Assembly (NCBI GenBank): GCA_018064885.1
Contig: JAGHUI010000013.1
Location: forward strand, 1-64,000
From: Candidatus Minthosoma equi
GTDB taxonomy: Bacteria > Bacteroidota > Bacteroidia > Bacteroidales > Bacteroidaceae
Reading direction: 5' to 3'
DNA: 64,000 nt
The translations under genes were made by a program, and so were the position numbers. Positions 1-64,000 of this stretch are shown in pieces (positions within the stretch are counted from its first letter, which is position 1; each line of letters starts with the position of its first letter). A model generated the notes under the pieces. That model was not told where the DNA came from. It did no database searches and saw only the letters and a program-made list of their open reading frames with translations.

Positions 1-425
1 GGTGTAAAGATTACGTCAGTTCGAGCAATTGTATTTTATGCCCTTCGGGCCAATTGAAAAAACATTAAAGAAACAATAAAAACATAAAAAAACAGTTCAA
101 TTTTTGTTTTTTCTTGTTTTTGTTCTGTTTCTTAAAGGTTTTTCTTATCATGGCGCTTGCGCAAAAAACAGATAACAAATTCATCGAACTCACGTAAAGA
201 TTGTTTTTTATTTATATATGTTACCATGGATCAAGAACACCACACATGCTCTCAAATCCAGTACAAAGTTACGCCATTATGATATATATGTATGTAAAAA
301 ATCGTTCCTTTGCCACAAAAAATGTTTCAATGAAACAAATTTTACAGCAAAAGAACGAAATCTTGCAAATGTTTTTTGTATAGTGCAGTGTGGTACGATT
401 CCCAATTCCTAATTCCTAATTCCGT
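1..425. other. AT-rich gene-free left edge
   Basis: No convincing gene is visible here; the short open frames have no recognisable protein features. The stretch holds A/T homopolymer runs, a small hairpin at 40-50 (GCCC, loop TTC, GGGC) and a diverged inverted repeat described separately. Just before the DUF4153 stop codon is a short tandem run of AATTCCT (about 398-422). No T-run terminator is evident for the minus-strand gene ending at 426. Confidence 0.5.
13..195. repeat. Imperfect inverted repeat pair
   Basis: ACGTCAGTTCGA at 13-24 is matched by TCGAACTCACGT at 184-195, which is its reverse complement with one mismatch. The flanks AATT and TAA also partly match. The arms are about 160 bp apart with AT-rich DNA between them. 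It could be a degenerate copy of a dispersed intergenic repeat; nothing here shows that it is mobile or functional. Confidence 0.4.
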
Positions 426-2186
426 CTAATGATGGAAGATGCATCCGCTGATGGAGAAGAGACGGTTTGAATACACCTTGAGATGCTCAACAACAAGAAC
501 GGCATCGCCTGTCTCGTTGCGGAAAACGTATTGGCGCTCATTGTCAAGATTGCGATAGGCAATCACGAAATCGCCAAACGTGTCGTGCGAATACACAAAA
601 GTGGAATCGTTGCCATTCCTTGCCGAGCCATTCTCCTCGTCAGCATCAGACACATTCATGTGCATCGGGTTCTGGCTTTCGGAAACAAGGGTGAAACTCT
701 CATATCCCTGCGGAACATGGAAGCCTGCTCCATCATCGTATAAGTATTCCATATCGTTTGACGATTCGCTTCCAACAGCCAACGAATTGTACTGCATGAA
801 CATCTCGTAGTTGAGATAGAGCGACAGATGCGAGCACTCCTGCTTAATCCTGTCATTGAAATCCTTGCTGTTCTGCAGCACGTCGTAGAATCGGCGGCTC
901 TCCTTCTCAGTCATCATCTGCATGCTCTGGCGCAACACAGTCTCAGTCATTTCGCTCATGTTGAGATTGTACTTCTTGGTTATTGCATCATATCTGTCAA
1001 GCATCATGCTGCGATATGCGCTGTTAAAGTTCCACGGATGGCACGATGTGAGAACAACCAAGGCGGCAAAGCTGATGCTTATCCAATGGATGCGGCGAGC
1101 CTTGCCCACAATGAGACCTATGGCAACAGCATAGAACCAGAGGTTGAGCGTGAGGACATAAAGGCGGTTCGCCGTGATGCCATAGTCCATGAAACGGCGA
1201 GCCAGACCTACGCTCATCAGGAAAATCAGCGGAACAACAGCGTATGGAACAATGCGCATGAACCACTTGCCCTGCACCATGCCCCATTCGCCGTTCGGCA
1301 CACGAGACTCGCCATTAGCCACCACACGATATGGATACATAAGGAACGTGATGAGGATGACACCCAGCATCATTACCGACACCATCGTAGCCAGCATGCC
1401 CTCAGGCAGAGTCCATGTGAAGAGAATCTTCAATCCATAGGCATAGAGCACAAGAATATAGAGCACAGCAAGCGGAATGAAGAGAAATTTCGTCACCCCA
1501 AGCACAAACCTATTCTTCGGCAACTGCGCATTGTGCTTCTCCTCACCCGACGGAATGCGAATGTGGAACAGCAGGATAGGAAGAGAGATCAGACAGAGAA
1601 TGCAGTATGTGAACACGATATCCTCCTCGACCTCAAATCCGAAAAGCTCGGCAGCACCATAATAAAGGAAACTGATGCCGCCACACATCACGCCGCCCAC
1701 CGTCAGGGCAATGGCAGCACTGGAGACGAGGCGAAACACGAAGTTCCACGACTTGCAATCGTCCCTCTCCCTGAGGAAAGGCAAGAAGCACAACACCACC
1801 AGCAATGCAGCCACAGCCCCACTCTGAGCAATCTGCACTGCAAGGTTTATGTCGTCGGCATAGTGAAGGACAATGCTGTCCGCACCCAGCAGCAGCAAGG
1901 GCAGCAGCCAGAACGCCAAGCACCTCACGCACCTTCCCATGCAAGGCAAAGCATACCCCACGTTGTCCTCAGCCCAAAGATGCTGAATGAGAGCCACCAG
2001 CATGCCCACGCTCAGGAAGAAAGTCAGCGCATCAGGACTCTGGTCCATCCACGCATAGCAAATGAGTTGCACAGACAGAGCCAGCGTAAAGGCGAGACTA
2101 ACGGGAAACCTCCTCACCGCCACCTTAGCCCCCTCGTTGATTTTCCAAAAATTCAAAATCCTATCACCAACCATCATCATATACAT
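426..2186 (-). CDS. DUF4153-type polytopic membrane protein
   Basis: A 586-residue inner-membrane protein of unknown function. The first two thirds are a series of hydrophobic segments, about a dozen predicted helices starting near residue 28. The last roughly 170 residues are soluble and begin after a segment containing SCHPWNFNSAYRSM. The arrangement and length match the DUF4153 family of Bacteroidales, which has no established function. The ATG at 2186 is used; three in-frame ATGs follow within twelve codons, so the exact start is uncertain. It lies 46 bp downstream of the TolC gene on the same strand and may be the last gene of the ABC efflux operon. Confidence 0.7.
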   Translation of the reverse strand: MYMMMVGDRILNFWKINEGAKVAVRRFPVSLAFTLALSVQLICYAWMDQSPDALTFFLSVGMLVALIQHLWAEDNVGYALPCMGRCVRCLAFWLLPLLLLGADSIVLHYADDINLAVQIAQSGAVAALLVVLCFLPFLRERDDCKSWNFVFRLVSSAAIALTVGGVMCGGISFLYYGAAELFGFEVEEDIVFTYCILCLISLPILLFHIRIPSGEEKHNAQLPKNRFVLGVTKFLFIPLAVLYILVLYAYGLKILFTWTLPEGMLATMVSVMMLGVILITFLMYPYRVVANGESRVPNGEWGMVQGKWFMRIVPYAVVPLIFLMSVGLARRFMDYGITANRLYVLTLNLWFYAVAIGLIVGKARRIHWISISFAALVVLTSCHPWNFNSAYRSMMLDRYDAITKKYNLNMSEMTETVLRQSMQMMTEKESRRFYDVLQNSKDFNDRIKQECSHLSLYLNYEMFMQYNSLAVGSESSNDMEYLYDDGAGFHVPQGYESFTLVSESQNPMHMNVSDADEENGSARNGNDSTFVYSHDTFGDFVIAYRNLDNERQYVFRNETGDAVLVVEHLKVYSNRLFSISGCIFHH

Positions 2187-2232
2187 ATTTATTTATAGCC
2201 ATTCAACATAAAAAACAAGAAAAACATTTCAT

Positions 2233-3537
2233 TTACCTCCCCCTATAGAAATTAAGTATTTTTTCACGGAACATGAATGTGTAGCGTGACTGGAGGGCGG
2301 TGGACTCGGAGTTGAGAAGGTTTGTGCGTGACTCCTGATATTCGGTGGCTGTTGCCTTGCCGTTCTCGAATTTCTTTTCCATCAGATTGAATGATTCCTG
2401 ACTTGATTTCAAGGCGGCTTCGCTGCTGATGCATTGCTTCTGTGCGGCAAAGGCTTTGTAGTATGCCTGCTGTATCTCTTTATAAAGCGTTTTCTTTGTC
2501 TCTTCCATCTGTAACTGCTGATTCTGCACTTGCAGACGTGCCTGTCGGACACTGTTGCGTGTGCTGAAACGGTCGAATATCGGTATGTTGAGCGAGAGGG
2601 ATAGCGACTGGTTGAAGTTGTCTTTCATCTGTCTGCTGAACGAGGCAGCTTCGAAGCCGCTTGTCTTGTAGTAGGATGACCCCATGCCTGCGGAGAGGTG
2701 AACAGATGGGTAGTAGCCTGCCTTAGCTACATTTACGCTTTTCTCTGCACTCTGCAAACGATACTTGTCTGCCTCAATCTGCGGTTTCACTCCAAGGGCT
2801 TCGGCATAGACGGCATCGGGATGCGTGAGTAATACTGACGATGCGTCGGGAGCGTCGGGACGGGCAATATCGAAGCCTTCGGGTGATTGGAGTTCAAGCA
2901 GTTGCGACAAATCGAGCAAGGCGAGCATGGCATTGTTCTGCTGCTGTGTCAGCTGGAGTTCGGCGGCTGCTGCTTGAGAGCGCATCTCTGCCACTTGGCT
3001 TTCTGCTTCCTTGCCATTACGGAACAATTTTTCCACACGAAGAAGTTGTGCTTCGCTGAGTGCTTTCTGACGCTCGCTGACTTCCACCAAGTCTTTCTGA
3101 TATATTGCTTCGAGATATGCAGACATCACTTGCATTGCCAAGCTTTCCTTTGCTCTTGAAAGGTCGGCAATGGCTGCTTGGAGGTTCAGGCGATTTACTT
3201 TAATCTGATTGCTCAACTGACCGCCTGTATAGAGCGGCACATCAGCTCCGAGATTGAAACTGGTGCTCTGTGTGTTGCGATTTGCGTATGTATTATTAGC
3301 AGTCAAGCCACGACCAAAGCCGAGTCCTTCGCTGCCATTTGCCGAAACGCTTGGCAAACGATTGTTCTGGGATGTATTGAGACTTATGCGCTGCTGCTCA
3401 ACATTGTTTTCCTGCTGTTTGATGTTCAAATTGTTAGATATGGCATGATCTATGCATTTGTCAAGACTCCACTGCTGCTGGGCTGAGAGCATGGCACAAC
3501 AAGCGAACGTAGCACAGGTTATTGCTATTTTTCTCAT
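2233..3537 (-). CDS. TolC-family outer membrane efflux protein
   Basis: A 434-residue TolC-like outer membrane channel with a Sec signal peptide (cleavage probably after LSAQ, about residue 20). Two repeated helical halves have the usual coiled-coil heptads, rich in Gln, Ala and Leu. The conserved theme LDKCIDHAISNN opens the mature protein and LNIPIFDRF lies in the second half, as in this family. It is the last of five tightly linked genes: its ATG overlaps the stop of the membrane fusion gene in an ATGA. It would supply the outer membrane exit duct for the ABC pump encoded upstream. The substrate cannot be inferred. Confidence 0.9.
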   Translation of the reverse strand: MRKIAITCATFACCAMLSAQQQWSLDKCIDHAISNNLNIKQQENNVEQQRISLNTSQNNRLPSVSANGSEGLGFGRGLTANNTYANRNTQSTSFNLGADVPLYTGGQLSNQIKVNRLNLQAAIADLSRAKESLAMQVMSAYLEAIYQKDLVEVSERQKALSEAQLLRVEKLFRNGKEAESQVAEMRSQAAAAELQLTQQQNNAMLALLDLSQLLELQSPEGFDIARPDAPDASSVLLTHPDAVYAEALGVKPQIEADKYRLQSAEKSVNVAKAGYYPSVHLSAGMGSSYYKTSGFEAASFSRQMKDNFNQSLSLSLNIPIFDRFSTRNSVRQARLQVQNQQLQMEETKKTLYKEIQQAYYKAFAAQKQCISSEAALKSSQESFNLMEKKFENGKATATEYQESRTNLLNSESTALQSRYTFMFREKILNFYRGR

Positions 3538-4637
3538 TTTTCCTCGATCTTTAGAATACCACGAACCTTCTGACCCACCTTCAAGCCTTGCTTAATCTCT
3601 ATATTTATGCCATCGCTGAGACCAGTCTTAACTGCTGTTCTTTGGAAGGCTGGTTTTGGCAAGCTGTCTGTCATAACATAAACAAAGGTGCTATCACCAT
3701 TGAATTCCAAGGCAGCTTCTGGCACACAGATGGCTTTCATGGCTTTTTCTAATACAATTTCCGCATTGGCTCCGTAGCCTGATCGCAATGTTGTGCCTTC
3801 AGGAACTGTGATGGCTGCTTTAATTTCGAATTGGTTAGCACCGTTAGACTCTACTCCCTTTGGCGATATGTATTCCAAAGTAGCATCAAGTTTCAAATCT
3901 TGAACAGCACCAACGGTGATTTCCACAGGCATGCCTTCAATGATGCGGCCAACCTCTGTCTCATCGATGTTGCCTCGGAAAATGAGTTTGCTCATATCGG
4001 CAACAGTCGCAATAGTTGTACCGTCGTTGAATGAGTTACTGAGAATGACAGAGTTACCCACCTTCACAGGAATATCAAGAATAAGTCCGTCGATGGTTGA
4101 GCGGATGAGTGTGGTGCTCATCTGAGCATTGCTGAGCGATACGCCCTCACGAACAATATTAAGTGCGTCCTTGGCATTGGAAAGTTCTGCCTTGGCATTC
4201 TTCAAAGCGACTTCCGATTTCTCGTAATCTTCTGCACTTACAACCTTATCATTATACAGATTCTTCATACGCTCAAAGTCTGTTTGTGCCTGACGCAAGG
4301 TGATCTCGGCAAGCTTCACACGATTCTCCGAACTGGACAGGTTGGACATATCGGGAATAACCTTGACCTTAGCAATAACCTCATCTTTGGCTACCATCTG
4401 ACCTGCCTCCTTGTAGAGTTCTGTGATGATACCCGAAATCTGCGGCTTGATGCTAACTTCATCGCGAGGCACTATCTTGCCTGTTACGATCGTCGTCTTT
4501 TCCAGGTCTTTGAGTGCCACGGTGCATATCTCGTATTCATCCTCCTTAGGCTGTGACTTTTGATAGAGGAACACGAATGTACCGATAAATATTAGGGCAA
4601 TTAATGCTATGCCCAACCATTTGAAAATCTTTTTCAT
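3534..4637 (-). CDS. Periplasmic membrane fusion protein (HlyD/MacA-like)
   Basis: A 367-residue adaptor of a tripartite efflux system. It has one N-terminal membrane anchor (about residues 8-25), a lipoyl-like half motif (VSIKPQISGIITELYKEAG), a coiled-coil hairpin around residues 105-165 with repeated Ala/Glu/Lys heptads, the second lipoyl half (STIDGLILDIPVKVG) and a beta-barrel domain. This is the standard order for MacA/HlyD adaptors. It ends in a 4 bp overlap with tolC and starts about 40 bp after the permease stop. In complex it would bridge the inner membrane permeases and the TolC channel. Confidence 0.9.
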   Translation of the reverse strand: MKKIFKWLGIALIALIFIGTFVFLYQKSQPKEDEYEICTVALKDLEKTTIVTGKIVPRDEVSIKPQISGIITELYKEAGQMVAKDEVIAKVKVIPDMSNLSSSENRVKLAEITLRQAQTDFERMKNLYNDKVVSAEDYEKSEVALKNAKAELSNAKDALNIVREGVSLSNAQMSTTLIRSTIDGLILDIPVKVGNSVILSNSFNDGTTIATVADMSKLIFRGNIDETEVGRIIEGMPVEITVGAVQDLKLDATLEYISPKGVESNGANQFEIKAAITVPEGTTLRSGYGANAEIVLEKAMKAICVPEAALEFNGDSTFVYVMTDSLPKPAFQRTAVKTGLSDGINIEIKQGLKVGQKVRGILKIEEK

Positions 4638-4643
4638 ATTTTT

Positions 4644-4680
4644 CGTTTTAGTTTTCGTTTTAGTTTTCGTTTTAGTTTTT
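4644..4680. repeat. Short tandem repeat, GTTTTAGTTTTC units
   Basis: Three copies of a 12-base unit (GTTTTAGTTTTC on the plus strand) fill the gap between the permease and membrane fusion genes and run into the permease stop codon. Similar runs occur at 9863-9894, 10568-10592 and, on the opposite strand, 17718-17762. All lie between adjacent same-strand genes. Confidence 0.75.
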
Positions 4681-5980
4681 ATTCCTCCCTCATTGCTTCC
4701 ACAGGTTTTACACCCATTGCTCTGAGTGCTGGCGCAAGTCCCGCAAGCACACCAAGAAGGCTGATAAGTACTGCGGCTCCCACTGCTAAGGCAAAGGTTA
4801 TCTGGAACTCTGCCTCTGGAGTGTCGGCTCGCACTCCCATCTCTACCATTTGCAGAATGAGCACGGCAAATACTATTCCGCTCATACCTGCAACAAGGGT
4901 GAGCACTATGCTTTCTGCCATAATCATTCCCAAGATGCTATGAGGAGTAGCACCTATGGCACGGCGGATGCCTATCTCTGTGGTTCGTTCTTTTACGGTG
5001 ACAATCATGATGTTGCTCACACCAATAGCACCTGAGAAAAGTGTACCGAGACCTATCATCCAAACAAGTATGCTTACTCCCTGAAAAAGGGAATCAATCA
5101 TAGAGAATATGGCTTCTGTGTTCACCTTGATAACAGCTTGTGTGTCATGTGGATGTATAAGATGTTTTCTCTTTAGCACAGCCTCAACTTTATACTGAAC
5201 GTCTGACATTTTGTACGCATTCTTTGCGGTGAGACAGAGCACATCCACATTATTTCCTTTATTATACATCTGCTGAACAACGCTATAAGGCATATATATG
5301 GATGATTCTGCGTTTCCGCCAATACTTATGCCACCACCAGACTTGCCGCTCAACCCTACTACACAATAATATACACTATCCACACGAATGTACTGTCCAC
5401 ATGGATTAACCTCGCCAGGGAACAATTCTTCGGCAATTCTTTTTCCAATGACACAGACTTTCCTCTTCTGCTGAACATCCACTCCGTTTATTTCCCTGCC
5501 TTGCTTTATCTTTGGATTGTCAACTTGCTGATAGTCTGGATAGATACCGCTGACGGAACATGTGCAGCTTTTGTCATTTCGAGAAGCATTGCTGCCCCAT
5601 CCTCTTACCGTAGGAGTAACAACGTCAAGTTCTGCCACACTTTGCTTGAGATATTGAACATCATTGAGTTCCACATTCCATGAGCGACCTTTCTGGAATC
5701 CTTTATATGCCTCACTGGTCTGGCCAGCAAAGATAAAACCCGAATTGCTTGCCATGCCAGCAAAATTATTGGCAAGAATGGACTCAAGACCTTTACCGCC
5801 GCCCATGAGCAGTACGAGCATAAACACTCCCCAGAAAATGCCGAATGCCGTGAGGAAGGTTCTTGCACGGTTGCGCAAGAGAGAGTCGAATATCTCTTCC
5901 CACAGATCTCTGTCGAAATAACTACGGAACGAGAGACGTGAGCCCTCTGATTTTACAGACTTGCTTTCTTTCGTTCTCAT
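4679..5980 (-). CDS. MacB-like ABC transporter permease
   Basis: A 433-residue permease of the MacB/FtsX class. It has an N-terminal helix (about 40-62, FLTAFGIFWGVFMLVLLMGGG), a large periplasmic domain (about 70-300), and three C-terminal helices, the first containing the FSGAIGVSNIMIVTVKERT signature and RRAIGATPHSI. The C-terminus LRAMGVKPVEAMREE is typical. The start overlaps the stop of the neighbouring permease gene (ATGA). Together with 5977-7299 it should form a heterodimeric transmembrane part for the single ATPase. Confidence 0.9.
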   Translation of the reverse strand: MRTKESKSVKSEGSRLSFRSYFDRDLWEEIFDSLLRNRARTFLTAFGIFWGVFMLVLLMGGGKGLESILANNFAGMASNSGFIFAGQTSEAYKGFQKGRSWNVELNDVQYLKQSVAELDVVTPTVRGWGSNASRNDKSCTCSVSGIYPDYQQVDNPKIKQGREINGVDVQQKRKVCVIGKRIAEELFPGEVNPCGQYIRVDSVYYCVVGLSGKSGGGISIGGNAESSIYMPYSVVQQMYNKGNNVDVLCLTAKNAYKMSDVQYKVEAVLKRKHLIHPHDTQAVIKVNTEAIFSMIDSLFQGVSILVWMIGLGTLFSGAIGVSNIMIVTVKERTTEIGIRRAIGATPHSILGMIMAESIVLTLVAGMSGIVFAVLILQMVEMGVRADTPEAEFQITFALAVGAAVLISLLGVLAGLAPALRAMGVKPVEAMREE

Positions 5981-7299
5981 CCTCGCATTGCTTCTATTGG
6001 TTTAACTTTCATTGCTTTTCGTGCCGGGAAGAATCCTGCAAGGGCTCCAGCTACGATAATCACTATGGTGGCATAGATACAGATGCTGAGATCTACGGTT
6101 GGATCCACAAAGTATTTTGCTTGGAACACACCCACGTCCATAGTCTGATTACCCACAGTCTTGTCCATCCATTCGCAGAAGAGTACTCCTAATACCATTC
6201 CGATATATCCGAAAATGCCTGTGATTATGATACTCTCAAGAATCACCATTCTGATGATTGCCCAAGGATGAGCACCTATGGCACGACGGATGCCAAACTC
6301 CCTTGTGCGCTCTTTCACGCTGATTAGCATAATGTTGCTTACGCCAACAATTCCGCTAAGCAGGGTTAGCAGACCAAGCACCCAGAAAGCGATATGCAGT
6401 ATGTCCATTGCCTTGTTCATGGATATGCTGTCCTTTGCCTGATTCCATATCCACAAAGCACTTCTGTCGTCTGGGCTGAAAGAATGGATACGGCTTGTTG
6501 AACGCAAAAAGTCTTTTTCAAATTCTTCCATCGCCTCTTCTGTCGGGATGTTCTTGATGGTCATGGTTAATTCATCCAGTTTTTCTCCTTTATTATATAT
6601 TGTGGAGATTGTGGAATATGGCGCATAGAGCTCACTGTTCTGATTCATCTCGTTTGCTTTGTATATTCCAACAACACGGAAAGGGATATTACCAACACTA
6701 ACGACCTGTCCCAAAGCACTTTTGCCATCCTTGAAGAGGTCTTTCACATTCTTATCACTAATAACCAATGTCTTGCGACTTTCACTAACATCTATATCAT
6801 TTATGAATCGTCCCTCCAACATCTTTATGGCATAGGAGGCAGCATATCCAGGATAAATTCCTGTCAGTGTGGCACTCAGATACTTGCCTTCAAACGCTGC
6901 CACCATTCCGCTCTGCTCGCAAGTGGGCATCACATCTTTCACTCGGTCGCTGAAAGTACGTTCGGTCATTTCACGGTCACGTTGATCCAATTCTATCCTT
7001 CGTCCTTCCTTTATACCCTCATAAGGTTTTGTGGTTCTTCCGCCATACACATGAATGGCATCGAATGACATGTTTCCCATATTAGCCGTGAAGGAGTGGA
7101 TCAGTCCATTGCCTGCACCAAGCAGCACAATAAGCAAAAAAAGTCCGCTTGTCACAGCAAATCCTGTGGCAATAGTCCTAAGCTTATTACGCTTCAACTC
7201 TGCTAATATTTCTGATATCGTATCTATAGTAGTTGAAAAATTAAAAGTTGAGATTTTGAAGTTCTGAGATTCAGAGATTATGAGTTTTGAGTTTCCCAT
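5977..7299 (-). CDS. MacB-like ABC transporter permease, second subunit
   Basis: Second MacB-type permease, 440 residues from the ATG at 7299. A longer frame runs back to 7341 but starts with TTG; another ATG is at 7323. The 7299 start overlaps the ATPase gene by 29 bp. It shows the same plan as its partner: N-terminal helix (LRTIATGFAVTSGLFLLIVL), periplasmic domain, and three C-terminal helices with LLSGIVGVSNIMLISVKERT and RRAIGAHPWAI. Two different permeases in tandem with one ATPase is a common Bacteroidales arrangement. Confidence 0.88.
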   Translation of the reverse strand: MGNSKLIISESQNFKISTFNFSTTIDTISEILAELKRNKLRTIATGFAVTSGLFLLIVLLGAGNGLIHSFTANMGNMSFDAIHVYGGRTTKPYEGIKEGRRIELDQRDREMTERTFSDRVKDVMPTCEQSGMVAAFEGKYLSATLTGIYPGYAASYAIKMLEGRFINDIDVSESRKTLVISDKNVKDLFKDGKSALGQVVSVGNIPFRVVGIYKANEMNQNSELYAPYSTISTIYNKGEKLDELTMTIKNIPTEEAMEEFEKDFLRSTSRIHSFSPDDRSALWIWNQAKDSISMNKAMDILHIAFWVLGLLTLLSGIVGVSNIMLISVKERTREFGIRRAIGAHPWAIIRMVILESIIITGIFGYIGMVLGVLFCEWMDKTVGNQTMDVGVFQAKYFVDPTVDLSICIYATIVIIVAGALAGFFPARKAMKVKPIEAMRG

Positions 7300-7978
7300 T
7301 CTCCTGATACTCAGTCTTTCCATTGTAAACCTGACCGTCAATGATGTTAATGATTCTGTCTGCTCTCATGCCCACATCTAGTTCGTGTGTAACAACGATG
7401 ATTGTCATTCCCTGGCGATGCAATTCGTCAAGAAGATCAAGAACTTCCACCGTAGTCTTACTGTCAAGCGCACCTGTAGGTTCGTCTGCAAGTATGATTT
7501 TTGGATTAGTTATTAATGCACGAGCTATGGCAACACGCTGCTTCTGTCCACCAGAGAGTTCGCTTGGATAATGGTCTGCCCATGCTGTCAATCCTACCTT
7601 TTCAAGAAATTCCATTGCCAAAGCATTTCTTTTCTTTCTTCCAACACCACGATAGAACAAGGGAAGCGCTACGTTCTCCACAGCATTCTTGAAAGATATT
7701 AGGTTGAAAGACTGGAAGATGAAGCCAATCATGCGATTGCGATAGTCGGCTGCCTTATTCTCGCTAAGGTTTCGTATCAGCGTACCATCCAGCGTGTATT
7801 CCCCCTCATCATAATCATCAAGTATGCCAAGCACATTCAGCAGGGTGCTCTTTCCCGAACCTGATGCTCCCATAATGGCTACATACTCACCTTCGGCAAT
7901 GTGCAGATTTATTCCTTTCAGCACATGCAACGGCTGTGCTCCCTGATATGTCTTATGTATATTGCTAAGCTGTATCAT
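7271..7978 (-). CDS. ABC transporter ATPase (MacB/LolD class)
   Basis: A 235-residue ATPase powering the adjacent permeases. From the ATG at 7978, Walker A is GASGSGKS (37-44), the signature is LSGGQKQR (141-148), and Walker B is IILADEPTGALD with the catalytic Glu at about 166; the switch His lies in VTHE. A frame extending to 8005 adds nine residues with no family support, so the start at MIQLSNIHKTY is preferred. It is the promoter-proximal gene of the efflux operon; a TACCTTTG box lies about 25 bp upstream. Confidence 0.93.
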   Translation of the reverse strand: MIQLSNIHKTYQGAQPLHVLKGINLHIAEGEYVAIMGASGSGKSTLLNVLGILDDYDEGEYTLDGTLIRNLSENKAADYRNRMIGFIFQSFNLISFKNAVENVALPLFYRGVGRKKRNALAMEFLEKVGLTAWADHYPSELSGGQKQRVAIARALITNPKIILADEPTGALDSKTTVEVLDLLDELHRQGMTIIVVTHELDVGMRADRIINIIDGQVYNGKTEYQENGKLKTHNL

Positions 7979-8002
7979 TTGTTTATTTTCCGAAAAAACG
8001 AA

Positions 8003-8010
8003 CAAAGGTA
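8003..8010 (-). promoter_or_regulatory. Bacteroidetes -7 box, ABC efflux operon
   Basis: TACCTTTG on the minus strand fits the TAnnTTTG box of the Bacteroidetes primary sigma factor and lies about 25 bp before the ATPase ATG. No clear TTTG -33 element is seen at 19-21 bp spacing, so the call rests on the -7 box and its position. Confidence 0.35.
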
Positions 8011-8103
8011 TAAATTTACTCGGAATGTTACGGTCTTCTGCCTATTAAAAAAACTTAAAGCTTATTTATTTGACATAATGTCTGGTTTTTTATTGCTGAG
8101 GAG

Positions 8104-8134
8104 TTTGTCATATTATTTTTTTTCAATAACTTTG
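8104..8134 (+). promoter_or_regulatory. Bacteroidetes-type promoter (TTTG-N19-TAACTTTG)
   Basis: TTTG at 8104-8107 and TAACTTTG at 8127-8134 are separated by exactly 19 bp, matching the Bacteroidetes -33/-7 consensus. Transcription would begin near 8141, giving a leader of about 12-20 nt before the dehydrogenase start. This is the clearest plus-strand promoter in the window. Confidence 0.65.
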
Positions 8135-8152
8135 CATAACTTTTTGTAAAAG

Positions 8153-9118
8153 ATGAGAAAGATGAAGATTGTTATTCTTGACGCATTTTCTGTTGACCAG
8201 GGCGATTTGGCTTGGGACGATCTGGAGAAACTTGCTGAGGTGGTGGCGTACGAGCGCACTGCGCCAGATGAGGTGGTGGCTCGATGCAGGGGAGCGGAAA
8301 TTGTGCTGACGAACAAGGTGGTGCTCGACGCTGAGACGCTGAACCTCTTGCCTCGTCTGCAGTACATCGGTGTGCTTGCCACTGGATATAACGTGGTTGA
8401 CCTTGAGGCTGCCAGCAAGCAGAACGTGGTGGTCACCAACATTCCTGCTTACTCTACGGAGAGTGTGGCTCAGATGGTGTTCTGCCACATTCTGAACATC
8501 GTGGGAAGGGTGGATCATTATGCTCGTGAGAACAGGAAGGGGAAATGGAGTGCTTCGCCCGATTTCTGCTATCTCGACCATGGTCTCTTTGAGCTGAACG
8601 GCAAGAAGATGGGCATCATTGGTCTGGGCAATACTGGCATGGCTACGGCTCGCATCGCCAGAGGTTTAGGGCTGAGTGTGCTTGCCTATACTTCTAAGAA
8701 TGAGGAGGATTTGCCATACGGCATCAAGAAGGCTGACATGGAGACGATTTTCAGCTCTTGCGACATTGTCTCGCTTCATTGTCCTTTGACAGAGAGCACA
8801 CACCATCTGGTTGACGATGAGAAGCTTGCGCTGATGAAGCCGTCGGCTATTCTCATCAACACTGGACGTGGTCCGCTGGTTGATGATGAAGCTGTTGCTG
8901 CTGCTCTGGAGGCTGGAGAGATTGCTGCTTTCGGTGCTGATGTCCTCACCACAGAGCCTGCTCCGCTGGACAATCCTTTGCTTCGTGCCAAGAACTGCTA
9001 TCTCACTCCTCACATTGCGTGGGCTACTCGCGAGGCTCGACAGCGACTCATGAGCATCTGCACAGAGAATGTCAAGGCGTTCCTTGAGGGCGATGTGATA
9101 AATCAAGTAAACAATTAA
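8153..9118 (+). CDS. D-2-hydroxyacid dehydrogenase (NAD-dependent)
   Basis: A 321-residue cytoplasmic oxidoreductase of the D-isomer 2-hydroxyacid dehydrogenase family, probably reducing a 2-keto acid such as hydroxypyruvate or glyoxylate. The nucleotide-binding motif GLGNTG is at 157-162, and the catalytic triad fits Arg239 (INTGRGPLVD), Glu268 (TTEPA) and His287 (LTPHIAW). Length is normal for the family. A second ATG at 8162 gives a start three residues shorter and cannot be excluded, because the predicted transcript start is so close. The family is broad and the substrate is not fixed by sequence. Confidence 0.92.
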   Translation: MRKMKIVILDAFSVDQGDLAWDDLEKLAEVVAYERTAPDEVVARCRGAEIVLTNKVVLDAETLNLLPRLQYIGVLATGYNVVDLEAASKQNVVVTNIPAYSTESVAQMVFCHILNIVGRVDHYARENRKGKWSASPDFCYLDHGLFELNGKKMGIIGLGNTGMATARIARGLGLSVLAYTSKNEEDLPYGIKKADMETIFSSCDIVSLHCPLTESTHHLVDDEKLALMKPSAILINTGRGPLVDDEAVAAALEAGEIAAFGADVLTTEPAPLDNPLLRAKNCYLTPHIAWATREARQRLMSICTENVKAFLEGDVINQVNN

Positions 9119-9141
9119 ACTATAGCCCCACCCCCATATCT

Positions 9142-9870
9142 ATGCTCGGAACAATAGTAAATACAACAACTATCATCATCGGCGGTGCATTTGGCGCTAT
9201 AGTCCGCACAGGAATTGGAGAGAAATATAAGAAGGTGCTTTTCAATGGCTTGGGCTTGTGCTGTCTCGTCTTGGGAATGAACGCAGCCTTGCCTAATATG
9301 GCGAAGAGCGAATATCCTGTGTTGTTCATACTCAGCATTGCTATAGGCGGCATCGTAGGTACGAAGCTTGACCTTGCTGGACATATCGACCGATGGAACA
9401 GAAAGCTGAACGAGAGGTCTGGCAAGGAGAATAATAGTCTTAATGGGCTTGTCACTGGTTTGCTTCTCTACTGCATCGGCACATTCTCTATCGTCGGGCC
9501 TGTGCTTTCTGCTCTTTCGCCAACTGGGGGATGGTCGCTGGGCGAGTCTGCCAACACATATTTATATACTAACGCTACTCTCGACCTTGTCACATCGGCT
9601 GTGCTGGCAGCTTCTTTCGGATGGATCATGCTGCTGGCTGCTCCTGTGCTTTTCTGCTGGCAAGGCATGTTCTATGCCATAGGTTATTTCTGCGGAGACG
9701 GAATGCCAGAGCCGATGCGCACAGAGCTCAGCATCGTCGGTGGTGTGCTCATCGTGAGTTCGGGATTGGGAATCTTGGGCATCAAGGATTGCAAGACAGT
9801 CAATCTGCTGCCTTCGCTGCTTGTGCCTGTGATATTTTATTTGATAAAGACCCTCTCCCAAACGTTTTAG
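9142..9870 (+). CDS. DUF554 family membrane protein (YdfK/YqgA-like)
   Basis: A 242-residue polytopic membrane protein with about seven hydrophobic segments. It opens with MLGTIVNTTTIIIGGAFG and contains GLVTGLLLYCIGTFSIVGP and a glycine-rich last third (GGVLIVSSGLGILGI), the conserved pattern of DUF554. The biochemical role of this family is not established. It starts 23 bp after the dehydrogenase and its stop codon lies inside a TTTTAG/TTTTCG repeat that leads into the HAD gene. Confidence 0.85.
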   Translation: MLGTIVNTTTIIIGGAFGAIVRTGIGEKYKKVLFNGLGLCCLVLGMNAALPNMAKSEYPVLFILSIAIGGIVGTKLDLAGHIDRWNRKLNERSGKENNSLNGLVTGLLLYCIGTFSIVGPVLSALSPTGGWSLGESANTYLYTNATLDLVTSAVLAASFGWIMLLAAPVLFCWQGMFYAIGYFCGDGMPEPMRTELSIVGGVLIVSSGLGILGIKDCKTVNLLPSLLVPVIFYLIKTLSQTF

Positions 9871-9894
9871 TTTTCGTTTTCGTTTTCGTTTTTT
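9863..9894. repeat. Short TTTTCG/TTTTAG tandem repeat
   Basis: About five 6-base units (CGTTTTAGTTTTCGTTTT and onward) cover the DUF554 stop codon and end four bases before the HAD-gene ATG. It is the same motif as at 4644, 10568 and 17718. Confidence 0.7.
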
Positions 9895-9897
9895 ATA

Positions 9898-10554
9898 ATG
9901 ATTACAGCAAAAAACATAATATTTGATCTTGGCGGTGTTCTGGTTGACCTCAATATGAGCGGAATGCATCAGGCATGCGCTAAATTAGGCATTGATCCTG
10001 GTATGCTTTTCGTAAAATCAACAGATGAGAAGGCTGCCACAGTATGCCAGGGTATGTCTGCAAGTAAGGTGATTTCTGACTATCAGGTGGGAAAGATGAC
10101 AACGGAGGAGTTTGTGAATGTCGTGATGAGATTGTGCAAGCCTGGCACAACTCCTGAAGAAGTGAAAAATGCTTGGAATTCCTGTCTTGGCGAAGTGCCT
10201 ACGGAGCGAATTATGCTTATCAAGAAACTGCGTGAGATGGGACACCGAACATTCCTTCTTTCCAACACGAACGACCTGCATTGGGAATACACAAAACAAA
10301 AATGTTTCAACCAAGAGGGAATGACTGCCGATGACCTTTTCGACATCGCTTTCGTGTCCCATGAAGTGAGACTGGCAAAACCAGATGGCGAGATATATCG
10401 TCATGTCATTCAAGAGATTGGAGACGACGCATCTGACTGTCTATTCATTGACGATGCCCTTCTTAATGTGGAAGCAGCAAAGCGTGAAGGCATGCAGGCA
10501 GAATGGCTGGATTTGTCAAAAGAAGATACCGTTACACTATTTAACCGCTTATAG
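9898..10554 (+). CDS. HAD-superfamily phosphatase (YihX-like)
   Basis: A 218-residue haloacid dehalogenase-like hydrolase. Motif I is IFDLGGVLVD with nucleophile Asp10, motif II is LLSNTND, motif III includes the Lys in RLAKPDGEIY, and motif IV is LFIDDALLN. A helical cap lies between motifs I and II (about residues 15-95), giving a C1-capped fold. The DLGG form of motif I, with Gly instead of Asp two residues after the nucleophile, is usual in the YihX/epoxide hydrolase N-domain branch. It is probably a sugar- or nucleotide-phosphate phosphatase; the substrate is not predictable. The ATG follows TTTTATA directly after the repeat. Confidence 0.85.
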   Translation: MITAKNIIFDLGGVLVDLNMSGMHQACAKLGIDPGMLFVKSTDEKAATVCQGMSASKVISDYQVGKMTTEEFVNVVMRLCKPGTTPEEVKNAWNSCLGEVPTERIMLIKKLREMGHRTFLLSNTNDLHWEYTKQKCFNQEGMTADDLFDIAFVSHEVRLAKPDGEIYRHVIQEIGDDASDCLFIDDALLNVEAAKREGMQAEWLDLSKEDTVTLFNRL

Positions 10555-10567
10555 CCCAAGTCCAGCC

Positions 10568-10592
10568 GTTTTCGTTTTAGTTTTCGTTTTAG
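10568..10592. repeat. Short TTTTCG/TTTTAG tandem repeat
   Basis: Four alternating TTTTCG and TTTTAG units sit between the HAD stop and the EamA start and are followed by TCTTTTATA and the ATG. The layout almost copies that before the HAD gene. Confidence 0.7.
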
Positions 10593-10601
10593 TCTTTTAT
10601 A

Positions 10602-11531
10602 ATGCTTTTTTTAGGAGAAATAATATCACTCGTAGTTGCTGTATCGTGGACTGCAACGGCACTTTTTGCCGATGTGGCATCCAACCGCATGGGGTCTATT
10701 GTGCTGAACGTCATAAGAATGGTACTTTCGCTCCTTTTCCTTGCCATAACACTTTGGGTAACCATTGGCGTGCCCTACCCTGCCATGGCTGACGGTCAGA
10801 CAATCTTCTGGCTGGGGCTCTCTGGTTTTGTGGGTTATGTGCTTGGAGACTATTGCCTTTTCCAAAGTTATGTGCTTATCGGATCACGATTCGGTCAGCT
10901 CTTCATGACTCTCTCATCTCCTGCTGCCGCTCTCACAGCATGGATCCTGCTTGGTGAGCACATGACAGCAATGGCTCTGCTCGGCATGGCTATCACTATG
11001 ATAGGTATCGGAATGTCGGTATTGAACAAGAACAACGGAGAAAAGAAACTCACACTGAAACTTCCGGTCAAGGGAGTGCTCATGGGTATTGGTGCTGGTA
11101 TGGGGCAAGGCATAGGACTGGTTCTCAGTAAAGTGGGCATGGAGCATTACGAGATAGTTTCTGGTGGAGCATTAGGACACATGATGCCTTTTGCCTCAAC
11201 CATGATACGAGCCGTAGTGGGCATGATTGGATTCTCCTTTGCCCTGTTCATATTCTCTAAAAACGGTGGTGCCAAATTCATGAAAGGTGTGAAAGACAAG
11301 AAAGGAATGGCATGTGCCCTCGGTGCAGCAACATTCGGACCCTTCATCGGAGTCAGTCTTTCACTCATGGCAACACTCTACACGAATGCTGGCATTGCAC
11401 AGACTATTATGGCAATGACACCTGTGTTCATCCTTTTGCCTTCCAAGATTTTCTTCCATCAGGACATAACGAAATTAGAGGTTCTGGGAGCCATCATCAG
11501 TGTGATTGGCGTTTCGCTTTTCTTCATGTAA
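10602..11531 (+). CDS. EamA/DMT-family transporter
   Basis: A 309-residue inner membrane protein with ten predicted helices in two EamA halves. The first half contains GLSGFVGYVLGDYCLFQSYVLIGSR followed by SPAAALTAWILLGE, and the second half repeats this with MTPVFILLPSKIFFHQD, as expected for drug/metabolite transporters. A short charged linker (NKNNGEKKLTLK, about 145-156) joins the halves. Members export amino acids, nucleotides or metabolites; this one cannot be assigned a substrate. It is the last gene of the run that begins at the 8104 promoter. Confidence 0.88.
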   Translation: MLFLGEIISLVVAVSWTATALFADVASNRMGSIVLNVIRMVLSLLFLAITLWVTIGVPYPAMADGQTIFWLGLSGFVGYVLGDYCLFQSYVLIGSRFGQLFMTLSSPAAALTAWILLGEHMTAMALLGMAITMIGIGMSVLNKNNGEKKLTLKLPVKGVLMGIGAGMGQGIGLVLSKVGMEHYEIVSGGALGHMMPFASTMIRAVVGMIGFSFALFIFSKNGGAKFMKGVKDKKGMACALGAATFGPFIGVSLSLMATLYTNAGIAQTIMAMTPVFILLPSKIFFHQDITKLEVLGAIISVIGVSLFFM

Positions 11532-11630
11532 AAGCAAACCCACAATTGCACAATAGGACAAAAATATACAAAAATTATATCTTCAATTCAGTTTTTAACG
11601 CTTTTATTTCTTCATTTCCCAAATATTCTG

Positions 11631-11638
11631 TTACTTTG
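11631..11638 (+). promoter_or_regulatory. Possible -7 box before panC
   Basis: TTACTTTG differs by one base from TAnnTTTG and lies 43 bp before the panC ATG, in an AT-rich gap with no terminator-like structure. No good -33 element is seen. Confidence 0.25.
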
Positions 11639-11681
11639 CACTGATTTAGACTAAGACTATCGTCTTTAGAAGAAACAGCAA

Positions 11682-12524
11682 ATGAAAGTAATCAATTCTG
11701 TAAAGGAACTCAAGGAGACAATTGCAGCCTTGAGAGAAGATAAAAAGCAGATTGGTCTTGTGCCAACAATGGGTGCTCTTCACGAAGGTCACGCATCTCT
11801 CGTTCGCCGTTCTGTGAAAGAGAATGATGTAACCGTGGTGAGCATCTTCCTTAATCCTACTCAGTTTAACGATCCTAAAGACTTGGAGCGCTACCCACGC
11901 ACTCTTGATAGCGACTGCAAGCTTTTGGAAGAATGTGGTGCTCAGATTGCTTTTGCGCCAAGCGTAAAAGAAGTGTATCCTGAGCCTGACACACGCCATT
12001 TCTCATACCCTCCAACAGACGAGGTTATGGAAGGAGCGCGTCGTCCAGGTCATTTCAATGGAGTATGCCAGATTGTTTCCAAGCTTTTCTATATGGTGGA
12101 ACCAGACCGCGCATATTTCGGAGAGAAAGACTATCAGCAGATTGCTGTCATCCGACGCATGGTTGACGACCTCGGATTCAAGCTCGAAATCGTGCCATGC
12201 CCTGTCATCCGTGAAGAAAACGGTTTGGCTCGCAGCAGCCGCAATGCACTCCTCGCACCAGAAGAGAAAGCCATTGCTCCAAACATATACCGCATTCTTC
12301 AGGAAAGCAAGACACTCGGGCTCAGCGTTGACGAGACACGCCAGTGGGCTATTGACCAGATCAATGCCATCGAAGGGCTTGAAGTAGAGTACTATAGCAT
12401 TGTGGATGGCGACACCCTTGCTGACGTTCATTCTTGGGATGAAGCAGATAGCATCGTTGGTTGCATCACCGTATATTGCGGAAAGACACCAATCAGACTT
12501 ATTGATCATACAAGATATAAATGA
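11682..12524 (+). CDS. panC: Pantothenate synthetase
   Basis: A 280-residue cytoplasmic enzyme that joins pantoate and beta-alanine with ATP to make pantothenate (vitamin B5, coenzyme A pathway). The HIGH-type nucleotide motif is MGALHEGH (30-37), with the conserved [18 protein letters not shown] and FGEKDYQQ blocks and a KMSKS-like LARSSRN loop. Length is typical. The stop codon lies one base before the panD ATG, so the two genes are translationally linked; panD makes the beta-alanine that PanC uses. Confidence 0.97.
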
Positions 12525-12525
12525 C

Positions 12526-12876
12526 ATGCAGATAGAAGTAATGAAATCGAAGCTCCATTGTGTTAGGGTTACAGAAGCAAACCTTAACTACATGGGCAGC
12601 ATCACCATAGACGAAGATTTGATGGATGCCGTGAACCTCATTCCTGGCGAGCGCGTGTATATCGTAAACAACAACAATGGTGAGCGTTTCGACACATATA
12701 TTATAAAAGGCGAGCGCGGCAGCGGATGCATCTGTCTCAACGGTGCAGCGGCGCGCAAGGTACAGGTAGGCGACATTGTCATCATCATGTCATACGCCCT
12801 GATGGATTTCGAGGAAGCTAAGACATTCAAGCCAATGGTGGCTTTCCCCGACCAGAACACCAACAAGCTTCCTTAG
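12526..12876 (+). CDS. panD: Aspartate 1-decarboxylase
   Basis: A 116-residue pyruvoyl-dependent enzyme that converts L-aspartate to beta-alanine for pantothenate synthesis. The proenzyme self-cleaves in the YMGS motif between Gly24 and Ser25. Choosing the ATG at 12526 puts this serine at position 25, as in E. coli PanD; an ATG at 12541 would put it at 20. The frame is open further upstream but overlaps panC and has no family match. Conserved blocks [10 protein letters not shown] and [12 protein letters not shown] are present. It follows panC directly. Confidence 0.95.
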
Positions 12877-12923
12877 GGGAAAACAAAGAACTTTCAACAA
12901 TAATAATACATTATTCTCCATTT

Positions 12924-15900
12924 ATGAAAATGAATCTTAAGAAGGTGCTCGTACTCGGTTCGGGCGCCCTTAAAATCGGACAGGCAGGTGAGTTCGACTA
13001 TTCTGGTTCACAGGCACTCAAGGCGTTGCGCGAAGAAGGCATCCGTTCCGTACTTGTAAATCCTAACGTAGCAACAATCCAGACCAGCGAAGGCATCGCC
13101 GACAAGGTTTATTTCCTTCCTATCACTCCTTACTTCATCACTGAGATTATCAAGAAGGAGCGCCCAGACGGCATCATGCTCGCATGGGGTGGACAGACTG
13201 GTCTTAACGTAGGTACAGCTCTCTACCAGAGCGGCGTCCTCAAGGAATATGGCGTTCAGGTTCTCGGTACAAGCGTAGAGGCTATCATGAACACAGAAGA
13301 CCGCGACCTCTTCGTGAAAGAGCTCAACAAGGTCAGCCTCAAGGTTCCTGTATCAGAGGCATGCGAAACAATGGAAAGCGCAGTAGAGGCTGCACGTCGC
13401 ATCGGCTACCCTATCATGATCCGTTCTGCATACGCACTTGGCGGTCTCGGCTCAGGCGTTTGTCCTGACGAAAAGACATTCATTGAAATTGCAGAGTCAG
13501 CATTCACTTTCGCTCCACAGGTACTCGTAGAAGAGTCACTCAAGGGATGGAAGGAAATTGAGTTCGAGTGCATCCGCGATGCTAACGACCACTGTTTCAC
13601 AGTAGCTTCAATGGAGAATTTCGACCCACTGGGAATTCACACTGGTGAGTCAATCGTAGTAGCTCCAACTTGCTCACTTACAGACGAGCAGGTGAAGATG
13701 CTTCAGGACATCACAATCAAGTGTGTTCGTCATCTCAACATCGTCGGCGAGTGTAACATCCAGTTCGCATTCAACGCTGTTACAAACGACTACCGCATCA
13801 TCGAAATCAACGCACGTCTTTCTCGTTCTTCTGCACTCGCTTCAAAAGCAACAGGTTATCCTCTTGCATTTGTTGCCGCTAAGATTGCTCTCGGATACAC
13901 ACTCGACCAGATTGGCGAGATGGGTACTCCAAACTCAGCATACGTTGCACCATCTCTTGATTACATGATCTGTAAGATTCCACGCTGGGACCTCACTAAG
14001 TTCACAGGTGTGAGCCGTAAGATTGGTTCAAGCATGAAGTCTGTCGGCGAAATCATGTCTATCGGCCGCTCATTCGAAGAAATGCTCCAGAAAGGTCTCC
14101 GCATGATTGGACAGGGAATGCACGGTTTCGTAGGCAACGACCACACACGCTTTGAGAACCTTGACGAGGAACTTCAGAACCCAACAGACCTCCGTATCTT
14201 CGCCATCGCACAGGCATTGGAAGAAGGCTACACTGTTGAGCGCATTGAAGAGCTCACAAAGATTGACCCATGGTTCATCGAGCGCATGAAGAACATCGTT
14301 GACTACAAGCACAAGCTCAGCGAATACGATAAGATTGAGGACATTCCTGCAGACGTTATGCGCCAGGCAAAGATCTGGGGATTCTCAGACTTCCAGATTG
14401 CACGCTTCGTTCTCAAGACAAATGCAAGCAACATGGAAAAGGAGAACCTTGCAGTTCGCTCATATCGCAAGAAGCTCGGCATCCTTCCAGCAGTAAAGCG
14501 CATCGAGACAGTTGCAAGCGAGCATCCAGAGCTCACAAATTACCTCTACATGACATACGCTGTTGAAGGCTACGACATCAACTATTATAATAATGAGAAG
14601 TCTGTAATCGTCCTCGGATCAGGTGCTTACCGCATCGGTTCATCTGTTGAGTTTGACTGGTGTTCTGTAAATGCCATCAACACAGCCCGCAAGCTCGGTT
14701 ACAAATCAATCATGATCAACTACAACCCTGAGACAGTTTCTACTGACTACGACATGTGCGACCGCCTCTACTTCGACGAGCTCTCATTCGAGCGCGTACT
14801 CGATGTTATCGACCTTGAGCAGCCACGCGGTGTCATCGTATCTGTAGGTGGTCAGATTCCAAATAACCTTGCTATGAAGCTCCATCGCCAGAGTGTGCCA
14901 ATCCTCGGTACATCTCCAGTCAGCATTGACCGTGCCGAAAACCGCGGCAAGTTCTCTGCAATGCTCGACCAGCTCGGCATCGACCAGCCAAAATGGAGCG
15001 CACTCACAAGCATGGACGACGTTAAGCAGTTCGTTGACGAAGTAGGCTATCCAGTTCTCGTACGCCCATCATACGTACTCTCTGGCGCAGCAATGAACGT
15101 ATGCCACAATGACGAAGAGCTCAAGCGCTTCCTTGAAATGGCAAGCGAGGTCAGCAAAGAATATCCTGTTGTCATCTCTCAGTTCATGACAGAGACAAAC
15201 GAGATTGAATTTGACGGCGTTGCACAGAACGGTGAAGTTGTAGAATACGGAATCTCTGAGCATATTGAGTATGCAGGCGTTCACTCTGGTGACGCAACAA
15301 TGGTGTTCCCTGCTCAGCAGTGCTCATTCGCAACAATCCGCCAAATCAAGAAGATTTCTCGCGCCATTGCCAAGGAACTCAACATCTCAGGTCCATTCAA
15401 TATCCAGTTCCTTGCTAAGGGACGCAGCGTAAAGGTAATCGAGTGTAACCTCCGTGCCAGCCGCTCATTCCCATTCGTCAGCAAGGTTCTCAAGCGCAAC
15501 CTCATCGAGACAGCTACAAAGATCATGCTCGATGCTCCATACAACAAGCCAGAGAAGGGTGCGTTTGACATTGACCGCATGGGTGTCAAGGCATCACAGT
15601 TCTCATTCGCTCGTCTCCAGAACGCCGACCCTGTTCTCGGTGTTGACATGAGCTCTACTGGTGAGGTAGGCTGTATGGGCGATTCTTACGACGAGGCACT
15701 CCTTAACTCAATGATTGCCACTGGCTACAAGATCCCATCAAAGGACAAGGGCATCATGCTCTCAAGCGGCGGCGCTAAGGAAAAGGCAGCCCTCCTCGAT
15801 GCAGCTCAGGCTCTCGTAAAGAATGGCTACAAGGTATATGCATCTGAGGGAACTGCTAAGTACCTCAATGACAATGGCGTTGCTGCTACTGCTGTTGGAT

Positions 15901-16157
15901 GGCCAGACGAGTCTAACTCTGGCGTAGAGAATGTTATGGACATGATTCACGACCACAAGTTCGACCTCATTGTCAACATTCCAAAGAACCACACAAAGCG
16001 CGAGCTCACAAATGGCTACAAGATTCGCCGTGGCGCTATCGACCACAACATTCCGCTCATCACAAACGCTCGCCTTGCATCTGCTTTCATTGAGGCATTC
16101 TGCAACGTTCCTGTAGAAGAACTCCAGATCAAGTCATGGCAGGAGTACAATAACTAA
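12924..16157 (+). CDS. carB: Carbamoyl phosphate synthase large subunit
   Basis: A 1077-residue synthetase subunit that makes carbamoyl phosphate from bicarbonate, ammonia and two ATP for pyrimidine and arginine synthesis. It has two homologous ATP-grasp halves: the first opens VLVLGSGALKIGQAGEFDYS and the second VIVLGSGAYRIGSSVEFDWC near residue 560. An oligomerisation region lies between them and an MGS-like allosteric domain occupies about the last 140 residues (GIMLSSGG onward). Length is normal. The glutaminase subunit gene carA is not in the window. Codon choice is strongly biased, as expected for an abundant enzyme. A second ATG at 12930 is an alternative start. Confidence 0.96.
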   Translation: MKMNLKKVLVLGSGALKIGQAGEFDYSGSQALKALREEGIRSVLVNPNVATIQTSEGIADKVYFLPITPYFITEIIKKERPDGIMLAWGGQTGLNVGTALYQSGVLKEYGVQVLGTSVEAIMNTEDRDLFVKELNKVSLKVPVSEACETMESAVEAARRIGYPIMIRSAYALGGLGSGVCPDEKTFIEIAESAFTFAPQVLVEESLKGWKEIEFECIRDANDHCFTVASMENFDPLGIHTGESIVVAPTCSLTDEQVKMLQDITIKCVRHLNIVGECNIQFAFNAVTNDYRIIEINARLSRSSALASKATGYPLAFVAAKIALGYTLDQIGEMGTPNSAYVAPSLDYMICKIPRWDLTKFTGVSRKIGSSMKSVGEIMSIGRSFEEMLQKGLRMIGQGMHGFVGNDHTRFENLDEELQNPTDLRIFAIAQALEEGYTVERIEELTKIDPWFIERMKNIVDYKHKLSEYDKIEDIPADVMRQAKIWGFSDFQIARFVLKTNASNMEKENLAVRSYRKKLGILPAVKRIETVASEHPELTNYLYMTYAVEGYDINYYNNEKSVIVLGSGAYRIGSSVEFDWCSVNAINTARKLGYKSIMINYNPETVSTDYDMCDRLYFDELSFERVLDVIDLEQPRGVIVSVGGQIPNNLAMKLHRQSVPILGTSPVSIDRAENRGKFSAMLDQLGIDQPKWSALTSMDDVKQFVDEVGYPVLVRPSYVLSGAAMNVCHNDEELKRFLEMASEVSKEYPVVISQFMTETNEIEFDGVAQNGEVVEYGISEHIEYAGVHSGDATMVFPAQQCSFATIRQIKKISRAIAKELNISGPFNIQFLAKGRSVKVIECNLRASRSFPFVSKVLKRNLIETATKIMLDAPYNKPEKGAFDIDRMGVKASQFSFARLQNADPVLGVDMSSTGEVGCMGDSYDEALLNSMIATGYKIPSKDKGIMLSSGGAKEKAALLDAAQALVKNGYKVYASEGTAKYLNDNGVAATAVGWPDESNSGVENVMDMIHDHKFDLIVNIPKNHTKRELTNGYKIRRGAIDHNIPLITNARLASAFIEAFCNVPVEELQIKSWQEYNN

Positions 16158-16200
16158 TAAATGCTTTTTGCTGTCTCTGACACAAAAAAATACCATAGAG

Positions 16201-16234
16201 AGTGTCACTTTCGCTTGAAAGTGACACTTTTTTT
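16201..16234 (+). terminator. Intrinsic terminator after carB
   Basis: AGTGTCACTTTC at 16201-16212 pairs perfectly with GAAAGTGACACT at 16217-16228 across a GCTT loop and is followed by a run of seven T. It ends the pan/car transcript. Confidence 0.9.
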
Positions 16235-16267
16235 GTTTCAGATACTCATTGAAAAACATATTATTCG

Positions 16268-16275
16268 TAATTTTG
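16268..16275 (+). promoter_or_regulatory. Possible -7 box for caspase cassette
   Basis: TAATTTTG fits TAnnTTTG and lies 30 bp before the first caspase-like gene, downstream of the carB terminator. The nearest TTG (16249-16251) is only 16 bp away, shorter than the usual 19-21. Confidence 0.35.
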
Positions 16276-16305
16276 TATCGAAATTAAAGATACTTATATA
16301 AATAT

Positions 16306-17718
16306 ATGTGTAAGAAAATCATCATTACAATTGCCTTGGCGCTATGCTGCATGATAAGCAATGCCCAGACATTCTACGAAGTCAACTACAAAATTGACGA
16401 TGAAGAGTTTGTAGGTCTCATGATCTATTACAGTGACGAAAACTGTAACATGCGCATCGTTTCCGCAGAATCTATCGAGAACGATGAAGTGTGGGAATCG
16501 CAGTACATCAACTACGCCTACGACAAAGAAGAAAACGATGGAATCGGCATGATGCTCTACTATCCTGTAGAAAAGAAATTCCCTGCTTTCGTTTGGTATT
16601 GGGAAGAAGATGACGCAAGTGACATCACCGACAAGCCATACGTCACCTTCAACATAAAAAAGGAGAAGGAATACTTTGAGAGTGAGTATTTCCGCGAGAT
16701 CAGCATTGCCGACATGGACGAGAACTATGTCAGCCAGTTCTACGGTGAGGACGAGCCAGAATACCACATGCTTGTCAATGCCATCAAAACCATCAAGCTG
16801 CAGGGCGGAAATGCGAACAGAAACGACATTGAGGTCACTGTTGACAATCCTGTAATCACAAACAACAACATTGACGGCGAAGAAGATGCCATGGCAGGCA
16901 CAAATGTAGAGCCAGGAGGCGGCAACGGATCAACACTCACATCAAGCTCAACTGCCACATCTTCAGCCAACTCCACCATGCACGTCATCATCGTTGCAAA
17001 CACAAAAGTCAGCGACATCGGTGCTGCCTGCAAGCGCGACCTTGACAACCTGAGCAGCGAGTTTGGCGGCATAGCCAAAGTGCTCGGCATGCAGTATGAT
17101 TTGCAGACACTCTATGGCAACAGCTACAGCAAGGAGGCACTTGTGAAACTCGTCAAGAACTTCTATCCAAAAAAGAACGACGTAGTAGTGTTCGTCTATA
17201 CAGGTCACGGATTCCGCTTTGACAATCAGACAGATTACTATCCAAACATGGATCTCTGTCCATCAAGCTACGACGATCCAAGAGAGAACTATGTGTCTGT
17301 CAGCGACGTGTATAAAGAGATAGTAGCAAAAGGCGCACGTCTCAGTCTTGTGTTCAGCGATTGCTGCAACACAAAGATCGGCGCAAACCTTCCGCTCATC
17401 AATACAAATACACTCTTCTCCCGTTCCAACAACAACTTCGACCGCAGCAAGCTCCAGCGCCTCTTTATCGACGCATCTGGCAGTCTTATTGCCACAGCAG
17501 CAAGCCCAGGCGAAATGTCATGGTGCGGAGTCAATGGCGGCTTCTTCACCCTCAGTCTCCTTGAGAGCCTTCGCAGCCAGATCAGCGCAATGTCAACAGT
17601 GACACCAGATTGGGACACACTCGTGAACAATGCTATATCAAGCGCTGCCAAGAAATCAGCCAACACAGCCGGAACCAAGACACAGAACGGAATGAAGATG
17701 GTGAGAATCAAGAATTAA
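16306..17718 (+). CDS. Exported caspase-like (peptidase C14) protein
   Basis: A 470-residue exported protein with a Sec signal peptide ending near MISNAQ (residue 21). Residues about 22-165 form a beta-rich domain I do not recognise. A Gly/Ser/Thr-rich linker (about 200-224) leads to a C-terminal caspase fold (about 225-470). The catalytic dyad is visible: His301 in VYTGHGFRFD and Cys354 in VFSDCCN, each after a hydrophobic strand as in caspases, metacaspases and gingipains (clan CD). The metacaspase signature DCCHSG is DCCNTK here, so the residue after the catalytic Cys is Asn. It has no T9SS-type C-terminus, so it is probably periplasmic. It shares motifs with 18430-19404 and lies with it around a thioredoxin gene. 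Confidence 0.82.
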   Translation: MCKKIIITIALALCCMISNAQTFYEVNYKIDDEEFVGLMIYYSDENCNMRIVSAESIENDEVWESQYINYAYDKEENDGIGMMLYYPVEKKFPAFVWYWEEDDASDITDKPYVTFNIKKEKEYFESEYFREISIADMDENYVSQFYGEDEPEYHMLVNAIKTIKLQGGNANRNDIEVTVDNPVITNNNIDGEEDAMAGTNVEPGGGNGSTLTSSSTATSSANSTMHVIIVANTKVSDIGAACKRDLDNLSSEFGGIAKVLGMQYDLQTLYGNSYSKEALVKLVKNFYPKKNDVVVFVYTGHGFRFDNQTDYYPNMDLCPSSYDDPRENYVSVSDVYKEIVAKGARLSLVFSDCCNTKIGANLPLINTNTLFSRSNNNFDRSKLQRLFIDASGSLIATAASPGEMSWCGVNGGFFTLSLLESLRSQISAMSTVTPDWDTLVNNAISSAAKKSANTAGTKTQNGMKMVRIKN

Positions 17719-17762
17719 CGAAAACGAAAACTGAAACGAAAACGAAAACGAAAACTAAAAAC
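17718..17762. repeat. CGAAAA/CTAAAA tandem repeat
   Basis: About seven 6-base units (CGAAAA, CTGAAA, CTAAAA) lie between the first caspase-like gene and the thioredoxin gene. This is the reverse complement of the repeats at 4644, 9863 and 10568, so relative to the plus-strand genes it lies in the opposite orientation. Confidence 0.7.
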
Positions 17763-17773
17763 TGAATATCAAT

Positions 17774-18430
17774 ATGAAACTTATAGTTAAAATTGCGATT
17801 GGTGTCATAATTGGCCTTTTCGTCATGGGAACAATAACAATGTGTGCTGTAGGTTGCGGCGCATGCACTGCCGGAAACCTGCTCTTTGACGATGACACAG
17901 AGGAAGTAGATGATGAATTCTACGAGGATGATGAGGATTCTGACTACTATGAAGATGCAGACGATGATTCTGACGAAGAGAGCTCAGAGGACTACGAATC
18001 TGATGATGACAACAGCAACTCAAACGACAACTTCTATGACAATGCCGTTGATGACGACCAAGCATCTGCTGCCTCAAACTGGGGCGACGGAACAGTTCGC
18101 GAACTCACTTCAGCACAGTTCTACAGCCTCGTTGCAAAGAAGAGCAACAAAGGCGACTACATCGGCAACGGACCATGCGTGGTTGACTTCTGGGCATCAT
18201 GGTGCGGCTACTGCAAGCAGATTGCGCCATACATGACTCGCCTTGCCAAGCAATACAAGGGCAAGGTGCAGTTCTACAAGGTCAATGCTGACAACTGCAC
18301 AGATGTGGCATCACTCTATGGCATAGAGTCTCTGCCTACAGTATTCTTCTGCTCAGGCAGCGACATCGAAGTGACAACAGGCGCATTATCTGAAAGCGAA
18401 TACCAAAAGAAGGTTAAAGCATTGATCTGA
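17774..18430 (+). CDS. Membrane-anchored thioredoxin with acidic linker
   Basis: A 218-residue protein in three parts. Residues 4-35 are a hydrophobic segment with three Cys (MCAVGCGAC), likely a signal anchor. Residues 38-96 are an extremely acidic stretch, mostly Asp, Glu and Ser with some Tyr and Asn. Residues about 105-218 are a thioredoxin domain with VVDFWASWCGYC (active Cys144 and Cys147) and the cis-Pro loop LPTVFF (Pro188). The domain probably faces the periplasm and reduces or oxidises disulfides there. It lies between two caspase-like genes and its stop overlaps the second one by one base (TGATG). Caspase-fold enzymes depend on a free catalytic Cys, so a redox maintenance role is plausible but unproven. 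Confidence 0.85.
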   Translation: MKLIVKIAIGVIIGLFVMGTITMCAVGCGACTAGNLLFDDDTEEVDDEFYEDDEDSDYYEDADDDSDEESSEDYESDDDNSNSNDNFYDNAVDDDQASAASNWGDGTVRELTSAQFYSLVAKKSNKGDYIGNGPCVVDFWASWCGYCKQIAPYMTRLAKQYKGKVQFYKVNADNCTDVASLYGIESLPTVFFCSGSDIEVTTGALSESEYQKKVKALI

Positions 18431-19404
18431 TGAAAAAAACAATTCTCACAACTGCCATCCTATTGGCATCAGCAGCATGTTTTGCCCAGACAGCAAACGA
18501 GGCAGACACGCTTGCCGCATTTGCCAATAGCGAGCAGGAAGCTGATTATCAGGAGTTCTACACTATAGAAGAGGAAGAGGAGCAGGTGATGAGCCGTGCT
18601 CTCGTCCAGGGTACCAGCAGCGGAAAGGTCAACACCCGGCCTACTGCAGATAACACTCAGCCATGCAAGCTTTGGGCAATACTCCTAACCGACACGCAGG
18701 ATGAAAGCATCGGCGGCGACGATCTGATTGACAATCTTGCCCTCAACAAAGAGCTGAAAGCCATCGGTCAGGTGCTTGGCATACCTGTGACAATCAAGAA
18801 CATCACAGGCAACGCTTTCTACAACAAGCGCAATCTTGCCAATGCCATCAGCGCCATAACGCCAACAAAGAACGACATCGTCTTCTTCTGCTTCAATGGT
18901 CACGGCTTCCGCTTCGACGACCAGAAAGACCAATACCCTTGCCTCTCGCTCGGAGACAATGGCGATGACTACAACTATGTGACTCTCAGCGATGTGTATG
19001 CTGCCATTAAAGCAAAAGGCGCAAGACTCAATGTTGTCTTCAGCGACTGCTGCAACTCCTACGTCGGCGACTACAAGCCAAGTCAGCCAGGAAGCACACT
19101 CTACAGCCGTGCCGCATCAAAGGCAAGCAAAAAGCGCATCAAGGATTTATGGCTGAACGTAGAAGGAAATGTGATAGCAACAGCATCAAAACCAGGTGAA
19201 TACTCTTGGTCTTTCTCTGGCGAAGGCAGCGCCTTCACACAGTCGTTCATCAAGCAGATGCGACGTGAAATCAGTTCCAGCCGCACCGACGAGGTCAGCT
19301 GGCAGCGCCTTATAGACAACACCATAGAGTCGGCTCGCAAGAAAACACTGGAATGTGAGAACTCTCAACACGGAATACGTTATATGAACGTGAAAAAGAG
19401 ATAG
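18430..19404 (+). CDS. Exported caspase-like protein, second copy
   Basis: A 324-residue relative of 16306-17718 without its N-terminal beta domain. It has a signal peptide (cleavage near SAACFAQ, residue 20), an acidic segment (EEEEEQ, about 47-52), then a caspase fold from about residue 78. Catalytic residues fit His158 in CFNGHGFRFDDQ and Cys208 in VVFSDCCNSY. The GHGFRFD and FSDCCN motifs are identical or nearly so in both proteins. Later segments such as VIATASKPGEYSW also match (LIATAASPGEMSW in the first copy). Its start overlaps the thioredoxin stop, so the three genes form one operon. Substrate specificity is not visible from sequence. Confidence 0.82.
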   Translation: MKKTILTTAILLASAACFAQTANEADTLAAFANSEQEADYQEFYTIEEEEEQVMSRALVQGTSSGKVNTRPTADNTQPCKLWAILLTDTQDESIGGDDLIDNLALNKELKAIGQVLGIPVTIKNITGNAFYNKRNLANAISAITPTKNDIVFFCFNGHGFRFDDQKDQYPCLSLGDNGDDYNYVTLSDVYAAIKAKGARLNVVFSDCCNSYVGDYKPSQPGSTLYSRAASKASKKRIKDLWLNVEGNVIATASKPGEYSWSFSGEGSAFTQSFIKQMRREISSSRTDEVSWQRLIDNTIESARKKTLECENSQHGIRYMNVKKR

Positions 19405-19455
19405 TTATCGCATACACCTAAAATTTTCGAAAACTACTACGAGGTAATTGCTCTC

Positions 19456-19520
19456 AGCATTACGGGGAAATGCAACGTTGCTTTACGAGGAAAAGCAATG
19501 CAGCATTTCCCCGTAATGCT
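19456..19520. terminator. Large two-stem hairpin between convergent genes
   Basis: AGCATTACGGGGAAATGC at 19456-19473 is an exact reverse complement of 19503-19520, an 18 bp stem. Inside it, TTGCTTT (19478-19484) pairs with AAAGCAA (19492-19498). The structure is followed by TTTT only on the plus strand. It lies between the caspase cassette and the convergent kinase gene, so it probably ends transcription, but it is longer and more elaborate than the other terminators here. Confidence 0.7.
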
Positions 19521-19558
19521 TTTCGGAAAGTTTAGCACTTATAGAACAGGCTTATTGT

Positions 19559-21511
19559 TTATTCGCTTAACGGATGAACAAACACAAACCTTGCGCCGCC
19601 AGCAGTATAGCTTGTGTCAAGCTTCACGTAACCGCCAAGCCTTTCAGCAAGCTGGCGGCAAATAGAAAGACCGAGACCTGTACCCTGCTTGAACGTGTCA
19701 AGCTTCTCAAAACGACCAAAGATCAGCTCAGCCTTTTCCGCAGGCACACCCTCGCCAGTATCCGTCACGGAGAATGTCAGCATGCCTGGAGTCTCTTTGA
19801 GCGACGTATGAACATGAATCTCACCCTCTGCCGTATGCTTTATAGCGTTTGTAAGGAAGTTGATGATAATCTGCTGACAACGCTGACTGTCAGACATGAT
19901 GGTGAACTCATCATCAACCTCAGTAGTATAATAAAGCTTAATATGATCAGGGCAGCGATAAGAAACCGTGTTGACAGCATTCTGGCAAATATCGTTAGCA
20001 CGGCACTCCCCTACATTCAGTCGGTACTTTCCGCTTTCCATATCGCTAACATCCAGAATATCACCAACAAGCGTTGACAGCATATCAGTATTTCCCTTGA
20101 TGATATTGCCATACTGCACCATCTCCTCAGCCGAAATGAACTCACGCATTTCAGGGTTCGTCAGCAACTGAGAGAAACCGCAAATAGCATTGAGCGGAGT
20201 GCGTAGCTCATGACTCATGTTCTGCAAGAAGATAGTCTGAGTCTCGTTTGCACGCTTAATCTTCGCACTGTACTGACGCTGACGCACATAGAGAACCACA
20301 AACAACACAACGATAACGATGAACAGCACAGCAATGCTTATAATAAAATATATGAGCATCTGGTTTCTTTCCGACTCCAGATTGAACACCTTATACTTCG
20401 CCTCCATCTCCGTTATCTGAGCCGCAAATGACTGATTGAAAAATTCCTCCACAAGGTAAGCAATGGTATTCGCCTTCTCGTATGCCTCCTTCCATCGTCC
20501 CATAGCAGCAAGCACTTCAACCTGCTGTTTTCTGTAGCTGAGAGGAGGATATGGATATTCTTCTTCCACCCACTCCCATGCCTTTTCCTTATCACCCTTA
20601 GCCAAAGCATAACGAGACATCATAGTGCGATAAATACACATATCATGAGCATAAAGCGTTATGGTGGAATCTCTCTCAAGATAGTCATAATACTCTTTCG
20701 CCTTATCAAGCTCCTTCGCATCAACATAATAGCAAAGAGAATACACCCCAAGCATCGCAGTGATATAATTCACCTCTATTTCAGTTTTTGTGCTCTTATC
20801 CTCTTTCTCCATTATCTCATACATCTCGTCAAGATAAGGCTTCATGTCACTGTACTCCTTGGTGATATTCATACCGTTAAGAACATCAAGTCCCATATAT
20901 ATAGTATATGAGCGATCAAGGTAATCGCCCTTGCTGAGCTCGTATGCGCGCTTAGCATACTCAAGCGCCAAACTATCCTGGAACTGCTCGCTGTACGAAA
21001 GGCTCAGCATCTGACAAGCCTTCATCTCACCATAGTTGTCCTTAGGATAGTACGTCATGAGCTCATTTGTCAAATCAAACACTTTCACATAATCTGCCGT
21101 AAATATATAGGAATAGCAAAGGAAGCTCATCGCATCAATCATCGTATAGTGATAGTTCTTTGTATCCAGTTTCATTTCCGCAAGCATGTGATACTTAGGC
21201 AGAAGAGAATCAATAGGATAATCAAGATTATACATACATCGCATTGCATTCCTCAGCGCATAAAGCATATCATCTTCCTTCTTCTCTTTCGAAGCAAGAT
21301 CATACAGAATACCCAGCAGATACACCTCGCGAGTAGTATTTATAGAATCACGGCTCAGATTATAAGCAGCATCCAGTCTCTTTCTGCTATCTTTAATGGA
21401 ATAAATGCGTTCTTTCAATTTGGCAAAATCAGCATCCTCACTAGCATTTTCCGCAAAAGAAGGCAGAAAAGCCAGCAGTGCCAAGGCAATTAAGTATAAG
21501 ATTCGCTTCAT
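19559..21511 (-). CDS. TPR-containing sensor histidine kinase
   Basis: A 650-residue membrane sensor kinase. It has a signal peptide (1-20), a periplasmic helical region of TPR-like repeats (about 25-375), one membrane helix (386-409), a HisKA domain with the phosphorylated His434 in FLQNMSHELRTPLNA, and an HATPase domain with the N box (NFLTNAIKHT, 551-560), DTGEGVP and GTGLGLS. There is no receiver domain, and no response regulator gene is nearby, so its partner is encoded elsewhere. It converges on the caspase cassette and diverges from the pilus operon, so it may regulate one of them; only position supports that. Confidence 0.9.
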   Translation of the reverse strand: MKRILYLIALALLAFLPSFAENASEDADFAKLKERIYSIKDSRKRLDAAYNLSRDSINTTREVYLLGILYDLASKEKKEDDMLYALRNAMRCMYNLDYPIDSLLPKYHMLAEMKLDTKNYHYTMIDAMSFLCYSYIFTADYVKVFDLTNELMTYYPKDNYGEMKACQMLSLSYSEQFQDSLALEYAKRAYELSKGDYLDRSYTIYMGLDVLNGMNITKEYSDMKPYLDEMYEIMEKEDKSTKTEIEVNYITAMLGVYSLCYYVDAKELDKAKEYYDYLERDSTITLYAHDMCIYRTMMSRYALAKGDKEKAWEWVEEEYPYPPLSYRKQQVEVLAAMGRWKEAYEKANTIAYLVEEFFNQSFAAQITEMEAKYKVFNLESERNQMLIYFIISIAVLFIVIVVLFVVLYVRQRQYSAKIKRANETQTIFLQNMSHELRTPLNAICGFSQLLTNPEMREFISAEEMVQYGNIIKGNTDMLSTLVGDILDVSDMESGKYRLNVGECRANDICQNAVNTVSYRCPDHIKLYYTTEVDDEFTIMSDSQRCQQIIINFLTNAIKHTAEGEIHVHTSLKETPGMLTFSVTDTGEGVPAEKAELIFGRFEKLDTFKQGTGLGLSICRQLAERLGGYVKLDTSYTAGGARFVFVHPLSE

Positions 21512-21545
21512 TATTTGATTTAGGAAATTAACATTGTTCGTACGG

Positions 21546-21577
21546 CAAAATTAAAAACAAAATCCTTCACATACAAA
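21546..21577 (-). promoter_or_regulatory. Promoter of the histidine kinase gene
   Basis: On the minus strand TTTG (21574-21577) is followed after 20 bp by TAATTTTG (21546-21553). Both elements match the Bacteroidetes consensus and lie about 35 bp before the kinase ATG. Confidence 0.5.
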
Positions 21578-21779
21578 AATAATACTCAAAAAATCAAGCA
21601 TGAGGCATAATTTCGTGACAAAATATGCCTTTTAGTGAATTTTGAACTTTTTCACATTTATTTACCAAAAGCACCTAAATCACATACTTGCATTTTTAAA
21701 TACGTTACAATTTCTTTTCGCAAGGTTACAAACAAGCGATTTCAATCTGCATTGCAGAACATCGTATAAGAAAAAACCA

Positions 21780-21787
21780 TATATTTG
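21780..21787 (+). promoter_or_regulatory. Candidate -7 box of the pilus operon
   Basis: TATATTTG fits TAnnTTTG and would give a leader of about 95 nt before the DUF3575 ATG. No TTTG occurs at the usual -33 distance. Confidence 0.35.
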
Positions 21788-21889
21788 CAAAAAATAAATC
21801 TGGTACATCAGGAAAACCTTTGTGACTTTTCTGACAAACCTTTAAATCCTATTATTGAAAATTATCTAATTTACTATTGCTATTATACT

Positions 21890-22498
21890 ATGACAATCTG
21901 TAAAAACAATTTTGTCAGTTTCATTTTGTGCACCCTTCTCTGGTTGATGTCAACCGGCAAGGCGATATCACAAAGTGCTCTAAAAACAAATTTCTTGCAT
22001 GACGCAACTGCTACTCCCACTTTGGCATTTGAAGTTGGCATGGGACGCAAAAACACCGCACAGATCTATTATGGTCTGAACGGATGGAAGACAAGCGACA
22101 CAAAACAGTGGAAGCACTGGATTGTCCGACCAGAATTCCGATGGTGGTTCTGCAGCAAGTTCAACGGGCACTTCCTTGACGTTCATGCTCATGGAGGACA
22201 ATTCAATGCAGCAAACATTGACATGTTGCCTACTGGCGTATATTTTGGCGGTGATGATTTGCGCAAAGAACTTCGTACAAACAAATACGAAGGCAGCTTT
22301 GCCGGATTAGGCATAGGATATGGCTATCAATGGATTCTGAGTCGCCACTGGAACTTTGAAACCGAAATAGGTGTTGGCTACACCCATGTGTGGTACGATA
22401 AATACCGCTGCGGAGAGTGCGGAGCCAAGATTAGCGACGGAGAAACGAACCATGTGGGAATGACCAAGCTGGGACTCTCATTAGTGTATGTATTCTAA
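21890..22498 (+). CDS. DUF3575 outer membrane protein of pilus operon
   Basis: A 202-residue protein starting at the ATG at 21890, which places a signal peptide at the N-terminus (cleavage near GKAISQSA). The rest alternates aromatic and polar residues and ends in aromatic VYVF, as in small outer membrane beta-barrels; the family is DUF3575. DUF3575 genes commonly head type V fimbrial operons in Bacteroidales. The next gene begins 18 bp downstream. Its role in pilus assembly or regulation is not known. Confidence 0.75.
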   Translation: MTICKNNFVSFILCTLLWLMSTGKAISQSALKTNFLHDATATPTLAFEVGMGRKNTAQIYYGLNGWKTSDTKQWKHWIVRPEFRWWFCSKFNGHFLDVHAHGGQFNAANIDMLPTGVYFGGDDLRKELRTNKYEGSFAGLGIGYGYQWILSRHWNFETEIGVGYTHVWYDKYRCGECGAKISDGETNHVGMTKLGLSLVYVF

Positions 22499-22516
22499 AC
22501 CAGGGGGAGAAAAAGT

Positions 22517-23998
22517 ATGAAAAAGATTTTCACAATAATGCTGTTAGCAGCAATTTCTGCCCTGCCAGCACTGAGCGCAACCGATGGCGAGGGCATACAG
22601 ACAAGCCACGTTCAAGTTACACGAGATGAGAACAAGGTGATTGTCACAATGAACATCATTCTTGACCAGATCAATCTCAAGCGCAATCAGCAAGTTTTCG
22701 TAACACCTTATCTTGAAAGCACAGACCATAAGACTGTGGCATCCTTCCCAAGCGTTCTGCTCAACGGACGCAATATGCAGTATGTCTATGAGCGCAGCGG
22801 CATGAGCCGAAAAATGAAAGCAAGCCACGACCAGATTGCGCAGGTTGTCCGCCGCAAGAATGGCACTGAGCAGACACTTTCCTATACAGAGAGCATAGAC
22901 ATCATGCCATGGATGGACGGACAGGAGCTTTCCTTCCATCTTGCCATAGACTCCTGCGGCTGCGGCGTCATTGCTGGTTCTGACCAGTCGGAACTGATGC
23001 AGCTGATGCTAACACCTAAGCTTAGAAAACTCTACACATCTTTTATAATACCTGCTGTGACCGAAGCACCTGTGGCTATTCATGAAGGCAAGGCTCGAGT
23101 GCAGTTCGAAGTAGATCGCACCGAACTCCATGCTGTGCCATACGTATGCAAGAACGGACAGAGAATAGACAACCGTGCTCAGCTGCAAATTATCTGCGAC
23201 TCAATCAATTATGCACTGCGCGATGAAAATGTAGAGATTGCAAACATCAACATCTGCGGTTATGCATCGCCAGAATCGCCTTATGATCACAACGATTTCC
23301 TTGCGACCAACCGTTCTCGCTCATTGGCAGAATACATTGGACAGCGCTATAACCTTCCTAAGGAACGCTGCACATACAGTTCTGTACCTGAGAACTGGGC
23401 AGAATTCCGCGAACAGGTCATAGCTGCTAACGACATCACTGAGAAACAGCGCCAGGATCTTTTGGAGCTCATTGACAAACCTACCTATGGCTCTGCTGAC
23501 TTCGATGCCAAGGAAAGAGCTTTGAAAACCGATCCACGCTATGCAAAACTCTATAAAGAGAAGATTCTGCCTGTCTGGTTCCCTGAGCTGCGATGCACAA
23601 AGTTTGCCATCAGCACTCGCCTGAAACCAACATCCGACGAACAGCTTGCTCGAATCATCAAGACCTCACCTGAGTTGCTGAGTCTCAACCAGATGTTCCG
23701 TGTAGCACGCTTATACCCAGAAGGTTCTGCAGAATTCAATGAGACATTCAGCATCGCTCTCCGCTTCTATACTGACGATCCTGTGGCAAATCTCAATGCA
23801 GCAGTAGCAGCCATCAAAGCAGGAAACTTCGACCAGGCAGCCAAGTATCTGGAAAAGGCAGGTGACAGCCCAGAAGCAGAAAATGCGCGCGGTGTTGTAG
23901 CAGCCAACAACAACGACATGGAAGCTGCACTTCGCCACTTCAATGCTGCCGGTTCATTGCGTGAGGCTGCACTCAACAAATCTCTCATAAAAGAATAA
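22517..23998 (+). CDS. DUF3868 protein with OmpA-like and repeat region
   Basis: A 493-residue exported protein (signal peptide 1-20, cleaved near ALSA). The N-terminal half has the DUF3868 pattern, with IDSCGCGVIAG near residue 150. The middle (about 190-320) resembles an OmpA-like domain: strand, NINICGYASPESP, then NRSRSLAEYIGQRY. The C-terminus (about 395-490) is a helical TPR-like repeat with PVANLNAAVAAIKAGNFDQA and two related helices. Such proteins accompany FimA-type pilins and may tie the assembly site to peptidoglycan. A G-rich stretch (GGGGGAG, 22503-22509) lies just before the start, unusual in this window. Confidence 0.75.
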   Translation: MKKIFTIMLLAAISALPALSATDGEGIQTSHVQVTRDENKVIVTMNIILDQINLKRNQQVFVTPYLESTDHKTVASFPSVLLNGRNMQYVYERSGMSRKMKASHDQIAQVVRRKNGTEQTLSYTESIDIMPWMDGQELSFHLAIDSCGCGVIAGSDQSELMQLMLTPKLRKLYTSFIIPAVTEAPVAIHEGKARVQFEVDRTELHAVPYVCKNGQRIDNRAQLQIICDSINYALRDENVEIANINICGYASPESPYDHNDFLATNRSRSLAEYIGQRYNLPKERCTYSSVPENWAEFREQVIAANDITEKQRQDLLELIDKPTYGSADFDAKERALKTDPRYAKLYKEKILPVWFPELRCTKFAISTRLKPTSDEQLARIIKTSPELLSLNQMFRVARLYPEGSAEFNETFSIALRFYTDDPVANLNAAVAAIKAGNFDQAAKYLEKAGDSPEAENARGVVAANNNDMEAALRHFNAAGSLREAALNKSLIKE

Positions 23999-24047
23999 AA
24001 ACAACAAAAAATATTAACCAAATTATTCACAATTAAACCAAACAATT

Positions 24048-26039
24048 ATGAAAAAGCAATTTTTCTTTTCTATGCTCGCAGCAGCCGCAATGCTGGCAAG
24101 CTGTAGCAGTGAAGATGCCATCGCACCAGACAAAGGTGGCAACGAGTATGGTATGATAGAAGGTCAGCCTGCTTTCATCTCTTTGGGCATTGCTATGCCT
24201 GATGGCGCCTCAACACGTGCCAATGACGACGTCAATGATGGCATTGCAGAAGAATATGAAGTAAAGAGTGGTCGTCTAGTACTTTTCAAAGGTTCTACAG
24301 AAGCATCTGCAACACTTTGGAAACAATACGATATTACAGATAACATCAAGGCTGCTGCAGATTGGGGACTCGAAAGTAGTAGTACTCAAATTACATCTAC
24401 TAGCAAAAAGTTTGTTCAGGAAATAGAGTCTCCCGCACTCGGTGCCTCAGACAAGCTTTGGGCTTATGTTATTTTGAACGACAAGAACAACCTCACTGTT
24501 ACTTGCACACCAGGAACGACATTCCCTATATTTGGCAAACAAATACTCACTGCAATTGGTATTGCTGACGAAACTACAGGTTACGGAAGCCAGAACGCTA
24601 ATGGACTTGTAATGACTAGTGTACCTCTTTCTCCAACTAAGGGTGGTTCTGCTATTGCAACAGGAGCGCCTTATACCCTTACTCCTATCAATGCAAGTGC
24701 AGTCTATCCAACAAAGGCAGAAGCAGAGCTTTCTACTGCAGCCGTTGCATGTTGCTACGTAGAGCGTGCAGCTGTTAAGGTCGATGTTACTGTTAAAGCA
24801 AGCATAACAGACCCTACTGGTTCTGGAACAATTGACAATACAAAGGTTACATGGGGTCTGGGAAATGTAAACAACAATGCATCTGGTTATCATAATACTC
24901 GTCAGTTTGATGCAGCATGGATGCCATACATCAACAAGCAGGTTTCTAATACAGATCCAAGAAGATACCGTTTCGTAAGTGTAAATCCACTCTTCGCCTC
25001 AGATCACATGGAGGGTTATCGTACTTATTTCGGTAGTGATGTTAACTACAATGGCAACGTAGGTCTCATCAACTCTCAGGTTACAACATATCCTATAGCT
25101 AACGGTGGAAAGGCCTACACTTATGAGAACACTTTCGATGAGAATAGCCAGATTTATGCTAACACAACATTTGTTAGCCTTAAGGTTGAATTGAACAATG
25201 GTACTACATTCTACACTATTGATGGTGAGAATAATACAGCTCTCAATCTAGCTGCTCTAAGGACAAAGTTGGCAAACAAAGTTGATGAACAGATTAAGGT
25301 TTCAACTATTGACCCATTAATTGCAGAAATCCAATCAAAAATTACTGCAGACCTCGCCAATTCTTCAGGTGTACTTCGCACTGCAGGTTTTAATGCATCA
25401 GACGTTATTGAATTTACACTTGCACACAACATAACTCTTGCAGGATCACTTGATGCTTTTAATCGTGACACCTACACTGACCATTTAGTTTTCAACTCTA
25501 TTACTGTAAATAGTTCTACTGCTACTACTGCACAAGAGACAGCTATAAAATCAGTAGAGTTTATAACTTCACAGACAATTCAGCAGAAACTTGAAGCAAC
25601 AGAACTCGTAAGTCTTATTACTCCAGAGAAAGTGTTCGTTTACACAAATGGTATTGCTTACTATGCTACCCGAATTGCTCACTTTGGTGATACTGAAACC
25701 CCTTGGAATACAGAATCAGCTTCATACAACAACTACAACAAGATTTATCCTACAGATGGTCAAGCACTTGGTGTAATTCCTAGTGACTATGGAACAAACC
25801 GAGCAAACGCATGGCTTGGTCGTTGGGGTATAGTTCGTAACAACTGGTATTCTATCGTTGTTGATGACATCAAGGGCATCGGTGATGCAACACCATTAAA
25901 CTATAATGGTACAGCTACAGGTCCTGATGGTGACGTTCCTGGTAACACTCCAGATGACAACCCAACACCAAAGTACTACATTGCTGCTCATATCCATATT
26001 CTCCCATGGGTTAAGCGTACTCAGAACGTAGAATTCTAA
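24048..26039 (+). CDS. Major type V pilin (Mfa1-like fimbrillin)
   Basis: A 663-residue lipoprotein pilin precursor. The lipobox is MLASC with lipidated Cys19. A Thr-Arg-Ala site follows (Arg57), matching the arginine-protease processing site of P. gingivalis fimbrillins, where cutting frees the donor-strand groove. The C-terminal domain contains RWGIVRNNWYSIVVDDIKGIG and ends PWVKRTQNVEF, the Mfa1-type fimbrillin C-terminal signature. It lies before an internal terminator and first among the pilin genes, so it is probably the shaft subunit. It is longer than P. gingivalis Mfa1 (about 560 residues), owing to a central region of about 150 residues rich in Asn, Thr and Ser. Confidence 0.85.
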   Translation: MKKQFFFSMLAAAAMLASCSSEDAIAPDKGGNEYGMIEGQPAFISLGIAMPDGASTRANDDVNDGIAEEYEVKSGRLVLFKGSTEASATLWKQYDITDNIKAAADWGLESSSTQITSTSKKFVQEIESPALGASDKLWAYVILNDKNNLTVTCTPGTTFPIFGKQILTAIGIADETTGYGSQNANGLVMTSVPLSPTKGGSAIATGAPYTLTPINASAVYPTKAEAELSTAAVACCYVERAAVKVDVTVKASITDPTGSGTIDNTKVTWGLGNVNNNASGYHNTRQFDAAWMPYINKQVSNTDPRRYRFVSVNPLFASDHMEGYRTYFGSDVNYNGNVGLINSQVTTYPIANGGKAYTYENTFDENSQIYANTTFVSLKVELNNGTTFYTIDGENNTALNLAALRTKLANKVDEQIKVSTIDPLIAEIQSKITADLANSSGVLRTAGFNASDVIEFTLAHNITLAGSLDAFNRDTYTDHLVFNSITVNSSTATTAQETAIKSVEFITSQTIQQKLEATELVSLITPEKVFVYTNGIAYYATRIAHFGDTETPWNTESASYNNYNKIYPTDGQALGVIPSDYGTNRANAWLGRWGIVRNNWYSIVVDDIKGIGDATPLNYNGTATGPDGDVPGNTPDDNPTPKYYIAAHIHILPWVKRTQNVEF

Positions 26040-26071
26040 TCTAAAAACTCTTTAGATTCAAATAATCAACT

Positions 26072-26110
26072 GGCGTGGTGCCACGGCACCACCTTGGCAC
26101 CACGCCTTTT
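26072..26110 (+). terminator. Internal terminator after the major pilin gene
   Basis: GGCGTGGTGCCA (26072-26083) pairs perfectly with TGGCACCACGCC (26095-26106), followed by TTTT. It separates the major pilin from the anchor and minor pilin genes on the same strand. No good promoter is seen before the next gene, so partial read-through probably sets a high shaft-to-anchor ratio. Confidence 0.8.
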
Positions 26111-26144
26111 ACACATTATATATTATTAATATAGAAACCAACAA

Positions 26145-27383
26145 ATGAAACGTTTTCAACGATACATAACTGCTGCTCTGCTTGTGTGTGCGGCTGCTTT
26201 CTTCACAGCCTGCTCAATGATGGAAGATGACCGCTCCGACTGCCCTACAGGACTCTACGTACGGTTCGTCTATGACTACAACACACAGCGTGCCGACATG
26301 TTCAAGGATCATGTGGGTTACGTCACCCTTTATGTCTTCGACGAAAACGGCAACAAAGTCGCTGAGAAGAGTGTCGCCAATACCACTGCCACCATGCCAC
26401 TGGCCCAGTATGGCTACACCATGCATTTCACACCAGAAGAACTGGGCATCAAATCTGGTTCTGCATCAAGCAATTTGGCATCCAGAAAATACCGTCTCCA
26501 AGCCGTAGCCATGCAGAAAGACTGGGATGCAGCTCTCTCAACACCAGGCGCCAAGTACCGCCGCACCGCAGCTACTAACGCCAACGCCCTCACCATAACC
26601 CTCGACCACGAGGCTGCCACAGCTCCAGACGCTTCTACGTCGGGTCTCCACACAGTAAGCAACAGCGCGCCTCTCGACACCCTCTGGCACACCCTCAAGG
26701 TAATGCCAAGCGAACCAACCTACGGCTACAACGCTCCAGCCATAGCAAAGACAAGCAAGCCATACTCAATCTATCCTGTAGAAGATCAGATGGTAAGCGT
26801 TCAGGAAGGCTATGCAACATACGCCACAGTCTCACTTATTCGTGACACTAAGCACCTGAATATCACACTCCGACAACTCGACAATCCTGCTGACATCAAT
26901 GCTGATGACTATGAGGTCACAATCGTGGATCGCAACTCCACACTCGCTGCCGACAATAGCCTTGCATCTGATGACACTCTACTATACACACCATACGCCC
27001 AATGGACAACCAGCTACGACAATGACGGCACACAGATAGATGGAGACATTCATCCTGCAACACGTAGCACAATCATAAACCGCACTGCTCACTACAATCT
27101 GATGTTCAACCGCTTGATGTACGATGCTGACAGTGAGAAATGTGGAAAGCTATGCATACGCAACAAGAAAAATGGCGAAACAGTTGCTCTCATCAACCTG
27201 CCAAGCATCTTGGCTGACGGCCGAATCGCTTATGAAATGTATAACTACAGCCAACAAGAGTACCTCGATCGTGAGTACGACTACGAACTCGACTTCTTCC
27301 TCAAAGGTGACGAGTGGCAGTATCTGGACATCCAAATCCACGTCCTTTCATGGGCACTCCGCAAACAAAACGTAAAACTCTAA
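26145..27383 (+). CDS. FimB/Mfa2-family fimbrial anchor lipoprotein
   Basis: A 412-residue lipoprotein with lipobox FTAC (Cys23). The mature start, with DDRSDCPTGLYVRFVYDYN and then VGYVTLYVFDENGN, is the characteristic opening of the FimB/Mfa2 anchor family. It ends in a beta-rich C-terminus (IQIHVLSWALRKQNVKL) like those of pilins. FimB/Mfa2 proteins sit at the pilus base, keep their lipid and limit fibre length. It follows the terminator and precedes a CTAACC tandem repeat. Confidence 0.85.
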   Translation: MKRFQRYITAALLVCAAAFFTACSMMEDDRSDCPTGLYVRFVYDYNTQRADMFKDHVGYVTLYVFDENGNKVAEKSVANTTATMPLAQYGYTMHFTPEELGIKSGSASSNLASRKYRLQAVAMQKDWDAALSTPGAKYRRTAATNANALTITLDHEAATAPDASTSGLHTVSNSAPLDTLWHTLKVMPSEPTYGYNAPAIAKTSKPYSIYPVEDQMVSVQEGYATYATVSLIRDTKHLNITLRQLDNPADINADDYEVTIVDRNSTLAADNSLASDDTLLYTPYAQWTTSYDNDGTQIDGDIHPATRSTIINRTAHYNLMFNRLMYDADSEKCGKLCIRNKKNGETVALINLPSILADGRIAYEMYNYSQQEYLDREYDYELDFFLKGDEWQYLDIQIHVLSWALRKQNVKL

Positions 27384-27440
27384 CCACTAAACCCTAACCT
27401 CTAACCACTAACCTCTAACCACTAACCTCTAACCACTAAA
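27384..27440. repeat. CTAACCACTAACCT tandem repeat
   Basis: About four copies of a 14-base unit (CTAACCACTAACCT and close variants) fill the whole gap between the anchor gene and the next pilin-like gene and end at its start region. Repeats like this can change length by slippage and so alter spacing between the two genes. Confidence 0.75.
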
Positions 27441-27443
27441 CAA

Positions 27444-29048
27444 ATGAAACGTCTCATCTCCATATCACTCTGGACGCTGTCCTTACTGGTTGGTGTATGC
27501 CTCGCAGCATGTACCGACAGGGATGGTGTGGATATGAACGTGGAATCAATTCATACAGAGCCATACCTGCAGCTGCATCTGCGTGTCAATAGTGAGGATA
27601 ATATGGCTACACGTGCCACAACCCCTCTTGGTGGCGAAGATGGCGATGGCAGAGAAGATGGTGTTCGTCACGAGAACGAACTTAAAAATGTCACTGTATT
27701 CATAATACGTGGCAATATGAACTCTGCCGCCTCCACAAATTTCCTATACAAAGGTTATATGAAACAAGGCGATGCAGGATGGACAGATGTAACAGGTGGC
27801 GTTGACATTAAGTTCCAGACAGGCGCATACTTGCCACAGAATAACGACCGTGTCATCGTTGTGGCAAATGCAGGCAATCTCACATCTATCAACAATCTGG
27901 GCGATCTGCGTGACGGTACTACATATTCTGCTTGGCATAATGGCGCAACACTGGCAAATAACGACTTGTTTGTCATGACATCAGCATACAACAGTTCGGA
28001 TGGCTTGGTGAATATTTCCGCACATACAGGCTTTGAAGGCGATCCTTATCTGGCATCCAAAATCAACATTCAGCGTGCAGCAGCTCGTATCGACTTCATG
28101 TACAAAGAGACGGACAATTTCACTGGCACTGTGCCATCGTCAGAACTCTTCTACAAAGTTAAAGATTCAGAGAACACCAATGAGCTTGCCACAGTTCATC
28201 TTGAGAACATAATACCAGTAAATCTGATGCAGGAAAGCAGCTACCTCCTACGCCGTGTGACTACATCTAACTATGTGACATCCAGCGTCCTGCACGGTGC
28301 GTTGGAAACTGCTGATGCCAATCACATTCCTACTAACTATGTCATTGAACCTCATACACTGGCAAAGCAAAGTTCTGTGGATGAGACAAAACTTAATGAA
28401 TGGTATGGCAGCACTCGTGCCAAGACAATCTTTGACAATCCTGCCTCACACCTCACAAACACAGGCATTGCAGATTATGTGGCTACGCAGACGACAGCTT
28501 CTCCTCTTGAATTGGGATACTTCAGTCATTATATGACTCTTGCCTACACTAATGAGAATACGCAATCAAAAGAGAAACATAGTCCAGACTTTATGACAGG
28601 ACTGCTCTTGAAAACTGTTTACGAACCAAAGACTGTCTATTCTGATGCAAGTCTTACAGTAGCATCCTATACTAAGGGTACTACATTCTGGCGTTATTCG
28701 CCAACCAAAGCATCTATGGTAGAAGAAGACAGCAAATATTTCACAAGCCAAACAGCAGCAAATGATTATAAGACTGCTCATCCTGAAGATCTTGCAGAAA
28801 TTGTGGAATATCAGAATGGTGTCTGCTACTATAACATCTGGCTGCGCCATGCCAATACCAACAGCGATCCGCACATGACATTCCCTATGGAATATGGCAT
28901 CGTGCGCAACAACATATACCGAGTGGGCGTAGAAAAGTTCACAGGTCCAGGATCACCAACGCCTAAGTACGATGGTCCTGAGCATGTTCATCTGCGCATT
29001 TTTGTTCGCCCATGGAACAAGCGAGAACATCCTGAGATCTTATTATAA
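27444..29048 (+). CDS. Minor pilin-like lipoprotein (Mfa1-type C-terminus)
   Basis: A 534-residue lipoprotein with lipobox CLAAC (Cys23) and a Thr-Arg-Ala site with Arg57, the same position as in the major pilin. The C-terminal domain carries MEYGIVRNNIYRVGVEKFTG and ends with LRIFVRPWNKREHPEILL, a fimbrillin-type ending. It has a Gly-Glu-Asp-rich patch after the processing site. It lies downstream of the anchor and is probably an accessory or sub-terminal subunit comparable in place to FimC/Mfa3. Sequence alone does not fix which. Confidence 0.75.
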   Translation: MKRLISISLWTLSLLVGVCLAACTDRDGVDMNVESIHTEPYLQLHLRVNSEDNMATRATTPLGGEDGDGREDGVRHENELKNVTVFIIRGNMNSAASTNFLYKGYMKQGDAGWTDVTGGVDIKFQTGAYLPQNNDRVIVVANAGNLTSINNLGDLRDGTTYSAWHNGATLANNDLFVMTSAYNSSDGLVNISAHTGFEGDPYLASKINIQRAAARIDFMYKETDNFTGTVPSSELFYKVKDSENTNELATVHLENIIPVNLMQESSYLLRRVTTSNYVTSSVLHGALETADANHIPTNYVIEPHTLAKQSSVDETKLNEWYGSTRAKTIFDNPASHLTNTGIADYVATQTTASPLELGYFSHYMTLAYTNENTQSKEKHSPDFMTGLLLKTVYEPKTVYSDASLTVASYTKGTTFWRYSPTKASMVEEDSKYFTSQTAANDYKTAHPEDLAEIVEYQNGVCYYNIWLRHANTNSDPHMTFPMEYGIVRNNIYRVGVEKFTGPGSPTPKYDGPEHVHLRIFVRPWNKREHPEILL

Positions 29049-29057
29049 TTCAAAAAG

Positions 29058-30338
29058 ATGAAACGACACATATATTACATATTTATAGGACTGATGATTT
29101 TTGTCATTGCAGCCTGCACCTCTGATGAAACGGAGTACAAAGAAGAAGGCGAGATGACTCATGTTGGCATGCAAATCTGCACTCGTGCTACTGGCACGCC
29201 AGAAACGACAACCGTCACCAACGAACTTATACACTCTTGGTGGGTGGTGTTTGTAAATGCTGCGGGCAATGTTCAGAAGATTGTTGATCGTCCTTCTGCT
29301 CTTATCTCATACGTGGAGGAGGAGAAAGTGGACTTCGACATACCTGTCGGCACCTATACCCTTTATGCTTTTGCCAATATCAGCAAGACTGATTTGAAAA
29401 CAAATACAGGACTCACCTTCACCGAAGGAGCAATCTGTCCCACTGGCATTGACACAAAGACATTCGCCCTCACCAACGGCTATACAGGTGAGATTCCTAT
29501 GACTGGCAAGCAGAGTGTCATGGTTACAGGCCGTGCCAACGAAACATTCAGCATTGAAGTCATCCGCATGCTTGCAAAGATGGAGTTTCAGTTCAAGAAT
29601 GAATCAGGCAAACAGATAACGGTAAAAAGTGTAAATATACAGCAGGATCAGACACTTAACGTACCACTTATGCCAAACAATACTTGGCTGGATTCAGGTT
29701 TACCATTTGTAACAACTGTTACCCGAGGAGACTATCTGCATACCTTCTCACCAGCAATTGCTCTTGATGCAAAGGGCGGTACATCTCCAACGGGCACAGG
29801 AATATTCTATATGGCTGAGTCTCAGGCAGACCATCTTACGCCATATCAGAGTTACTTGATGACCTTGAATGTCACCAGAGGGGGCGCAAATGAAAACCTC
29901 CTCTTTGCTTTGGATAACAACAAGATAAAGACCATCTATCGTAATGACCACGTCATCATACCTCTTACAATAGGCGACTATGAGGTGGGGCTTGATGTCA
30001 TATTCTATCCCCCAATTGGCGGTTATCCTCCCGTCATGACAAGGAACGATAATGAGTTCTACGTCACCTTCCTGACACAAGGTGAGTTCGAGATTAAGCC
30101 AACCATCATCAACATGATGACAAGTACTCCCGTCTATTATCCAAATTGGACTATCGAGTCTCTTACCGTAAGTGACCCATCAACAATCTTCGCCATTGCT
30201 CCTCATGTGGATTCAACTGGCGAGATCCTCGGCAAGGTTAAGGACATCGAAGGCACCGCCGTTGTTGACATTCAGATTAAGGTGGCAGCAACAGGCCAAG
30301 TCTATCCTCGTCGCATCTACATAATCCGCAAAAACTGA
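29058..30338 (+). CDS. Minor pilin-like lipoprotein
   Basis: A 426-residue lipoprotein with lipobox VIAAC (Cys20) and a Thr-Arg-Ala motif at Arg43, closer to the lipid than in the two larger pilins. The N-terminal domain reads like FimA/Mfa pilins (IHSWWVVFVNAAGNVQ, FDIPVGTYTLYAFANI) and the second half is a beta-sandwich ending TGQVYPRRIYIIRKN. It has no Mfa1-type C-terminal signature. It is 9 bp after the preceding gene and 29 bp before the giant gene, and is probably a tip-proximal subunit. Confidence 0.65.
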   Translation: MKRHIYYIFIGLMIFVIAACTSDETEYKEEGEMTHVGMQICTRATGTPETTTVTNELIHSWWVVFVNAAGNVQKIVDRPSALISYVEEEKVDFDIPVGTYTLYAFANISKTDLKTNTGLTFTEGAICPTGIDTKTFALTNGYTGEIPMTGKQSVMVTGRANETFSIEVIRMLAKMEFQFKNESGKQITVKSVNIQQDQTLNVPLMPNNTWLDSGLPFVTTVTRGDYLHTFSPAIALDAKGGTSPTGTGIFYMAESQADHLTPYQSYLMTLNVTRGGANENLLFALDNNKIKTIYRNDHVIIPLTIGDYEVGLDVIFYPPIGGYPPVMTRNDNEFYVTFLTQGEFEIKPTIINMMTSTPVYYPNWTIESLTVSDPSTIFAIAPHVDSTGEILGKVKDIEGTAVVDIQIKVAATGQVYPRRIYIIRKN

Positions 30339-30367
30339 TATCACACATTATTATATATTACACACAA

Positions 30368-33300
30368 ATGAGACAACTCAACAACATATACCCTCGCCTC
30401 CTCCTATGTATCCTTTCCCTCATTGCCGCCACTGTGGCAATGGGACAGGAGATAGTTGTACCTATAAAAAGCATAACAGCAACACCTGAGAAAGAAGGAA
30501 CTGTAGAACCACATACACATAATGGTGCTGCACATTCACTGAACAATCTTCTGGACAATGATGCAAATACAACATGGATTGCTGATCAATCAAGGGATAT
30601 TAAGATTCTAAGTTTCTTGCAATTGAGAAAGGTTGACGACACAGATAATGGTTTGCGCAGTTGGATAGAGTTGCCTTACGCACCAAATAAAAATACAGAA
30701 ATTGAAGTCGTATTCGAAAAAGAGGGTGCTACCGATTGGAAAACAGAATACATATTTGGTTGTGGCGGCCTTTATGACCCTGGTTTATCATTTGGACTAT
30801 TACGAAAGAATAATAGTGAATCTGTGATGACTAACTATTATTTATATACAAATGGTTCACGTCACGACAAAACTGTTTCAGAGTTTACAGGTAAGCACAC
30901 TTTGAAATACTCAGCAATTTCATTACAGTTGGATGATGAGCCTGCAGAGGATGTGAGCGGAAATAATCTGGAAGGCGCTCACAACCTTTGTTTCTTCTAT
31001 AATCCGTATGCAGATAAGAGCGGTGCAAGAAGTTTCAAGGGCAAGATTTATAGTGTGAAGATACGCGAGAATGGCAAATTGCGCTATGAACTTGTGCCTG
31101 CTGCTGAGAAGGGAATGTCAGGTTTGTACGATCGTATTAGCACAGATTTCTTTCCATTCAATGCAGAGGGTATCGACTATGTAGAGAATACATATACAGA
31201 GGCTTATAGCAACACGGCTCGAATTCATGTAAAGATTCCTCTTTTGCCAGAGCCTCAGTCAGGCTACGAATGGTCTAACAATCTGGTAAAGAACGGTTAT
31301 TTAACAACAAACGACCTTAGTTCGTTAACTCCTAATACTCATACTACACGAGAGATTGTCACTATTGACAATGGCAAAGCTCTAAAAATAACGAGTGCTA
31401 ATAAACCCGAAGATCAACAAGATTATTATAGTCAATTATTTATTAAACTGAACGAACAACTTTTGCCAGGTGATAAATACTACGTATCATTTGACTATAA
31501 AGCAGACAAGGCTGCTCATGTAAACTCCCAATTGCAGAAAGGTGAAGGTCAGTGGTATGGCGGATGTGCTGTTAGTGCAGATTTCACAACTTCGTGGAAG
31601 AGAGGAACATGGGAAGGCACTATAGACCAGCCAAGTAGCCAATCTGCTGTTGGCATTATAGCATTAAGCTTGAATGATCTGGCAGAATCTAATGAATATT
31701 ATATCACAAATATTGTAGTAAGAAAGCAAAATGTCAAGTCTGATCAAGGAAAGGTTTGGTCGGAGAATCTTGCATCTACATTCACAGCTGGTAGCAGTGC
31801 AACAGTTTCTGGCAGCCGTGACGATATGACCATTACCTATGATGGAACAGAAGCTAATCCTTGGGACAGTCAGTTCATAATAGGCTTGAGCGAACCTTTG
31901 CTGCCTAATGGAAAGTATTACATTTCTTTCTCATATAAAGCTTCTAAAGCTAATAATGTAGGTTCGTATTTGTTATCACAAACTGGTACTTATGATGCAG
32001 ATATCTCTGGGGCTATGAAAACTCTCAGCTTTACCGAGAATTGGCAGACATGCGATATGGAGGTTAGAACTGTAAATGCAAGTATTCCCGAAGGTACTCC
32101 ACCTATGCGTGTGGGATTCAATATGAATGTAAAAGACGGTATCACATATTATTTGAAAAATATTGTCATTAAGAAACAAATGGATCCAGAGCCAGAGGTT
32201 ACACCTGCAAACGAACCTTCGGCTGATACTGATATGAAGTGGTCGAAAAACTTGGTTAAGAATGGCAACTTTAAGTCTGACGATATGACATCATATGATG
32301 TTTGGCCTAAATCTGGAGAGACTCCAACTACATGGTCAATAGTAGATGGGCATGATGGGGGCAAGGCCGTAGAAGTTATAAGTAATTTGACAAGTGGCGA
32401 CACTTGGGAAAGTAATTTTAATATCTCACTTGATGAGGTAATCAATCCTAATGAAAAGTTCTACATATCATTCGATTATAAGGCGGCAGAAAAGACAGCT
32501 TCAATCGTTATGGCTTATAATAATAATAGTGGTGAACAAATAGCATATAATCCAATCTCTTTATCTCCGGCTACCACTGACTGGCAAACCTATACATCTG
32601 CTGCACTGACGAATGATAAAACGAGTGCCATAAAGAAACTTGTCTTGATGTTGAACGAATCCAAATCTGAGACGAAGTTTTATTTTACCAACATTGTCAT
32701 CAAAAAACAGATTTCTAACGAAGTTCCTGCATACGATGCCCCTGCAACAGAAATCAACATTCGTTTCAAAGATTTAAATGAAAGCACAGGGGATCAGTAC
32801 ACTTCTCGTCATTTGTTCAGTCTCGGCACATACGAAGAAAAAATACTTGCACTTACTACAAATCAAAAGAGATACAAATATGTAAGTGGTGGTAGAGAAA
32901 AATATACTGATGACATTAGAAACAATGATGACATTTTTGAAGCCACATTCACACCAGGAGAGATTACTATAGGCGGAAAAACATATACCGTAGATGGCAA
33001 TCCTACATGGAACAGTGCAGATGCTCTTTACTTAATGGGCACGCACATACAAACTAATGTTACTGGAACAAATCCTTGTTCTTTCATCGGTCAGATTTAT
33101 AGTGCTACAGTAAAGGAGAATGGTCTTCTGATCTATGATCTCATTCCTGTTGTGGGCGATAATGGAGAATACGGCTTTGCAGACAAGATTACAGGTAAAT
33201 TCTTTGGCGTGGACGGCTGTTCTGGAGCTGGTACTGATGGCAGACTTGGTGGCAGTTCTGCAGGGGGATATGGCGGTGGAGCTACCGAGACAGACTTCAA

Positions 33301-36300
33301 GATGCCTTTCAAGATAGACTTAACTACTGATCCTCAGGTAGTCAGAGACTTTTCCATTACAACAGCATTACGTGACCAAGGAGAAAATCCTGCCAATTAT
33401 AACAATCCTGACAAATGGCTATTGTACGCCTCCAATGATGGCAACCTGTGGACAAAGCTGAGCATAGCTCCGCCTTCTTTCTCTAAGCAAGACATTGATG
33501 CGAACGAGGAGTATTATCTATATAATGTAGAGGCAGGCACATTCCTTGCAGGTGCTAACGAATGGATGACACGTGCCAGTGTGACGGGTAATCCAAGTCG
33601 TTTCAAGATAGAAAGTAATGGCGACGGAACTTATAAATTATTGAATTACGTAAATCTAAGTTGGGCAGAACCAGCATGGAAATACTTGTTTGTTGGCGAT
33701 AACAACGACATTTGGATTGATAGAAACGAACAGGTAAACTACGACAAATGGATACTGACAAAGATTGACGCAAATGAAGGCGTTTATGAAATCTCTTTCC
33801 AAGGGCATGATGGCAAGGTCGGTACAGCTCAGGACAATTACGTTACTGATAGTCGTCTTTACATCCGCAATGATGTAAAGAATACAAAATGGGCTCTTGT
33901 CAAGGCTTCTGACTACTCTAAGTATGTTGCAGCAGATGCCGATGAGGAACCTAATGTACGACTGCAGACCAATGGCGTTAAATACAAGTTCAGAATAAAA
34001 AACAGTACAGAGTCATTCACGCAGTACCGTCTTGTTGTTGAAAAAGTTATACAGAAAAATAACACTTTCTCTCGCCTACGTTTGGGCGACCTGTCACTTT
34101 CTACAAATTACGTTTTTGAGCACTATCACGGACGCGTTTATGACGAATCTCCCACCGATATTCCGGAAAACTTACGTGTGGGTGGAACTAGTGGCTATCA
34201 GACAGATTATAAGACTTCGGCTGACGATATTCGTTTGAATGCCGGTGTAACAATCCAGCGTACTCATGAATATGAGCATGTAATATACGTGTTGCCTGGA
34301 ACAACCGTAAACCTCACTCCGTTCTCAGACTTTGATATCCCGAATGTAACTAACGATGATGCCTGGGGCAACGCCTATAACTACCGTGAGCAATATATTC
34401 GCTGGTATGATTATAATACTGACATGCGTTCAAATAACCTTTCCTTCGACCCACGAAATGGTCATAAAGTCAATCCTCTGGATGCTGGCCATTTTGCTTG
34501 GAACCACAGAGCAGATGGTCGCAGAACACGTGAAGGTTCTGTCGCAAAATATACAGCTGATGCCAATCCTACTGTTGATGACAATGGCGTGATTGACGTG
34601 ATAGCTTTGGAGGCTGCCAATGTCTTTGATACTCAAGACAATTGTGAGTTAAGGGATAACGCATACTTTGTGATCAAGGAGCCAACCCTCCAGTGGCGTC
34701 ATACCTTTGTTATTAAGGATGCCCGTGTGCGTGCGGATGAAATCGCTGCTAATAACGCAGCTTATATCAAGAAGAACAAAATCACGCTGATGTGCCCATC
34801 TGAAACTCCTTTCCAATATCCTCTTCCATGCTTCGAGTATGCTGTGGGTGATGGAACTGGACATCCCACAGATTTTTACAAGAAAACAGGAGAAGGTATT
34901 TATGAACCGATAGAACATTACTTGATAGAAACAGAACGAGGTGATCATAGTAAATCAACTACATATCTCGACTTTTCTGAAGGCAAAGCAACTGTTAAAA
35001 AAGACGGAAATCTTGCGAATGAGGAGACAACTTATTCTTTCAAAGAAAAGGATGGCTACAATCGTGTATTCTATTTGCAACATCCTATAACGAATCCAGG
35101 AGGTAGTATGGGAGAATACACCATTAGGATTTTTGCTTATGATAAGGATGCAACGGACAAGAAGGGTATTCAGTTAATGGAATATGACCTTAAGGTTTTG
35201 CTCAATAAAGATGGCTACATGGTGAACGCAGAGACACTTTATGCTAAGAATGACGATGACGAATATACCTACACTTATACAAACCAGATACCTGAAATGA
35301 TGGACAAGGCTTTCGGACAGCCTACCACTAAGATTGATTTTGACGAAGTAAAGGATACTGATGCAGAGCCTGTGGGGGGCAACCATTATTTCAAATGGCC
35401 TTGGCAATGGGAGAACTCTTCGTACGGTTTCGGATATGAGGATCGTGGTGACTATAACATGTACATGGTCGCCGACCACATGAGTATCACTCCATATCAT
35501 GGAGGTAATGATGATGATATGACAGATCGCGACGTCTATGACCGCAAGTACTACGACAACGATGAGGAGCCAGATAAGCGAGGCTATTTCTTCTATGCCA
35601 ATGCGGCATCCGATCCAAGCCGTATGGCTGTGCTGAATATCGGTCGTGACTTCTGTCCTAATACAAAGGTGTATGTATCGGCATGGATCAATGAGTGCCA
35701 GGGTAAGGACTTGTATGCTGAAACCGCTAACGTAATATTCTCCTTCCGCGGCGTGAAAGCAGATGGCACTGAGACTGTGCTCAATAGTTTTGTTTCAGGT
35801 TATGTGAGTGGTGGTTGGAATACGCCTACTGGATACTTCCCAAAAACAAAGGGTAAAGATTCTGATGGTAAAGAAATTGATGTCATTAATCATGTTAATC
35901 CTACAACCAACCCTGACAACCGAGGAAAGTGGATGCACGTATATTATACATTTAGCACTACAGAAACTGATACAGACTTTGATCATTACATCATTACCCT
36001 TGAGAACAACTGCACAAGCTCAGAGGGTGCTGACTATGCTATTGATGATATACGATGTTATGTGCGTAAACCTCAGATGAGTGCTCGATTCATGAAACCA
36101 GTATGTAATGGCGACCCTACCACTCAAATGGAGCTGTATGGTGATTTTGATTTGCTGGATGAAGCTTTCTTATTTAGTGAAGAAACAAACACTGATTTGA
36201 CTTTGAATTATTGTTTCCTTGACCGTGAAGTCTATGAAGATGAAATGCAAAAGGCTTATAATAATAGCTCTTACAAAGCGAATTATTCGTCTTTGAAAGA

Positions 36301-39300
36301 TTGGAGAGATAACTCTTTGAAAAAAACTGGAGAGGAATATAATGCGTTCGTTAACGCTTATAAAGCGGCTTTCAATACAGCATTACTTAAGGTTTACGAT
36401 AGCAACAATAGTGCAAGTCATGGTACTCTGAGTCTAAAAAAAACATATACGGATAATAAAGAATATCCAACCACCGAGCCTACCCCTCCACAGATTTATA
36501 ATATTCCTGCAGAGGCCGATTATTATATTGGAATGAAACAACAAGTAGGAGATATTAAGAATATCATCTTCTCTTGTAAAACTAATGACAGCCAGATAAA
36601 GCCAGGCAAACGCTATATATTGGCAATTTCAAAGGAAGGAACAACTGCTACTGATTTTGCATTAGAGGGCAAGTGTAGTTCATCAACTGATTTCGAGGTG
36701 CCTATGCCTACTACCATCAAAATTGATGGTGCGATACAGTCAAATCTCTCTGGTATGAGTTATTGTGCTAACCAGCGTCCAGAAGTTGATATTGATTTGA
36801 ACGGTATCATGGTTGGCGGAACACCTATATCTTCCAGCGACTTGGGCATTAATATATTATATGACTGGTACTATGGTCCTATGGGTGCATTAAATGAAGA
36901 ACATAGGGCTCAAGGTTATACACGTTCTTATATGGATGAGGAAAAGGGAAGTATCAAACTCTATGATGCCATGTTGTATTTCCGTGATAAAAATCCATCC
37001 GCTACACAAGATCAAGTGTTGGGTGCAGAAACAGGTAATAACAACGGACTCAAAGTTGAAGGATCATTTACAGAAGATATGCTCCTTTATATTAAGGAAA
37101 TGGTGGAATCGGGAAGGATGTCTCTCTACAAAGACAAAGCATTTGCTACCGCACATATTTATGGTGAATCACTGTATCCTACCGAACAAAAATACTTCTA
37201 TCTAACAGCTCAGCCTATTGATCCAAAAATAAAAGATGTAGAATTCTGCCTGGAGGCAATAAATATTGGCATTAAGGTTAATGAGTTGACTCCTCAAATG
37301 AAAGATGGAGACAGCAAGGTTACTAATTATCCTGAGACAATGCATGATGTGCCTATCCGAATAGGATTGAAGCAACTCAAGAAAGCAGTAGTTTCTGATG
37401 TCTTGGCATCATCGGCACCAGAGCATCAATTGTGGATTCCTTTGCGTGCCATTAATACAGTAACTTCTGATGCAGAGGAACTCACAAAGGATGAAGACTT
37501 CCTGATGTATCTTGTAGATACAGACGATCCAAATGTAGAAAAGGGGGCTTCTGGCGCGAAGCTAATAGACGAACCTGATGCAGAGCAAGTTGAACCTCCT
37601 TACATATTGAGAGGAGCTCCAATAAATGGCAAGAGTTTTGTCATAGGAAAAGTGATTGACATTGCTGCAAATAAGACCACGAATGAAAATGTTTGTAAGG
37701 TTTCTTTCCTCAAATCATTTAAGTTCCGTGAGGGATATTGGTATACTGTCAAGTTCCACTTTAAGGAAGTGTTCAAGGATGGCCAAGATCACCCTGAGGT
37801 ATGTTCTGGCGATTTGATATACACAATCAAAGTGGTACCAGAATATCAGATGTGGACGGGTGAGGTAAGTCGCAACTGGAACGATGACCGCAACTGGCGT
37901 CGTGTAACACGCAAAGAGTTGCTTAACCCAACCGAGACAAATGTGCCTGCAGAGTATGTTTACGATGGAAAGGACGAAGATACGAATTACATCAATAACA
38001 ACACATCAAGTTTTGCTCCTGCCGAATTTACTAAGGTTATCATTCCTGCGGAACTTGAGCGAGTGCCTTATATGTATAACTTGCGCGAGGATGCCAATAA
38101 AATATCTGTACACTTTACGGGGGCTCCCGTTGCAGGCGATCAGCTCATGACAACAAGACCTACTTCGGATATTTTCGACGAGATACAAGGTCCCGATGCT
38201 AACGATAAAGCAACTCTTGACTTGGATGGTCAGATGTTTGTTATCACAAACGAAAGCGGAACGAACACGTTGGGAGTAACCTTAAAGGACGGAGTTCGTA
38301 CAGGAGGACCACAGGATGCCTTCGTTGTCAACAATAGGGTTTATTCTGCTGACATACATGTATATGCTAAGTTTGCTAAAGTTGTGAAAGCTGGTGTAGA
38401 TGGTGACGCCTATACTATTCAGCTTTGTAATGCTGACGGTAAAAACTACTCTTGTTATGGGCAAAATGGTTATCTGAACTTCCAGCCTACAAATAATATT
38501 GTTTTCGCCCTCGGTCTTGGTGATAACGAAAGGTATGGTCAAGATGGTGATAACCTAGGTCTCTGGAGGGTTTTCATGTCTGGTGATGGTATTATTATTA
38601 AGAATGTTGGACGTGATGCTTACCTGAATCCAAGTGAGGCAAAGCCTTCATCTGTACCTGTTGTATGTCAACTCGCTAAGAGTTTCAGTACTTTAGGAGC
38701 AGGCGAAATTTATCATCAAACCTCACTCGTCCAGTTCGACATGGCATCAATAGACCGTTCTGACAACGATGTCGCCTGCCGTCCATGGTACGACCATACC
38801 TGCGATCAGATTCACTTCAATGCTGGAGCAGAAATTATGGATCAGCGATACCTATATTATAATAAGGCATGGTGTGATATAGAGGTTCCTGTTGGCACAT
38901 GGCAGACAGTAGCATCACCTCTCATGAACATCGTAGCTGGCGACCTGTATCTGCCTACAGCAAGCGCAAGACAGAATACTCCGCTGTTTGAGGATATCAC
39001 ATACAGCCCAAATCTTAACGACCGTTTCAAGCCTGCTGTGTTCCAGCACTCTTGGAATAAGAGCATGGCTAAGGTGTATGAACTAAGTGCTGATAAAACT
39101 AGTGTTGCAGAACGCAATGTGGGAGTAAAACTCGATTGGAGTCACGTTTACAATGATGTGAATGTGCAGTATGGTGCAGGTCAAGGCTTCTCAATCAAAG
39201 TTGATGTAAGCGCAATGCCTGAAACTGACCGACCAGCCGTTGCTAAGTTCCGCTTCCCTAAGGCTGATACACAATACACATATTATAATCCAAGCAATAC

Positions 39301-40471
39301 GGATGGCGAAAAGAAAACAGAGACTGTAATAGATGGAAATACGAACGCAGATGGTTCTCCGATAAACTATGGTCCAGATTCAAACGCCAAGCGACCTGGA
39401 CGTCTGAGTGACCTGTCAGGCACATTCCAGCAGATGGTGGGTGACACTGGTGACAACCAAAATCCTGCCACTCCAACCAGCTATTTCCTTGTGGGCAACC
39501 CTCTGATGTGCTGGCTGAATATGGAGAAGTTCTTTGATAATAACAGTCAGTTCGAGAAAAAATACTGGATTGCCACTGCCGATGGACAGCGCACAGCACT
39601 TTTCACCGAAGGAGGATTCATAAGCACAGAAAACAATCCTAAGTTCTTGCCACCAGGCGTATCTTTCTTTGTTAAATTGAATAATAATCAGGAAGGCACC
39701 ACTACAAGCGGAAGACCGGCTATAAATGTCACGCCACAGTTCACCGCTGATATGATGTCGTACACTCAAGGGGAAAAGACAAACGAGCCAACAACAGACA
39801 ACAGACAAAACGGTGCCAAGCAGACACGAGCAGCGTCTCAAACTGTAATTCCACAGCTTTCGCTCAATGCCACAGACATGAACGGACAACAGAGCAAAGC
39901 TGTGCTGACCGATGGTACAAAATTGCAGCACAATGGTGTTGAGACACTCTTCGACTCAAATATGAAGAATGACATTATCCTTTACACAACAAAGAATGGT
40001 CAGGCCCAGACAATAGCCAACATCACACCAGGCGACACACTGCCACTCATCACTGGAAATGTGAATGGAGAAGTTAAACTGCAAATCAATGGCGCTGCAG
40101 ATTTCGATTATCCTCTCTACATTATCGATAGTGAGGAAGGAACCGTGCTGCCTCTCGATGCAGATGTCATTTTGAGTCAGACAACAAATGGAGTGCGCTA
40201 CTACATAGCATCATCTGTCGAGCATCAAAACAATGATCTGCAGGCAAACCTGCCTCGAGTAACCGCTCAGCATGGAAGAATCACTGTATATGCTCCGGCA
40301 GGAGAAGTGATCAGCTCATCACAGATATTCACAACAAACGGACAATGTGTTGACCGTGCATCAAACATCACCACTTCTCACACCGCCACCCTCCAGCAAG
40401 GCATCTACATTGTGAAGCTGCAAGTAAACGGAACTTCATACACATATAAATTATTATTAACAAGCAAATGA
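30368..40471 (+). CDS. Giant T9SS-targeted surface protein, pilus operon
   Basis: A 3367-residue exported protein with a Sec signal peptide (cleaved near VAMGQ, residue 27). In order: a LamG-like region (about 85-275), three tandem 160-residue galactose-binding/CBM-like repeats (302-780), a second LamG-like region (about 785-955), a trefoil-like stretch (about 1050-1170), a long unassigned acidic beta-rich middle, a segment with MWTGEVSRNWNDDRNWRRV (about 2495) typical of T9SS cargo, and a C-terminal domain (about 3295-3367) with ITVYAPAGE, QGIYIVKLQVNGTSYTYKLL, matching the type A T9SS sorting domain. Context suggests an adhesin attached to or alongside the pilus, comparable in logic to P. 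gingivalis Mfa5, though I see no von Willebrand domain. Its last codons overlap the redoxin gene (ATGA). Confidence 0.8.
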   Translation: MRQLNNIYPRLLLCILSLIAATVAMGQEIVVPIKSITATPEKEGTVEPHTHNGAAHSLNNLLDNDANTTWIADQSRDIKILSFLQLRKVDDTDNGLRSWIELPYAPNKNTEIEVVFEKEGATDWKTEYIFGCGGLYDPGLSFGLLRKNNSESVMTNYYLYTNGSRHDKTVSEFTGKHTLKYSAISLQLDDEPAEDVSGNNLEGAHNLCFFYNPYADKSGARSFKGKIYSVKIRENGKLRYELVPAAEKGMSGLYDRISTDFFPFNAEGIDYVENTYTEAYSNTARIHVKIPLLPEPQSGYEWSNNLVKNGYLTTNDLSSLTPNTHTTREIVTIDNGKALKITSANKPEDQQDYYSQLFIKLNEQLLPGDKYYVSFDYKADKAAHVNSQLQKGEGQWYGGCAVSADFTTSWKRGTWEGTIDQPSSQSAVGIIALSLNDLAESNEYYITNIVVRKQNVKSDQGKVWSENLASTFTAGSSATVSGSRDDMTITYDGTEANPWDSQFIIGLSEPLLPNGKYYISFSYKASKANNVGSYLLSQTGTYDADISGAMKTLSFTENWQTCDMEVRTVNASIPEGTPPMRVGFNMNVKDGITYYLKNIVIKKQMDPEPEVTPANEPSADTDMKWSKNLVKNGNFKSDDMTSYDVWPKSGETPTTWSIVDGHDGGKAVEVISNLTSGDTWESNFNISLDEVINPNEKFYISFDYKAAEKTASIVMAYNNNSGEQIAYNPISLSPATTDWQTYTSAALTNDKTSAIKKLVLMLNESKSETKFYFTNIVIKKQISNEVPAYDAPATEINIRFKDLNESTGDQYTSRHLFSLGTYEEKILALTTNQKRYKYVSGGREKYTDDIRNNDDIFEATFTPGEITIGGKTYTVDGNPTWNSADALYLMGTHIQTNVTGTNPCSFIGQIYSATVKENGLLIYDLIPVVGDNGEYGFADKITGKFFGVDGCSGAGTDGRLGGSSAGGYGGGATETDFKMPFKIDLTTDPQVVRDFSITTALRDQGENPANYNNPDKWLLYASNDGNLWTKLSIAPPSFSKQDIDANEEYYLYNVEAGTFLAGANEWMTRASVTGNPSRFKIESNGDGTYKLLNYVNLSWAEPAWKYLFVGDNNDIWIDRNEQVNYDKWILTKIDANEGVYEISFQGHDGKVGTAQDNYVTDSRLYIRNDVKNTKWALVKASDYSKYVAADADEEPNVRLQTNGVKYKFRIKNSTESFTQYRLVVEKVIQKNNTFSRLRLGDLSLSTNYVFEHYHGRVYDESPTDIPENLRVGGTSGYQTDYKTSADDIRLNAGVTIQRTHEYEHVIYVLPGTTVNLTPFSDFDIPNVTNDDAWGNAYNYREQYIRWYDYNTDMRSNNLSFDPRNGHKVNPLDAGHFAWNHRADGRRTREGSVAKYTADANPTVDDNGVIDVIALEAANVFDTQDNCELRDNAYFVIKEPTLQWRHTFVIKDARVRADEIAANNAAYIKKNKITLMCPSETPFQYPLPCFEYAVGDGTGHPTDFYKKTGEGIYEPIEHYLIETERGDHSKSTTYLDFSEGKATVKKDGNLANEETTYSFKEKDGYNRVFYLQHPITNPGGSMGEYTIRIFAYDKDATDKKGIQLMEYDLKVLLNKDGYMVNAETLYAKNDDDEYTYTYTNQIPEMMDKAFGQPTTKIDFDEVKDTDAEPVGGNHYFKWPWQWENSSYGFGYEDRGDYNMYMVADHMSITPYHGGNDDDMTDRDVYDRKYYDNDEEPDKRGYFFYANAASDPSRMAVLNIGRDFCPNTKVYVSAWINECQGKDLYAETANVIFSFRGVKADGTETVLNSFVSGYVSGGWNTPTGYFPKTKGKDSDGKEIDVINHVNPTTNPDNRGKWMHVYYTFSTTETDTDFDHYIITLENNCTSSEGADYAIDDIRCYVRKPQMSARFMKPVCNGDPTTQMELYGDFDLLDEAFLFSEETNTDLTLNYCFLDREVYEDEMQKAYNNSSYKANYSSLKDWRDNSLKKTGEEYNAFVNAYKAAFNTALLKVYDSNNSASHGTLSLKKTYTDNKEYPTTEPTPPQIYNIPAEADYYIGMKQQVGDIKNIIFSCKTNDSQIKPGKRYILAISKEGTTATDFALEGKCSSSTDFEVPMPTTIKIDGAIQSNLSGMSYCANQRPEVDIDLNGIMVGGTPISSSDLGINILYDWYYGPMGALNEEHRAQGYTRSYMDEEKGSIKLYDAMLYFRDKNPSATQDQVLGAETGNNNGLKVEGSFTEDMLLYIKEMVESGRMSLYKDKAFATAHIYGESLYPTEQKYFYLTAQPIDPKIKDVEFCLEAINIGIKVNELTPQMKDGDSKVTNYPETMHDVPIRIGLKQLKKAVVSDVLASSAPEHQLWIPLRAINTVTSDAEELTKDEDFLMYLVDTDDPNVEKGASGAKLIDEPDAEQVEPPYILRGAPINGKSFVIGKVIDIAANKTTNENVCKVSFLKSFKFREGYWYTVKFHFKEVFKDGQDHPEVCSGDLIYTIKVVPEYQMWTGEVSRNWNDDRNWRRVTRKELLNPTETNVPAEYVYDGKDEDTNYINNNTSSFAPAEFTKVIIPAELERVPYMYNLREDANKISVHFTGAPVAGDQLMTTRPTSDIFDEIQGPDANDKATLDLDGQMFVITNESGTNTLGVTLKDGVRTGGPQDAFVVNNRVYSADIHVYAKFAKVVKAGVDGDAYTIQLCNADGKNYSCYGQNGYLNFQPTNNIVFALGLGDNERYGQDGDNLGLWRVFMSGDGIIIKNVGRDAYLNPSEAKPSSVPVVCQLAKSFSTLGAGEIYHQTSLVQFDMASIDRSDNDVACRPWYDHTCDQIHFNAGAEIMDQRYLYYNKAWCDIEVPVGTWQTVASPLMNIVAGDLYLPTASARQNTPLFEDITYSPNLNDRFKPAVFQHSWNKSMAKVYELSADKTSVAERNVGVKLDWSHVYNDVNVQYGAGQGFSIKVDVSAMPETDRPAVAKFRFPKADTQYTYYNPSNTDGEKKTETVIDGNTNADGSPINYGPDSNAKRPGRLSDLSGTFQQMVGDTGDNQNPATPTSYFLVGNPLMCWLNMEKFFDNNSQFEKKYWIATADGQRTALFTEGGFISTENNPKFLPPGVSFFVKLNNNQEGTTTSGRPAINVTPQFTADMMSYTQGEKTNEPTTDNRQNGAKQTRAASQTVIPQLSLNATDMNGQQSKAVLTDGTKLQHNGVETLFDSNMKNDIILYTTKNGQAQTIANITPGDTLPLITGNVNGEVKLQINGAADFDYPLYIIDSEEGTVLPLDADVILSQTTNGVRYYIASSVEHQNNDLQANLPRVTAQHGRITVYAPAGEVISSSQIFTTNGQCVDRASNITTSHTATLQQGIYIVKLQVNGTSYTYKLLLTSK
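31271..32710 (+). repeat. Three tandem CBM-like repeats inside the giant gene
   Basis: Repeats begin at Trp302, Trp464 and Trp625 (DNA 31271, 31757, 32240), a period of 161-162 residues. Each opens with W-S-x-N-L, contains YYISFSYKAS or close variants (YVSFDYKAD, YISFDYKAA), and ends with NIVVRKQ or NIVIKKQ. The layout resembles carbohydrate-binding galactose-binding-fold modules. The second copy is slightly shorter. Confidence 0.7.
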
Positions 40472-40986
40472 AACGCGTCTTTGCATTTCTGTATGTGACA
40501 CTATCCGTTCTTCTCTCATCATGCTTGCAGGATGATGCCGACATGGAAAAGAAAAACTTGCAGGTCGGGGATGCCATGCCGCCGTTCGAGGTGGAACTAT
40601 GCATCCCTGACAAGCAGGACTGGAGACACGATGCTTCAACCACAAGCATTTTGGTTCGCAGTCATGAACTGAAAGGAAAGACTGCAATCATTTGTTTCTT
40701 CAATACAAAATGCGAAGACTGCCAGCATGAACTGCCGCAGCTACAAAAACTATACGAAAAAAATAGAAGCGACAATCACTACGCTTTTCTTGCCATCGCC
40801 CGCGAAGAGAAAAAAAAAGACATTGAAGATTTCTGGCATCAGCACAACCTGACTCTCCCCTACAGCGCACAATCTGATCGCAGAATCTACAATCTTTTTG
40901 CCACAGTAACCATCCCACAATTTTATGTCATTAACGAGCAGGGATACATCATAATTCATGAAAACATCATAAAAATGCCATTTTAG
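40468..40986 (+). CDS. TlpA/redoxin-fold lipoprotein
   Basis: A 172-residue lipoprotein (lipobox LLSSC, Cys19) with a thioredoxin fold of the TlpA/AhpC type. The strand AIICFFNTKCEDCQHELPQL carries the active-site Cys82 and Cys85, and the cis-Pro loop is TIPQFYVI (Pro150). The active site CEDC differs from the usual CxPC. The protein ends soon after the last strand (IHENIIKMPF), so the final helix is short or missing. Its ATG overlaps the stop of the giant gene, so it belongs to the pilus operon. It may act on disulfides of pilus or T9SS cargo proteins in the periplasm. Confidence 0.8.
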   Translation: MKRVFAFLYVTLSVLLSSCLQDDADMEKKNLQVGDAMPPFEVELCIPDKQDWRHDASTTSILVRSHELKGKTAIICFFNTKCEDCQHELPQLQKLYEKNRSDNHYAFLAIAREEKKKDIEDFWHQHNLTLPYSAQSDRRIYNLFATVTIPQFYVINEQGYIIIHENIIKMPF

Positions 40987-41154
40987 ACAATAATAAAAGC
41001 ACATTTTCAAAATTGTACAAAAAAGTGTGAAAAAAAGCACAATTCCCTTCTAAATATGTAACATTTTGCGCCTAAAATAGCCCAAAAATGCATTGATGTA
41101 TCAAAATTAAAACTTTATGTAACATTAAAAAAATAAAAAATGTTAATAAAGGAA

Positions 41155-41162
41155 TAACTTTG
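41155..41162 (+). promoter_or_regulatory. -7 box upstream of susC
   Basis: TAACTTTG matches TAnnTTTG exactly in an AT-rich gap. No TTTG is found at -33 spacing, which is common for regulated Bacteroidetes promoters. Transcription would start near 41170. Confidence 0.45.
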
Positions 41163-41174
41163 CCACAGATTTCG

Positions 41175-41361
41175 TTTCCACCTATTATATAAAAATAGCT
41201 AATCGATCAACAATAATAAAAAATACGTTTTTCACCTATTATATATTAATACCGTTTTCACCTATTATATATAACAACATCTATTATACGTTTTCACAAA
41301 AGAGGCAAAACTCTTGAAAGAGAGAAACACCTCTATCCGAGTATATAGTATCTATTATATT
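41175..41361 (+). repeat. CACCTATTATATA direct repeats in susC leader
   Basis: CACCTATTATATA preceded by TTTC occurs at about 41176-41191, 41229-41245 and 41256-41271. Shorter CTATTATA copies lie at 41281 and 41352. The spacing is irregular (about 27-54 bp). Related CACCTGTTATAA and CTCCTATTATATA sequences precede the LruC gene (about 46988 and 47017). Confidence 0.7.
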
Positions 41362-41399
41362 TTTATTAACTAATTTATCATTACCAAAAACCAAGATTT

Positions 41400-44300
41400 A
41401 TGAAAACAAAGCTTTTGTTTTTGATGGCGGTTTGTCTTATGGTGTCTTCAATGGCATTTGGACAGAACCGAACAATCAAGGGACAGGTGGTATCTGACAC
41501 TGACGGCGAGCCTCTCACAGGTGCAGCCATCGTGCAGAAAGGCACATCTAATGGTGTTGTTGCTGACGTGAACGGTAACTTCACATTGACAGTACCTAAC
41601 AATTCTGTCCTCGTGGTATCTTACATTGGATTCACCACTCAGCAGGTGAAGCCAACATCCAACAACATCACTATCCGCATGAAGGAAGACGCTGCTCTCC
41701 TCAGCGATATCGTTGTTGTAGGTTACGGTACAATGAAAAAGAGCGACATCACAGGTTCTGTAGTGTCTGTTGACACAAAGGAGATGATGAAGCGTGTACC
41801 AACTAACGTAGCTCAGGCACTCCAGGGTGCTGCTGCAGGTGTTATCGTAACACAGCAGGACGGTGCTCCAGACGCTAACACTCAGGTTCGCGTTCGTGGT
41901 ATCGGTTCTATCAACAACACATCTCTCCCACTTTATGTAGTTGACGGTGTGAAAGTTGGTACAGATGCTAACTTCGTTAACCCAGCCGACATCGAGAGCA
42001 TGGAAGTTCTCAAGGATGCTTCTGCAACTGCAATCTACGGTTCTGAAGGTGCCAACGGTGTTATCATGATCACAACTAAGCATGGCGCACAGGGCAAGAC
42101 TCAGGTTCAGTTCACTGCTGACTTCGGTCTCGCTCAGCTCCCTTACAAGATCAGATGCGTAGGCGTTGATGAGGTTGCAAAGGCTATCCGTACAGCTAAG
42201 TACAATGATGATCCTAACTACACTCTTGCAAACTCTGTTTGGGAAGAGAAGTATGATGGTCAGCGCAACAGCATTAACTGGCAGGATCGCATGACTCGCA
42301 CAGGCATCAAGCAGCAGTATGGCATTTCTGCTATGGGCGGCAACGACAAGACTCAGTACAACTTCTCTGTTGGCTACCTCAACAACAAGGGTATCATCGT
42401 TAACACTAACTACAGCCGTCTCACTGCACGCGCAGGCGTTAAGTCAAAGGTTAACAACTACCTCGAGTTCGGTGGCGATATGAACTACGTTCGCACAGAG
42501 TCTAAGGGTTCAAACATTGGTCTTGGTAACAACATCAACGTTTCTTCTCATCGTGACCTCGCTTACATGACTCCAACTCTCGACTATGTTGACAATGGCA
42601 AGCTCATCCATGTAAACCCAGTTAACCCTGACGGATCTTACGGTACAGGTACAATGTGGACAAGCAACGGTTGGGAAGGTAACACAAATATGGTTGCTAA
42701 CATCTACGCTACTCAGATGGAAATCAACCGCAAGGACCGCATGAACCGCATCGGTGCAAGCGCATACCTCGACTTCACATTCCTCAAGGATCTCAATGGT
42801 CACAGCCTCAACCTCCGTTCTATCGGTTCTTGGAGCCACACTTCTACTGACAACGACAACTTCACAGGCGGTCAGAAGCGCTTCAACTATATCAACGGCG
42901 TTCTCACAGAGATCACTCCTTTGAACGGTTTGGACACTAAGTACAGCTTCGACCTCGGTCAGAGCCAGAGCACTGCTATGGGTATTGAAACATACATGAC
43001 TTACAAGTGGGAGACAGACTTCAACACTCTCACTGTCATGGCTGGTAACACTGTTAGCAAGTCTTACGGCACATGGGTTGGTGCAAGCGCATACGACTTC
43101 CCATCTTCAACAATCCGTCTCACAAGCCTCGGTCTTGATGACGCAAAGAAGAAGGGTCAGGGCGGTTTCAACACTGACGTAAACATGATTTCTTACTACG
43201 GACGTTTGGTTTACAACCTCTACGATCGTTACATCCTCACAGCTACTCTCCGTCGCGACGGTTCTTCTAACTTCTCTAAGGGCAACCAGTGGGGTACATT
43301 CCCATCAACAGCCCTCGCATGGCGTGTAAAGGAGGAAAGCTTCCTCAAGGATGTTGACGCAATCAGCAACGCTAAGATTCGTCTCGGCTGGGGTCAGACA
43401 GGTAACGCCGGTGGTATCGCAGGCAAGTCAGTTTACGCACTCTCTTCTGCAGGCGTTAAGTACAACTTCTACAATGGCGCTGGTATCGAAGGCGGACGTC
43501 CAATCAAGACTAACGGTTACTATGCACCACTCGTAGATAGAAACCTCAAGTGGGAGACTAACGAGCAGTGGAACGTAGGTGCTGACCTCGGTTTGCTCAA
43601 TGGCGAATTGAACATCACATTCGATTGGTTCATCCGCAACACTAAGGACCTCCTCATCGACCTTCCAATCCGCCAGTCTTCTGGTTACTCTTCAATCTAC
43701 ACTAACTACGGTAACATCCGCAACACTGGTGTTGAATTCTCTATCAACTACAACAAGCGCATCAACAAGGACTGGAGCGTAAACGCTACTCTCAATGCTT
43801 CTACAATCAAGAATAAGGTAACTAAGCTCACAGAACTCCCTATCTACGCTCAGGCAACTGGTGGTAACTCCACATTCACATCTAAGGACGGTGCTGACGG
43901 CATCGGCGGTGACGGTTCTAACGCATTCCAGGTTGACGGTGGTGCAAACTGGGACGGACACTCAATCTCTAAGGTTGGTGAGGCTGTAGGTTCATTCTAC
44001 GGCTACAGAACAGACGGTATCTTCCAGACTCAGGAAGAAATTGACTCTTACACTTATGTAGATGCTGATGGCAATACTCAGAAGACTTATCCAAATGCTA
44101 AGCCAGGTGACTTCAAGTTCAAGGATCTTGACGGCAACAAAATCATCGACGGTGACGACCGTGAAGTTCTCGGCAGCGGTCTTCCTAAGTTCAACTACGG
44201 TCTCAACCTTGGCGCACAATATAAGAACTGGGACTTCTCTGTTTACATGTACGGTGTATTCGGTCAGAAGATTCTTTCTTACTCTGCAATGCGTATGAGC

Positions 44301-44699
44301 ACAATGTGGAACTCTGACGATAACACATCTACAGCTCTTCTTAAGAAGGACATCGGCAAGATCTGGAGCGCAGACAACACAGACGGTACTCTCCCACGCC
44401 TCACATGGAAGGACGATAACAAGAACATGCGCGTAAGCGATGCATGGGTTAAGAATGGTAACTTCCTCAAGATTTCTAACATCCAGATTGGTTACACATT
44501 CGATAAGGCTCTCCTCGCTCCTCTTAAGATCCAGGGTCTCCGCGTTTACGCTTCTATCCAGAACCTCTGCACAATTTCTCCATACACTCAGTACGGTGAT
44601 CCAGAGTGTGGTCAGGGTAGCGTACTCTTCACAGGTCTCGACACTGGTCGTTATCCTAACCCACGTACTTACATGGTTGGACTCAATGTAACATTCTAA
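41400..44699 (+). CDS. SusC/RagA-family TonB-dependent transporter
   Basis: A 1099-residue outer membrane transporter for glycan or peptide uptake. It has a signal peptide (1-22, AFGQ), a carboxypeptidase D-like domain (about 25-95, IKGQVVSDTDGEPLTGAAI), a TonB-box-like segment (DIVVVGYGTMKKSDITGSV), a plug with RVRGIGSINNTSLPLYVVDG and the SusC signature VLKDASATAIYGSEGANGVI, and a 22-stranded barrel ending in aromatic VGLNVTF. It pairs with the SusD lipoprotein 12 bp downstream. Codon use is strongly biased, suggesting high expression. No ECF sigma, anti-sigma or hybrid two-component gene lies beside it. Confidence 0.95.
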   Translation: MKTKLLFLMAVCLMVSSMAFGQNRTIKGQVVSDTDGEPLTGAAIVQKGTSNGVVADVNGNFTLTVPNNSVLVVSYIGFTTQQVKPTSNNITIRMKEDAALLSDIVVVGYGTMKKSDITGSVVSVDTKEMMKRVPTNVAQALQGAAAGVIVTQQDGAPDANTQVRVRGIGSINNTSLPLYVVDGVKVGTDANFVNPADIESMEVLKDASATAIYGSEGANGVIMITTKHGAQGKTQVQFTADFGLAQLPYKIRCVGVDEVAKAIRTAKYNDDPNYTLANSVWEEKYDGQRNSINWQDRMTRTGIKQQYGISAMGGNDKTQYNFSVGYLNNKGIIVNTNYSRLTARAGVKSKVNNYLEFGGDMNYVRTESKGSNIGLGNNINVSSHRDLAYMTPTLDYVDNGKLIHVNPVNPDGSYGTGTMWTSNGWEGNTNMVANIYATQMEINRKDRMNRIGASAYLDFTFLKDLNGHSLNLRSIGSWSHTSTDNDNFTGGQKRFNYINGVLTEITPLNGLDTKYSFDLGQSQSTAMGIETYMTYKWETDFNTLTVMAGNTVSKSYGTWVGASAYDFPSSTIRLTSLGLDDAKKKGQGGFNTDVNMISYYGRLVYNLYDRYILTATLRRDGSSNFSKGNQWGTFPSTALAWRVKEESFLKDVDAISNAKIRLGWGQTGNAGGIAGKSVYALSSAGVKYNFYNGAGIEGGRPIKTNGYYAPLVDRNLKWETNEQWNVGADLGLLNGELNITFDWFIRNTKDLLIDLPIRQSSGYSSIYTNYGNIRNTGVEFSINYNKRINKDWSVNATLNASTIKNKVTKLTELPIYAQATGGNSTFTSKDGADGIGGDGSNAFQVDGGANWDGHSISKVGEAVGSFYGYRTDGIFQTQEEIDSYTYVDADGNTQKTYPNAKPGDFKFKDLDGNKIIDGDDREVLGSGLPKFNYGLNLGAQYKNWDFSVYMYGVFGQKILSYSAMRMSTMWNSDDNTSTALLKKDIGKIWSADNTDGTLPRLTWKDDNKNMRVSDAWVKNGNFLKISNIQIGYTFDKALLAPLKIQGLRVYASIQNLCTISPYTQYGDPECGQGSVLFTGLDTGRYPNPRTYMVGLNVTF

Positions 44700-44711
44700 A
44701 ACTCAGAAACA

Positions 44712-46643
44712 ATGAAAAATATATATAAATATCTTGGTGTTGCAAGTTTGGGATGTCTCGCATTGGCATCTTGCAACAACAACGACTTCCTTGACACAGA
44801 CCACTACGATATCATCGACATCAAGGGTCAGTTCGAGAACGATGCAAACGCAAACATGGGACTCATTGGTGTATATGACCTCATGAATGCAAACGACGGA
44901 CCTGACGGTGACTGGGGTTTCAAGCCAAACCTTTTCTCTGGTTGCCACCCAACAATGGATACTCAGGCAACTGGCTGGGATAAGAACTTCAACAGCCAGA
45001 AGTGGGATGCAAACACTACTGAGCTTAACTCAGGCTGGTCACACGCATACGCTGCTATCTCTCGTGCAAACCTCTACCTTGCAGGTCTTGAAGATAACAA
45101 GGACAACCTCTCCAAAAACTTCTACAAGCATGCAAAGGGTGAGGCAAGCGCAATTCGCGGATTCTTCTACACTTATCTTGCACAGACATGGGGCCGCGTT
45201 CCTATGCTTGCAACAGGTGAAGACTATTCAACAGCTCCACAGAAAGCACGTGCAAAGGACTATGCAGAAATGTGGGACTTCATCATCTCCGACTTCAAGG
45301 AAGCTTCTAAAGATCTTGACTGGAAGCCAATGAATGGTCAGTATGGTCGCGCTACTAAGGGTATGGCAAAGGCTTACCTCGCTGACGCTTATATGTGGAA
45401 GGCATACCGTTCATGCTGCGACGAAAATGGTATCTATGACGAGTCAAAGACTTCCTCAAGTACATACAGAGCACTCATCGATAGCGCTCGCATTGAGCTT
45501 GATAGCATCATCACGTCTGGTACATACAAACTCAACCCTTCATTCTCAAGCAACTGGGACGTTGATGGCGGTGGATGGAACTCAGAATGTATCTGGGCAG
45601 AAATTCTCGATGAAGGCGGCAACTACTCTGGTTGGTCAGACCGTATATCTTCTCTCATGACGAAGTGGTACACAGCTTGTCCAGAAAACGGCGGCTGGGG
45701 CTCACTCTACCTCTCATGGGAATGGTACGCAAGCTTTGAGAAGGGTGACAAGCGTCGTGATGCATCTTGTGTAACTGGTGCTGTTCCTGAGGCTGACCTT
45801 GCTCAGTATAACATCGAAAAGTCTGCTACTAACTGGGGTTACCACCCATACCTCCAGGTAGAGCTTGGTGTAAAGAACGATGACGGCACAGTTAAGGCAA
45901 GCACTGCAACACGTCAGTTCCACTTCAACAACGGTGAATATGCTCCAGCTATCTGGTCAACAAAGTTCTGGCGTAACGCATCTGCAGAAGACCTCAACGG
46001 TACAGGCTCATGGGGCTGGTGCATGTGGTCTCCTACAAACATCTACTGGAAGCGCTATGCAAACGTACTTATCGACTACGCTGAGTGTCTCTTCATTCTT
46101 AATGGCGGTGATTGCCAAGAAGCTTGGAATATACTTGACGACATCCGTAAGCGTGCATTCGGTAACGAGGAAGTAGGCATCTCTGATCAAACATCTTATG
46201 TTGCTTGGTTCAACACTCTTGCAGAAAAGTATGGCAAGTCACAGATGACTTCTTACCCTATCCCATTCAACACAGCACCAGTTGCAGTAACTCCAGCAAA
46301 GGAATACTACACAGCTTATGCTAAGAAGAACATCAAGGGTAAGGCATTCAACTCTCCTGTATGGAAGGTTGCTGTTAACGAAGAGCGCCGTAAGGAGTTC
46401 AACTGCGAATGGTGTCTCCGTCCAGATATGCAGCGTTCAGGCTTCATGGCTGATCACATCGCTACAAACTATCCTAAGGACAACACATCTGGTGACGCTT
46501 ACAAGAACTATCCTTGGACATACCGTGACTTCGACTACAACGAGCTCAAGATGGATATGCCTATCCCACAGGATGAAATTGACAAGAACCCACTCTGCGA
46601 TCAGAACCCTGCATACAGAGGAGCAGCTTCTGAAAAAGAGTAA
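44712..46643 (+). CDS. SusD/RagB-family glycan-binding lipoprotein
   Basis: A 643-residue surface lipoprotein (lipobox LALASC, Cys21) that forms the lid over the SusC channel and binds its ligand. The start NDFLDTDHYDIID, the TPR-like helices (KGEASAIRGFFYTYLAQTWG, KGMAKAYLADAYMWKA), and the C-terminal block NEERRKEFNCEWCLRPDMQRSG are typical. It is somewhat longer than average (about 550 residues) because of Trp-rich loops around residues 270-420, which may shape a large binding site. It follows susC after 12 bp. Confidence 0.93.
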   Translation: MKNIYKYLGVASLGCLALASCNNNDFLDTDHYDIIDIKGQFENDANANMGLIGVYDLMNANDGPDGDWGFKPNLFSGCHPTMDTQATGWDKNFNSQKWDANTTELNSGWSHAYAAISRANLYLAGLEDNKDNLSKNFYKHAKGEASAIRGFFYTYLAQTWGRVPMLATGEDYSTAPQKARAKDYAEMWDFIISDFKEASKDLDWKPMNGQYGRATKGMAKAYLADAYMWKAYRSCCDENGIYDESKTSSSTYRALIDSARIELDSIITSGTYKLNPSFSSNWDVDGGGWNSECIWAEILDEGGNYSGWSDRISSLMTKWYTACPENGGWGSLYLSWEWYASFEKGDKRRDASCVTGAVPEADLAQYNIEKSATNWGYHPYLQVELGVKNDDGTVKASTATRQFHFNNGEYAPAIWSTKFWRNASAEDLNGTGSWGWCMWSPTNIYWKRYANVLIDYAECLFILNGGDCQEAWNILDDIRKRAFGNEEVGISDQTSYVAWFNTLAEKYGKSQMTSYPIPFNTAPVAVTPAKEYYTAYAKKNIKGKAFNSPVWKVAVNEERRKEFNCEWCLRPDMQRSGFMADHIATNYPKDNTSGDAYKNYPWTYRDFDYNELKMDMPIPQDEIDKNPLCDQNPAYRGAASEKE

Positions 46644-46794
46644 TTCTTAAAATACACAGCCCTTTAGAGGGCATGGCTGCGGAGCCTGACCGCTCCGCAG
46701 TCAACAAGACAAAAGTCAAAGACTTTTTCGTATTGCCGCTCGCGAGAGTCGCACACTCCTAATACAATTTAGGTTTATAGATATTGATAATTTG

Positions 46795-46835
46795 AGTGCC
46801 ACACGTGGAGAGAGCTTCACAGTGTGGCACTTTTT
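46795..46835 (+). terminator. Terminator after susD
   Basis: AGTGCCACAC (46795-46804) pairs perfectly with GTGTGGCACT (46822-46831), followed by a short T run. It ends the susCD transcript. Confidence 0.8.
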
Positions 46836-46941
46836 ATACCTCAGGATGTAATTTCAAACTATTTTTTAGATTTTTAATACATTTGTAACATAATAAAAAG
46901 TATATGAGTCATAACAAAATCCTCGTTTATATTATAGTCCG

Positions 46942-46949
46942 TAACTTTG
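46942..46949 (+). promoter_or_regulatory. -7 box of the LruC-domain gene
   Basis: TAACTTTG, an exact match to TAnnTTTG, lies 84 bp before the ATG and downstream of the susD terminator. No clear -33 box is present. Confidence 0.45.
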
Positions 46950-47033
46950 CACCGGAAATTCACACAGGAACCACTAACTAAGTTAGTCACCTGTTATAAT
47001 TAAAGAATAGAAAATCTCCTATTATATACAAAT

Positions 47034-50000
47034 ATGAAGTTAAGTTCACTTTCCCACCAAATGAAGAACGGCAAGCTCGCCCTTCTCTGTGCTGTTGCAT
47101 CATCAGCACTTCTTGTATCATCTTGTTCAGATGAAGACTTCGGCTACGATGACGACTATTTCCGTAGCAAAGAATACACCGACAAGTTCAAGGAAGTATT
47201 CGGTGACATAGATCCAGATCACAACTGGAGCATGGCGCAGAATGTCAAGGTTAACATCAATGTTCCTGGAGCAACAGGATATGAAGTGAGAATCCTTTCT
47301 GAGGCTCCAACTACTCGCGGTACAACCCTTTTGTACCAGAATGTAATGGATGGTGAACAGATTTCAGCAAATGTTGATGTCATTCGTGGTTCTCGCTATG
47401 TATATGCAGAAGTCAAAAGTGAATTTGGCAACCACCTTGTAGATGGATATTACGAGATTGACGAGAATGGTGTTGTTGATGTAAATAAGGCAGGTACAGC
47501 AGGAACAAGAGCTTTCAGCGAAACAGCTCCTGGATGCAGTGTCTATCACACATATTTGAACAGATACAATAGAGTATGGAATAATGGCATTGCAACTCCT
47601 ACAGATGCTAATTATAGATATGACTATGGCTTCCAGAACAATAATCCTACATACTACCTTCCTTCTGCCGTAGATAAAGGAGTATCTGCAGGATGGCTTA
47701 TCCACTGTGCACAATACGAAGATGGCGACAGAACTAATGGTAACTATGATAATGGCCCAAGAACTCTTGCATTGACAAATTCTAAAGTTGAAAATGGAAT
47801 CACCATTAAGGATGCTCTATATTTCCGTAATCTTAACGATATAGATCACCCACAATTCAACGAAGCATACGTTCGCTATGGTGACAACGGAAAACGCATT
47901 AGCATTCCATATGGCGACACAGAATTCCACTTTGCTCTTGCTTTAAGAAACAAAGGAACCAATAATTACGACTTCAAAATTACAATTGACAAGAGAAGAG
48001 ATGAATGGAATGGCACTTTCTGGGATACAAAAAAGACAGAAACTATCACCGTAAACCAATCATACAACAAAGGCGAAACAAACGATGGCGTAATATTCAA
48101 GGATGTTAATATTTTTCTCAAGGATGCAGAAGATGGTGACTATCGCGTAACCGTTCAATTGATTTCTGAAAATGATTGGGTACAGGCTTTATGCGGTGGT
48201 TTCTGGATTGAATCATTGGGCAACACTCCAATTACTGTAGAAGAAATGTGGGGGTATCTTGACTATAAAGATGTTCGCGGCGGAGGCGTAAATTGGTCTG
48301 GCACCAATACTCTCTTGAATCAGAACACAAAGCGATATGGATGGTGGTCAGATGTACCAAATACATTCCAATATAGAACACTTGATGTTCGTAGTATGTC
48401 TAACCCAAGTGATGGTACTATTGGTCAATTCCATATCATAAACGGAGAAGATGGAGAAAACATCAAAGTAGGAACAGAAATTATCAAATATAAGGATATG
48501 TTCCCTCTCTATGGTATGTACAAGTCAACTATCACAGGAAAATGGAAGGGAAGCCCATTCCGTGAAGGCGACAACCATATTGATCCGTTCTTCTCAGATG
48601 GCAGCTACCACCAGGCAACAGACTATGAGATGCAGAAAGATGCACAGATGATTACTTGTGGACCATGCACAGACAAGAATGGTGCTCAGCACGATGGAAG
48701 CGTAACTGTTAAGATGATTGGTATTGGTACAGGATGGGGTAATGACGTTGGCTATTTCTACTACAACAAGAATGACCAGTCAGTTTACACAACAGTGAAC
48801 GGAGAGAGAGTTCTTAATCTCAACAAAGTGTGCAAGGTTGTCATCCGCAAAGACATGCAGAATGCGCTCACTGGAGATCAAGCAAGTAGCATAGACGACA
48901 ACGGCAATATGCCTAATTGGGGACTTGGATTTATGCAGTATAATCGCTACGTTGATGGTTGTGCAGCACTCGATATGACGGATGAGGATGCTCAGGGGCT
49001 TATCAATTCAAACGAATTCAGCGACCAGACTAAGGATTTCTATAATAGTTTGAAAGATAATGGAACAAAACGTGCCATTGCAAAAGAAGCAACATTTACA
49101 GCTCCTATCTACAAACTCGTTTATTACACACCAACAACTAACACTTATGGCAACATTGTTCCTAATACATCTACAGCAACATACGAATGGCCAAAAGATG
49201 TAGTTATCGGTTTCTTCGGTATCCGTACAGATGCTAATCTCGGATGTGAGCTTGCCCGTGTATATACATCTTCTGCAAGTGCTCAGCGCTACACTTTCAA
49301 CGACATTCCTCGCGGTTCCGCTTTCTCTTATAAGGGTAAGAACTACATTGGTCTTGAAGATGAAATTGACTATGACAACAATGACTTCCTCTTTGAAGTT
49401 GAAGGTGTTGAACCTGTCAATCCAGACATCACACCTCATGACGACCCTATTCAGGTGAACAAATACCAGACATGGATTGTTGCATGCGAAGACCTTGGCG
49501 GCGTATTTGACTACGACTTCAACGACCTCGTTTGGGCTGTTACAAAGGAAAATGTTTATTCTGTTGCAGATGGAGGCAGAAGCACAGAAACTCCCACAGG
49601 TATAAATCTTTATTTCCAGGCACTTGCAGCTGGTGGTACTCTTGAAGCTGTAGTTCAGTATAATACAGAGAATTGGGGAGAAAATTGGGAAGACCTCGGT
49701 GAAATCCACAATCTTGTAAAGAGAACTGAAGGAGAAAGAAAACAAGATGGATCTTACAAAACTCCAACAAATATTCAATTGAATGTTTATTCAAGTCCTT
49801 CTCTCAGTCAAATTGGTAACAAGATCAAATTAGGTGATACTATCGACCCAGGTTTGGATGAAGCGGTAACTATTGGAAATATCTTGAGCCATTTCCGCGT
49901 AATTGTAGAGAAACATAATGGAGAAAAATATGTCGTTGGCAATAATTTGCAGGATAAACCAGACCACAATGATTCTCATGGCGCTGGCAACGGAAGAACT

Positions 50001-50177
50001 AATGCTCCACAATTCATCCTGCTTCCTAACGGATGGGCATGGCCTTCAGAAGGAGTATGTATAACAGATGTTTACAAAAACTTCAGTGATTGGGCAAAGA
50101 ATGCGGATCAGGTAAACTGGTACACCACTTGGAGAAACAGCATTACTGGTTCATACATTGAAAACCCACTTAAGTAA
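47034..50177 (+). CDS. LruC-domain (DUF4842) surface lipoprotein
   Basis: A 1047-residue lipoprotein with lipobox LVSSC (Cys31). The early motif VFGDIDPDHNWSMAQ and the C-terminal DLGGVFDYDFNDLVWAV (Asp826 to Asp831) are hallmarks of LruC-domain proteins; the acidic residues look like a calcium-type site. The middle (about 150-800) is a long beta-rich region with an internal GTGWGNDVGYFYY segment. Such proteins lie on the surface near SusCD pairs or adhesins, and their function is unknown. The gene has its own leader, related to that of susC, so the two may be co-regulated. Confidence 0.75.
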   Translation: MKLSSLSHQMKNGKLALLCAVASSALLVSSCSDEDFGYDDDYFRSKEYTDKFKEVFGDIDPDHNWSMAQNVKVNINVPGATGYEVRILSEAPTTRGTTLLYQNVMDGEQISANVDVIRGSRYVYAEVKSEFGNHLVDGYYEIDENGVVDVNKAGTAGTRAFSETAPGCSVYHTYLNRYNRVWNNGIATPTDANYRYDYGFQNNNPTYYLPSAVDKGVSAGWLIHCAQYEDGDRTNGNYDNGPRTLALTNSKVENGITIKDALYFRNLNDIDHPQFNEAYVRYGDNGKRISIPYGDTEFHFALALRNKGTNNYDFKITIDKRRDEWNGTFWDTKKTETITVNQSYNKGETNDGVIFKDVNIFLKDAEDGDYRVTVQLISENDWVQALCGGFWIESLGNTPITVEEMWGYLDYKDVRGGGVNWSGTNTLLNQNTKRYGWWSDVPNTFQYRTLDVRSMSNPSDGTIGQFHIINGEDGENIKVGTEIIKYKDMFPLYGMYKSTITGKWKGSPFREGDNHIDPFFSDGSYHQATDYEMQKDAQMITCGPCTDKNGAQHDGSVTVKMIGIGTGWGNDVGYFYYNKNDQSVYTTVNGERVLNLNKVCKVVIRKDMQNALTGDQASSIDDNGNMPNWGLGFMQYNRYVDGCAALDMTDEDAQGLINSNEFSDQTKDFYNSLKDNGTKRAIAKEATFTAPIYKLVYYTPTTNTYGNIVPNTSTATYEWPKDVVIGFFGIRTDANLGCELARVYTSSASAQRYTFNDIPRGSAFSYKGKNYIGLEDEIDYDNNDFLFEVEGVEPVNPDITPHDDPIQVNKYQTWIVACEDLGGVFDYDFNDLVWAVTKENVYSVADGGRSTETPTGINLYFQALAAGGTLEAVVQYNTENWGENWEDLGEIHNLVKRTEGERKQDGSYKTPTNIQLNVYSSPSLSQIGNKIKLGDTIDPGLDEAVTIGNILSHFRVIVEKHNGEKYVVGNNLQDKPDHNDSHGAGNGRTNAPQFILLPNGWAWPSEGVCITDVYKNFSDWAKNADQVNWYTTWRNSITGSYIENPLK

Positions 50178-50189
50178 TTGATATATTCT

Positions 50190-50375
50190 ATGTATCTCTT
50201 ATCCGAATATCTCAAGTACCGCAAGTGTGCTCACCGCGACATTTATAAACGCATAGCTGATGAACACGCCGTGTCTGCCTTCCTGGTTTACAGGTTGGCA
50301 CACGGACGCAGATCACGCTCACAAATCGAGAGTAATGTAAAAGATGATCTGCGACTACATAGGATAATTTCGTAA
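50190..50375 (+). CDS. Small helix-turn-helix-like protein
   Basis: A 61-residue basic protein from the ATG at 50190, 12 bp after the LruC stop (a TTG at 50178 would add four residues). The stretch DIYKRIADEHAVSAFLVYRL followed by AHGRRSRS has the spacing of a helix-turn-helix, with an Arg-rich tail. No family is identified with certainty. Position between the lipoprotein and a terminator suggests it is the last gene of that transcript. It may be a small regulator or a chance open frame. Confidence 0.5.
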   Translation: MYLLSEYLKYRKCAHRDIYKRIADEHAVSAFLVYRLAHGRRSRSQIESNVKDDLRLHRIIS

Positions 50376-50399
50376 GCACATACATATCATGCAAATGCA

Positions 50400-50433
50400 A
50401 AAGGTGCACCGGCAAAATCGCTGGTGCACCTTT
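50400..50433. terminator. Terminator between convergent genes
   Basis: AAAGGTGCACC (50400-50410) pairs with GGTGCACCTTT (50423-50433). With A and T tails on both sides it can serve both the LruC operon and the minus-strand PD40 gene. Confidence 0.8.
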
Positions 50434-50477
50434 GTTGTTATTCAGCACAAGAATGTAATTAATTTCTGAAGCGGCAA

Positions 50478-51902
50478 TTAAGGCACATTTTCAGGTTCCA
50501 CTACCCTGCCCTTCACCAATTCTGGAAGATTGTACGATTTCATCTGGCGATGATAATAGGCAGCATCGGATTGCGGTACAGGGAATGGCTTTGTGGCTTT
50601 GCCATCAGGAGAGATGTGAGATATGTAAGGAATGGAATATAATCCGTTTACACGGCGAGAAGTCATTGATATCCAACGTCCTGTGCTGCTCCATGAATGA
50701 GAAGATGTATAAGCGCCTAATGTAGAAATGTCTATTGTATTTCCGTTTGTAAGGTCTATCATCATGAGCTTTGCCTCGCGATGCCAGATGGAGAAGTTGC
50801 CGTAGTTGTGATGAGTGAAGAGCAAAAAGCGTCCGTCAGGTGATACGCGTGGATGACTGATGCTTCCGCCTTGAGTATGTGCATTGTAGAGAGTATCTAC
50901 CGTATCTCCGAATGTGCCCTTTTCTGCATCAAAACTGATGGAACAGAGAGAATAATGTGCTTTATCGTATTCATCAGGAATTGGCACACTGTCTGCCGAA
51001 CAATAATACAGGCGCTTGCCGTCGGGCGCGAATGCAGGGAATGTCTCGAAATGCGATGGCGATGTGAGCAATGGTGAGGACAAGTATGCTACATTCCCTT
51101 GTTCATCAACATTGCATACATAAATATCTGACGAGTAGTCAAATACCTCTATACGATTACGATCCGTAGTGTGGAACATCTGCTTTGTGGAATTGGAAGA
51201 AAAAGCGATGCACTTGCCGCTTGGGTGCCATGCTGGATATGTGAGCGCTGGTGATCCTTCTGGAAGAATAAGCTTCTGCATCTTGCCATCGTGCAGGATG
51301 TATGTGCCGGCATGGTCAAGGCGAAGATGAAGGAGCATGCGGTCAGAACTGTTCTGCGAGAAGGAATGACAATTCATGCATCCGCCATCTGTCTGACGAT
51401 TTGTTATGATGGCATTTTCATCATAGTTTTCCAAGTTGCGCTGGTATATTCCCATCTCATTCCACACCTCATAGCCCGGTTCTATAAGCCTATACACCAA
51501 ATGGCTGTCGATAGAGTCGGAGCTGATATGGATAGGAAATGAATCATACTCCACCCATTCACCGTCTTTCTTTCCCTGAATGAGTACATTGATCGTTGTG
51601 CCTGCCTGCTTCAATGCGTTCCAATCGTCAATGTCTATGCAGAAGCCGTCATCGCCATCATTGCCGACAACTACGGACAATGAGCCTGCCGTAAATACGG
51701 CTTGCGCCTGATCAAGCATGAGGTTGTCTGCAAGGGAAAATGTCGGCGGTGCAATGTTTATTGGCATCGTCACATCTGTATAATCAGGGAAAATTGCTGC
51801 TGCCAGATGCAACGGCTTCGCCTCTTGCCTATTGAGCGAACAAGAAGCGAGCGAAGCAACACATATATATAATAATGAATGTCGGAATAGATTTGTACGC
51901 AT
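50478..51902 (-). CDS. PD40/TolB-like lipoprotein with CxxCH motif
   Basis: A 474-residue lipoprotein from the ATG at 51902 (lipobox ASLASC, Cys21); a longer frame to 51932 only adds residues in front of a good signal peptide. The second half is a beta-propeller with PD40/TolB repeats (YPAWHPSGKCIAFSSN, FPAFAPDGKRLYYCSAD, HPRVSPDGRFLLFTHH). Between the N-terminal domain and propeller lies GGCMNCHSFS (Cys175, Cys178, His179), a c-type heme attachment motif. Its ATG shares one base with the stop of the upstream gene (TAATG), so the two are co-translated. Confidence 0.75.
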   Translation of the reverse strand: MRTNLFRHSLLYICVASLASCSLNRQEAKPLHLAAAIFPDYTDVTMPINIAPPTFSLADNLMLDQAQAVFTAGSLSVVVGNDGDDGFCIDIDDWNALKQAGTTINVLIQGKKDGEWVEYDSFPIHISSDSIDSHLVYRLIEPGYEVWNEMGIYQRNLENYDENAIITNRQTDGGCMNCHSFSQNSSDRMLLHLRLDHAGTYILHDGKMQKLILPEGSPALTYPAWHPSGKCIAFSSNSTKQMFHTTDRNRIEVFDYSSDIYVCNVDEQGNVAYLSSPLLTSPSHFETFPAFAPDGKRLYYCSADSVPIPDEYDKAHYSLCSISFDAEKGTFGDTVDTLYNAHTQGGSISHPRVSPDGRFLLFTHHNYGNFSIWHREAKLMMIDLTNGNTIDISTLGAYTSSHSWSSTGRWISMTSRRVNGLYSIPYISHISPDGKATKPFPVPQSDAAYYHRQMKSYNLPELVKGRVVEPENVP

Positions 51903-53050
51903 TATTTCTTGAAGTATTTTGGAATGGTCCATTGCGAATTGTTGTTTTCGTAAAATTCCCGAAGAAATGAATCCTTTTTCTCTTGAAGACCTGCAAGAAT
52001 ATACAAAGAACCGAGATACTGGAGAGTGACATTATGCTGCCGAGTCCTTTTTGTATTTCGCGCAACTTGCAGAAGATCATCGTCAAGACCTTTTATTCCT
52101 GAAAATCTATTGTCTGGGAAAAGGCATGCTTTCTTATTGCTGACGGCATATATGTACTCTTTGCTATAATGGTTTTTGAGAGCGTCGCACCAGTCACCAT
52201 AGAAAAGTGTCTTTCTAAGCATATACATATATTTATCTGCCAAAGCATCATTGCCATAGATTAGAGCAGTTTGAACAAGTCGCTGAAGCAGGCGCGGAGA
52301 ACGATTGCCCATTTTCTCGTTTGCCTCAAAAGCATAGCGCTGAGACATTGCTATGTGTCCCATAGAATAAAAAACATCGCTCATGAGAGCAGCAATCTGC
52401 GGACTCTCAATATCAACCTGATATATGCTGCGAATGTCAACGCAAGGGAAATCAAGAAGCTGGTCTCCAAGCTTTTCCTGTTCAGCCAAAGCCATGTTGC
52501 GACAGTTCTGGAAAAGCAAGTTATAGTTTACCTTCATATCATGACTGGATTCAAAATAGTCAGATATCGCTGTCCACTCTCTCTGCCTGACCATATCGCT
52601 AAGAACCATGAGCCTGACATTCTTATTGGTGCCTGAAAACATGCTAACAACAGGAACTCCAGATAACCATCCTGGCACATACAGGTTGAGAGCAGCAGCA
52701 ACCACTATGCATGCAACAGCACCGCTCCATCTTCTTTTCTTACTTATTTTTTGTATAATGACTCCTGCTATCGCACTAACAAAGAACACAAAAACTGTCA
52801 TCACGCAAACGCCAATCCACCTGCATGCAAAGAACTGCAAAAAGAATCCTTTCAGCAATTCTTCGGAATGTCCCTCGCTCAGCATTGAGGATATGTAATG
52901 AGAATCCCAAAAGAATGAGCACCACCCTTCTGCATAGCTCAATACAGGTGCAATAATGCATAACATGGCTGCAGTAATAGCTATAACGGAGACTGCAGAC
53001 AACCCCAATGCCATTTCAGGCTTGATATGTGATAATTTTAAGTGAAACAT
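51902..53050 (-). CDS. Membrane protein with TPR-like domain (DUF6057-like)
   Basis: A 382-residue protein from the ATG at 53050; the open frame to 53089 begins with TTG and was not chosen. Three or four hydrophobic segments lie near residues 15-45, 75-105 and 112-140, followed by a helical periplasmic region (about 150-380) with TPR-like repeats (AQRYAFEANEKMG-type helices, about residue 225). It resembles DUF6057 proteins, which in Bacteroidales pair with PD40 lipoproteins. No function is established. It is translationally coupled to the CxxCH protein, so the two probably form one membrane complex. Confidence 0.6.
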   Translation of the reverse strand: MFHLKLSHIKPEMALGLSAVSVIAITAAMLCIIAPVLSYAEGWCSFFWDSHYISSMLSEGHSEELLKGFFLQFFACRWIGVCVMTVFVFFVSAIAGVIIQKISKKRRWSGAVACIVVAAALNLYVPGWLSGVPVVSMFSGTNKNVRLMVLSDMVRQREWTAISDYFESSHDMKVNYNLLFQNCRNMALAEQEKLGDQLLDFPCVDIRSIYQVDIESPQIAALMSDVFYSMGHIAMSQRYAFEANEKMGNRSPRLLQRLVQTALIYGNDALADKYMYMLRKTLFYGDWCDALKNHYSKEYIYAVSNKKACLFPDNRFSGIKGLDDDLLQVARNTKRTRQHNVTLQYLGSLYILAGLQEKKDSFLREFYENNNSQWTIPKYFKK

Positions 53051-53136
53051 GTTCAAATTTACGAACTTTTTACCATTTACATTTGCCAAGACGTAACATT
53101 TCTGTATAAAACTCGTTACTTTTCACTTATTATGCC

Positions 53137-53144
53137 TAAATTTG
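53137..53144 (+). promoter_or_regulatory. Possible -7 box of the esterase operon
   Basis: TAAATTTG fits TAnnTTTG and lies 92 bp before the esterase ATG. No TTTG occurs at -33 spacing. Confidence 0.35.
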
Positions 53145-53235
53145 ACGCAGTGATGCAAGTATTTGAAACATGAGGAAATGTTTTTCAACGTATTTCATGG
53201 TAAATTTGCTACAAATTTAATTTACTACAATCAAT

Positions 53236-55641
53236 ATGAAGAAACTTTTACTTTTGCTTTTCACCTTGGCGCTTACTCTGAATGTTTGCGCCTACAAGAA
53301 GGTCTCTGTTGACATTAAGGTTAACGGACAGACTCGTAACATGGTTGTTTTCACCCCTAACACTGTTACATCTGACATGCCACTGATGATCATCACTCAC
53401 GGAATGAACCAGAACCCAGAATACCAGTACGACGGAGACAAGATGTACGAATTGATCGATACAGAAAAGTTCATTGTGACTTACCTCCGCAGCGACGGCA
53501 ACACATGGGACATTGGCGGCGACAAGGATATCAACTTCGTTTCGCAGACAATCGATGAGATGTATAAAAAATATACTATCAATAAGAACCGCGTATATTG
53601 GTCTGGCTTCTCTATGGGTTCCATGCTCATCTATCATGCCATGGCTAAGATGGCTGACAAGATTGCAGCATTCGCTCCTACAAGCGGAATCCAGTTCTCT
53701 GAACAGCCTTGGAACGCACTCAAGAACGCTGGCAAGAAGGTGAACCTCATTGCTCATCATTCAAATCAGGATGGAGTGTTCCCTATCAATCAGTACGACG
53801 TGAACTCATACGTGACAAACATTGCCACAACTCAGGGCTTCACAACATACTTCGAGAGCAACTACCAGTCAAAGGAAGGTGACTACAAAGGCAAGAAGAA
53901 GGTGTGGACAAATGCCGACACAGGCAATGTGGTTGAGCTGTTCATGTACGACGGCGGAGGTCACTGGCCATCATACTACAACAGAAAGGAAATCTGGAAC
54001 TTCTGCAAGCAGTTCAGCAAGCTTACTGTTGAAGAAGAATATACTAAGATTTACAACAAGGCAGAGGACTTGATTGAATTGTGGCAATACACTCCTGCCA
54101 TGACAAGCAAAGCTGTTTACACAGGATTGAAGACTGCACTCTCAACTTATTCTCCAGTCAATGTTGCAGAAAATGGTCAATATAGCAACGCTATCAGCAA
54201 GCTGACATCATACATCAGCGTTTTTGAAACAGCAGCATCAAAGGTGGAACTCGTTACAAAGAACAACGATGCCGAGAAACCAGAAGGTTTCGATCCTAAC
54301 TTCCACATCTATCTCTGTTTCGGACAGTCAAACATGGAGGGCAATGCTGCCATTGAAGCCCAGGACCGCAAGGATGTTGACCCACGATTCATGATGATGG
54401 CTGCTGTGGATATGTCAAACATGAGCCGCAAGAAAGGCGAATGGTACACAGCCTACCCTCCTCTCTGCCGCGGCTACAACGGTTTGACTCCTGCCGACTA
54501 CTTCGGTCGCGAGATGGTTGCAAATCTTCCTGACTCAATCCGTGTCGGCGTTATCAACGTAGCTGTCGGCGGTGCCAGCATCAAGCTGTTCGACCAGGAT
54601 CTGACAGCGAAAGAGATTGCAGGTGCAGCAGACTGGTTCAAGAACTATTGCAAGGAATACGACAATGACCCATACAAGCGCCTCGTAGAATGTGCGAAGA
54701 AAGCACAGCAGTCAGGCGTAATCAAGGGCATTCTTCTTCATCAGGGTTGCACAGACAACACACAGAAGGATTGGCCTGTACGTGTTAAGAGAGTATATAC
54801 TCGTCTCCTCAACGATTTGAACCTCAAGGAGGAAGAGACTCCGCTGCTTGTCGGTGAGCTTCTTCAGCAGAATATGGGAGGTGTTTGCTGGGGACACAAT
54901 GAAGTGATTGCCCACATAACAGATGCTATTCCAAACGCATACGTCATTTCCTCTGCAAACTGTCCTGCAAACTCCGATGGCCTCCACTTCACAGCAGAAG
55001 GCTACCGCATGATCGGCCGCCGCTACGCAGAGACAATGCTGAAGATTCTTGACCAGCCAAAGAAGATTGATTTCGACACCACTGAGACATACTTCCCTAT
55101 CGGCACAGAAGGCTTCAACCCAAGTCTTTACCTTCAGGGAACTTCAAAATACACAAAGAATGTCGGTATCACATTCACAACCAATTTCGACGGAACTTTC
55201 GGCGGATGGCGATTCAGCAAGGGAGTTGATCTTTCCCAGTATAACTACCTCGTTGTCAAGTTTGCTCGCTCTGCATCAATCAAACCTGTTGTCAAAATCT
55301 TCGATACTGACGATTATCTCAATCCTTGCTACAGTTTTGACATGGGAGGTTCAAAGCAGATCAGCATCGACTTGAAGAACATGACAGATAATAAGGGAAA
55401 TACTATCGATCCTTCACATATTTATATGGTTGGAATTTCAGCCAACAAAGGAAGCATTTACATCAGCGATGTATTCCTGAGTGATGACGGCAGCACTCCA
55501 ACAGCCATTGAAGATGCACCAGTGTTTGAGTTCAACAGCAAGGAAGATTTCATCTACGATCTTCAGGGCAGACGACTCCAGCACCAGCCATCCAAGGGAA
55601 TGTTTATCCGCAATGGCAAGAAGGTTGCAATTTTGAAATAA
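53236..55641 (+). CDS. Two-esterase fusion, CE1-like plus CE6-like
   Basis: An 801-residue exported enzyme with a signal peptide (about 1-19). Residues about 22-270 form an alpha/beta hydrolase of the CE1/PHB-depolymerase type with nucleophile Ser126 in GFSMGS and His243 in GGGHWPS. After a helical linker (about 270-350), residues 355-600 form a CE6/SASA-type acetylesterase with Ser365 in FGQSNMEG and Asp581/His584 in SDGLHF. Residues about 615-760 look like a carbohydrate-binding beta domain, and the last 30 residues (YDLQGRRL, GMFIRNGKKVAIL) are a T9SS-type ending common in Prevotella. It should remove acetyl or feruloyl esters from plant glycans at the cell surface. The SGNH gene follows after 9 bp. 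Confidence 0.88.
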   Translation: MKKLLLLLFTLALTLNVCAYKKVSVDIKVNGQTRNMVVFTPNTVTSDMPLMIITHGMNQNPEYQYDGDKMYELIDTEKFIVTYLRSDGNTWDIGGDKDINFVSQTIDEMYKKYTINKNRVYWSGFSMGSMLIYHAMAKMADKIAAFAPTSGIQFSEQPWNALKNAGKKVNLIAHHSNQDGVFPINQYDVNSYVTNIATTQGFTTYFESNYQSKEGDYKGKKKVWTNADTGNVVELFMYDGGGHWPSYYNRKEIWNFCKQFSKLTVEEEYTKIYNKAEDLIELWQYTPAMTSKAVYTGLKTALSTYSPVNVAENGQYSNAISKLTSYISVFETAASKVELVTKNNDAEKPEGFDPNFHIYLCFGQSNMEGNAAIEAQDRKDVDPRFMMMAAVDMSNMSRKKGEWYTAYPPLCRGYNGLTPADYFGREMVANLPDSIRVGVINVAVGGASIKLFDQDLTAKEIAGAADWFKNYCKEYDNDPYKRLVECAKKAQQSGVIKGILLHQGCTDNTQKDWPVRVKRVYTRLLNDLNLKEEETPLLVGELLQQNMGGVCWGHNEVIAHITDAIPNAYVISSANCPANSDGLHFTAEGYRMIGRRYAETMLKILDQPKKIDFDTTETYFPIGTEGFNPSLYLQGTSKYTKNVGITFTTNFDGTFGGWRFSKGVDLSQYNYLVVKFARSASIKPVVKIFDTDDYLNPCYSFDMGGSKQISIDLKNMTDNKGNTIDPSHIYMVGISANKGSIYISDVFLSDDGSTPTAIEDAPVFEFNSKEDFIYDLQGRRLQHQPSKGMFIRNGKKVAILK

Positions 55642-55650
55642 ACATAAAAT

Positions 55651-56817
55651 ATGACATTTACCAAATGGGTTGCCTGTTGGGGCAATGCCACATCTATCAC
55701 AGACCGCAAAGAATGTGTCTATGCAAAAGACATCACTCTGAGATATCCTATAAGGATGTGTTTTTCTGGTAATAAACTTCGTTTCCGTTTCAGCAATTTG
55801 ACTGGAACGGAAAACGTTGTTATTAGCAAAGCCTCTGTAGCTACGCCTCCAATCGTGGAACTTGGCGGACAGAAACATTTCGTACCTATCACATTCTCAG
55901 GCAGAAGGGATGTAGAGATTATTCCTGGAACAGAGATAACGAGCGATGAAATAAGCTTGCCTGTCTATGCTGGCGACACCATTGAGGTCAGCATGTACTT
56001 TGCCGACTGCACCCAGATGAATGCAGGCACACTTATCACAGGTCCACTCTCATGCGGAAAATACAGCTATGGCGATTTCTGCGAAAGCGATGAACTGCCA
56101 TTAGACCTCACACGCAACACCAATTGGTTCTATTTTCTTAACACAATAGACATTCTTACCGAAGAGAAGAATCATGCCCTTGTATGCTATGGCGACTCCA
56201 TAACAGCCCAGAGCTGGCCTGATTATCTTGCCCAGAGAGCATGGAACGAAGGATTCCACAATGTATCAATCATTCGCAGAGCTGTCAGCGGCACAAGAAT
56301 TCTGCGCCAGTACAACTGCATCACCTATCAGGCATACGGTCTTAAGGGCGAGACACGATTCCCTATAGAGCTCAATGTTGCTGGTGCAGAAGCGGTTATC
56401 ATTCAGCATGGCATCAACGACATCATCCACCCTGTTGGTGTGGAAGTGAACATATTCCGTCCATGGAGTGACTTGCCAACAGTAAAGGAGATGATTGAAG
56501 GTGTTGAGAATCTGTATATTGCCCATGCACGAAAACTAGGACTTAAGGTTTGGAGCGGCACTCTTCTCCCAATCCTCGGATGGCGCACCTACACCGAAGA
56601 ACGAAACAAGATGAGATGTGAGTTCAACGAATGGCTCCGCACATCTCCTGAGTTTGACGGCTGCGTAGATTTTGATATTGCTGTACGAGACAAAGACAAT
56701 CCAAAATCGTTTGCCAAAGGCTTTGATTCAGGTGATCATCTTCACCCAAGCGAAGAGGCATACGAAGCTATGGCAAACTGTGTGCCAGAGGAATTGCTTT
56801 TACCTTTTACCCGATAA
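55651..56817 (+). CDS. SGNH/GDSL-family esterase
   Basis: A 388-residue hydrolase. Residues 1-165 form a beta-rich accessory domain and the rest an SGNH domain: nucleophile Ser183 in CYGDSIT, block III HGINDII, and the Asp362/His365 dyad in SGDHLHP. No signal peptide is present, unlike the CE1-CE6 enzyme in the same operon, so it is probably cytoplasmic and may deacylate imported oligosaccharides. The accessory-plus-SGNH layout resembles carbohydrate esterases of the CE2/CE3-like group, but the family is uncertain. Confidence 0.8.
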   Translation: MTFTKWVACWGNATSITDRKECVYAKDITLRYPIRMCFSGNKLRFRFSNLTGTENVVISKASVATPPIVELGGQKHFVPITFSGRRDVEIIPGTEITSDEISLPVYAGDTIEVSMYFADCTQMNAGTLITGPLSCGKYSYGDFCESDELPLDLTRNTNWFYFLNTIDILTEEKNHALVCYGDSITAQSWPDYLAQRAWNEGFHNVSIIRRAVSGTRILRQYNCITYQAYGLKGETRFPIELNVAGAEAVIIQHGINDIIHPVGVEVNIFRPWSDLPTVKEMIEGVENLYIAHARKLGLKVWSGTLLPILGWRTYTEERNKMRCEFNEWLRTSPEFDGCVDFDIAVRDKDNPKSFAKGFDSGDHLHPSEEAYEAMANCVPEELLLPFTR

Positions 56818-56874
56818 AGCTTTATGCTTTTACTTGATAATGCTTTTTGCTTTTGCTCGGTAAGGAAATGAATT

Positions 56875-56904
56875 CAAGCCGTGAAATGACGATTTCACGG
56901 CTTG
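56875..56904. repeat. Perfect 13 bp palindrome with decayed copies
   Basis: CAAGCCGTGAAAT (56875-56887) and ATTTCACGGCTTG (56892-56904) form a perfect stem with a GACG loop. Related pieces follow at once: GATGATTTCACGCC (56909-56922) and CCTTGAAATGACAAGG (56921-56936). This may be a small dispersed intergenic palindrome rather than a terminator, since no T run follows. The whole gap (56818-57125) holds only this, the 57024 terminator and AT-rich sequence. Confidence 0.7.
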
Positions 56905-57023
56905 GAATGATGATTTCACGCCTTGAAATGACAAGGCTTGTTGGGGAATGGTGAAATAACTGCTTAGCTATTACACAATACAAAGATAATGTTTTCCCTT
57001 GAATTATGCAAGAATTACAACAA

Positions 57024-57060
57024 AAAAACTCGCCAGCAAACAATGTGCTGACGAGTTTTT
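57024..57060. terminator. Bidirectional terminator, esterase and GH43 genes
   Basis: AAAAACTCG-C-CAGCA (57024-57038) pairs with TGCTG-A-CGAGTTTTT (57046-57060) around a 7-base loop. The A run and T run make it usable from both converging genes. Confidence 0.88.
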
Positions 57061-57125
57061 AGTTAATCGCAACTGAAAGATGCGCTCTTCCAGTTGCGAC
57101 AATCAATTTCATATTTTATTGGTTA

Positions 57126-59174
57126 TTAGTTAATCAAGAATGTCTTTGTCACACCTTTGTATGTTGCCTTGACAGTTGCGCGACCTTCGTTAATCTTGCC
57201 AATCTCGAACTTGACATCTTTGTAGTCGGATGTTGCCTTGATGACAGAGTTTGGCGTGAGACGACCATAAACCTGATAGTGGTCTGTCTGAGTGTAGCCA
57301 TTCTGGTTTGTTGAAAGGATTGCTGTCTGTGGGATTGCGAGATTGTAGCCATCAACATTGATAGCGACCTGTGGAACCCTTGGAGCATTAGGATTCTTTG
57401 ACTTTGGCTGGCTGCAGAATGCTATTCCGTGGAGGTCGAAGAGACCCTGTGGACGCTGTGACTGCTGAGGACGACCGCCCCAACGTGGCTGTTCTGGCTG
57501 CTGAACCTCAGGACCTTCAACAACGAGGTAGATGGCATGCTTGCCTGTAAGGCCTTCAACCTGTGGAACCATAATGCCGTGAGTGATGCGCTGACCACGC
57601 TCTGCATCTTTTATTTCGAACTTAGCAATTTCTTTGCCGTTCCAAGTAGAATTTGCATAAGGGCCATCGAGCATTACGTGTATAGTGTAAGGCTGACCGG
57701 TACCTTGTGTGACATCAATTTCAATGCGAGTTTCATCTCCCTTCTTTGTTCCTTCAAATGCCTTGCATCCTTTTGTGTCCTTTGCTAAACCACCAAAGCC
57801 GAAGTACTTGAAACCGACGATAGCACCATTCTTAAGACCTGCAATATCCATTGAGTTGTTCCATACGTCACGCTGATCCTGCATAGCGTTGTTGTCATTG
57901 ATGTAGCAAGCAATACCAGCGGAATAGTACTTATATGGGTCAAGACCAAAGATTTGGAAGCCTTCAGATGTAACCTCTGCACCTGTGTAATGGTCGCCAT
58001 TTGAAGCCTTTGCGCTCCATTCATTGTTCTTTGTGTATGGATCGTAACCAACAATACGAACCTTGCCGCCATCAGCTACTGACTTCTTGTCCCACTCAAT
58101 CTTTACAGGAGCAACCATTGTCTGACGAGCATTGCCAAAGCCACGTGGTGGACGATGATAGAATACGTACCACTGACCATTGATTTCCTGAAGAGAGCCA
58201 TGAGTGTTGTGGGCAAAGTTGGTGGTAATGAGTTTGCTGCCATCTTCGTTGAGGACAACGCCACGAGAGTCAACAAGCACACCGCCTGAACGCCAAGGTC
58301 CTAGAGGAGAGTCACCATAAGCATAACGGAGTGCAGAGTTTGTTGAACCAAGTCCGTAGTCAGGACCAGAGTAGCCAGAGAATACCATCACATATTTATT
58401 ACCTACCTGACGAATAGAACTTGCCTCGAAGAAGTTGAACTCGCCTGGGTTCTGTCCCTTATAGAGAGCAGGATATTCTGTACCCTTAGGATCGCGCACC
58501 TCACCATAACGTGAAGAAGCTGGGATGAAATAGTCATGAATCTGAGTACCAGGACGAACAGAGTACATTGTGTTTTGGTCAAGCTCAGCAGCAGTTGAGT
58601 GCTGGAAACCATAGAACACGTATGCGCGGAAGCCCTTGTCGTAGTCCTTATCCTTCTTGTCTGTGATGTTCTCAACGAAAACAGAAGGGTCAAAGTCAAT
58701 CATAGAACCTTGCACGCACTGGCGCAGGTCTTCTGTAAGGTTGATTGGAGTGAAAGGTCCATTAGGACGATCACCTTTTGCAACCATTGGCACACGGCGA
58801 TAGCCACGAGAGTGAGGATAGAGATAGTAGGTTTTCTTGCCTGTTGCACGATCTTTAACTTCAACAAGGTCTGGAGCAAACATTGTGTCCCACTGGCCAT
58901 CAACATAATGAGTGAAGATTGGACCTTCATCGCGCCACTGGCTGAGGTCTTCAACTGGAGCAGACCACATGCGGATATCAGGACCGCAATATTCGGTATT
59001 CTTTACATCGTGAGAACCTATAATGTACGCACGCAATTTGCCAGGATTGTCAGGATCTTCGAACACACGAGGTTCGCCATCTGGCACATGCTCCCAAAGC
59101 GGGAGATAAGGATTTTGTGCATTTGCAGCCACAAAAGCACACAAAGAGAACAATAAAGTCGTAAGCTTTTTCAT
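57126..59174 (-). CDS. Secreted GH43-family glycoside hydrolase
   Basis: A 682-residue exported enzyme (signal peptide 1-19, cleaved near ANAQ) with a five-bladed GH43 propeller (about 25-370). The catalytic base fits Asp40 in VFEDPDNP, the modulator Asp162 in DFDPSVF, and the acid Glu250 in FFEASSIR; WSAPVEDLSQW and MFAPDLVEV are typical of the family. Residues about 385-570 form a CBM6-like beta domain (EIDVTQGTGQPYTIHVML), a Pro/Gln-rich linker (QQPEQPRWGGRPQQSQRP) follows, and a small Ig-like C-terminal domain ends the protein. It probably acts as an arabinofuranosidase or xylosidase on xylan-type glycans. No typical T9SS signal is visible. Confidence 0.9.
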   Translation of the reverse strand: MKKLTTLLFSLCAFVAANAQNPYLPLWEHVPDGEPRVFEDPDNPGKLRAYIIGSHDVKNTEYCGPDIRMWSAPVEDLSQWRDEGPIFTHYVDGQWDTMFAPDLVEVKDRATGKKTYYLYPHSRGYRRVPMVAKGDRPNGPFTPINLTEDLRQCVQGSMIDFDPSVFVENITDKKDKDYDKGFRAYVFYGFQHSTAAELDQNTMYSVRPGTQIHDYFIPASSRYGEVRDPKGTEYPALYKGQNPGEFNFFEASSIRQVGNKYVMVFSGYSGPDYGLGSTNSALRYAYGDSPLGPWRSGGVLVDSRGVVLNEDGSKLITTNFAHNTHGSLQEINGQWYVFYHRPPRGFGNARQTMVAPVKIEWDKKSVADGGKVRIVGYDPYTKNNEWSAKASNGDHYTGAEVTSEGFQIFGLDPYKYYSAGIACYINDNNAMQDQRDVWNNSMDIAGLKNGAIVGFKYFGFGGLAKDTKGCKAFEGTKKGDETRIEIDVTQGTGQPYTIHVMLDGPYANSTWNGKEIAKFEIKDAERGQRITHGIMVPQVEGLTGKHAIYLVVEGPEVQQPEQPRWGGRPQQSQRPQGLFDLHGIAFCSQPKSKNPNAPRVPQVAINVDGYNLAIPQTAILSTNQNGYTQTDHYQVYGRLTPNSVIKATSDYKDVKFEIGKINEGRATVKATYKGVTKTFLIN

Positions 59175-59202
59175 ATAAAAGTTTTAGTAAAAATTTGTGT
59201 TG

Positions 59203-59210
59203 CAAAGGTA
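59203..59210 (-). promoter_or_regulatory. -7 box of the GH43 gene
   Basis: TACCTTTG on the minus strand lies 29 bp before the GH43 ATG, directly downstream of the efflux operon terminator. The -33 element is not clear. Confidence 0.45.
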
Positions 59211-59211
59211 T

Positions 59212-59246
59212 AAAAAAAGCAACATACACATTGTCGCGTATGTTGC
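59212..59246 (-). terminator. Terminator of the RND efflux operon
   Basis: On the minus strand GCAACATAC (59238-59246) pairs with GTATGTTGC (59219-59227) around a 10-base loop and is followed by seven T (59212-59218). It lies about 45 bp after the TolC stop and one base before the GH43 -7 box. Confidence 0.88.
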
Positions 59247-59290
59247 ATATTATTATTCGTATGTTTCCCGAAGGCTTTATTTTCAAAGAA

Positions 59291-60697
59291 TTACATCCCA
59301 CCCGATGCCTTTTTGTATTTTATCTTGGCAAGCTGCAGCTGACAGCGCGCCTGAACAAGATTGGCATTTGCTTGTTGCCAAAGCGCTTGAGTTTCGAGAT
59401 AGTCGGAGAGCGGTTCAAAGCCTACTTCATACTGCTGCTTTGATAGTTTCATGTTTTCAGCAGCCTGCTGAAGGGATGTCTCGCAAAGGGCAAGTTCGGT
59501 TTCTGCTTCCGACACGGCATTGGCACTCTGCGCAAGTTCCAGCTGCATCTTTTCGTTCATATCCTGCTGTTCCAGCTGGGCAATCTGATAAGCCGCCTTG
59601 GCAGAACGAACCTTGTTTGATTCGCCACCGAAAACAGAAATAGGAACATTGACTGAGACACCCACAGTAGCGGAACCGTTGTCGATAAGTCTCTTGCCTG
59701 CAAGCTCGCCACCATTGGCATATGTGTAAGCAGCACCAGCAACGACAGTAGGGAGCGATGATGATTTTGTCAGTTTGATGTTCTGGCGGGCAAGTTCGGT
59801 TTTCTTCTCAAGAATAGAATACTCAGGACGCGCTGTGATGTCTGCCACAGAAGAGCCTGCAGAGGATCCATCAACAAAAGAAACAGCAGAGACATCAACA
59901 CTGATTTCACTATCTAATGGCATTCCGATTATATGGCAAAGATTCATGAGAGCAAGGCGGTAGGCATTATCGGCCTTCTGGATGGACAGTTCTGCTTCGT
60001 TAAGCTTCACTTGCACCTTCATGATGTCATTGCGTGTCTTCAACCCATGACGGAATGCCGCTTCAACATTCTTTTTAAGTTCTTCAAGAAGAGTCTTGTA
60101 GCTGCGAGCAACTCCGCCAAGTTCCCTTGCCTTGATTGCAAGATAGTAAGCCTCATCAGTCTTGACAAGAACCTCAGATTCAGTAAGACGGATATTCTCT
60201 GTCGCCATGCTTACACCAAGCTTAGACATGTTGTATGCTGTGCTTATCTTGCCGCCGCTGTATATTGGCTGCATGAGCTGAACTGCTCCCACAAACACAT
60301 TCTTCAATTTCCAATCCATCTTCTGGTCAGGAAAATCGGCATAGGAATTGAACTTATAGCTTCCGTCTGGATTAATTGTCACATCTGGCACATACTGACC
60401 TGCGGCTTCCACATATTTATATATAGGAAGATGTCCACCGCTGATGGTGAAGTCGCCCGATGCTGTGCTGTAGAAATCAGTTGCCATCAATGACATCTGC
60501 GGAAAGAAGTTTGCCTTGTACGATTTCATATCGAACTCCGTCTGAGACAGTTTTGTCTTGGCAGCAGACAGGGTGCGGTTGTGCGACAATGCTTTCTCGC
60601 GACATTCCTGCAAGGACAATTCAGTCTGTGCAAAGGAAATCTGCATGCATTGCAGGGCAAGCAGCAAAGAGAGTATTCTGATTATATTATATTTCAT
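59291..60697 (-). CDS. TolC-family outer membrane efflux protein
   Basis: A 468-residue TolC-like channel with a signal peptide (cleaved near QISFAQ, about residue 24). It opens ELSLQECREKALSHNRTLSA, repeats the two-helix coiled-coil plan, and contains MQPIYSGGKISTAYNMS and VNVPISVFGGESNKV, the two equivalent beta segments. It is the last gene of the minus-strand RND efflux operon, 18 bp after the pump gene. It would provide the outer membrane channel for the RND pump and adaptor. Confidence 0.92.
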   Translation of the reverse strand: MKYNIIRILSLLLALQCMQISFAQTELSLQECREKALSHNRTLSAAKTKLSQTEFDMKSYKANFFPQMSLMATDFYSTASGDFTISGGHLPIYKYVEAAGQYVPDVTINPDGSYKFNSYADFPDQKMDWKLKNVFVGAVQLMQPIYSGGKISTAYNMSKLGVSMATENIRLTESEVLVKTDEAYYLAIKARELGGVARSYKTLLEELKKNVEAAFRHGLKTRNDIMKVQVKLNEAELSIQKADNAYRLALMNLCHIIGMPLDSEISVDVSAVSFVDGSSAGSSVADITARPEYSILEKKTELARQNIKLTKSSSLPTVVAGAAYTYANGGELAGKRLIDNGSATVGVSVNVPISVFGGESNKVRSAKAAYQIAQLEQQDMNEKMQLELAQSANAVSEAETELALCETSLQQAAENMKLSKQQYEVGFEPLSDYLETQALWQQANANLVQARCQLQLAKIKYKKASGGM

Positions 60698-60715
60698 ATT
60701 GTGTAAATGGCTATA

Positions 60716-63700
60716 TTACTTTATCTTGAAGAACATTGCGTAAAGCACTGGTATGAAAATGAGGGTGATAAGCGTTCCCATAAAGAGTCCGCCCATGATG
60801 GTGACGGCAAGCGAGCCAAACATTGCGTCTGGCACAAGTGGAATCATACCAAGAATGGTGGTGAGCGACGCCATCATAACAGGGCGCAATCGTGACTTGG
60901 ACGACTGAATGAGGGCAGTGCGAGCCTCAACGCCTGAATTGATTTGCAGATTTATCTCATCCATAAGCACAATGCCGTTCTTGATCATCATGCCAATAAG
61001 ACCGAGCACACCGACAATGGCAACAAAACCAAATGGTTTGCCAGAAAGCAATACTATAGGAATAACTCCAATGAGAACAAGAGGTATGCAACAGAAGATG
61101 ACTGCAGGTTTCTTATAGTCCTTGAACAGCATGATGAGAATGAGCAGCATTGCTACGATGCAGATTGGGAATCCATTAAAGAGATAGCGCATAGCCTGAT
61201 TGCTTGCTTTCTTCTCGCCTTCCCAATAGAGACTGTATCCTTCTGGCAATTCTATCTGCTCTATCTGCTCTGCTATTGCCTGACGCGCAGCTTCTGTGCC
61301 AATGCCTGGACGAGGAGAACATTGCAAGCGCTGGGTTCGCTGACCGTTGTTGCGAACGACGACAGGCTCTTCCCATTTTATGTCAATGCCATTTGCCACT
61401 TGCTTGAGAGGTGTTGTCTGAATGAGATTCTCTATTATTTCATCCTTTGATATGCTACCAGTCATAAGCTTTTTAAGAGTTGAGCGATTGGTGAACTGAC
61501 CGACATTTGGCAACATGCCAAACACACGCACATCTTCAAGATTGCCAAGGTTCTCGCCATTCTCCCCTGTGCATTTCACATAGATGTTCTCTGGATGTAT
61601 GCCATCATAGTATGTGCCGATAGGAACACCTCCTGTGTATGTCATCATTGAAAGGGCAACATCTCCACGCGAAAGTCCGCTGTTGCGTGCTGATGGCTGA
61701 TCGTATGCAATGCTGAGCACTGGAACCTTTGGTTCCCAATCACTTGTGACAAGATAAACTCTATCGGATGCATCCACAATGGCACGAGCGGAATCAACAA
61801 GCTGATGAAGAACGGCAGGATCAGGTCCTGAAAAACATGCCTCAATAGGATATTTCTTGAACATCAAATTGTAACGCTTAAACTTCACATACGCATCTGG
61901 CGACATCTCACTCACTTCTTTCTGAAGAGCATTTATATTCTTCACAAGGTCATGAGGGGATTTGAAGTCAATGATAAGCTCGCCGTATGCTAACGATGGC
62001 GTTGCAATAGAGCGGACAAGGTTATAGCGTGATGGTGTTCCGCCTACTGATGCTGTGATATGAGTGATATAGTCATGCTTCTTCAACTGAGCGCTAATTC
62101 TTTCTAAATCAGCCTCAACCTGAGTGGAATTTGTTCCCTCTGGGAGCTTGTATTCCATATACAACTGGTCATACTCCATGTCAGGGAAGAATGCCTGGTT
62201 GAGGAACTTATAGCAGAAGGCGCTTCCTGCCAGAAGAACAAAAGCAATGACAACCATCATCCAGCGATGAGCAAGACCAAAGTTAAGCACCTTCTCAAGA
62301 ACTGTGTATGATTTGCCTGTATAGAGTTCAGATGCAGCATCGTCACCTGTTTTTGATTTCTTATCTTTTGGTGCAGATTTGAACATCCAATCACTCATGA
62401 TAGGCGCATGAACAAGAGCAAGCAGCCAACTTAGCAACAGACTGACTGCCATAACAATAAAGAGGTCACGAACATACACGCCTGCAGTATCAGGGCTCAT
62501 GAAGATTGGCAAGAATGCAAGGATGGCAATGAGGGTTGCTCCAAGCAAAGGCATGGCTGTCTTCTGGCCTATTGAGGTGAGTGCTTCAAGTCGAGGTTTC
62601 CCAAGTTTCAGGTCAACAAGTATTCCATCGACAATAACGATAGCATTATCCACCAGCATACCCATTGCAAGAATGAAACTGGCAAGGGACACACGCTGAA
62701 GGGTGCCGTCAAAGCCTTTCAGAACGAGGAATGTTCCAAAGACTATAACCACAAGACTTGTTCCGATGATTGCCCCACTTCGCCATCCCATGAAGAAGAT
62801 AAGCACGACAACAACGATAACAACGGATTCAAGCAGATTGATGAGGAATGTGCTGAGTGCATCATCTACACGCTCTGGCTGGAAGAACACCTTCTGACAT
62901 TCCACACCAGCAGGCAAACGGTTTTCTATCTCTGCTATCTTCTCCTCGACCTTCTTTCCCACTTTAAGAATATCATGATCTGCCAAACAAGCAATACTGA
63001 TACCCAAGGCATGCTCGCCATCACGAATCATCTTGTTTCGAGTGGTAGCTTCGTATGTCTTAGTTACAGTAGCAATATCTTTGATTCTCAGCTGGTCATC
63101 ATTATGTCCTTGGATGAGCATGTTGGAAATGTCATCAACATTATTAAACTTGTCATCTACAGTGAGACGCACACGCTTATTGCCATTATCGAAATAGCCT
63201 GCATAAGAAGTCTTATTCTGATTGTTAAGAGTTTGAATGACCTCAATTGGCATAACTCCAAGATTTGCCATTTTCTCTTCACGCAATTCAATGTTGATAC
63301 ATTCGGTGCGCTTTCCGTATATTTCAACACGGCTAACTCCATCAATACCATTCACTTCCCTCTTTATAAGTTCAGCATAGTCGTTTAACTGCGTGTCGTT
63401 CTGTCCATCGCCAGTGAGAGCATAGAACATTCCATACACATCGCCAAAATCATCCTTTACCATTGAAGCAGACGCTCCAGCTGGAAGCTTTGACTGTGCA
63501 TTTGCCACTTTACGGCGAAGCATATCCCACTGCTGCTCTACCCCATCGTTAGGAACTGTTGTAATAAGCTCCACAGTTATAAGACTGAGGTCTGCATAGC
63601 TTGAGGACTGGATGCTGTTGATGGTTGACATCTCGCGAATGCTCTTCTCCAACGGATCGGTAACCTCAAGCTCTACCTGATGAGCAGAAGCACCAGGATA

Positions 63701-63850
63701 GGTGGTAACTACCATTGCCTGCTTGACCTTAATGGCTGGATCTTCAAGCTTTGACATGGAATTGTATGCCAAAAGACCACCTATGACAAGTATGACAACC
63801 AGAAAGTTAATCAGCTTCGAGTTGTCAAGTGCCCATTTGCTGTAATTCAT
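60716..63850 (-). CDS. RND-family multidrug efflux pump (AcrB-like)
   Basis: A 1044-residue inner membrane pump of the HAE1/AcrB type: helix 1 (about 13-30), a large periplasmic porter/docking region, a block of helices (about 335-555), a second periplasmic region and a final helix block (about 875-1040). The proton-relay motif in helix 4 reads GMLVDNAIVIVD (Asp401, Asn402), where AcrB has two Asp. The start overlaps the adaptor stop (ATGA) and is preceded by AGGAGG six bases upstream, a rare strong Shine-Dalgarno in this window. The substrate is unknown. Confidence 0.95.
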   Translation of the reverse strand: MNYSKWALDNSKLINFLVVILVIGGLLAYNSMSKLEDPAIKVKQAMVVTTYPGASAHQVELEVTDPLEKSIREMSTINSIQSSSYADLSLITVELITTVPNDGVEQQWDMLRRKVANAQSKLPAGASASMVKDDFGDVYGMFYALTGDGQNDTQLNDYAELIKREVNGIDGVSRVEIYGKRTECINIELREEKMANLGVMPIEVIQTLNNQNKTSYAGYFDNGNKRVRLTVDDKFNNVDDISNMLIQGHNDDQLRIKDIATVTKTYEATTRNKMIRDGEHALGISIACLADHDILKVGKKVEEKIAEIENRLPAGVECQKVFFQPERVDDALSTFLINLLESVVIVVVVLIFFMGWRSGAIIGTSLVVIVFGTFLVLKGFDGTLQRVSLASFILAMGMLVDNAIVIVDGILVDLKLGKPRLEALTSIGQKTAMPLLGATLIAILAFLPIFMSPDTAGVYVRDLFIVMAVSLLLSWLLALVHAPIMSDWMFKSAPKDKKSKTGDDAASELYTGKSYTVLEKVLNFGLAHRWMMVVIAFVLLAGSAFCYKFLNQAFFPDMEYDQLYMEYKLPEGTNSTQVEADLERISAQLKKHDYITHITASVGGTPSRYNLVRSIATPSLAYGELIIDFKSPHDLVKNINALQKEVSEMSPDAYVKFKRYNLMFKKYPIEACFSGPDPAVLHQLVDSARAIVDASDRVYLVTSDWEPKVPVLSIAYDQPSARNSGLSRGDVALSMMTYTGGVPIGTYYDGIHPENIYVKCTGENGENLGNLEDVRVFGMLPNVGQFTNRSTLKKLMTGSISKDEIIENLIQTTPLKQVANGIDIKWEEPVVVRNNGQRTQRLQCSPRPGIGTEAARQAIAEQIEQIELPEGYSLYWEGEKKASNQAMRYLFNGFPICIVAMLLILIMLFKDYKKPAVIFCCIPLVLIGVIPIVLLSGKPFGFVAIVGVLGLIGMMIKNGIVLMDEINLQINSGVEARTALIQSSKSRLRPVMMASLTTILGMIPLVPDAMFGSLAVTIMGGLFMGTLITLIFIPVLYAMFFKIK

Positions 63851-64000
63851 AAGAGTCCTCCTACATTTGATGATGATGGTTTGTCCATTTTACGAACTTT
63901 CTGTCCGTCCTTAATATGATGAACACCAGATATGACAATCTGTTCGCCAGACTTCAAGCCTTCCACAGTATATGTTCCATCACGATTGATGTTTTTCACA
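63847..64000 (-). CDS. RND efflux membrane fusion protein, C-terminal part
   Basis: The window cuts this gene; only the last 50 codons are visible. The reading NRDGTYTVEGLKSGEQIVI and then HHIKDGQKVRKMDK is the usual membrane-proximal end of RND adaptor proteins (G-L-x-x-G-E/D-x-V-I-x-x-G pattern). The stop overlaps the pump ATG, confirming one operon. The start and the bulk of the protein lie beyond position 64000. Confidence 0.85.
   Translation of the reverse strand, partial: VKNINRDGTYTVEGLKSGEQIVISGVHHIKDGQKVRKMDKPSSSNVGGLL

Follow-up and report, generated by a model that had tools for sequence, protein, structure and literature searches.

A giant Mfa5-like T9SS cargo protein encoded in a type V pilus operon of Candidatus Minthosoma equi, and relatives with two kinds of predicted export signal

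The analysed stretch of DNA (the window; 64,000 nucleotides of contig JAGHUI010000013.1) carries eight closely spaced genes, from a DUF3575 gene through a redoxin lipoprotein gene, in the order DUF3575, DUF3868-TPR, Mfa1-family, Mfa2 anchor, second Mfa1-family, FimD/Mfa2-like, giant and redoxin. The intergenic gaps along this order are 18, 49, 105, 60, 9, 29 and -4 bp, and the giant gene is the seventh of the eight. The genes and the features within the giant gene are as follows.

21785..22498, + strand, DUF3575 outer-membrane-barrel-like protein, operon gene 1 (PF12099, E 1.1e-62)
22517..23998, + strand, DUF3868/OmpA-like/TPR protein (PF12984, E 9.8e-14)
24048..26039, + strand, Mfa1-family fimbrillin, Mfa1a (PF15495, E 1.7e-20; NF038041, 129.4 bits against a cut-off of 130; PDB 4jrf, E 3e-8)
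26145..27383, + strand, Mfa2-type anchor lipoprotein (PF08842, E 2.7e-37; PDB 4qdg, E 6.5e-20, and 3gf8, E 8.1e-20)
27444..29048, + strand, second Mfa1-family fimbrillin, Mfa1b (NF038041, 168.5 bits, above the cut-off; PF15495, E 9.3e-19)
29058..30338, + strand, FimD/Mfa2-like accessory lipoprotein (PF08842, 22.9 bits against a cut-off of 21.2)
30368..40471, + strand, 3367-aa Mfa5-like T9SS cargo (ORF, sequence, TIGR04183)
about 30575-31222, + strand, LamG-like candidate, copy 1 (crosswise P0001/P0009 match)
31238..32722, + strand, CBM_4_9-like region, two or three copies, about residues 291-785 (PF02018)
32714..33265, + strand, LamG-like candidate, copy 2, residues 783-966 (crosswise P0001/P0009 match)
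33473..33967, + strand, ricin-B/beta-trefoil-like candidate module, copy 1, residues 1036-1200 (PF14200, E 0.33, not significant)
38126..38719, + strand, 198-aa module missing from P0009, residues 2587-2784 (P0001 compared with P0009)
38783..39760, + strand, conserved core preceding the sorting domain and common to the family, residues 2806-3131 (A3 profile)
40289..40456, + strand, T9SS type A sorting domain (CTD; TIGR04183, 25.6 bits against 23)
40468..40986, + strand, TlpA/ResA-like redoxin lipoprotein with a CxxC motif, CEDC (PF00578, E 1.6e-13; 4-bp overlap with the giant gene)

The Mfa1-family fimbrillin at 24048..26039 is probably the stalk pilin. The product of 29058-30338 shows a weak match to the FimD model NF052322, confined to its N-terminal third (29.3 bits, cut-off 170; E 3.6e-7), and PDB searches with P0007 and with the FimD-like alignment gave no lead. 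Mfa1b and the FimD-like gene are equated with mfa3 and mfa4 by position only. Upstream of the pilins, the DUF3575 gene in its ATG-start version is a 202-aa ORF that leaves the 18-bp gap to the next gene, and relatives of that next gene's DUF3868/OmpA-like/TPR product are found 5' of the pilin genes in many of the surveyed loci.

The giant protein (P0001) is encoded by an uninterrupted forward-strand frame running from ATG to stop at 30368-40471, with no internal stop and no N. The possibility of an artefact was rejected on these grounds and because an orthologue of 3275 aa (P0009) is encoded at another locus (L137). P0001 begins with a Sec-type signal that has no lipobox, as judged by eye and by pattern, and its residues 3308-3363 match TIGR04183, the T9SS type A sorting domain; the score is modest and little above the cut-off, and the Pfam version of the domain stays below its own (16.6 against 27). 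The window genome encodes nine sorting domains above cut-off together with SprA (2613 bits) and a PorU-type sortase (941 bits). P0001 contains 30 cysteines. Neither a VWF type A domain nor a catalytic domain was found by Pfam at E up to 1, the NCBIfam matches at E up to 0.1 are confined to the sorting-domain tail, and a comparison with PDB chains gave no match. The initial annotation, made from the sequence alone, had described a 3367-residue protein that ends in a T9SS sorting domain and whose gene lies between a minor pilin and a co-translated redoxin; both points are borne out, the first by the TIGR04183 score and the second by the FimD/Mfa2-like lipoprotein gene upstream and the redoxin gene that overlaps the giant gene by 4 bp.

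Redoxin homologues with a CxxC motif and a lipobox-like start lie directly 3' of the giant genes of L137 and L105, and that of L105 also overlaps its giant gene by 4 bp; homologues occur elsewhere in five more pilus loci (L068, L069, L086, L114 and L118). The redoxin might help to handle disulphides in the giant or in the pilins, which we offer as a guess. The C-terminal end of the window redoxin falls about 10-20 residues short of most homologues. A motif resembling TTTCACCTATTATATA was seen by eye in about three copies between the redoxin gene and susC (window about 41175-41290), and a SusC/SusD-type pair follows the redoxin gene at 41400-46643. Such pairs are common, so its ragA/ragB-like place may be due to chance. 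In Porphyromonas gingivalis, ragA/ragB are described downstream of mfa5, the same relative place (PMC8313007).

The N-terminal part of P0001 is modular. PF02018 (CBM_4_9) scores just below its cut-off on residues 627-763 (23.8 against 25.9), finds three copies above cut-off in the orthologue P0009 (46.5 bits), and is above cut-off in L075 as well; same-genus proteins match residues 297-460 and 602-787 of P0001. Self-comparison of P0001 at E 0.01 revealed no internal repeat. On either side of the CBM_4_9-like region lie the two LamG-like candidates; the first copy in P0001 pairs with the second in P0009, and the second in P0001 with the first in P0009 (E 5e-6). The four candidate copies of the two proteins were aligned together, and at E up to 1 the Pfam LamG model matched none of P0001, P0009, L068 and L075. 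Where LamG-like and CBM-like modules had been annotated, the CBM assignment is supported by way of the orthologue and the LamG assignment is not confirmed. The ricin-B-like candidate module has stretches of 28-42% identity in other large proteins of the window genus, and a related protein, L044, matches ricin-B, CCL2, FRG1 and fascin, each below cut-off; all four are beta-trefoil families. For the 198-aa module, the nearest kin seen belongs to a rhamnogalacturonan lyase from the window's genus (L043; 41-45% identity; assigned by PF21348, E 2.9e-110), and further kin occur in other large proteins of that genus. The nearest relative found for the whole protein is P0009 (MAG contig JAGHUS010000004.1), which is 45% identical to P0001 over residues 291-2586 and 59% over residues 2785-3364.

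The giant resembles Mfa5 of P. gingivalis as far as the available portions of the cited sources describe it. Among the Mfa proteins, Mfa5 alone needs the T9SS for export (PMC7835359); PorU removes its CTD, and Mfa3 links it to Mfa1 and Mfa4 (PMC5954841). Mfa5 has a conserved C-terminal half that includes the CTD and variable N-termini, and a VWF domain is reported for genotypes A-C only, genotypes D and E being without it (PMC8313007). A Sec signal, a T9SS sorting domain, a conserved C-terminal part and a variable N-terminus are thus shared by the two, and the giant is like genotypes D and E in having no VWF domain. Its gene is also, like mfa5, the last pilus gene in an order resembling mfa1-mfa2-mfa3-mfa4-mfa5 (PMC8313007). 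It differs in being overlapped by the redoxin gene. The CBM_4_9-like modules are a further difference, and so is size, the genotype E gene measuring 6,615 bp (PMC8313007) against 3367 aa here. The likeness to Mfa5 is drawn by description; the A4 profile, made from the C-terminal region and lying partly before the sorting domain, gave no match in three f109 genomes, whose kinship with Porphyromonas is a guess. Compared with the Bacteroides type V tip pilins, which are likewise accessory type V pilus subunits, the giant differs in having no lipobox and in carrying a T9SS sorting domain; the signal of those tip pilins is of the kind found in the lipoprotein versions of the giant's family described below.

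In an initial search with residues 968-3367 of P0001, the C-terminal part found matches beside pilin clusters in other genera. Nine relatives (A1) yielded a profile of the conserved stretch that precedes the sorting domain (A3; 2806-3131 in P0001), and with E 1e-8 as the limit it matches 60 of 399 genomes of the family. Scoring was confined to five candidates per genome, so the gene numbers are lower bounds. The surroundings read for all 60 genomes, the window serving for its own, hold 80 core ORFs, which reduce to at least 75 distinct genes once copies read twice or cut short are removed; their products range from 885 aa (a truncated gene) to 3958 aa. Ten of the 75 genes, with no labelled pilin and less than 900 bp of upstream sequence, were set aside. 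Among the 65 that could be judged, 56 genes from 16 genera lie no more than 6 kb from a same-strand gene labelled as a pilin, which is upstream in 55 cases, and nine have no labelled pilin nearby. The pilin labels come from profiles seeded with pilins of the window and of L037; in a loose control, 12 loci of the window genus fetched for module matches (157 ORFs) contain no labelled pilin. The pairing of a T9SS cargo with lipoprotein pilins, for which Mfa5 had been named as the precedent, is supported and, in this survey, widespread. Length and the missing von Willebrand domain had also been put forward as setting the giant apart from Mfa5. Both claims were overstated: five of the 75 survey genes are longer (3518-3958 aa), and genotype E measures 6,615 bp. 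Size and the missing domain are not exceptional, because relatives reach 3958 aa and genotypes D and E, as described in the source available to us, have no VWF domain either.

Directly upstream of the 56 linked genes lies a FimD-like gene in 32 cases, another labelled pilin in 20, and an unlabelled gene or none in four. The full order Mfa1a-Mfa2-Mfa1b-FimD-like-giant recurs in 18 of the 56. Other pilin types, some of which have no Pfam match above cut-off, make up a second layout, which is associated with the other major branch of the tree. That the giant is common in its own genus was rejected, since of the 60 core-matching genomes, out of 399 family genomes with an unstated share of this genus, only the window's own belongs to it; an Mfa2 match above cut-off is present in 32 of 45 genus genomes, and among the matches listed in the search with residues 968-3367, the other genus genomes cover only short module stretches. 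Two core genes occur in one stretch in G254, G228, G243, G269, G168 and G334 (L069, L076, L112, L114, L075 and L091/L110), which resembles the P. gingivalis strains reported to have two mfa5 genes (PMC8313007). In five g15 genomes (L063, L065, L066, L080 and L081) a CTD-version giant is found without labelled pilins and is preceded by a further large protein that looks secreted; the five preceding proteins have tails that are mutually alike and unlike those of the giants.

The family genes differ in what follows the core. At least 211 residues follow it in 63 of the 75 genes and 11-164 residues in the other 12, a division drawn with the SprA result already known, with ranges that do not touch (164 against 211). 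At E 0.01 or better, TIGR04183 matches 43 of the 63 long tails, missing 20, and none of the 12 short tails. A CTD model built from the 63 tails finds the tail of P0009, which lay outside the model and itself lacks a TIGR04183 match at E 0.1, and finds none of the 12 short-tail genes. Every one of these 12 genes encodes a signal in which a cysteine follows G, A or S and has an aspartate in the second place after it; a loose lipobox pattern occurs in seven of the 63 CTD genes, none of them with that aspartate. Eight of the 12 lipoprotein-version genes have labelled pilin neighbours. SprA is present in 49 of the 60 core genomes (7 of 9 and 42 of 51), and the 11 without it are G053, G084, G159, G193, G210, G288, G348, G391, G410, G424 and G452. 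All 12 lipoprotein genes are in these 11 genomes and the 63 CTD genes are in the 49 SprA-positive ones, without exception; the PorU-type sortase agrees with the SprA pattern in the nine genomes tested. It seems that the relatives use one or the other of two routes out of the cell, in line with whether their genome has the T9SS machine.

A tree of 76 rows (the 75 genes and P0009), rooted at the midpoint, separates a group of 46 rows, which includes the window and consists of CTD genes with no lipoprotein member, from a group of 30 rows with 18 CTD and 12 lipoprotein genes. The export label changes three times on the best tree, and a single origin is not rejected (p-AU 0.337). The match with SprA is for this reason a correlation only, complete in the sample and possibly resting on one event; a sign test on independent pairs had too few pairs, a single one lying on well supported branches. 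The lipoprotein-version cores at L040 9421-13200 and L055 2965-6744, from genera g10 and g14, are nearly identical, with end branches of 0 and 0.017, which suggests that the pilus locus was recently transferred horizontally. We regard it as an evenly balanced proposal that this is one giant pilus accessory family with T9SS-cargo and surface-lipoprotein versions, in which the version tracks the T9SS of the genome. The pair of export versions is new here and is a more interesting result than the giant itself; no alternation of export routes is described in the titles and abstract openings searched, a coverage that excludes most subscription papers and preprints.

Outside the family, at the order level, the core is matched in 18 of 393 genomes, the window's own included; of the 17 others, 12 supplied the 13 regions that were read. 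Two of them (L138 and L141) contain a pilin operon. The other 11 show no profile-labelled pilin, some for want of upstream sequence, and this number is an upper bound because the core gene of L150 is immediately followed by a lipoprotein gene (G536:C1:832603-833697) that matches the FimD model NF052322 with 63.9 bits (cut-off 170). The A4 profile also matches the gliding-adhesin homologue RemZ of Flavobacterium johnsoniae (E 5.5e-14), which the available part of the source describes as a RemA homologue and type A T9SS substrate (PMC10994853); by profile, the likeness of RemZ to the giant covers the sorting domain and the part of the C-terminal region ahead of it. Given the RemZ match and the 11 of 13 regions without a labelled pilin, the core is not pilus-specific and would be part of a wider set of T9SS cargo.

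We propose, with fair confidence, that the giant is an Mfa5-type, T9SS-exported accessory subunit of the type V pilus whose modules lie at or near the tip, held there by the FimD-like and Mfa1b proteins. Sec would carry it across the inner membrane, and the sorting domain would then take it through the SprA translocon across the outer membrane before being removed. The N-terminal carbohydrate-binding modules would thereby arrive at or near the pilus tip, where the neighbouring FimD-like and Mfa1b proteins would hold the giant in the pilus, while the remaining pilins would surface as lipoproteins. Cleavage, incorporation into the pilus, the tip position and the role of the neighbours as Mfa3/Mfa4 equivalents are modelled on P. 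gingivalis Mfa5; by this analogy the giant is probably an accessory subunit at the pilus tip. Glycan binding is predicted from the modules, and the CBM_4_9 modules and the module akin to part of a lyase would fit the glycan-binding tip adhesin of the initial annotation. A conserved C-terminal region joined to exchangeable N-terminal modules is the best reading of the family plan. The proposal draws on the sorting domain scoring above its cut-off, on SprA and the PorU-type sortase in the genome, on the recurrent position beside pilin genes in an order like that of mfa1-mfa5, on the published account of Mfa5 and on the CBM_4_9 copies of P0009. Against it stand the A4 and PDB searches, which gave no sequence link to Mfa5, the presence of the core outside pilus loci and in RemZ, the nine of 65 judged genes with no labelled pilin nearby, and the 24 of 56 linked genes in which something other than a FimD-like gene is directly upstream. 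The separate transcription of mfa5 in P. gingivalis (PMC5954841), the modest sorting-domain score of P0001, the P0009 tail that TIGR04183 does not match and the 20 of 63 tails that fall short of E 0.01 also count against it.

Both the RemZ match and the 11 of 13 other-family regions in which homologues show no labelled pilin neighbour (some being short of upstream sequence) would also suit a RemA/RemZ-type adhesin, exported by the T9SS and tethered to the cell surface, that is merely co-regulated with the pilus and stays outside the fibre. We consider this unlikely, given the pilin genes near 56 of 65 judged genes, the FimD-like gene that immediately precedes 32 of the 56, the eight of 12 lipoprotein versions that are likewise near pilin genes, and the precedent of Mfa5 in the accounts available (PMC7835359, PMC5954841). 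Far less probable still is a soluble or surface glycan scavenger tied to the SusC/SusD pair, with the pilus operon as an accidental neighbour: the downstream SusC/SusD-type genes and the module akin to part of a rhamnogalacturonan lyase speak for it, but the Pfam and NCBIfam searches reported above revealed no catalytic domain and nothing beyond the sorting-domain tail, respectively, and the linkage to pilins recurs in 16 genera.

The Mfa5-type reading turns a single precedent into a recurrent pattern, a large modular protein encoded beside pilin clusters in 16 genera of one family, and the exchangeable N-terminal modules suggest a way in which pili could be retargeted to new glycans. If the two export versions do belong to one pilus accessory family, incorporation into the pilus would depend on the shared core, independently of the exit route, and lineages without a T9SS could keep their pilus loci working by exchanging the signal at each end of the gene. 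Such a natural pair of export versions would make it testable why a pilus subunit uses the T9SS and which part of it the pilus recognises.
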